Source: a virus
Reading direction: 5' to 3' (one strand)
IMG/VR virus record: IMGVR_UViG_3300025121_000132
Span: 1 to 26,222 of that record
Length of the DNA stretch: 26,222 nt
The stretch's first letter is position 1; every line of letters starts with the position of its first letter. A model generated the notes under the pieces. That model worked only from the letters and a program-made list of their open reading frames with translations, did not search any database and was not told the origin of the DNA. Both the position numbers and the translations under genes were made by a program. Positions 1-26,222 of this stretch are shown in pieces.

Positions 1-278
1 GGGGATAATCAGATCAGCGATATATCGAAATTCCCGATCTTGCCGAATCTACAAAAATTGTGGCTATGGGGCAATCAGATCAGTGATCTATCACAGTTCC
101 CGATCATGCCGAATCTGCAAGAATTGGATCTAGGGAATAATCAGATCAGTGATCTATCACAGTTCCCGATCTTACCTAATTTGCAAGTATTGCGGCTAGA
201 GGATAATCAGATCAGCGATATATCGAAATTCCCGATCTTGCCGAATCTACAAAAATTGTGGCTATGGGGCAATCAGAT
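1..278 (+). repeat. 66-bp tandem LRR-coding repeats, array 1
   Basis: Direct tandem repeats with a 66-bp period (22 codons) and the core GATATATCGAAATTCCCGAT or close variants. Units start at 46, 112, 178 and 244. They are near-identical to the units of array 2 (5546-5889), so the two arrays are same-orientation direct repeats flanking about 5.2 kb. Confidence 0.9.
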
Positions 279-339
279 TGGTGAAGGTGATAAATACGTA
301 CATGCTTTGAGAGATCGAGGCGTTACGGTTTATTTATAA
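1..339 (+). CDS. Leucine-rich-repeat protein, C-terminal part (5' end outside window)
   Basis: The reading frame is open from base 1, so the start lies upstream; 112 residues are visible. They form 22-residue LRR units of the SDS22/internalin spacing (NLQxLxLxxNQISDISxFPxxP), one per 66 bp, beginning at bases 46, 112, 178 and 244 after a partial unit. The last unit changes into a short cap ending in RDRGVTVYL and a normal TAA stop. LRR proteins of this kind bind proteins through the concave beta-sheet face; the partner here is unknown. Between units only the x positions of LxLxx vary, and the rest is nearly fixed even in DNA sequence. A second gene at 5435 has the same unit. The family assignment is firm; the function is not known. 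Confidence 0.85.
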   Translation, partial: GDNQISDISKFPILPNLQKLWLWGNQISDLSQFPIMPNLQELDLGNNQISDLSQFPILPNLQVLRLEDNQISDISKFPILPNLQKLWLWGNQIGEGDKYVHALRDRGVTVYL

Positions 340-362
340 TTCTTAACTTTTAATATATATAT

Positions 363-803
363 ATGCAAAAATATACTATTACAATGATTAGTAAGGTGTT
401 CCCACCAAAAGGGAAACAAACATTTGAAACACTTGGTTTTCAAGTAGCAGAATATCCTAATAGATTCGTTACTATCCCACATGATGATAAAACCAAAACG
501 TGGAAACAGGGTGATAGCGTTGAGCTTATCATTGACGAAGTTGAATCAAATGGGAAAAAGTATTTAAACGCAAAATTCCCAAATGAAAAAGCGGTTTTAC
601 AAGAAAAGGTTAAAGAGTTGGAACTGAAGACCGCAAATCCAGATCCCCTCATCTTTAAAGATCCAATGTTTGAACTAATTAATTCTATAAATAATAATCT
701 TGAAAAGGAGATCAAGATATTAGTAGCTATTTATAATTTGCTTAAAACAGAAAATATCAATAATCAAATTAAAGATGATGTTAAGCAGGATTTACCTTTT
801 TAA
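363..803 (+). CDS. Putative single-stranded DNA-binding protein (SSB-like)
   Basis: A 146-residue protein. The first ~80 residues look like a small beta-barrel (OB-fold-like), with the segment QGDSVELIIDEVESNGKKYL resembling strands of phage SSB-type domains. A charged helical segment follows, and the protein ends in an acidic tail, DDVKQDLPF, that matches the D/E-rich ...DLPF/DIPF tip by which bacterial SSBs recruit partner proteins. That tip is the strongest clue. The gene lies in a module with two PD-(D/E)XK nucleases, which suits a role in replication or recombination. The start at 363 follows an A/T-only leader and gives a sensible N-terminus. The SSB call is inferred from the tail and fold pattern, not from a full-length match. 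Confidence 0.5.
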   Translation: MQKYTITMISKVFPPKGKQTFETLGFQVAEYPNRFVTIPHDDKTKTWKQGDSVELIIDEVESNGKKYLNAKFPNEKAVLQEKVKELELKTANPDPLIFKDPMFELINSINNNLEKEIKILVAIYNLLKTENINNQIKDDVKQDLPF

Positions 804-822
804 TTTTTTAACTTTTATTTTT

Positions 823-1128
823 ATGTTAAAACAAATTGAAATTACCGTTTCTTGTTCGGCTGATATTTGTTTGCCCGACAGCGAACCATATAAGACAAAT
901 AAACGATCTGCTTTTCTTTGCTTGAAAGAAGTGTATGAAGGAGAAGGTTTTGAAGAGATAGGTAAGAAAAGATTAGATTATTTAAGTAAAATTACAGAAG
1001 TTTATGTTAATAATGAGATTAAGAAAATTAAAGGCGGAGTGGTGATTAAGCCAATTATGGAACAGAAGGTAGAAGAAACAAACCTGCTTAATTCAACTTC
1101 GAATTCTCCATTTAATAATATTAAATAA
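823..1128 (+). CDS. Hypothetical protein
   Basis: A 101-residue protein of no recognised family. An in-frame ATG at 775 exists, but it lies inside the preceding gene. The ATG at 823 follows an A/T-rich leader with TTTAAC like those of the neighbours and is preferred. The N-terminal third contains three cysteines (CSADIC and later FLCL). The middle is a lysine/glutamate-rich helix, and the C-terminal ~25 residues are Asn/Ser-rich and probably disordered. It lies in a same-strand run of small early genes. I assign no function. Confidence 0.6.
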   Translation: MLKQIEITVSCSADICLPDSEPYKTNKRSAFLCLKEVYEGEGFEEIGKKRLDYLSKITEVYVNNEIKKIKGGVVIKPIMEQKVEETNLLNSTSNSPFNNIK

Positions 1129-1153
1129 AACGTTTATAAACTAAAATATAAAG

Positions 1154-1256
1154 ATGGAAAAATAATAAAGAACATTATGGGCAACATATAGAGATACAAG
1201 ATAGGAATAATGAATTAAATAGAACTATCCAACAACTTAAATCTTATATTAACTAA
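1154..1256 (+). pseudogene. Possible small gene interrupted by a +1 shift
   Basis: ATG at 1154 reads only M-E-K before TAA. One base further on, the frame that starts at 1164 is open to the TAA at 1254-1256. It encodes a polar, helix-like peptide (NKEHYGQHIEIQD... ending QQLKSYIN). Joined by skipping one base after AAA, the product would be about 34 residues. The gap between flanking genes would otherwise be 137 bases, long for this compact region. It could be a decayed gene, a sequencing or assembly indel in the A-run, a true +1 frameshift, or chance. Confidence 0.25.
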
Positions 1257-1265
1257 CTTAAATTT

Positions 1266-1460
1266 ATGAAGAAAGAAATACCAAACTGTACTTGCCTAGT
1301 ATATCCACATGCAGAGGCTCATTACCTTGAAATAGGGAGCGTAGGAGCAACAAGGCAAATCTGGGATCTGCAAGGTAATTTGATAGGCGTAGATACTATA
1401 AGATTATATCAATGCGAAAACTGTAAAAAAGTTCTACAGAATATTTATTTTAACTCCTAA
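1266..1460 (+). CDS. Small cysteine-rich protein, possible zinc ribbon
   Basis: A 64-residue protein with a CTC pair near the N-terminus (residues 8-10) and a CENC pair near the C-terminus (around residue 50). The spacing could bind one zinc ion. The start follows the leader TTAACTAACTTAAATTT. It lies nine bases upstream of a second small cysteine-rich gene, probably in the same transcript. I do not recognise the family. Small zinc-finger proteins are common in phage early regions, where some regulate transcription; any such role here is inference. Confidence 0.65.
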   Translation: MKKEIPNCTCLVYPHAEAHYLEIGSVGATRQIWDLQGNLIGVDTIRLYQCENCKKVLQNIYFNS

Positions 1461-1469
1461 CCTTACAAA

Positions 1470-1727
1470 ATGAAATCTACTCAGCAATTTCAAACACAAG
1501 CCAAAGAAAAAAACATAACTTCATGGCCAATACTTACCTGTTCTATGTGTGGCTATGAATGTGCATATATATTTAAAAATAATGAGGTGTTTTATGATTC
1601 AGGTTGTAACTGCACAGGTGGATCGTACTTAGAACCGAGAACATGGAAAGAGGTAGCTGAAACGTATAATATGCAAGACAGCCCTCGGGTAATTGCAGAA
1701 ATGGATCAGTATTGGCAGTTTTCATAA
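1470..1727 (+). CDS. Small cysteine-rich phage protein (CxxC...CxC)
   Basis: An 85-residue protein with CSMCGYEC at residues 24-31 and CNC near residue 47, followed by an EPRTWKEVAETYNMQ-type segment. The pattern of a CxxC knuckle, a YDSGCNC turn and then a conserved ExRxW helix recalls small uncharacterised phage proteins of the zinc-ribbon type. Four or five cysteines are well placed for one zinc. No enzymatic motif is visible. The start at 1470 follows CTAACCTTACAAA, the same style of leader as nearby genes. Confidence 0.7.
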   Translation: MKSTQQFQTQAKEKNITSWPILTCSMCGYECAYIFKNNEVFYDSGCNCTGGSYLEPRTWKEVAETYNMQDSPRVIAEMDQYWQFS

Positions 1728-1743
1728 AATTTATTTTATAACT

Positions 1744-2283
1744 ATGATCTCTCAGAGACTATTTACAAAACGTAGAAGCGGAGTTGAGACGACTTACACC
1801 TTCACAGTCAAAAACTCTTTTCTGGAGCTTGACAATCCATTAAGTAGATATTGCGAAAAGGTGTTAATTGAAGGTCTTGACTTATCCTCAAGCAATTCAG
1901 CTTCGCAAATGCCTACAGGTATTATAAACAGAGCAAGAGTTGAGCATGAACTAACTCAATTTGCCACTCAAGCGAATTATGAAGGTAAAGGGAAGAATCA
2001 GCATTTAATTGTACAAGATTATTTAATCAACAATGATCCAAAGACTGTAATCTATGAGTTACCACTTAATGACGGCACGACTTCTTGTTTCGTTGATATT
2101 GTGCGGTATGTAGACGGTATAATAGAAGTTTATGATTTTAAACCAAATGCTCATAAAGAGAAGCATGCTTGTACGCAAATTTATCATAATATGCGTTTAT
2201 TATCGCAAATGGCGAAAATACCATTTAACAAAATAATAGGTGGATATTTTGATAAAGACAACTTTTATAAATTAATTTTTTAA
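1744..2283 (+). CDS. PD-(D/E)XK nuclease-like protein
   Basis: A 179-residue protein counted from ATG 1744; an upstream in-frame ATG at 1693 lies inside the previous gene and is rejected. The core carries the PD-(D/E)XK signature: a strand with Asp118 (CFVDIV), then 12 residues later EVYDFKP with Asp131-Phe-Lys133, followed by a helix with Gln145 (TQIYHNM). Glu105 in YELP precedes it. This matches the metal-binding D...(D/E)xK layout of Cas4/RecB-type nucleases. It lies near an SSB-like gene and a VRR-NUC gene, consistent with DNA end processing or recombination. The fold is inferred from motif spacing; the substrate is unknown. Confidence 0.6.
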   Translation: MISQRLFTKRRSGVETTYTFTVKNSFLELDNPLSRYCEKVLIEGLDLSSSNSASQMPTGIINRARVEHELTQFATQANYEGKGKNQHLIVQDYLINNDPKTVIYELPLNDGTTSCFVDIVRYVDGIIEVYDFKPNAHKEKHACTQIYHNMRLLSQMAKIPFNKIIGGYFDKDNFYKLIF

Positions 2284-2284
2284 A

Positions 2285-2644
2285 ATGAAAAACTGGAAGG
2301 AAGAATTTAAAGAGAAATTATGGAAATTAAAATATTTAGAATTGAGTGTTAACGATATAATAAAAGAAGTAGAAAAAATTGAACAACATGCCTACAAACG
2401 AGGATTAGAAGATAAAGAAAAAATCAATAAATGTGATCCTGTTAAATTAACTTATGAAGAGTTGATTGATTTGAATAGAGCGAAGAAAGAAGGGGTCAAG
2501 GAAGGGCTAGAAAGCGTGCTTGAGCTACTCAAATATGACCTGCTCCCTGTTCAAGTAAGGGAAGAAAACCCAACTTTCTGGAAAGGATACTCTGTTGTAA
2601 GTGAAAAGATTGTGAATTTTATTCAACAACAACTTAAAAAATAA
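2285..2644 (+). CDS. Hypothetical helical protein
   Basis: A 119-residue, strongly charged, almost wholly helical protein, begun one base after the nuclease-like gene's stop codon, so translation is probably coupled. Residues 1-40 are Lys/Glu-rich with heptad-like spacing. A second helical stretch follows residue 50, and the end (NFIQQQLKK) is amphipathic. No cysteine cluster, membrane segment or catalytic motif is apparent. I do not recognise the family. Confidence 0.65.
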   Translation: MKNWKEEFKEKLWKLKYLELSVNDIIKEVEKIEQHAYKRGLEDKEKINKCDPVKLTYEELIDLNRAKKEGVKEGLESVLELLKYDLLPVQVREENPTFWKGYSVVSEKIVNFIQQQLKK

Positions 2645-2648
2645 ATAT

Positions 2649-3392
2649 ATGCAAAATTTAATAACAGTTCAAAACAGAATCCCAAAATTACTAGAAATAA
2701 TTAATCCTTTTATTAACAGTATTAGTCTTAACATTACTACTGATGAAGAGGAGATAAATTCTGGAGATACTTTAATAAAGATTAAAGAATATATTAAATA
2801 TCTTGATGATGACCGTAAACAATTTATTGATCCTTTAAGAAAAGAGATAGATGGAATAATGGATAGATATAGACCTCTTAATGAAAAACTTAAAGGTATT
2901 GACGAAACGCTCAGGAGAGCTATTAAAACTAAACAACAGGAAGACAATAGAAAGGCTCAGGAAGCTTTGAGGCTACAAAGAGAGAAGGAAGCCAAAGAGA
3001 GAGAAGAAGCGGAGAAAAAAGCCTTTGAGTCTAGCGAGGAAATAGCAAGATTACTTCGAGAATCTAAGCAGGCTTCATTTGAGGATCAGATCAAAATTGA
3101 CAAACAAATTAAGGAGAATGTAATAATAGCAGAACAAGCAGAAGAGATATTAACCTCTCAAGTGCCTGTTATTATTGAAGCTCCAAAAACTAAGATACAA
3201 ACTGCTTCTGGAACTGTATTTCAAAAAGCGAAATACATTATAACTAATTTTGATACTATAGATATAAAGAAACTTCCTTATGAATATTTAATTATAGATA
3301 AGAAAAAACTACAAAAGGCTGTTGATATGGGAATTAGAATTGATGGTGTTGATGTTGTAGAGGATTTTGATATGGTTACTAGGAAAAAATAA
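2649..3392 (+). CDS. Coiled-coil phage protein of the recombination/replication region
   Basis: A 247-residue protein. Residues ~20-95 are helical with charged heptads. Residues ~96-165 form a long Glu/Lys/Arg coiled coil (many KEREEAEKK-like steps), and the C-terminal ~60 residues form a compact domain (YIITNFDTIDIKKLPYEYLI ... ID...VD). This architecture, in which a coiled coil is followed by a domain with a W/F-x-I..D...P-x-EYL pattern and a terminal G(I/V)xV segment, is frequent in phages beside SSB and RecT/Erf-type recombinases. The exact role is undefined in those phages too. It is probably a DNA-metabolism accessory protein; the location near SSB-like and nuclease genes supports this. 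Confidence 0.6.
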   Translation: MQNLITVQNRIPKLLEIINPFINSISLNITTDEEEINSGDTLIKIKEYIKYLDDDRKQFIDPLRKEIDGIMDRYRPLNEKLKGIDETLRRAIKTKQQEDNRKAQEALRLQREKEAKEREEAEKKAFESSEEIARLLRESKQASFEDQIKIDKQIKENVIIAEQAEEILTSQVPVIIEAPKTKIQTASGTVFQKAKYIITNFDTIDIKKLPYEYLIIDKKKLQKAVDMGIRIDGVDVVEDFDMVTRKK

Positions 3393-3411
3393 TAATTATT
3401 AAATTTAAAAT

Positions 3412-3780
3412 ATGAATAGAGAAATAAAATTTTATGATGGTGATTATGAAATTATATTTAGTAACATTTTTAATATTTATGATAATACATTAATAATTGA
3501 AAAAATAGCTGGATTTAAGGTGGAATTTAAATTTTTATCAGATACAGAGTCTGCTCCAAAAATAGAAACATCTAGTGATAATAGCGCACGTATAATGACA
3601 ATCAAATTATTTAATTTTAATAGTTCCCTTGGTGTGGGAACTATTAAAAGGCTACCAATAATAAATTTGGAACAATCACAAAATGATCAAGTAAAACAAA
3701 TTTATTTTTCAATACATAGCAAGTCTTTAGATAATACTACTGGTTTTTTACAGATTTCAGTAACTTTTTATTTAAAATAA
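3412..3780 (+). CDS. Hypothetical beta-rich protein
   Basis: A 122-residue protein with alternating hydrophobic and polar residues throughout, typical of a beta-sandwich. It opens MNREIKFYDGDYEIIFSNIF, and its centre has a LFNFNSSLGVGT segment. There is no signal peptide, cysteine or catalytic motif. The C-terminus ends in a strand (ISVTFYLK). It somewhat recalls small single-domain DUF proteins found in bacterial and phage accessory regions, but I cannot name the family with confidence. It lies in the early same-strand run with a 19-base gap from the previous gene. Confidence 0.6.
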   Translation: MNREIKFYDGDYEIIFSNIFNIYDNTLIIEKIAGFKVEFKFLSDTESAPKIETSSDNSARIMTIKLFNFNSSLGVGTIKRLPIINLEQSQNDQVKQIYFSIHSKSLDNTTGFLQISVTFYLK

Positions 3781-3820
3781 TTTCATTTTTAATTTTTAAT
3801 AATTAATTTATAAAACCTTT

Positions 3821-4228
3821 ATGCAAAAAATAGATGACACTATCCCTGCGGAATATAGATCGCCAGAATTTGAAAATTATATGCAGAATGAATTTTGTTG
3901 GGGATTTAACTATGCGGATTGTATAGTGGGAGCATATGAGGATTCAGCTTGTAAAGCTGATAAAGTAAAAGAAGTTGTAAAACATGCAGAAGAAGTTTTA
4001 CAAACCAAAAGCGAGACAAGAGAAGAAATCGTTAAATGTCTTAATCTTTTAATTGATGGATTGAGAATGAGATTTCACGCCGTTGCCTTTTGTAATATTC
4101 CTCAAATATGGTACACATCTCCTGAATTAATTGGATTAATTGATCCAACTAAAACAATGATTTCACTTAGTACTGGAAAACTAGGTAACGAAGAAAACAA
4201 AACTAAATATGATATTTTTACTTCCTAA
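3821..4228 (+). CDS. Hypothetical protein
   Basis: A 135-residue acidic, mainly helical protein. Residues 1-50 are rich in aromatic residues and cysteines (FCWGFNYADC), and residues 50-90 form helices (VKEVVKHAEEVLQTK). The C-terminal third (QIWYTSPELIGLIDPTK) may be a small mixed domain. No family is recognised. The 40-base leader is almost pure A/T and lacks a Shine-Dalgarno sequence. Confidence 0.6.
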   Translation: MQKIDDTIPAEYRSPEFENYMQNEFCWGFNYADCIVGAYEDSACKADKVKEVVKHAEEVLQTKSETREEIVKCLNLLIDGLRMRFHAVAFCNIPQIWYTSPELIGLIDPTKTMISLSTGKLGNEENKTKYDIFTS

Positions 4229-4237
4229 AACAAAAAT

Positions 4238-4336
4238 ATGATTTCACAAATTCCTAATGGTGGTAAGATATTTATCTTATTATCAATTCTAGCTTTTATA
4301 AGTTTAGTTAATTTATTTTCTAATTTTATTCAATGA
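4238..4336 (+). CDS. 32-residue membrane microprotein
   Basis: A short gene from ATG 4238 to TGA 4334-4336. The peptide starts MISQIPNGGK and then runs through about 20 hydrophobic residues (IFILLSILAFISLVNLF), one transmembrane helix, before ending NFIQ. Its TGA overlaps the ATG of the next membrane protein (ATGA), which indicates translational coupling and supports its reality. It begins a set of membrane and lysozyme-like genes, so a holin or holin-regulator role is possible but not shown. Confidence 0.5.
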   Translation: MISQIPNGGKIFILLSILAFISLVNLFSNFIQ

Positions 4337-4602
4337 ATAATCGTGTATGGAAAGGTATAGGTTATGTAATTTTAGGACTAACAATCCTAATGATTGTTAC
4401 TTCTTTTGTTTTTGCTAACGCTCAAACGGAAGTTGAAAAAGAAGAAATTAGATTTAAAACTTCTTCTGATTTATATTATAAACTTAACGAAGCAACGAAA
4501 ATCGCTTTAGAGACAGCAAAGAAAGATTGTGAAGTCTTAGTAGCGATCAAGAAAAGAGATGGAGAAGAAGTGAAAGGTGAAGATTGTGGTTTAGGTTTTT
4601 AA
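4333..4602 (+). CDS. Membrane-anchored or exported small protein
   Basis: An 89-residue protein with a positively charged start, a hydrophobic helix at residues ~8-28, and FANA followed by QT, a plausible signal-peptidase site near residue 30. The remainder is a charged helical domain with two cysteines (DCEVL and EDCGLGF). The start overlaps the previous gene by four bases. The stop lies 19 bases inside the frame of the lysozyme-like gene, and the last codons read GGT TTT TAA, where a one-base backward slip would fuse it to that gene. On its own it could be a spanin-like or antiholin-like protein; fused, it would be the membrane anchor of the lysozyme. Confidence 0.65.
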   Translation: MNNRVWKGIGYVILGLTILMIVTSFVFANAQTEVEKEEIRFKTSSDLYYKLNEATKIALETAKKDCEVLVAIKKRDGEEVKGEDCGLGF

Positions 4603-5027
4603 TTGCACCGCAAAGTGCCGAAACTACAATTCATTTACTTAATCAGCCTGATTACAAACAGGAACGAGCTGATTATTTATATAAATACGCTCAAGAAAAA
4701 GGATTTAATCATGAACAGGCGAAACGATTAATAGCTCAGATATTCCAAGAAAACGGAGCGATGACGGAAACTAGGCGTGGCGATCAAGGCTGTTCCGTAG
4801 GTTTGATTCAGTGGAACGAATGTGCAAGAGGTAAAATCCCAAGAACTGATTGGCGGGGGCAAATAGAAATATTCGCTAATGAGATCTGGGGTAAATATCA
4901 AATCACTAATAATTTCTCTCAGGCTCAGGTAGCATGGAATCAGCCCTCCGTCCTCAAGTCAGGACAATATAAAACTAAATATTATTTTAAATTACAAAAT
5001 ATTTATAATAAAAATATTATTAAATAA
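4584..5027 (+). CDS. Lysozyme/transglycosylase-like peptidoglycan hydrolase
   Basis: A 147-residue frame from TTG 4584. The hydrolase-like part has a helix with AQIFQENGAM, where Glu56 fits the single catalytic glutamate of lysozyme/soluble-transglycosylase folds, then GDQGCSVGLIQWNE, matching the S-x-GL-I-Q segment that follows it in such enzymes. It should cleave the peptidoglycan glycan strand. There is no ATG before the catalytic residue. Either TTG 4584 is the start, or the protein is made as a -1 frameshift product of the preceding membrane gene; the join would be GLGF-LIAPQSAE. The frame is closed by a TGA at 4578-4580 upstream. The enzyme class is likely; the start is uncertain. Confidence 0.65.
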   Translation: MWFRFLIAPQSAETTIHLLNQPDYKQERADYLYKYAQEKGFNHEQAKRLIAQIFQENGAMTETRRGDQGCSVGLIQWNECARGKIPRTDWRGQIEIFANEIWGKYQITNNFSQAQVAWNQPSVLKSGQYKTKYYFKLQNIYNKNIIK

Positions 5028-5036
5028 ATACTAAAC

Positions 5037-5423
5037 ATGAAAGAAAAATTAATTGAAACGGCGATTATTAATACAATTAAGGCGATAGGAGGTTATGCAG
5101 TAAAAGTCCAAAGTGGGGTTTTACCTCAAACATATAATGATAAAAAAAGATTTGTTCACTTAGCGCCTGCTGGCACGCCAGATATAATTGCTTGTCTTAA
5201 AGGAAAATTTTTAGCTATCGAGGTTAAAAAAGATTTAGAAGAAATTGACACATGGTTCAAGTACAATGAGGAAGGAAAACTAATTAACAGAGAAAGAATA
5301 AGAGCCATTAAACAAAAAGAAACTCTTGATATGATTGAAGATAATTGTGGCGGTATTTCAATGATAGTCTGTTCGGTAGAAGAGGTACTAGAGAATTTAA
5401 GAATTTATAATCTTTATAATTAA
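5037..5423 (+). CDS. VRR-NUC domain nuclease
   Basis: A 128-residue protein that is almost entirely one VRR-NUC domain of the PD-(D/E)XK superfamily. Visible motifs are Glu7 in the first helix (KLIETAIINTIK), GTPDII with Asp49, the IEVKK strand with Glu62-x-Lys64, and Gln93 in the helix IKQKETLDMI. All expected metal-binding and catalytic residues are present. Stand-alone phage VRR-NUC proteins are structure-specific nucleases that can act on Holliday junctions or flaps. It starts nine bases after the lysozyme-like gene and ends 11 bases before the second LRR gene. Family assignment is confident; the physiological substrate is inferred. Confidence 0.88.
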   Translation: MKEKLIETAIINTIKAIGGYAVKVQSGVLPQTYNDKKRFVHLAPAGTPDIIACLKGKFLAIEVKKDLEEIDTWFKYNEEGKLINRERIRAIKQKETLDMIEDNCGGISMIVCSVEEVLENLRIYNLYN

Positions 5424-5434
5424 TTTTAAAAAAT

Positions 5435-5947
5435 ATGACAATCGTAACCATACTTGGCAAGGGATATGATGTTGAAACAACAACAGCTCTTAACCTATCG
5501 AGTCAAAACTTAACTGCAATTCCTGAGGGGATTGAGAAGTTGATTAATCTGCAAGACTTGGATTTATGGGGTAATCAGATCAGCGATATATCGAAATTCC
5601 CGATCATGCCGAATCTACAAGTATTGGGGCTAGGGGGTAACCAGATCAGTGATATATCGAAATTCCCGATCATGCCGAATCTGCAAATATTGAAACTAAA
5701 AAATAATCAGATCAGCGATATATCGAAATTCCCGATCATGCCGAATCTACAAATATTAGGGCTAGGGAATAATCAGATCAGCGATATATCGAAATTCCCG
5801 ATCATGCCGAATCTGCAAGTATTGGGGCTATGGGGCAATCAGATCAGCGATATATCGAAATTCCCGATCATGCCGAATCTGCAAGAACTGAACCTAACCA
5901 TAAAGATTGGGTCTGGGGCGAACCTAACCATAAGGGCTGGGTATTAG
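5435..5947 (+). CDS. Leucine-rich-repeat protein with a broken C-terminus
   Basis: A 170-residue protein. Residues 1-36 form an N-terminal cap (TTALNLSSQNLTAIPEGIEK) without a signal peptide, so it should be cytoplasmic. Five 22-residue LRR units follow, starting at bases 5546, 5612, 5678, 5744 and 5810. A sixth breaks off after NLQELNL (from 5876). The remaining residues (TIKIGSGANLTIRAGY) are unlike LRR sequence. The cap seen in the gene at the left edge is absent. In another frame the same DNA continues as a plausible protein end to 6012, so a recombination or frameshift event probably altered this gene. The LRR call is firm; the role, possibly binding a host protein, is inference. Confidence 0.85.
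   Translation: MTIVTILGKGYDVETTTALNLSSQNLTAIPEGIEKLINLQDLDLWGNQISDISKFPIMPNLQVLGLGGNQISDISKFPIMPNLQILKLKNNQISDISKFPIMPNLQILGLGNNQISDISKFPIMPNLQVLGLWGNQISDISKFPIMPNLQELNLTIKIGSGANLTIRAGY
5546..5889 (+). repeat. 66-bp tandem LRR-coding repeats, array 2
   Basis: Five full 66-bp units and a partial sixth share the core of array 1 at the left edge of the window. The block from AATCAGATCAG through TTCCCGATCATGCCG is almost invariant, whereas codons 4, 6, 8 and 9 of each unit differ. It could recombine with array 1 in direct orientation. Confidence 0.9.
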
Positions 5948-6012
5948 TTGAGGCTTTTGAGGTTGAAGAATCAAAAGAAAGAATAGTTTTTTGTAATTAT
6001 AATAATAGTTAA
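5890..6012 (+). pseudogene. Out-of-frame remnant of a C-terminus after the LRR array
   Basis: In the frame shifted from the LRR gene, this stretch reads EPNHKDWVWG, EPNHKGWVLVEAFEVEESKE and on to a TAA at 6010-6012. The composition looks like real protein, including acidic/basic alternation and a terminal aromatic segment. The frame is open back into the LRR array, with an ATG at 5830, but there it translates the repeats out of phase. The first part is an imperfect 30-bp duplication (units at 5890 and 5920). It is most simply the tail of another gene joined out of frame to the LRR array, or the true tail displaced by an indel. Confidence 0.4.
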
Positions 6013-6041
6013 ATTTTATATTAATATTTTAATTTTATTAT

Positions 6042-6677
6042 ATGGCAAACTGTATTGAGCCTTGTTATTCAGAGAAAATAATGACGGCAAATGGCGGTTT
6101 TGTTACTAACGGAACAGAGAAACCAAATTCAACAATAAATTGTCTTATTAATCAAGAACCTCATGTAGTCGTAGGCATTAATATTCGTGATCTGCACGGT
6201 AGACATCTTTTACAAAGAAAAAGCATAAAACCATTAGAAGATCAAATGATGCTGAGTGTAGCGAGTATCGGGCATGTTGAACATTGCGATGATTTAGTCG
6301 GTGAACCTTTAGATAATTTCCTTACTCTTGATTATTTAAAAGAAGCAATTATCGCACAAACAAGACAAGAGCTAGGTGATAGACTGCTTCATTACTTTAG
6401 GCTTGAATCATCAAAACTCAAAGCTCCAGATATTAGATATGATCAGGAGCTTGATGAGCACTCCATGAATCATATTACCGCCTTGTTTAATTGGACTGTA
6501 TCAACTCTACACGATAATATTATCCAGTTATTATTTACTCCTACCGAAGAAGTAGACGCAATCCGCGTCCTTGATAGAGAAGAATTAAATAAATTAACAA
6601 AGGATTCAAAAGAAAGAGATGAGCGAGTAATTGTTTATCCTCCAATCAAGCAATTAATTAAACAATGGTTATTATAA
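6042..6677 (+). CDS. Nudix-fold-like protein with a degenerate Nudix box
   Basis: A 211-residue protein. The order of elements matches Nudix hydrolases of the IPP-isomerase-like type: strands with VVVGINIRDLHGRHLLQRKS (residues 42-61), then IGHVE with Gly77 and Glu80, then a helix EAIIAQTRQELG (101-112), and finally TEEVDAIRVLDREELNKL and a terminal helix near PIKQLIKQWL. In the canonical box G-x5-E-x7-R-E-U-x-E-E-x-G-U, the Arg and two of the Glu are replaced here (AQTRQE), and about 15 extra residues separate the Gly part from the helix. Only Glu110 of the metal-binding set is clear. Catalysis may be lost, leaving a ligand-binding role. Fold assignment is moderate. Confidence 0.5.
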   Translation: MANCIEPCYSEKIMTANGGFVTNGTEKPNSTINCLINQEPHVVVGINIRDLHGRHLLQRKSIKPLEDQMMLSVASIGHVEHCDDLVGEPLDNFLTLDYLKEAIIAQTRQELGDRLLHYFRLESSKLKAPDIRYDQELDEHSMNHITALFNWTVSTLHDNIIQLLFTPTEEVDAIRVLDREELNKLTKDSKERDERVIVYPPIKQLIKQWLL

Positions 6678-6694
6678 TTTTAAAATTATTTATT

Positions 6695-6958
6695 ATGAAA
6701 AATTTAAAAATTAATTTAAAAAATCTAAATGATGATATTAATATTTTAATTAATGGATATATTAATAATCGAGTTCATGGACTTGGTGATAAATTAGATT
6801 GCTTAATTGATCTGCATGGATTCGCTGAGGCGTTACTTGGCGTTGTCGAAGTACTTCAAGAAGAAGAACGAAAAGAATGGAATAAAAAAAGTGTGCTTGA
6901 GTGTATGATAAATAAAATTGAAATTCAAAAAGCGATATATAATGAATTTATTTCTTAA
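6695..6958 (+). CDS. Hypothetical protein
   Basis: An 87-residue helical protein starting at ATG 6695; an in-frame ATG at 6665 lies inside the previous gene. The first 30 residues are extremely rich in Asn, Leu and Ile (KNLKINLKNLNDDINILING). The rest is a predicted helical bundle with LHGFAEALLGVVEVLQEEER. No family is recognised and no membrane segment is evident. Confidence 0.6.
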   Translation: MKNLKINLKNLNDDINILINGYINNRVHGLGDKLDCLIDLHGFAEALLGVVEVLQEEERKEWNKKSVLECMINKIEIQKAIYNEFIS

Positions 6959-6981
6959 TATTTATTAACTAATTTAACAAA

Positions 6982-7101
6982 ATGGATAAAGAAAAATTTG
7001 ACTACTTAAAAAAACTAATAATCTGTGTTATTTGGCCAGTGTGTATTGCTACTATAACAATAGTTATACTAACAGTTAGTTTTAACGAAAACGGTTTTTA
7101 A
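6982..7101 (+). CDS. 39-residue membrane protein
   Basis: A short frame from ATG 6982 to TAA 7099-7101. It has a charged start (MDKEKFDYLKK) followed by about 22 hydrophobic residues (LIICVIWPVCIATITIVILT) forming one transmembrane helix and a short polar tail. The leader TTAACTAATTTAACAAA resembles those of neighbouring genes, and the frame fills the gap between two genes. The function is unknown. Confidence 0.5.
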   Translation: MDKEKFDYLKKLIICVIWPVCIATITIVILTVSFNENGF

Positions 7102-7131
7102 TTCTTAATTTACTTCTTAAAGAACTGAAAA

Positions 7132-8172
7132 ATGAAATATTTATCTCTATTCTCTGGAATAGGAGGATTTGAAAAGGCTATACAGGATGTTTTGCCAAAT
7201 GTTGAATGCGTTGGATATAGCGAAATAGATAAATTCGCTATTCAAATTTATCAAAAACACTTTCCTACTCATCATAATTTTGGAGATATAACTCAAGTAG
7301 ATGTTGATGCGCTTTCTGATTTTGATTTATTAGTGGGTGGTTCTCCATGCCAAGACCTAAGTATCGCTAAAAGAGATAGAAAAGGATTAGATGGTTCACG
7401 AAGTGGATTGTTCTATAAATATGTAGAGATTTTACAAAAGAAAAAACCTCGGCACTTTATTCTTGAAAACGTGGCTTCAATGCCAAAAGAGAGCAAGGAT
7501 CAAATCAGTCAAATATTAAACGTTCAGCCTATTATGATCAATGCAGCTTTAGTTTCTGCACAGCAAAGAAAGCGTCTTTTCTGGATCGGTGAATTGATTA
7601 ACAATCAATATAAACAAACGGACATAACGCTTCCAGAAGATAAAAAGATTTTTCTTAAAGATATTTTAATTGATGGAATTGAAACAAAAGAAAAAAGTTT
7701 ATGTGTAACTGCTACTTATTCAAGGGCTTGTCCTAGAGATTATTTTGAAAAACATTCAAGACAATTAATTAAATTAGGTCATTTTAATTCAGGTGGTCAA
7801 GCTGATAGAGTTTATAGTATAGAGGGAAAGTCAGTAACTTTATCAGCTTTGGGTGGTGGCAGAGGTGCTAAAACAGGATTATATTGCATCGCTCAAAGAG
7901 GTAGATACAATCAAGACGGTCTTACAACTCAACAACAACTAGAGCCTCGTTTAGATGGCAAAACTAACTCATTAACTACGGTACAAAAAGACAATTTAAT
8001 TGGGAATGTTGATGTTGACGTATATAGAAAGTTACACCCCATAGAATGCGAAAGATTACAATGCTTGCCTGATGATTGGACGGAAGGACTGAGTAACAGT
8101 CAACGTTATAAATGTTTAGGCAATGCGGTTAATGTTGAAGTGGTTAAGCATATTTTAACTTTCATTAAATAA
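7132..8172 (+). CDS. DNA (cytosine-5) methyltransferase
   Basis: A 346-residue protein with the full set of C5-methyltransferase motifs: I, LSLFSGIGGFE (residues 4-14) for S-adenosylmethionine; II, YSEID near 29-33; IV, GGSPCQDLS with catalytic Cys73; VI, ENV at 112-114; VIII, QQRKRLFWIG (144-153); IX, HPIECERLQCLPDDW; and X, CLGNAVNVEVV near the end. It transfers a methyl group to C5 of cytosine in a short recognition sequence set by the region between motifs VIII and IX, about residues 155-300. No restriction endonuclease is adjacent, so it probably protects phage DNA from host restriction or marks it for regulation. Length and motif order are normal and the gene looks intact. Confidence 0.97.
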   Translation: MKYLSLFSGIGGFEKAIQDVLPNVECVGYSEIDKFAIQIYQKHFPTHHNFGDITQVDVDALSDFDLLVGGSPCQDLSIAKRDRKGLDGSRSGLFYKYVEILQKKKPRHFILENVASMPKESKDQISQILNVQPIMINAALVSAQQRKRLFWIGELINNQYKQTDITLPEDKKIFLKDILIDGIETKEKSLCVTATYSRACPRDYFEKHSRQLIKLGHFNSGGQADRVYSIEGKSVTLSALGGGRGAKTGLYCIAQRGRYNQDGLTTQQQLEPRLDGKTNSLTTVQKDNLIGNVDVDVYRKLHPIECERLQCLPDDWTEGLSNSQRYKCLGNAVNVEVVKHILTFIK

Positions 8173-8231
8173 GCCTAAATAATCTAATGGCATGAAGCCA
8201 ACAATAGTGATTATTTAAGCTTATTTATTTT
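8168..8231 (+). terminator. Long hairpin at the end of the methyltransferase gene
   Basis: Arms 8168-8184 and 8209-8225 are complementary over 17 bases with one C-A mismatch (G-U on the other strand). A nested small hairpin TGGC-ATGAA-GCCA lies at 8188-8200, and TTATTTATTTT follows. The arms include the stop codon of the methyltransferase. It fits a terminator for the + strand unit at the point where the - strand unit converges; a bidirectional role is possible. Confidence 0.6.
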
Positions 8232-8682
8232 GGGTGAGATTTCAGATTACTCACAATATTTTTATATATAAATTATTCAGCCACTATCAATTTAATTGAT
8301 CAAATTAAATTTTAACGATAGAAGGATTTTTTACCTTAACTAACCTAGCCATCTGTAATAAGTTTTTCGGTTAGTGCTTATGAGGGAAGTATTAATATTA
8401 TACTACCTTTTTACGCTTTATTATTTATATAAATATAAACCATCTTCAGAACAAGACGTTCTTATATAATCTTTACAGATTATACGATGTGCGTTAGGAC
8501 TGACGATCCATTTTCCGCCACCGTAAATATTATATTTAAAATGAAAATAAAATCAAGGTTAGAACAAAAGAATGACTACTCGCCAAAATAACAAACCACT
8601 ACATCTCCACTATATGGTTTCGTGGCTTAAATAAAGGATTCTTACATCTTTTTATGAAAACATAGAATAATTTACTACATGA
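8173..8682. other. Hairpin-rich non-coding convergence region
   Basis: About 510 bases between the convergent early (+) and late (-) units, with no convincing gene. Besides the terminator-like hairpin at its left end, I see stem-loops at 8289-8311 (9-bp stem, loop GATCA, perhaps extended by CTATC/GATAG outside it), 8385-8407 (8-bp stem with one mismatch, then five T), 8448-8462 (AGAAC/GTTCT), 8465-8484 (TATAATC/GATTATA) and near 8590-8620 (AAACCA/TGGTTT). A - strand frame at 8421-8552 reads protein-like (GGGKWIVSPNAHRIICKDYI) but has no ATG, GTG or TTG start. It may be a decayed gene, a structured RNA, or a replication or packaging site. Confidence 0.5.
8385..8412 (+). terminator. Weak terminator-like hairpin
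   Basis: Arms GGAAGTAT (8385-8392) and ATACTACC (8400-8407), with one mismatch and a 7-base loop, are followed directly by five T. It could stop + strand transcription that passes the hairpin near 8200. The stem is AT-rich and short, so this is tentative. Confidence 0.35.
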
Positions 8683-8853
8683 TTATTTATTAATCACATC
8701 AATCCCAGCGAATTTAAGTAGCCAAGCGATAGCCGCACAAACAACAAAGATTGTTACGATTGTTAGCACTATTCCTGATAATAGAGGAAGTAGAAAAGTG
8801 ATGATAATATAAAAAACTAAAACTCCTAATAAAATTGATAATAAAGTATTCAT
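8683..8853 (-). CDS. 56-residue membrane protein, holin-like
   Basis: A short frame, from ATG at 8853 to TAA at 8683, of two hydrophobic segments (MNTLLSILLGVLVFYIIITF and LLSGIVLTIVTIFVVCAAIA) with a short polar end (DVINK). Two close transmembrane helices in a tiny protein, placed last in the lysis cassette after an M23 endolysin and another two-helix protein, fit a holin or antiholin. The 17-base spacing from the previous gene suggests one transcript. The precise function is inferred from context. Confidence 0.6.
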   Translation of the reverse strand: MNTLLSILLGVLVFYIIITFLLPLLSGIVLTIVTIFVVCAAIAWLLKFAGIDVINK

Positions 8854-8870
8854 ATGTTTTGATTATTAGA

Positions 8871-9173
8871 TCATGCTTCATCTTGTTCTTTATTTGGTAA
8901 ATTAGCAAGTTTTATTATTGGTTCTTCTGTAATAACTTCTGCGGCACGAGTAGGTATGATTGTTTTTGTAAACTGTGGAGCCAATAAAGCAATAAGAGCC
9001 TTTATGGCACTCCTTAAACAAGCCCCTCCTAGCACCATTAAGGTGGTTGTGTCAAGATCCCCCCTCCATAACGAACCTAGCACAGCAGATTCAAATAAAA
9101 CCATCATGGCGATAAACGTAGTCACAAAAGACTTTACCTCGTCTTTTAAAAATTGTTCTGTTTCGATTGTCAT
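8871..9173 (-). CDS. Putative holin
   Basis: A 100-residue protein with two hydrophobic segments, about residues 17-34 (VTTFIAMMVLFESAVLG) and 45-66 (LMVLGGACLRSAIKALIALL), separated by a short polar turn, and a charged C-terminal tail (LPNKEQDEA). This is a class II holin-like layout. It follows the M23 endolysin by 12 bases in the same transcript, the usual position for a lysis cassette. Holins form membrane lesions that time lysis and release or activate endolysin. The class is inferred from topology and context because holins share little sequence. Confidence 0.65.
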   Translation of the reverse strand: MTIETEQFLKDEVKSFVTTFIAMMVLFESAVLGSLWRGDLDTTTLMVLGGACLRSAIKALIALLAPQFTKTIIPTRAAEVITEEPIIKLANLPNKEQDEA

Positions 9174-9185
9174 AATAAGTATTGG

Positions 9186-9818
9186 TTAAATATTGCTCAT
9201 TGATAGAGCAAATTTTTGTAAAGGTTCAACGTTCAGAATATGATATTTTCTTAAAATCTCTAAAAACCAAGCCTTATCACTATTTATATTTCCATCCTGT
9301 AATAACCCATTATTTAACCAATAGTCTACCGCTTGCTTCTCCCACCCCTTTAATCCTGACACGTCTTGAGCCGTCTCCTGTGCGTTTAACCAAGAAAGCG
9401 GATCAATATATCCTAAATATCCGTTTTTGTAGTTTAAAACGCTTCCCTTGCTGTCGATTTCACGCAATCCGAAATGAAGATGTGCGCCTGTTGAAAACCC
9501 AGTATTACCTGAAATCAAAACGCAATCTCCTTTTTTAACTTTTATCCCAATTTGTTTACAAATAACTTCTTTGCCGTGAGCATAAATTGTCTGAAAGCCG
9601 TTGTGATTGATCCTAATGTAATGACCATAGCCATCCTCATCACAACCTATATAATTCACTACGCCATCATCTACTGTTAAAATTGGTGTACTTTCTGGAA
9701 TTGCGAAATCTAAACCGTTATGACCTGCTAAATTAAACTGAGAATAAAGTTGTGGATTCTCACCAAAATATTGTGAAATCCTAAATTCATTTTCGAAAGG
9801 ATAAGATATGTTTTTCAT
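9186..9818 (-). CDS. M23-family metallopeptidase endolysin
   Basis: A 210-residue protein. Residues ~15-140 are a lysostaphin-type peptidase M23 domain: HNGLDF gives zinc ligands His33 and Asp37, YAHG carries His81, and GAHLHFG carries His113 and the third zinc ligand His115. All active-site residues are present. Residues ~155-210 (GLKGWEKQAVDYWLNNGLLQ and on) form a small helical domain resembling an S-layer-homology or cell-wall-binding unit. There is no signal peptide, so release needs a holin, and holin-like genes follow. It should cut peptide cross-links of peptidoglycan at lysis. A virion-associated role is a less likely alternative. Confidence 0.93.
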   Translation of the reverse strand: MKNISYPFENEFRISQYFGENPQLYSQFNLAGHNGLDFAIPESTPILTVDDGVVNYIGCDEDGYGHYIRINHNGFQTIYAHGKEVICKQIGIKVKKGDCVLISGNTGFSTGAHLHFGLREIDSKGSVLNYKNGYLGYIDPLSWLNAQETAQDVSGLKGWEKQAVDYWLNNGLLQDGNINSDKAWFLEILRKYHILNVEPLQKFALSMSNI

Positions 9819-9827
9819 AATTTAGAA

Positions 9828-10265
9828 TTAAGATGTGAGATTAGTGGTAAAGCCAATAATCCCTAAAATAATAAATGTTATGATCGCTCCTATTAATCCT
9901 CCCCATAATTTTTGATATTTACCATCTTTTATAATAATCATTAAATCTTTTTTTGTTACCATATTTTCTTTTAATGTTAAAGTCTCAACTATATTATTTT
10001 TAAGTTTTTCTGTTTCTTTGCCATAATTTTGTAAAAACTCATTAAATTTAGCCATCATTTCATCAAGTTTTTGAGGGATTAAATTAAAAGGTATAATTTG
10101 CTTTTCTAATGAAGCCAGTCGTTCCGAAAGAGATAATTCTAGCACTTGTATTCTATTATAAATATCATGTTTAGCTTCATGGAGCTTTAAGAGATCAGAT
10201 TTAAACTCTTCATGATCTTTTAAGTTTTGATCTAATTTATCTTTCTGTAAGCATGGATTTGACAT
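9828..10265 (-). CDS. Coiled-coil protein with C-terminal membrane helix
   Basis: A 145-residue protein starting at MSNPC; the in-frame ATG at 10307 lies inside the previous gene. Residues ~5-110 are helical with coiled-coil heptads (LDQNLKDHEEFKSDLLKLHE). The C-terminus is one transmembrane helix (LWGGLIGAIITFIILGIIGF). The layout resembles XhlA/hemolysin-type or other small lysis-cassette proteins, and it lies directly upstream of the endolysin in transcription order. It could tether the endolysin or regulate the holin; this is inference from topology and position. The start is one base after the previous gene's TGA, indicating coupling. Confidence 0.6.
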   Translation of the reverse strand: MSNPCLQKDKLDQNLKDHEEFKSDLLKLHEAKHDIYNRIQVLELSLSERLASLEKQIIPFNLIPQKLDEMMAKFNEFLQNYGKETEKLKNNIVETLTLKENMVTKKDLMIIIKDGKYQKLWGGLIGAIITFIILGIIGFTTNLTS

Positions 10266-10266
10266 T

Positions 10267-11331
10267 TCATAAATATAGTTTATATAACACGTCTGGGGCT
10301 CTATCATTCAATCCATACACCGTATTAACCTCGCCAAATCCTGCCATGAATTTAGTTGTTGCCCCGAAATTATGATTAGAAGTTGATTGCTGTGTTCCAG
10401 CAAAATTATATTTAAAATAATCTGTAGCGGTACTTACATAAATATAATTAGTATTCGCTCCTATTGCACCACCAAAACTTGGTGTCCCCGCTAAAGCAAA
10501 ATCTGATGCGGAATCTAACGTTGTTCCATTAATTGTAAGTCTTCGTATATCATAATCATTAGCTGTATTCCCTGCTTGTTTCGTGAAAAATAAATAAGTG
10601 CCATCAGTAAACATGTAAGTCGCATCTGTCGTCCCGAAACCTGCATATGTCATTTGAGTCCCACCTGCCGCTAAGTCATCTTTATCGTATCTATACACTC
10701 TATGCAATGGAGCTCCATTATCTCTTAATAATACATATAAATAATCGCCTATTACAGCGACCCCTCTAATAGCATCCGCAGCCGCCCAATCTGAAGTAAT
10801 AGCTCTTATATCTGGTGCACTATTAACATGATACATAGTTAATGAAGTCGTGTAAGCGTTAGGGATATGTTCTGTGTTGTCGGTATAATAAGGCATTGTA
10901 TCAGTGGGGTTATTTTGATCCCAGAACCAAGGAGCTGGCAACCCGAAAATTCCTTGATCGAAAAAAGAATTATTTGGCTTACTCATTAACTGGAAATTTG
11001 TACCATCATGAGTTAAAATTACAACCTGTCCATTCCTAATTGTACTAGGAGAAATTTCATTTCCACTTACATCTTTAATGGCGGTCGCCCCTATTGTATT
11101 AACATTAACGGTGCATGCTCCAGTATTGGCAAAATTAGCTTTAAATTTAATTGTAAGTCCAGCTTCATAGGCTGTAATCTGTGCATCAATAGCCACGACA
11201 TAAGCATTCGCTGAACCTGTGGACACGACATAATCACCACCACACACTAATACGTCTTTACGAAGATTATTAAAGTGAGTAGCAAGAATATCCTGACCTA
11301 AAGTTACCTGTGATGAATCAAGAACACTCAT
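10267..11331 (-). CDS. Tail fibre or receptor-binding-like protein
   Basis: A 354-residue protein. Residues ~34-116 form a domain frequent in phage tail fibres (G-x-x-I-x-FKANFANTGACTVNVN...GATAIKD, then G-x-VVILTHDG-x-x-F-x-L). After a Pro/Asn-rich linker (~118-165), residues ~170-354 contain repeated strand sets (GDYLYVLLRDN, GTYLFFTKQ, NYIYVSTATDYFKYNFAG), suggesting beta-propeller-like blades. It should form a distal tail structure that contacts the host surface. It lies between a tail-collar-like protein and the lysis cassette, the usual place for such genes. The C-terminal fold is inferred by eye. Confidence 0.7.
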   Translation of the reverse strand: MSVLDSSQVTLGQDILATHFNNLRKDVLVCGGDYVVSTGSANAYVVAIDAQITAYEAGLTIKFKANFANTGACTVNVNTIGATAIKDVSGNEISPSTIRNGQVVILTHDGTNFQLMSKPNNSFFDQGIFGLPAPWFWDQNNPTDTMPYYTDNTEHIPNAYTTSLTMYHVNSAPDIRAITSDWAAADAIRGVAVIGDYLYVLLRDNGAPLHRVYRYDKDDLAAGGTQMTYAGFGTTDATYMFTDGTYLFFTKQAGNTANDYDIRRLTINGTTLDSASDFALAGTPSFGGAIGANTNYIYVSTATDYFKYNFAGTQQSTSNHNFGATTKFMAGFGEVNTVYGLNDRAPDVLYKLYL

Positions 11332-11333
11332 GA

Positions 11334-11897
11334 TTAAGAGAAAGTAAATGTAGATTCTACTGTTAGCGTTTCAGTTACTGCCTTGGAAACTGAAATTAAA
11401 AAACGTGAAAATAACTGCCCTGTATTAGCACTTGCAGCGCCATCAATAAACCAGCCTGCTTCTGCATAAGTACCCGAAGTTTCAGTTGCAGTGTAGAAAT
11501 TACTTATATAGGCTATATTGCTTGCTGATGTTTGACTTGACGTAGCTTTTCTGTACGTCTCAGTCCCAAGTGTTGTGTTACTATTAGCTGGCGAAGCGCT
11601 ACCTGAGCCTAAAGCCCCATAATTAATAATTCCTGTATAAGTAGTAGTATTAGCTAGTCTTTGAGCTAGTACTGATCTTCCTGCCGTAGGAATAATATTT
11701 TCATATAATGTTTCTCTTTTTTGACAATGTTTTTTAAATTCTGTCCAGTGATATTGAAAAGCTTCCCATGATAAATTACCTTGACCAAGGATCTGTTCAA
11801 GTTCTTTAGCTATTTTATTTAAAGGTTTGCAAATCACGAAATTATGCAGTCCTTTAATTCCTGCTAGTTCCTTGTTTTTTCGTAAATGATTGAGCAT
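11334..11897 (-). CDS. Distal tail/baseplate-type structural protein
   Basis: A 187-residue protein. Residues 1-65 are helical and charged. From about residue 69 the sequence fits a tail domain common in siphophages: IIPTAGRSVLAQRLAN, then INYGALGSGSASP, and TLGTETYRK. Short strands continue to the C-terminus (ETLTVESTFTFS). Similar proteins lie just upstream of tail fibres and help attach them. It follows the large hub protein after a 75-base gap with a hairpin, and ends two bases before the fibre gene. I call it structural with fair confidence but cannot give the exact position in the tail. Confidence 0.65.
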   Translation of the reverse strand: MLNHLRKNKELAGIKGLHNFVICKPLNKIAKELEQILGQGNLSWEAFQYHWTEFKKHCQKRETLYENIIPTAGRSVLAQRLANTTTYTGIINYGALGSGSASPANSNTTLGTETYRKATSSQTSASNIAYISNFYTATETSGTYAEAGWFIDGAASANTGQLFSRFLISVSKAVTETLTVESTFTFS

Positions 11898-11932
11898 AAG
11901 CCAAGAGATTATGAACCTCTGGGGCTTCTACT
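11898..11932 (-). promoter_or_regulatory. Intergenic hairpin and conserved motif, copy 1
   Basis: Just upstream of the start at 11897, AAGCC (11898-11902) pairs with GGCTT (11923-11927), with an inner AGAG/CTCT. The segment 11911-11932 matches 20 of 22 bases with 20734-20755 (shared core ATGAACCTCT, then one variable base, then GGGCTTCTA). Shared intergenic placement in the late unit suggests a regulatory or RNA-processing signal. Confidence 0.45.
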
Positions 11933-11972
11933 ATTAGAAGTATACTTAGAAAAACAAAAGTAATCAATATTT

Positions 11973-14900
11973 TTATTCGTAAGCACCGACTCCATATACT
12001 GTTTGAGATTTTGTTGCGTCTGTTGTATACATATAATCAAATAAAACATCACCAGACGCTGTTGTATCTGTAGTATTAACAGTAAGATATTGTAATGTAA
12101 TTGTTTGAATATTCGTGATATCAAAACTTCCTGACTCAATATAGTCAGGATCGGTTAATTTAAATTTAATTTGACGCCATAATTCAGACACGGCAAGATA
12201 ATCATTTAAATTCAAAAATACTCGATAATCCAATAAAGGATTAGTCGCATGACTCGAAAAATAAATTCTTAAATCTTTAATTTTAGCTTTTACCGAATTA
12301 TCTTTTACCTTAAACCAATAATTTATAAATTTATCCGTTAAATTAACAGGGCTAGCTAAGTTAATATACATATAAGTGCCAGCAGATACAGCCGTTTTAT
12401 TTAATGATAATGAGGCTGTTGTATCAATGTGTTCATCGGTTACTGTTGTAATCGTACCATTAACCGCAGTCCAACCGCCTGCAACATCTAAACCGTCAAT
12501 AATATCACTAGCACTTTCAGGCTGGTATTTGTTGGTTTTATCCTTTTCCGTCTCATCACTGGAAGTTGTTGTTTGTGTCTCAGTTGATGTTACCTGTTCA
12601 GTCGCTCCTGTTGTATGGCTTTCACTTATCGTTATAATAGGAAATTCGCTTTCGACTAATTCAATCACAGCGTTATCAACAACAAAAGCCCCTGATATAG
12701 TTGTAGACAATTTTTGGAAATATTCGATTATTCCAAATAAAGTGGTAGCACAAGTAACTTTGCATTTCATGTAATCTTGATTGTATTGTTTGGCTACTTT
12801 CTGAATTAATAATTCTTCAAACATAACTTTATTTGAATCTTTGATTGTCATTAATTGCCCTGCTTTTAATCCATCAAAATCAGTATCAAAATTAATTGTA
12901 ACAACAGGATTCTTATATTGATCTACTTCTGCCCTTGCCCTATCTCTAGCGGCAGTCCTTGAATCCAAACTATTGTCATCAATCTTAGCTCCATCGAATT
13001 GACCGTCCCCATGTCCTAATAACAACCTCATTCTTGTAATTGACGTATTGTCTTTATATTGAGTTACAATATCAATTTTTTCTGTATATGTAAATAAAAG
13101 GAAATCGGAAGTGGTAAGTGTTGTAGTGGCATCAGTTGCTCTAATAGACTTTTCAGAGAAATTCGAGACATAATTTACGGTTGTTTCATCAACTAAATTC
13201 TCCACTCCAACGGTTTGAGTTGATGCGAATTTAGAAAAAGTGTCACCATTAGTTTGGCTCGTTACAGCTTCAACAGTGAAATTATCATCATTAACTTTTG
13301 TGATTTGTCTAACGGCATTTGATCTTGTTCTATTAACAATATAATCACCTGTAATTAATGCGTGTGCTGTGGCTGTAATATTAGTTGTGGTAGTTCCGCC
13401 TTCACAAGTATCTATACTAGTATTATTATCTAATTTAATAACTAAATTCTTAAATTTATTCTTTAATATCCATTCCCTAACTGCATTATCGCCTTGAACG
13501 ACTTGTGAATAAGTAGAAGCTGAATCTTCTGTCCCACCTGCTACAGTTTGAGCATTTTTCAATTGTGAAGTGTCAATATTAACACTTATATTATCACCAT
13601 TATAGAATTTATTTGAAGCTTCAAGCATCCAGATAGAATCTATCGTTACATCAGGATCATTATTTGAATGAGTAAATTGAAAATCTACTTTCCGTATTAC
13701 TCCCCAGTCTGGAAGTCCTGTTGAAGTAAAAGCGGACTTAGCAATTAATAGTTTATTATATCCAAGTTTTAAATTCGTAGTCCAACTATAACTAAAATAA
13801 TCCACGCCTGAATTAGTTGAAAAGATTAAATCAATTGAAGTTGGTACTGTGTTCTCAATATATACATGAATCATTATACGATCACTAGTAGGACTTGTAG
13901 TGCCGTCTTCTCTTGTGCTTAGATTATAAGTTCCTGTGATAGTTGTTGGCGTTGCACTTGTAACAGTTTTCTGTGATTTATTCGCTGTAATGTACCATTT
14001 ATCATTGTTAGATAGAGTCCAGCCACTCTCACTCATGTCAAACAATAACTGTGAGCCATCTGATAATTGCCACGGCGCAGAGTCGCTATCCATTGATTTG
14101 AAATGTATATCCCTATCATAATCAATATACCAAAAATAAGAATTGAGTTTAGCGAGAGCATCTATTGTCGCCGTTGGTCTTTGAAAAGGAGCGGCGAAAC
14201 TATCTAAAGTTGCACCAGCTTCAAGATTAAAGAAAGTAAAGAAATCATCTTCATAAATTCGCCAATTATCTATTGTAATTATTCCGCTTGCTGTTTGATC
14301 TATAGCTAAAGCAATTCTAATTATAGCCGTCCAATCAACCGTTCCAGCTGTAAAATCAGCAGTTTTTGACATGTCAATTTCACAAAAATGCCAATTACCA
14401 TCAGGAAATATAGGAGTTAAATACCAACCTTTCATGTTTGTAATTGCGGCATCACTAGAACAATATAATCTAATAGATGTAATAATATTAGTTGATGGGA
14501 ATTTAATCCATAATCCCATTTTACCTTTTGTCGGCTGTCCAGAACTTACTCCCACATACGAAGAATAATCTGTACTAGATAATGTTAATCTATAATCTGC
14601 TGCTCCACTGGCATACACCCAAGAAAAAACACCTGATGATGTCCCATTACCATTAATTATGTCATTTGTATTAATAATAGGTAACGCGGCATCATTAATT
14701 ATTCCCCATGCGGATTGAATTGCTCCATCATTAGCATAATCCATCGTATCTATAATCATATTCATGTTGTTCAGGTCTTCGGTTACGAACCCCACTATTA
14801 TCTGTCTTGCGTTTTTATTTTCCCAGCTGTCATTAACCTCTTTTCTGTCAAATTCTTTTGTGAAATCGATACACTGCACGCTATACGCCACATTTTCCGA

Positions 14901-15353
14901 TAAAACATTTGTCGAAATTCCCACATTCTGCACAACACCACCAAAAATCTTTTCGCCTGCGTATTCTCCTGCACTATGAGCAGAAACAGCAGCACTTTCT
15001 AATGTTATATTTATATTATTTCCACTCTCAACTAAAGATGAAATAGTTACTTTCTCTTCTGTGCTTAATCCTATACCAAGCCATATCTCCTGATTTGCTC
15101 TAAGTTTATAATGAGTAATAATGTCTATATCAGATAATGTTTTCTTTTTAACCACTAAAGCCGTGCCTGAATAAGAAATAATTTCAAAAGCATCAAAAAT
15201 CTTAATTTCTTGATTATCTATAGGCTGGTCTCCTCCAACAATTATATCAAATCCGCAAGTATTAGCCTTATTCTGCACTTGCTCAACTATCTTTAAGCTT
15301 CTTGTGCTTACATAAGACGAGATGTCAACGTCAGCAAGGTAAAGTTTAATCAT
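11973..15353 (-). CDS. Large tail-tip/baseplate hub protein
   Basis: A 1126-residue protein directly downstream of the tape measure in transcription order, the usual place of the siphophage distal-tail and tail-associated proteins. Residues 1-200 are strand-rich and resemble hub domains: IFGGVVQNVG, then YSVQCIDFTKEFDRKEVNDS and a helix with ARQIIVGFV. Central parts contain lectin- or Ig-like strand repeats (~250-380 and ~480-590) and a TAHALITGDYI module near residue 665-705 shared with the gene at 22625. The end is another strand-rich domain. There is no peptidase motif that I can see. It should cap the tail tube and carry the fibres. Role by context and N-terminal pattern. Confidence 0.75.
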   Translation of the reverse strand: MIKLYLADVDISSYVSTRSLKIVEQVQNKANTCGFDIIVGGDQPIDNQEIKIFDAFEIISYSGTALVVKKKTLSDIDIITHYKLRANQEIWLGIGLSTEEKVTISSLVESGNNINITLESAAVSAHSAGEYAGEKIFGGVVQNVGISTNVLSENVAYSVQCIDFTKEFDRKEVNDSWENKNARQIIVGFVTEDLNNMNMIIDTMDYANDGAIQSAWGIINDAALPIINTNDIINGNGTSSGVFSWVYASGAADYRLTLSSTDYSSYVGVSSGQPTKGKMGLWIKFPSTNIITSIRLYCSSDAAITNMKGWYLTPIFPDGNWHFCEIDMSKTADFTAGTVDWTAIIRIALAIDQTASGIITIDNWRIYEDDFFTFFNLEAGATLDSFAAPFQRPTATIDALAKLNSYFWYIDYDRDIHFKSMDSDSAPWQLSDGSQLLFDMSESGWTLSNNDKWYITANKSQKTVTSATPTTITGTYNLSTREDGTTSPTSDRIMIHVYIENTVPTSIDLIFSTNSGVDYFSYSWTTNLKLGYNKLLIAKSAFTSTGLPDWGVIRKVDFQFTHSNNDPDVTIDSIWMLEASNKFYNGDNISVNIDTSQLKNAQTVAGGTEDSASTYSQVVQGDNAVREWILKNKFKNLVIKLDNNTSIDTCEGGTTTTNITATAHALITGDYIVNRTRSNAVRQITKVNDDNFTVEAVTSQTNGDTFSKFASTQTVGVENLVDETTVNYVSNFSEKSIRATDATTTLTTSDFLLFTYTEKIDIVTQYKDNTSITRMRLLLGHGDGQFDGAKIDDNSLDSRTAARDRARAEVDQYKNPVVTINFDTDFDGLKAGQLMTIKDSNKVMFEELLIQKVAKQYNQDYMKCKVTCATTLFGIIEYFQKLSTTISGAFVVDNAVIELVESEFPIITISESHTTGATEQVTSTETQTTTSSDETEKDKTNKYQPESASDIIDGLDVAGGWTAVNGTITTVTDEHIDTTASLSLNKTAVSAGTYMYINLASPVNLTDKFINYWFKVKDNSVKAKIKDLRIYFSSHATNPLLDYRVFLNLNDYLAVSELWRQIKFKLTDPDYIESGSFDITNIQTITLQYLTVNTTDTTASGDVLFDYMYTTDATKSQTVYGVGAYE

Positions 15354-15370
15354 AAAATATAATAAGATAT

Positions 15371-15442
15371 AGGACTCAAAATCCTAACAATATTATTATA
15401 CTATAAAAAAAATAATTAAATAATAATAATTCAAATTATTTT
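15371..15442 (-). terminator. AT-only hairpin and T-run upstream of the hub gene
   Basis: On the - strand an 11-base A/T arm (AAAAAATAATT) pairs with AATTATTTTTT across a 16-base loop, and a few more T follow; next comes a small TAGGA/TCCTA hairpin at 15371-15387. It could end the transcript of the small membrane gene at 15443-15610 or lower expression of the hub. All-AT stems are weak, and chance is a real alternative in this AT-rich DNA. Confidence 0.25.
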
Positions 15443-15610
15443 TTATTTATTTTCTATGATTTCGATATTTGTAATTATATAGTTAATATTCCAAAAAAAG
15501 AATAAAGGAGAAAGTAACCCATAACTAACTACACTAAGGATTAACAATCCAATATTAATTAACAAATACTTCCACCATATACCATTAAACTTTAATGTGT
15601 GTGTTTTCAT
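15443..15610 (-). CDS. 55-residue membrane protein between tape measure and hub
   Basis: A short frame from ATG 15610 to TAA 15443. It reads MKTHTLKFNGIWWKYLLINI, then a hydrophobic helix (GLLILSVVSYGLLSPLFFFW), then a polar end with NIEIIENK. The KFNG-x-x-W-x-Y start, a helix with a G-x-x-x-P turn and a terminal strand recall one unit of DUF898-type bacterial membrane proteins; the likeness is short and tentative. It lies alone in a ~285-base gap within the tail operon, where a membrane protein is unexpected. Confidence 0.5.
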   Translation of the reverse strand: MKTHTLKFNGIWWKYLLINIGLLILSVVSYGLLSPLFFFWNINYIITNIEIIENK

Positions 15611-15637
15611 ACATAATACATACCACTAAATTACGAT

Positions 15638-18478
15638 TTAAGCAACCGCAAAATGCCGTTTTAGAATTGATATAATCGGATCACCTATTTTTTCAATCAC
15701 ATCGTTTTTATCCAAAACGTTATTCCCCGAAATATAAAGATTAATGGTGTTCCCGCCTAATTTGTTATTTGGTACAACATCAGAACCGCGCGGCAATCGC
15801 ACCATCTCAGCCCCCTGTTCTCCCACCATCGCCAATCCGCCACTAAAATTAGTAACACCATTAGCAAATTTTGGTATATCTAAATTTTTTACTGTTTTTC
15901 CGCTACCTGTATTTTGCATTGTACTAGAAAGTTCTTTGAATTTATCAATCATTTTATTAATAGAATCAACAGTCTTTTTTTCTTGACTTTCGACATAACT
16001 AGTAAACAATTCAGTGGCTTCTTTAGATTGAGTAACTATAGTGTTTCTTAATCTCAAATAAGCATCTTCTTCTGTCTTAATTGCTTTAAGCGTTTCCTCT
16101 TTATTGAGATTTAATTTTGCTAAAGCATCATCATAATCCTTTTGTCGTTCAATTTGTTGGTTTTTATAATCTTCTACAATCCTTTCAAAATCTGTTAGCC
16201 TTCCTCTGCGTCTAGCCTCCCTAACTTCATTATCAATTGATAAAATTAAATCTTTATTTCGTGTTAAGGCCGCTTGCTCAACAACTAAAGAATTTTTTAA
16301 ATCACTAAGCTTGTTATAATCCATTTCATCTCGTTTTTTCTTTTTCTCTTCTTCAATTTGTTCTTGGATGTCAGCAATTTTCTTTTCCTGTTCAACTACG
16401 TCTTCACCTAACTCTTGTCTTGCTTGCGTTTGATCATCCTGAAACGCACCCATCAATTCTTTAATATCCTGATTAACGCTTCTTAATTCTTCACGTAAAT
16501 CAGCAAGTTTTTCACTGTGATCTCTAATAACTGTTTGAAGCACCGCACTAACAGTTTCCTGAAAATCACCATATTGATCTTGTAAATCTTGTAAAGCTTT
16601 TTGTGCCTTTTCAGCGCCGTCTTTCAGCGAACCGCCACCTCCTCCACCTCCGCCCAAGCCCGCCGCCAATTTACCTGTTTCATCGCTAGTTTCTTTTGTT
16701 GTATTTTTTAAGTTTTGTAAGAATTTATCAAATCCTGATACTTCTTCTCCTGTAGTTACCGCGGCCGTTCCACTACTGTCCAGCCCCATTTTCAAACCAT
16801 CTAAATTAAATGATATGGGTGTAATAGACGCTCCCAGTTCATTAAGTTTGTTGATTAAAGAGTTGATAGGGGCAATAGCTAATTGTACGCCTGAATTAAA
16901 TAATTCCACTATATTATTCCACATTCCTTGAGCCATATTAACTGCTCCATTCTTAATTCTTTCCCAGTCACCAGTCATTAATCCTGCGAATATTTCCATA
17001 ATTCCTCCTAAAAGCTCTACACCAAAGTTAAACCAAAAAGTAACTTTATTCCATAAAAAACTTACTATTGCAATAATTGTATCTCCCCAATCCTCCCACA
17101 TCATTTGAAAAAACTCTAATCCCGCCTTAAATAATGACACTACTACGTCCCATGTTGATGTTATTGCTTTCCATGTTTTTTTCCACGTGGGTTCAATAAT
17201 TTTCCAGATTGGCTCAAATGCTTCAAGAAATTTAATTAATAGTTGTTTCGATTCGTTAAGAAAACTTTTAAGTGGTGTTTTCTGTAAACTAATATTCTTC
17301 AATGCTAATTCTACTGCTTGCAATCCTACTTCTCCATTTTTTGTCATTTTTACTACTTCCTTTTCAGTTACATTGAATTGTTTAGCTAATTCAGCTAATA
17401 ATGGTACATTGTTTTTAACAAAACTTTGCATTACATCATCAGTTAATTTATTTGCGTCTTTTACTTTTAAGAAAGAATCAATTAGTGTTTGTAAATTAGC
17501 GTCCATATCTACGGCAACGTCTTGCAGTAATACCATAGTAGGAAGAAAAGAAGCAGCTGATCCACCTACCGCAACAAATGCTTCAGCTGTCTTTGTCGCA
17601 TTCACTCCCATATTTAACATTGAAATTGCAATCTCATCAGCAGTTTGTTTTAAAGGGGTAAATGAAGCAAGTGAGTTCTGTCTAAAATTAGTAAAAGCTG
17701 TATTAATCATAGTTAAACCTTCCGTCAAAGGTGGTATCAATCCTGCTCCCAATTCTCTAGCCGCTAAAACAAAATTATCTTTTAAATTTGAGATTTGTCC
17801 TAAAAAGGTTTGATTTTGAGCTTGCATCATATTATAGAATCGTCCGCCCTCACTAGTCATATCAATAAATGCTTGTTCAACGGCCGCAAAACTTATTGCC
17901 CCTTCTTCAACCATTTTTTTAATTTGTGCTTCTGTTTTGTTAAATTGTTCTGCTAATTGAGATAATAAAGGAACACCATTATTAACGAATTGCCTTAATT
18001 CTGTTCCGTATAATTGATTTGCAGTTTTTACTTGTCCAAATGCTAAGGCTATATTCCCAATAGGAACAGATAAGCCAGCCGCCACATCTCCTAACATTGA
18101 CATTGTAGACACAACCTTTTCAGCTTCAATTCCCATAGCTAATAATAATTTAGCGTTCTGTTCAACGTCTGGAAGTGTAAATGGTGTTTTCGCCGCCAAT
18201 TCTGATAATTGTCCTAAAAGTTCCATCGCTTTTTCTCCACTACCTAACATTGTTGTAAAAGCCATTTGTGTTTGTTGGAATTTCGCTGCTTCACGAATAG
18301 ACAAAGCCCCTGCTGCAACTATCGCAGTACCAATAGCCGCAATAGCAATAGCCGCATTCCTGCCTATATTTTGGATTGGATTAATAGCAGACGCAAATTG
18401 TTTATTAAAATCATTTAATCCTTTACTGGCATTATTTTTGAGTTCTATTAATATCGAAGCTTTTGCGTCATCTGCCAT
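15638..18478 (-). CDS. Tail tape measure protein
   Basis: A 946-residue protein. Residues ~35-60 are hydrophobic (NAAIAIAAIGTAIVAAGALS). Residues ~65-215 match the tape-measure N-terminal domain (EAAKFQQTQMAFTTMLGSGE, then LSVPIGNIALAFGQV and FVNNGVPLL). A similar segment recurs at ~351-395 (SFVKNNVPLLAELAKQFN), an internal duplication. A hydrophobic/Trp-rich part (~420-540) follows, a glycine run near 615, a long coiled coil (~630-820), and the usual end SGGLAMVGEQGAEMVRLPRG. It sets tail length and is ejected with the DNA. At the usual ~1.5 angstrom per residue it implies a tail of about 140 nm. The start overlaps the gpGT stop (TAATG). Confidence 0.95.
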   Translation of the reverse strand: MADDAKASILIELKNNASKGLNDFNKQFASAINPIQNIGRNAAIAIAAIGTAIVAAGALSIREAAKFQQTQMAFTTMLGSGEKAMELLGQLSELAAKTPFTLPDVEQNAKLLLAMGIEAEKVVSTMSMLGDVAAGLSVPIGNIALAFGQVKTANQLYGTELRQFVNNGVPLLSQLAEQFNKTEAQIKKMVEEGAISFAAVEQAFIDMTSEGGRFYNMMQAQNQTFLGQISNLKDNFVLAARELGAGLIPPLTEGLTMINTAFTNFRQNSLASFTPLKQTADEIAISMLNMGVNATKTAEAFVAVGGSAASFLPTMVLLQDVAVDMDANLQTLIDSFLKVKDANKLTDDVMQSFVKNNVPLLAELAKQFNVTEKEVVKMTKNGEVGLQAVELALKNISLQKTPLKSFLNESKQLLIKFLEAFEPIWKIIEPTWKKTWKAITSTWDVVVSLFKAGLEFFQMMWEDWGDTIIAIVSFLWNKVTFWFNFGVELLGGIMEIFAGLMTGDWERIKNGAVNMAQGMWNNIVELFNSGVQLAIAPINSLINKLNELGASITPISFNLDGLKMGLDSSGTAAVTTGEEVSGFDKFLQNLKNTTKETSDETGKLAAGLGGGGGGGGSLKDGAEKAQKALQDLQDQYGDFQETVSAVLQTVIRDHSEKLADLREELRSVNQDIKELMGAFQDDQTQARQELGEDVVEQEKKIADIQEQIEEEKKKKRDEMDYNKLSDLKNSLVVEQAALTRNKDLILSIDNEVREARRRGRLTDFERIVEDYKNQQIERQKDYDDALAKLNLNKEETLKAIKTEEDAYLRLRNTIVTQSKEATELFTSYVESQEKKTVDSINKMIDKFKELSSTMQNTGSGKTVKNLDIPKFANGVTNFSGGLAMVGEQGAEMVRLPRGSDVVPNNKLGGNTINLYISGNNVLDKNDVIEKIGDPIISILKRHFAVA

Positions 18479-18711
18479 TATCTAAAATTAGATTTAGTTG
18501 AATTTTTATTATTTTTTTTATTTTTTTTGTTATATTCCTCTCCCTCAATATTCAGAAACTTTTTCCACATATTTAAAGTTTTTACATCTTGCTCATCATA
18601 CTCAATAGGAGTCCAGCCAAACTCTTTACAAATAGTATATTTAATATATTCAGGCGGAACTGAACCTTTACCTACTTGCAGATATTTTCTTATTTGCTGT
18701 TCTATTGCAGG
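18478..18711 (-). CDS. gpT-type tail chaperone extension made by -1 frameshift
   Basis: This frame has no start of its own; it is entered by a one-base backward slip from the gpG gene at the five C (bases 18710-18714 on + as G). After CCC the ribosome would read CCT GCA ATA, giving PAIEQQIRKYLQVGKGSVPP, then ICKEFGWTPIEYDEQDV and a Lys/Asn-rich end, about 77 residues, to TAA at 18478-18480. The fusion with gpG would be about 182 residues. gpG and gpGT chaperones bind tape measure and tail-tube subunits during tail assembly, and a -1 shift directly before the tape measure gene is a well-established arrangement in siphophages. The TAA overlaps the tape measure ATG. Very well supported by position and frame. 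Confidence 0.85.
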   Translation of the reverse strand, partial: PAIEQQIRKYLQVGKGSVPPEYIKYTICKEFGWTPIEYDEQDVKTLNMWKKFLNIEGEEYNKKNKKNNKNSTKSNFR

Positions 18712-19025
18712 GGGAGGTCTTGCCCTATTCCTGCAATTTTATCTATTTCTTTAAGGATTTTAACTGAATCGGGTTTTGAAATATAATCAAAAATATCGTC
18801 ATTAATCTCTATATTTTTCTGATTAATCATTAATGATTCGATCATATTAAGCATCTTATATCCTTCTACTTTAGCATTCTTAATCATCACTTCCGCCATA
18901 TTAGTTAGCTTTGGCTGTCCTTTTTCATCTATTTCCATCCCTTCCATAAACATTTCTTGAGTTTTATCCCAAAGTCGTTTAGGGAATATAGATTTAAGAG
19001 TTACCTCTCCATTTTGTAATTTCAT
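18702..19025 (-). CDS. Tail assembly chaperone (gpG-like)
   Basis: A 107-residue protein. The N-terminus (NGEVTLKSIFPKRLWDKTQE) and helical remainder with IFDYISKPDSVKILKEIDKI fit the first tail chaperone of siphophages. It lies between the major tail protein and the tape measure gene. It ends in GIGQDLPLQ and TAG, and the last codons span a run of five C where a fraction of ribosomes should shift to make the longer gpGT form. The 111-base leader contains a strong hairpin (19068-19096). The family is called mainly from position and the frameshift arrangement, since these proteins vary greatly in sequence. Confidence 0.85.
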   Translation of the reverse strand: MKLQNGEVTLKSIFPKRLWDKTQEMFMEGMEIDEKGQPKLTNMAEVMIKNAKVEGYKMLNMIESLMINQKNIEINDDIFDYISKPDSVKILKEIDKIAGIGQDLPLQ

Positions 19026-19067
19026 AAAGATAAGCAGTTATTAATAAAAGTGAGCTAGTTTTTGATC

Positions 19068-19096
19068 CCTCCTGTAGTTTTTTAGGCTACAGGAGG
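19068..19096 (-). promoter_or_regulatory. Perfect 10-bp hairpin between major tail protein and chaperone
   Basis: CCTCCTGTAG (19068-19077) and CTACAGGAGG (19087-19096) form a perfect stem with a 9-base loop. Neither strand has a T-run after it, so it is not a standard terminator. It lies about 43 bases upstream of the chaperone start and may be an RNA-processing or stability element that separates high expression of the major tail protein from low expression of the chaperone. Confidence 0.6.
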
Positions 19097-19136
19097 AAAG
19101 TAAAAATGGGAAACTGCTCAAGAAAACCCAAGTTTA

Positions 19137-20696
19137 CTAATATGTAGCGGTTGCATTTCTAAGTCTAACTTTTGCCATACTTGATAAATTGCCAGTACCT
19201 TGACCTGCCCTGTCATGATCAGAAGTAAATTTAAGTTCTTCTGTTATTAGTCCATCACTAATAGGTAATTCTATTGGTTGTAATTTAGCGTTTGGTATAT
19301 CTATTCTTAACATTGTTTTCTCGCTTGCATCTCTACCCCCTGAAAAATTCTTTTTAAGTGGTGAAGTCATGTCGGTGTTATCTGCTGTCGTTACCAAGTC
19401 CGAACCAGTTGAAGCACAAGCCACGCCAGTCAAGGCGTGAATAGCAGCGGCAACTAAAGTTGTGGTATTATTAGCCGCTACAGCGTCTAGAGTAAGAGTT
19501 ATATTTTTCCCACTTAATGCTGCAGCTAAGGCAGCACCTCCTCCAACTATAGTAAGATTATAATCATTGCCAGCTTCACCAGTTGCATCAACTGTAACGC
19601 TTGCAGTACCAATTCCATCTGTTTCAATTGTTAAACTTGCAGCAGCGGCCGCATTTGAAGCTAAAGCGTCACCTAAGAATTTAATTCTTAATCCTAACGA
19701 ATCTTTTGATCTTAGAGCATCAACAAAATCAGGATTAGCATGTAAATGAGATAAAGTAATATCCGAAACATCAAATCCTAAAAGGTTGATCCTTGACGGC
19801 ATTCTATCAACTACATCATTTCCAGTAGCAGCATTCTCAGCTTCTAAATTATTTGTAAATTCACAAGAAAAATTAGTCATGTCTGAAGTAGCAGTTGTAT
19901 TGTCAACTGGATTTGTAGATGTACCAACTGATATTTCCGCACCTCCAGTAAATATAAATTCAGATCCAAGTGCTGTATAACTAGGGCTTGCATTTCGTTT
20001 TATTACTACTACATCACCGACAGCCAAAGAAACGGCGATTGTTTCAACCGTAGTCAATGTCGTTTCTGTAGGTACAGCCGATAATGTATAAGTAGCCAAG
20101 ACTGTATCTTGATTATCAGCGTCTAATACCTGAATAGTATCACTTGTAGTTATTCCACTTGTTTGATCTAATGTTAAAGTTGTTCCTGTTGCAATAGCAA
20201 CTGTCAACCGTGCATTCACAAACCATCTCTGAGCCATGAATCCAACAGTCCAATCAGCTCGATTGTCATTAATAGCAAGAGCTAATTTTGAAATTCTACA
20301 TCCGAAATATCTAGTTATATAATCTTCACCACCAACAGCGAAATCTAAAGTATAAGAATCTTGTGTGTTTTGGGGCTGAAAATCATGTTGATAAATCCCA
20401 GTTGCTAGAGTTGAAGCCGTCTCATCACCAAAACAACCATTTAACAAATGCCCTGAAATAGTAGGTTCTGCTGGTAATGATACTTCAAGTTCTGCTGGTT
20501 CATACGCTCCAATATATGAACGTGTGTTTAAAGATCTATTCCCTTGTACTGTATTGGTTTTAGCAATATTCCAAGGATTTGGAAGTGTCGTTTCAAGAAA
20601 TTCAGCAAAAGTGTCTGGATATACCGCCGCTCCTGCTGTAGTTTCTTTTTTAAAAGCTAGATAGCCACGTTTACCATATGAGACTGAGTTTGACAT
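19137..20696 (-). CDS. Major tail (tube) protein with inserted domains
   Basis: A 519-residue protein immediately upstream of the gpG/gpGT chaperones, the standard place of the tail tube subunit. The N-terminus (GKRGYLAFKKETTAGAAVYP) fits the start of tail tube proteins: strands, then TISGHLLNGCFGD and YFGCRISKLALAI. Residues ~165-240 look like an inserted beta-domain (TVAIATGTTLTLDQTSGITT). A second segment at ~360-450 (ASVTVDATGEAGNDYNLTIV and on) resembles a module common in phage virion proteins. The end returns to tube-like strands (MLRIDIPNAKLQPIELPISD). At 519 residues it is long for a tube protein, consistent with surface insertions. Confident by context; the inserts are read by eye. 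Confidence 0.85.
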   Translation of the reverse strand: MSNSVSYGKRGYLAFKKETTAGAAVYPDTFAEFLETTLPNPWNIAKTNTVQGNRSLNTRSYIGAYEPAELEVSLPAEPTISGHLLNGCFGDETASTLATGIYQHDFQPQNTQDSYTLDFAVGGEDYITRYFGCRISKLALAINDNRADWTVGFMAQRWFVNARLTVAIATGTTLTLDQTSGITTSDTIQVLDADNQDTVLATYTLSAVPTETTLTTVETIAVSLAVGDVVVIKRNASPSYTALGSEFIFTGGAEISVGTSTNPVDNTTATSDMTNFSCEFTNNLEAENAATGNDVVDRMPSRINLLGFDVSDITLSHLHANPDFVDALRSKDSLGLRIKFLGDALASNAAAAASLTIETDGIGTASVTVDATGEAGNDYNLTIVGGGAALAAALSGKNITLTLDAVAANNTTTLVAAAIHALTGVACASTGSDLVTTADNTDMTSPLKKNFSGGRDASEKTMLRIDIPNAKLQPIELPISDGLITEELKFTSDHDRAGQGTGNLSSMAKVRLRNATATY

Positions 20697-20712
20697 ATTT
20701 TAAATGTTAATA

Positions 20713-20743
20713 ATAAAAAGAGGTTCATTGTGCATGAACCTCT
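20713..20743 (-). terminator. Rho-independent terminator upstream of the major tail gene
   Basis: Arms AGAGGTTCAT (20719-20728) and ATGAACCTCT (20734-20743) are perfectly complementary with a 5-base loop. On the - strand the stem is followed by TTTTATTATT. It lies 17 bases before the major tail gene, so it may separate the head/connector transcript from the tail transcript or act as an attenuator. The right arm is part of the 22-base motif also present at 11911-11932. Confidence 0.7.
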
Positions 20744-20755
20744 AGGGCTTCTATT
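20734..20755 (-). repeat. Intergenic 22-base motif, copy 2
   Basis: Matches 11911-11932 at 20 of 22 bases (ATGAACCTCT, then A here or G there, then GGGCTTCTA). Both copies stand between late genes and just upstream of a gene start on the - strand. No other clear copy was found by eye. Confidence 0.55.
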
Positions 20756-20776
20756 GCTGTTATTTTTTATTTATTT

Positions 20777-20926
20777 TTATTTTTTTTCTTCTTCTGTTTT
20801 CTTTTTCACTTCCTTTTCTGATTTTTCCATTTGTTTTTCTGGAAGTAAAGTAACGGTTACCGTCCCATCTGGAAGAATTTCCTTTTCAAATTCTCTACCA
20901 GCTTTTTTTATAATTTCTTTTGACAT
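20777..20926 (-). CDS. Small charged protein
   Basis: A 49-residue protein starting at MSKEIIKKAGREFEKEILPD (ATG 20926); a longer in-frame start at 20989 lies inside the previous gene. The first 30 residues could fold as a helix and two strands (TVTVTLLPE), and the end is nearly all Lys/Glu. No family is recognised. Placed between tail terminator and major tail protein, it may be a minor virion or assembly protein, or unimportant to assembly. Confidence 0.5.
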   Translation of the reverse strand: MSKEIIKKAGREFEKEILPDGTVTVTLLPEKQMEKSEKEVKKKTEEEKK

Positions 20927-20936
20927 ATTAGTAAAA

Positions 20937-21437
20937 TTAGTTAGTATTACGAGTTGAACGCCAAACGGCTCTGAAAGTAAGTGTAGCAACTACAACCTTT
21001 CTATCTTCATCCTCTGCAATATCATTATAATCTATTTTGAAAGAATCTGTAAAGAGTCCGTAACTATTAAGATCAAAATTAGAGTGAGTCCTTAGTGCGT
21101 ACATGATAGAAGGAGTTGCGTAGAATCCGTTAGTGTCTCTTTTTTCCATATAACTTAAAAATTGTGTTAATGAAGCATTTGCAGTTTCAGAATTAGCATC
21201 TCCATAATAAGTTGAAGCACTATCAATTATGTCAATACCGATTTGAGCTTCGTTCTGGTCTCTTACTGTCCCAGTCCCTTCTACTGTGGTTTCCATACTA
21301 ATAGGATATATAGCGATCATAGGACAATTAGCAACAACTATCCTATCTAATTTAGGTTTGCCAATATAATACTTCTTGATTGTAGATCCAAATTCAGAAG
21401 TTAATAGTGTTTGTATTCCTGTTAATAATGTATTCAT
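20937..21437 (-). CDS. Tail terminator/completion protein
   Basis: A 166-residue protein. The layout, an N-terminal helix (LLTGIQTLLTSEF), strands with NCPMIAIYPISMET, a central helix (TANASLTQFLSYMEKR) and a final strand (KVVVATLTFRAVW), is that of gpU-like siphophage tail terminators, which cap the tail tube at the head-proximal end. Its place between the gp10-like protein and the major tail protein agrees. The start overlaps the previous gene by four bases (ATGA), so translation is coupled. Family sequence is variable; order and fold pattern carry the call. Confidence 0.7.
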   Translation of the reverse strand: MNTLLTGIQTLLTSEFGSTIKKYYIGKPKLDRIVVANCPMIAIYPISMETTVEGTGTVRDQNEAQIGIDIIDSASTYYGDANSETANASLTQFLSYMEKRDTNGFYATPSIMYALRTHSNFDLNSYGLFTDSFKIDYNDIAEDEDRKVVVATLTFRAVWRSTRNTN

Positions 21438-21874
21438 TTTTTAATATTTTTTCTTAAATATTTATTAATTATTTCAATTATATCTTCAGTTAGATTTTTA
21501 GTTAATCCTAGCATTTTACGCTGTGGATTTTTTCCTTCACCTAACTGATGGAAAGGATAGTATTTAATTTTATTACTCACATAAACCGACATTGCTTTAA
21601 CTGTTTTATGAAATCCTTTTTTGAGTTTGCCAGTTCTTACAAGTATCGGACTCGAACCAAATCCTATTTTTAATCTTTGTGCTATAGTAGCAGGCTGTAG
21701 TGGTTGCCATGGTTTTTTATCTAAATTCGCTTGTTTGTCAAACGTTCCTTCGTATTCCTTAATTAATTTATCTCCTATTTGTCCCATAGGCTCTTTCATA
21801 TTTTTAACCGTCTTATCTATATTCAATAACAATCTCTTAACCTCTCTATCATCAACTTTTATATTTAACTCCAT
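21434..21874 (-). CDS. Phage virion morphogenesis/gp10-like head-tail joining protein
   Basis: A 146-residue basic protein with the family pattern of phage virion morphogenesis proteins: MELNIKVDDREVKRLLLNID at the start, then KKPWQPLQPATIAQR, ILVRTGKLKKGFH, YYPFHQLGEGKNPQRKMLGL, and a C-terminal helix. The W-x-PL...T motif, TG-x-L and the final R-x-x-LGLT are characteristic. It takes part in joining head and tail or completing the tail. It lies two bases downstream of the connector gene and overlaps the terminator gene by four bases. Confidence 0.85.
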   Translation of the reverse strand: MELNIKVDDREVKRLLLNIDKTVKNMKEPMGQIGDKLIKEYEGTFDKQANLDKKPWQPLQPATIAQRLKIGFGSSPILVRTGKLKKGFHKTVKAMSVYVSNKIKYYPFHQLGEGKNPQRKMLGLTKNLTEDIIEIINKYLRKNIKK

Positions 21875-21876
21875 AA

Positions 21877-22614
21877 TTAAATTTTATCATTAGTTCTGAA
21901 TATATTATCGGTAGGATTATCTTCATCATCTGAACTTGCACTATTTGGGTAAGTTTCAATTAAGTTGTCTGAACTAGTCGCTAATTCGTTCCCTTCAAAA
22001 TCATATAATTTAATATATCCAGTATCAATTTTCTGTAAAAATGGCTCAACTGTTTTTTCCATAATTAATTGACCTTCGCTTCGTCCTTGATCGTTTACTA
22101 CATTCATCAAGAAAAAAGCGGAAGCACATTCAGCACATACAGCTCTTAAATCTGGAATCCCTACTTCTTGTCTATTCCCATTTGTTACAGTTATTCCAGC
22201 AACAGTTTGAGTTGCCGAGCTGATTGTAACCTCGGCATAACTATCAGCAGTTTGATTATTAATTGTCACCTGTTCGTCTGAATATAAGCCATTAACAATA
22301 AAATCACTACTATTGGCAGCTGCAATCCTAAATAAATCCGCAGCACCTATAGCAGTAAGTCCACTAGTTATTGCGAGAACATAAGCAGTGCCATTGATAG
22401 TAATTGTCATTGATCCTGTTGTTGATCCTGTCCCTGAAAAAGTTAAAGTATTCTCATAATATTTACCTAAAGGCATTGTGTATTTTCTTCCAACACGACC
22501 AAGTATAATACTCTCTGCCATCTGAATTTTTCTTAAATATTCAGCATCAGTTATATTAGTATTATTTCTAAATAAACTTGAAGATTGTTTAACATCTATA
22601 ATGGTACAAAGCAT
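21877..22614 (-). CDS. Head-tail connector protein (gp6/DUF1320-like) with inserted domain
   Basis: A 245-residue protein. Residues ~20-50 (NITDAEYLRKIQMAESIILG) and ~160-215 (IPDLRAVCAECASAFFLMNV, then GQLIMEKTVEPFLQKIDTG) form the helical DUF1320/gp6-type connector, which stacks under the portal. Between them, about residues 55-155 are a Thr/Ser/Gly-rich beta-domain (SMTITINGTAYVLAITSG, then TINNQTADSYAEVTISSAT), absent from typical family members of about 140 residues. The C-terminal ~30 residues are acidic and Asn-rich. The helical halves make the family assignment good; the insertion is probably displayed at the neck. Three further late proteins here also carry such beta-modules. Confidence 0.75.
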   Translation of the reverse strand: MLCTIIDVKQSSSLFRNNTNITDAEYLRKIQMAESIILGRVGRKYTMPLGKYYENTLTFSGTGSTTGSMTITINGTAYVLAITSGLTAIGAADLFRIAAANSSDFIVNGLYSDEQVTINNQTADSYAEVTISSATQTVAGITVTNGNRQEVGIPDLRAVCAECASAFFLMNVVNDQGRSEGQLIMEKTVEPFLQKIDTGYIKLYDFEGNELATSSDNLIETYPNSASSDDEDNPTDNIFRTNDKI

Positions 22615-22624
22615 TTTTAAAAAA

Positions 22625-23287
22625 TTAAATTCTATTAAGTTTTAAAACACCATATTGATAAACTAAACTAACAGCTCCTGTAGCTTGAGCTGATAGCCAC
22701 AATCTATCCCCAGCAACTATTGTTACAAATGCACCACCTCCCACCATTTCATTCCCAGCTGCCGCAAATAAATTCGCATCTATTGCTTCAGCGATTTGAG
22801 TTGTGTTTTTATATGGAATAAAAGTAACATCTTCGACTCCAGCAAGTTCTGTACAGCGCATTAACCATAACAGATTATACGTGCCTTCTGCACCAGCCCC
22901 AGCCTGTAAATATGAACCCTGATTCCATGTACCAGTCGCATCATTAGCAACCCACGTATCAGTAATTTTAAAGCTATTATCATTAACTTTCGTGATTTGA
23001 AAAACCCCATTATAATTAGTAGTCCCCTTAATTGTGATGTAATCACCTGTTAATAATCCATGTGCTGTATCTGTAACAGTAACTTCACCGCCTCCCGCAT
23101 CAGCAAAAGCACTTATCGTCCCATTAGTCCCAGCACTGAAAGTCCAATTATTAAGCGTTCCAGAACTCCAAAGCCTAAGAGCTGTCGGAATATTTTCCCC
23201 AATAGCAAAAACAGAACCAACATTATTAAGGTACATTGAAGCATGATTTGTACCTAAAATGTTTACATTTTTTCCAATAATTAACAT
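22625..23287 (-). CDS. Virion structural protein, beta-rich
   Basis: A 220-residue protein with no helical core: short strands, a central module at residues ~60-125 (VTVTDTAHGLLTGDYITIKG, then YNGVFQITKVNDNSFKI) and a C-terminal part with GDRLWLSAQATGAVSLVYQY. The HGL-x-TGD...YNG-x-F...V...F-x-I module is widespread in phage tail and decoration proteins, and a close copy lies in the large hub protein. Position upstream of the connector suggests a head decoration or neck protein. The C-terminal pattern (G-x-x-L-W-x-x-A...Y-x-Y) resembles capsid-decorating domains, but no firm family is claimed. Confidence 0.6.
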   Translation of the reverse strand: MLIIGKNVNILGTNHASMYLNNVGSVFAIGENIPTALRLWSSGTLNNWTFSAGTNGTISAFADAGGGEVTVTDTAHGLLTGDYITIKGTTNYNGVFQITKVNDNSFKITDTWVANDATGTWNQGSYLQAGAGAEGTYNLLWLMRCTELAGVEDVTFIPYKNTTQIAEAIDANLFAAAGNEMVGGGAFVTIVAGDRLWLSAQATGAVSLVYQYGVLKLNRI

Positions 23288-23305
23288 ATTATTATTATTT
23301 AGAAA

Positions 23306-23605
23306 TTATTTACATTCTTTTATTTTTTGTCCGAAAAATTCTTGCATATCAATATATAATTCACATACTTCTTCTGCGTGCTTTGTCGCCTGATCAAGAT
23401 TCCTTGTTATAGTATGCTCAAGCGGAGTGTCAATATTATCTATAATGCCCTCTTCATATAGAGTTACGGCATTTTTATATAATTTTTGTGCGTTTTCAGA
23501 GTTTTTTTCTGTATTAGTAATCAAATCTTTTGAGGAATTTGAACTCGCAAAAACAAAAGGTATTAATAACAAACAAATTAAAATTGTTAATAATGTTTTT
23601 TTCAT
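23306..23605 (-). CDS. Small exported protein in the structural region
   Basis: A 99-residue protein with a textbook signal peptide: KK, then LLTILICLLLIPFVFA and a cleavage point before SSNSS at about residue 21. The mature part is helical and Glu/Lys-rich with two cysteines near the end (EEVCELY and KECK) that could form a disulfide. There is no lipobox. It lies between a fibre-like gene and a virion protein on the same strand. An exported protein there is unusual; it might be a superinfection-exclusion or envelope protein. No family is recognised. Confidence 0.65.
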   Translation of the reverse strand: MKKTLLTILICLLLIPFVFASSNSSKDLITNTEKNSENAQKLYKNAVTLYEEGIIDNIDTPLEHTITRNLDQATKHAEEVCELYIDMQEFFGQKIKECK

Positions 23606-23622
23606 AAAATAAAAATTAAAGA

Positions 23623-25443
23623 TTATTTATAACCTAAATTAACCCAAAAATCTGCTCCACCAACTGTTTTAGTGGCGAGAGTTGTTGAGTTAGCCCACGA
23701 GATACCTGTATTACATAATTTACCAAACTCTCCAAGGTCAAGTGAGAATGATTGCCCAGCAGGAACAGGAATTGAGATTACAGGAACAGAGGCGTCAGCT
23801 GGTACTGTTGTAGAATTATAAACTTGAAAATATCTAGTAGCGGCATTATTATTTACCCCAAAAACTGTATATAGAGTTCCAGCACTAGCTTTTGAGACAC
23901 TTGAAGCTTCTAGTGCGGCGCTATCATCCCAAGCTAATTCACCAACAGAGACCGGCATAGGGTTAAGTCCTGTTATATCTGCATTTTCGACTTGTAAATT
24001 TGCATTGCAATTAAAATTATCATGTGTACTTTGTCGGATATCTCCAGTGTTACAAGCAGTTATTTTACCATCAATACTAGTAGTATCTCCTGCAATCGTT
24101 GCTAGATTACCTCCCGTTTCAAGAGCCAAGAGAGAAGTGTTAAGGTTAGTTCCAGCATTAGCTGTTACAGGAATTGCCGCCTGATCGGAGGCGAGAACAA
24201 CTGGAGCAGAACCCGCCATATTCTTCTGTCCTAGAGTGCCTAACTTACCATCTATTGAAGATGTAGAGGTCGCTATATTCCCTGTATCAGTATCGATAGT
24301 CGATAGAGTGGTCTGTGTAGCGAAATCCTTACCTGCAATCGTTGCTAGATTACCTCCTGTTTCAAGAGCTAAGAGAGAAGTATTAAGGTTAGTTCCTGCA
24401 TTGGCTGTTACAGGGATTGCCGCCTGATCGGAGGCGAGAACAACTGGAGCAGAACCTGCCATGTTCTTCTGCCCTAGAGTGCCTAACTTCGAGTCGATGC
24501 TTCCTGTGTCGGTGTCAATTGTCGACAATGTCCCTTCAACTCCATCAAGATGTCCTATCATAGTTGTTTGATTCGCCGCTGTTGCTTGACTTGTAAGCTT
24601 AGTATCTATACTTGATAATGAAGTGGCACTATTCCCAGTATTTGTATTTGTGGTCACCAATGCCCCCTCAAGTCCGTCTGTATAGCCTTCTAATTGATCT
24701 ACATAAGCATTTAAAGTAGTTAAAGTAGTGTTTGTTGTCCCAATTAATGTCTCAAGTCCATCAGTAAATCCTTCTAACCCATCTGTATAAGTTTTTAAAT
24801 CTGTCATTTTGCCATCAATACTCGATAAACTCGCATTCCCAGTATCTTGTTTTGCAGAGGTAGCCAAACCAGCTCCTGAAGCAATTCCTGTAATTTCAGT
24901 TTTACTTGTAATTGAATATTTAACGTAAACAGTATCTACTAATATTGCGGTTAAAGTATTTGCCGCATTATCAAAATTTACTTTTACGGCAATGTAATTA
25001 ATTGAACTCCATGCCGCACCGTTCCCTGTTGTTGTTGTCGGAGTATTGATATCAACTTCAATCTTATTCCAGCCTGTAGTTAAAGCAGAATCAGCAGTTT
25101 GATATATATAATTATGGCTTGCACTTTCGCCAATAATTAATTGAACATTGGCAATATTAGTAAGATCAGATAGATTTAACCAATATCCTAAAACACCATC
25201 TAAATACTCAACAAGATTAATTGTTTCCGCAGATGCAAGTGTCCGTGTTATTTGTCCAAAAGCTTCTGTTACTCCACTTTTCGCAAAAGAAAGAGAATTA
25301 GTTCCTTCTCTGTGATTTACCGCAGTTGCTAAATCACTAACATCAGTCGAACCTGACCAATTAGTAGCACTTTCGGAATTATCTAAAATAAATCTATCTT
25401 GTTTAACGTGTGCATAGACACGTTGTCTTGACGTATTTCCCAT
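23623..25443 (-). CDS. Repetitive fibre-like virion protein
   Basis: A 606-residue protein from ATG 25443 (MGNTSRQRVYAHVKQDRFIL); a start 12 codons upstream is in frame but lies next to a hairpin and is disfavoured. Residues ~20-190 form a strand-rich lectin/jelly-roll-like domain. Residues ~200-330 repeat TDGLEG/SSIDGK-type steps typical of trimeric fibre shafts. Two copies of an 81-residue block (GQKNMAGSAPVVLASDQAAI and on) follow. The end (TLYTVFGVNNNAATRYFQVY to WVNLGYK) is a compact domain. The SAPVVLASDQ block recurs in many phage tail and head fibres. Position near head and connector genes suggests a head or neck fibre. Confidence 0.7.
   Translation of the reverse strand: MGNTSRQRVYAHVKQDRFILDNSESATNWSGSTDVSDLATAVNHREGTNSLSFAKSGVTEAFGQITRTLASAETINLVEYLDGVLGYWLNLSDLTNIANVQLIIGESASHNYIYQTADSALTTGWNKIEVDINTPTTTTGNGAAWSSINYIAVKVNFDNAANTLTAILVDTVYVKYSITSKTEITGIASGAGLATSAKQDTGNASLSSIDGKMTDLKTYTDGLEGFTDGLETLIGTTNTTLTTLNAYVDQLEGYTDGLEGALVTTNTNTGNSATSLSSIDTKLTSQATAANQTTMIGHLDGVEGTLSTIDTDTGSIDSKLGTLGQKNMAGSAPVVLASDQAAIPVTANAGTNLNTSLLALETGGNLATIAGKDFATQTTLSTIDTDTGNIATSTSSIDGKLGTLGQKNMAGSAPVVLASDQAAIPVTANAGTNLNTSLLALETGGNLATIAGDTTSIDGKITACNTGDIRQSTHDNFNCNANLQVENADITGLNPMPVSVGELAWDDSAALEASSVSKASAGTLYTVFGVNNNAATRYFQVYNSTTVPADASVPVISIPVPAGQSFSLDLGEFGKLCNTGISWANSTTLATKTVGGADFWVNLGYK
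24089..24489 (-). repeat. 243-bp in-frame tandem duplication in the fibre gene
   Basis: The stretch 24089-24246 recurs at 24332-24489 with only scattered differences (for example ACCCGCC versus ACCTGCC). The offset is 243 bases or 81 codons, so the frame is kept. It makes the two SAPVVLASDQ blocks of the fibre. Confidence 0.9.
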
Positions 25444-25501
25444 ATTGTAAAAAATTAGCAAACAAACAAATTTGAGCAATTTTTTGTTTAAAATTTCAAT
25501 T

Positions 25502-25525
25502 CATAGCCCCATTACTGAGGCTATG
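25502..25525 (-). terminator. Hairpin upstream of the fibre-like gene
   Basis: CATAGCC (25502-25508) and GGCTATG (25519-25525) pair perfectly, with a possible two-pair extension on the - strand. A weak A/T run follows. It lies between two late genes, in the only gap longer than 80 bases at this end, and may end or process the upstream transcript. Confidence 0.45.
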
Positions 25526-25534
25526 TCAAAAACT

Positions 25535-26222
25535 TTAAGATTTAACTACATTCATTTCCATTATTCCATTTGCAAATTCAGTTGTGCCATCTTCTTGTGT
25601 TACATATATTGCTATTTGATCACCAGCATTACATGCCACACTCCAATTAGCAACTTCATTGACTATAAGAGCTTTTGTCCAAGTTGTAATTGCTGAACAT
25701 TTACCATTAGTCAAATTACAAAGAATAACCTTAGTATCATTATTAGCACCCGATACAGTTACAAAACTTACTCTTGACCTGCCAATAGTTCCAGCAGCAG
25801 GCATTTCAGTAGCCGAATCAGCTGAAATTAAATAATGTTCATGACTATCTAACAAAGGAATTTGAGTAATATTAACAGTAGCATTACATCTAGCTCTTAC
25901 CCAATAAGCCGCTTGTGAATCAATAGTTGTTGAAGCCCAATTAGCTGGAGCAGAAAATATAATTTCACCATCTCTTTGAAATGATCTTAAACCATTTTGC
26001 GCTGTACTATCAGTATAATCATATATAATAGTCAGTGGCGACCATGCCGCACCATCCCAATATTCCCAGCTTAACGAATCCGCACCGTAAGTTGCAGGAG
26101 TACCAGCCGCAATATCAAAATACATTACACCAAAAGGATTTGCTCCACCGAAATATACGGCATCATTTTCAACTTCTGTATCAGGGAATAATTGCCAATC
26201 CGCAGCGTATTGATCACTTGTA
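25535..26222 (-). CDS. Virion structural protein, N-terminus outside window
   Basis: The frame remains open to the right edge, so the start lies beyond 26222; 228 residues are visible. It begins (in reading order) SDQYAADWQLFP, then DAVYFGGANPFGVMYFDIA, SLSWEYWDGAAWSPL, a segment YDYTDSTAQNGLRSFQRDGE, and ANWASTTIDSQAAYWVRARC. The order, a DAVYFG strand, a WEYWDG turn, then F-x-x-x-G-x-I-x-F and P-x-W...YW-x-R, is a module seen in uncharacterised structural proteins of many tailed phages. The end has two disulfide-capable cysteine pairs. The virion assignment is good; the location in the particle is not known. Confidence 0.6.
   Translation of the reverse strand, partial: TSDQYAADWQLFPDTEVENDAVYFGGANPFGVMYFDIAAGTPATYGADSLSWEYWDGAAWSPLTIIYDYTDSTAQNGLRSFQRDGEIIFSAPANWASTTIDSQAAYWVRARCNATVNITQIPLLDSHEHYLISADSATEMPAAGTIGRSRVSFVTVSGANNDTKVILCNLTNGKCSAITTWTKALIVNEVANWSVACNAGDQIAIYVTQEDGTTEFANGIMEMNVVKS

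Follow-up and report, generated by a model that had tools for sequence, protein, structure and literature searches.

Gene organization at the locus

The window, by which we mean the whole 26,222-base stretch of virus record IMGVR_UViG_3300025121_000132, derives from an uncultivated bacterial virus. Positions 4238 to 5027 of the window contain the following features:

4238..4336, + strand: ORF for a 32-aa peptide with a single transmembrane segment (KD19 maximum 2.21, one hydrophobic segment)
4333..4602, + strand: frame-0 ORF of 89 codons, encoding the short, 89-aa product, with an N-terminal hydrophobic segment
4575..4580, + strand: AGGTGA, Shine-Dalgarno-like, 3 nt upstream of TTG 4584
4584..5027, + strand: lysozyme-like ORF in the -1 frame, whose first start codon is TTG; relatives align from about 4653
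4594..4602, + strand: candidate -1 slip site A_GGT_TTT_TAA, including the frame-0 stop; the counterpart in the related virus L060 is G_GGT_TTT_TAG
4605..4618, + strand: weak hairpin, GCAC-6 nt-GTGC, 5 nt past TTT; shuffled sequences form equally strong ones

The 32-aa ORF (4238-4336) overlaps the 89-aa ORF (4333-4602) through the sequence ATGA, as described in the initial annotation. The accompanying suggestion that the peptide is coupled to the membrane gene agrees with this overlap in the window but finds no parallel in relatives, as the stretches directly preceding the L041 and L060 genes discussed below showed no counterpart of the peptide. The 89-aa ORF reaches a KD19 maximum of 2.38, with the best 19-residue stretch beginning at residue 9; the hydrophobic segment is followed by an AXA-type motif (ANA-Q; a signal-peptidase motif read by eye), and behind this lies a region with Cys66 and Cys85 and the C-terminus D-C-G-L-G-F-stop. 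The ORF does end in GGT TTT TAA (4594-4602) inside the lysozyme-like -1 frame (4584-5027), as had been noted.

The lysozyme-like frame had been described as lacking an ATG. One does exist, at 4761 and thus at residue 60; however, this sole ATG lies past the candidate catalytic residue Glu56, which is invariant, so that the whole enzyme cannot start there and the description holds in substance. Two cysteines of the same frame, Cys70 and Cys80, also occur in L041 and L060. A -1 slip would produce one joined frame, as had been proposed; the joined product comprises 231 residues rather than about 235, of which the 142-residue C-terminal part is added after the slip.

Relatives of the locus

Single-protein scans of viral contigs recovered nothing for the lysozyme or for the 89-aa ORF, and the corresponding nuclease scan recovered one distant nuclease. 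An alignment scan of genome contigs gave 53 pattern matches, none of them confirmed, and that of viral contigs gave 9 cyanophage-type loci at about 28-33% identity. The DNA-pattern scan of genome contigs returned 4 loci, among which only L054 had a match, short and weak; in viral contigs it returned 32 stretches, with L041 alone scoring as a close relative. A follow-up scan using the window and L041 yielded L041 again and nothing further, and the last pattern scan yielded three stretches, L041, L060 and L059. The patterns that found L041 and L060 were degenerate DNA patterns based on the active-site motif; L059 was set aside, none of its 21 listed ORFs being lysozyme-like by eye. Against named phages the lysozymes gave at best weak matches and neither of the membrane ORFs gave any; plasmids gave two weak matches. 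No phage match was obtained for the tail protein; the terminase had 162 matching records, all at under 60% identity (about 26% in the 15 listed), and no tRNA genes were found in five related loci.

L060 (IMGVR 3300029959_000227) is a virus whose tail genes match those of the window, with segments at 27-65% identity (e.g., 59%, 49%, 34%). Its layout is that of the window: a membrane ORF, here of 115 aa, followed by a lysozyme in the -1 frame. The 115-aa ORF has a hydrophobic N-terminus, cysteines 79 and 110, and the C-terminus K-C-E-A-M-G-F-stop, and the junction reads G GGT TTT TAG at the position matching GGT TTT TAA in the window. Conservation of the T run among relatives, a check proposed in the initial annotation, is thus borne out in L060. 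The two lysozymes are 35% identical; BLAST finds no similarity between the membrane ORFs (E 2.8), which reach 25% identity in a forced MAFFT alignment. The surroundings of the junction have thus drifted, by one codon even between the last Cys and Gly-Phe, and GGTTTTTA has stayed. The site is conserved beyond its surroundings in the one split relative found (1/1). Between the site and the part of the enzyme that aligns mutually lie 39 residues without Met in L060 and 20 in the window, Met-free stretches such as a tether would have.

The closest lysozyme found, 56% identical to that of the window, is in L041 (IMGVR 3300033186_000020). Here a single ATG-started frame of 193 codons holds a hydrophobic segment, a linker of about 45 residues and the lysozyme, and the slip site is absent. 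As a single-frame fusion, L041 indicates that a joined membrane-lysozyme product makes sense. No other ATG-started protein of the window or L006 (at least 60 aa) has a match in the L041 record at E<=1e-3. The comparison therefore comprises two split cases, the window and L060, and one fused case, L041. Neither of the two relatives found has a separated, ATG-started lysozyme gene, an arrangement that had been named as contrary to a fused product; the ATG of L060 sits inside the overlap.

A fused relative had also been named as a possible sign of an assembly indel, and we consider it highly improbable that an indel introduced by assembly or sequencing, or else a recent frameshift mutation, has split what is truly a one-frame gene. 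L041, being in one frame, is in line with such an origin, and homopolymer runs are typical places for indels. However, the diverged L060, in another record, has an identical split at an identical sequence. In addition, a second assembly, G001 (IMGVR 3300025073_000115), matches window positions 7201-26222 at 99.1-99.8% and shows 0 homopolymer indels in 19.0 kb containing at least 130 A/T runs of length 5 or greater, a comparison that begins at window position 7201 and so excludes the lysozyme and the slip site. The repeated split in L060 and the indel-free homopolymers of these 19.0 kb make an artefact unlikely. The sole gap in the 19.0 kb is a 14-nt intergenic stretch at about 15421-15434, present in the window and absent from G001.

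Other features were observed in these records. The window contains leucine-rich-repeat genes at 1-339 and 5435-5947, with 66-nt tandem repeats at the DNA level (4.2 and 5.2 copies), and L041 and L060 have repeat-protein genes near the lysozyme (AGDIDAWNI-type, ankyrin-like and VRTQVEDQ-type; by eye). L006 is a near-identical, longer record. Within L006:6724-10407, a 933-aa ORF has an N-intein-like end (NCFIAGSRVLT...) and a 96-aa ORF a C-intein-like end (...KVKNC-RGI), with an HNH-like ORF on the opposite strand between the intein-like halves, giving the look, by eye, of a split intein. L006:11790-12638 encodes an IS1595-family transposase, up to 43% identical to plasmid-borne copies among the matches listed; these plasmids come from many genera.

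The proposed slip site and its rarity

In the window, a -1 frame stop sits 14-16 nt ahead of GGT, which confines any slip to the last six codons before TAA. By inspection, T TTT TAA is the only place in these six codons where one-base-back re-pairing, of TTT, is perfect. The window thus has both an overlapping downstream ORF in the -1 frame and a site for re-pairing. The conventional heptamer X XXY YYZ is matched by G_GGT_TTT of L060 and not by A_GGT_TTT of the window; the PEMV site GGAUUUU is a working exception to this heptamer, and for the window the claim is accordingly limited to a site that works like these, as opposed to a textbook member of the class.

The rarity of the site was assessed among 107 gene ends from the window, L006, L060, L061 and L062, in which genes were called as the longest non-overlapping ATG ORFs of at least 70 aa; 4761-5027 is a false call within this set, and one gene is counted from two overlapping records. 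TTTTTAR ends the gene in frame in 6/107 cases and GGTTTTTAR in 2/107, namely the window and L060 junctions; the chance that two given genes are the two GGTTTTTAR ones among 107 is 1.8e-4. After TTTTTAR the -1 frame stays open for 142 codons in the window and 154 in L060, as compared with 2, 3, 7 and 38 in the other four genes. If the C-terminal Gly-Phe is kept for reasons of the protein, AT-rich DNA would tend to encode it by GGT and TTT in any case, and the shared site would weigh less.

A wider survey considered 424 TTTTTAR sites in 63 sequences, on both strands and with some loci overlapping. Five pass a filter of at least 40 codons open before the site and at least 60 after it in the -1 frame: the window site twice (once as L001), the L060 site once, and two sites in L023. 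The two L023 candidates are shadows: their -1 frame is that of an ordinary gene and has already been open for 147 and 302 codons where the site is reached, as compared with 6 codons for the -1 frames of the window and L060.

Codon-usage scores change frame at the junction. In the window, frame 0 scores +0.15 up to the site and frame -1 scores +0.25 thereafter; in L060 the corresponding values are +0.24 and +0.28 (with a training set of 32 ORFs that includes the 115-aa ORF itself), and in both viruses the other frames are negative. The frame -1 score refers in each case to the first 60 nt past the site.

The two viruses differ in their downstream structure. In the window it is no better than in mononucleotide shuffles (z +1.2 to -0.6), whereas in L060 it is more stable than such shuffles (z about -1.8 to -3.0); no downstream stimulator conserved between the two was found. 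A downstream pseudoknot was considered and rejected: by eye, the L060 hairpin loop could pair with a later stretch, and nothing similar was noticed in the window.

Slippage of the polymerase, instead of the ribosome, along the T5 run would make a fused mRNA and the identical protein. The T run is kept in both split viruses, the window and L060, as transcriptional slippage would have it; however, the adjacent stop codon and the GG shared ahead of the run are left unaccounted for, and a run of five T is short for a polymerase to slip on efficiently. We give this explanation a very small chance.

Possible separate initiation of the lysozyme

Two separate proteins could also be made if the lysozyme were initiated within the overlap, at TTG 4584 in the window or at the ATG in L060, whether by ribosomes finishing the 89-aa ORF or by fresh ones; the enzyme would then be cytoplasmic and would need a holin. 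Start codons do precede GGT in both -1 ORFs, the ATG by 13 nt in L060 and the TTG by 10 nt in the window, AGGTGA stands 3 nt before TTG 4584, and long overlaps with internal starts may recur in the window virus (e.g., 363-803 with 775-1128). However, both start candidates fall on a Cys codon, which by itself makes NTG in the -1 frame, and they differ in kind and by one codon in their position relative to the site, whereas the slip site itself is common to both viruses. The closest lysozyme homologue, that of L041, is joined to a membrane segment, and a cytoplasmic start would not explain the long tether of L060 or the shared Cys pair.

The Shine-Dalgarno-like motif can be read in two ways. From its position, AGGTGA (4575-4580) could serve TTG 4584 or could stimulate a slip 13 nt downstream; L060 has no such motif at the matching place. 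Motifs of this kind precede only 4/107 called genes, which argues that AGGTGA is not the usual start signal of these viruses; the 107-gene set, being restricted to ATG starts, is uninformative on the use of TTG. Gene leaders in the window, L006, L060, L061 and L062 are A/T-rich, and the host may not rely on Shine-Dalgarno starts. On balance, we regard separate initiation as unlikely.

Identity and possible export of the lysozyme-like domain

We refer to the 4584-5027 product as lysozyme-like. Its match to PF18013 (Phage_lysozyme2) is weak, at 20.7 bits and below the curated cut-off of 28.2; the match spans residues 28-82, taking in the Glu and the GD-G-GL-QW stretch. The L041 protein scores 16.3 bits against the same family, and 2/3 homologues have a match at E<=1. 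Cyanophage tail lysozymes are about 30% identical to the window ORF. The predicted fold has low confidence (pLDDT 60.6), and a Foldseek search with this model gave no match at E<=0.001. In VIA-align comparisons with the low-confidence model, chitinase 3w6e (Z 5.9, rmsd 4.4, 106 aligned) and goose lysozyme 153l (Z 5.1, rmsd 4.0, 106 aligned) are within the four best rows, though not above the unrelated ones (6.0 and 5.2).

The Cys pair common to the three lysozymes fits an exported enzyme, and the shared Cys70/Cys80, together with the fusion in L041, suggests that the enzyme acts outside the cytoplasm. The lysozyme fusion probably has at least one other lysis enzyme beside it, as an M23 peptidase is encoded in the window (Pfam E 2.3e-20) and an M23-like ORF was recognized by eye in L060. 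The M23 peptidase of the window adjoins a 100-aa hydrophobic protein (8871-9818, - strand), and this pair likely represents late lysis genes. The fusion might, for example, aid lysis, change the cell wall on infection, or exclude other phages.

Comparison with known systems

The closest parallels to the junction are found among stop-adjacent -1 frameshift sites of the luteovirus and umbravirus kind. G_GGT_TTT_TAG of L060 is the same heptamer as that of the luteovirus BYDV (GGGUUUU followed by UAG), with the stop directly after it (PMC4737148). The window's A_GGT_TTT_TAA resembles the weaker case, the umbravirus PEMV, in that it likewise keeps only the perfect re-pairing of UUU (PMC4737148). 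That study reports that changing UAG to UCG after the BYDV slip site dropped frameshifting to background, and that the PEMV site GGAUUUU works although only UUU re-pairs perfectly, with 36-40% of frameshifting left when P-site re-pairing was blocked; its authors doubt that pausing by a stop just past the site helps in itself (PMC4737148). In E. coli, U-run heptamers are described as much less shifty than A_AAA_AAG (PMC5009743). Unlike the luteovirus and umbravirus sites, those described here belong to a DNA virus with tail genes, lack a strong conserved downstream structure, and would give a lysozyme fusion rather than a polymerase.

The lambda gpG/gpGT tail assembly chaperone is likewise a phage -1 frameshift that adds a part without its own start, although the gene, its function and the slip sequence all differ here. 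The window virus likely has a second, classic -1 frameshift of this kind: in a tail assembly chaperone pair at 18480-19025 (- strand), a 107-aa ORF ends CTC CCC CTG CAA TAG, the -1 frame is open to 18480, and the extension at 18483-18708 matches phrog_9001 (4.7e-8). In the SEA-PHAGES set of PRFect, tail assembly chaperones account for 2397/2476 annotated joined frameshift genes, and the same work also names lysins as genes in which a frameshift is known, with a Lactococcus phage lysin made up of two overlapping genes among its references (PMC10885494). The latter, as cited in PRFect, is similar in being spread over overlapping genes (PMC10885494).

As compared with phage tail lysozymes of PF18013, the window fusion is on a membrane protein and lies at a distance from the tail genes. 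A lysozyme combined with an N-terminal membrane segment is also found in SAR endolysins and holin-endolysin cassettes. The fusion resembles SAR endolysins in this respect, having an N-terminal hydrophobic segment, with the difference that the parts are joined by a proposed frameshift and that an AXA-like motif suggests possible cleavage. In relation to holin-endolysin cassettes, the window virus encodes a separate M23 peptidase on the opposite strand, adjoining a small hydrophobic protein.

Among the matches listed in searches of titles and abstract starts of open-licence literature, no description of a frameshift that fuses a lysozyme to a membrane protein was recognized, and the first 300,000 of the 475,107 characters of the review PMC5009743 do not mention lysozyme, endolysin or spanin. 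As phage frameshifting and an overlapping-gene lysin are already known, the proposed stop-adjacent joining of membrane protein and lysozyme would be a variant of these.

A proposed frameshift and its significance

We propose, with a probability of roughly 0.7, that -1 ribosomal frameshifting at a stop-adjacent site appends a predicted exported, membrane-tethered lysozyme to the product of the 89-aa ORF. The site shared with L060, the fusion in L041 and the switch in codon usage support this reading, which had been suggested from the window alone. Translation in frame 0 would yield an 89-aa membrane-inserted, extracytoplasmic protein. At GGT TTT TAA, some ribosomes would move back one base, UUU re-pairing with the UUU beside the stop codon, and would read on in the -1 frame to add the 142-residue C-terminal part. 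The Phe tRNA may slip alone in the P site while the stop occupies the A site, or the Gly and Phe tRNAs may slip in tandem; the protein would be the same either way. In the 231-aa product, the membrane segment would carry the lysozyme-like domain across the membrane and anchor it there, or the domain might be released if signal peptidase cuts at ANA-Q. One gene would thus give the plain membrane protein and, more rarely, a version of it extended by a peptidoglycan-cutting domain. From these sequence comparisons we infer the slippage and its rate, the export, the enzymatic activity, and the role beside the late M23-peptidase genes.

With about even confidence, we further suggest that the conserved GGU_UUU_UAR -1 frameshift acts as a dosage switch, setting the share of the exported membrane protein that carries lysozyme, in uncultivated tailed phages of a lineage that lacks Shine-Dalgarno leaders, and that the tethered wall-cutting enzyme is made apart from the late lysis genes. 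If the proposed frameshift is true, the locus would represent a rare case of recoding that controls both the export and the dosage of a cell-wall enzyme. The joined product would be one that gene callers miss, and the lack of a usable start codon would not by itself mark a gene as defective.
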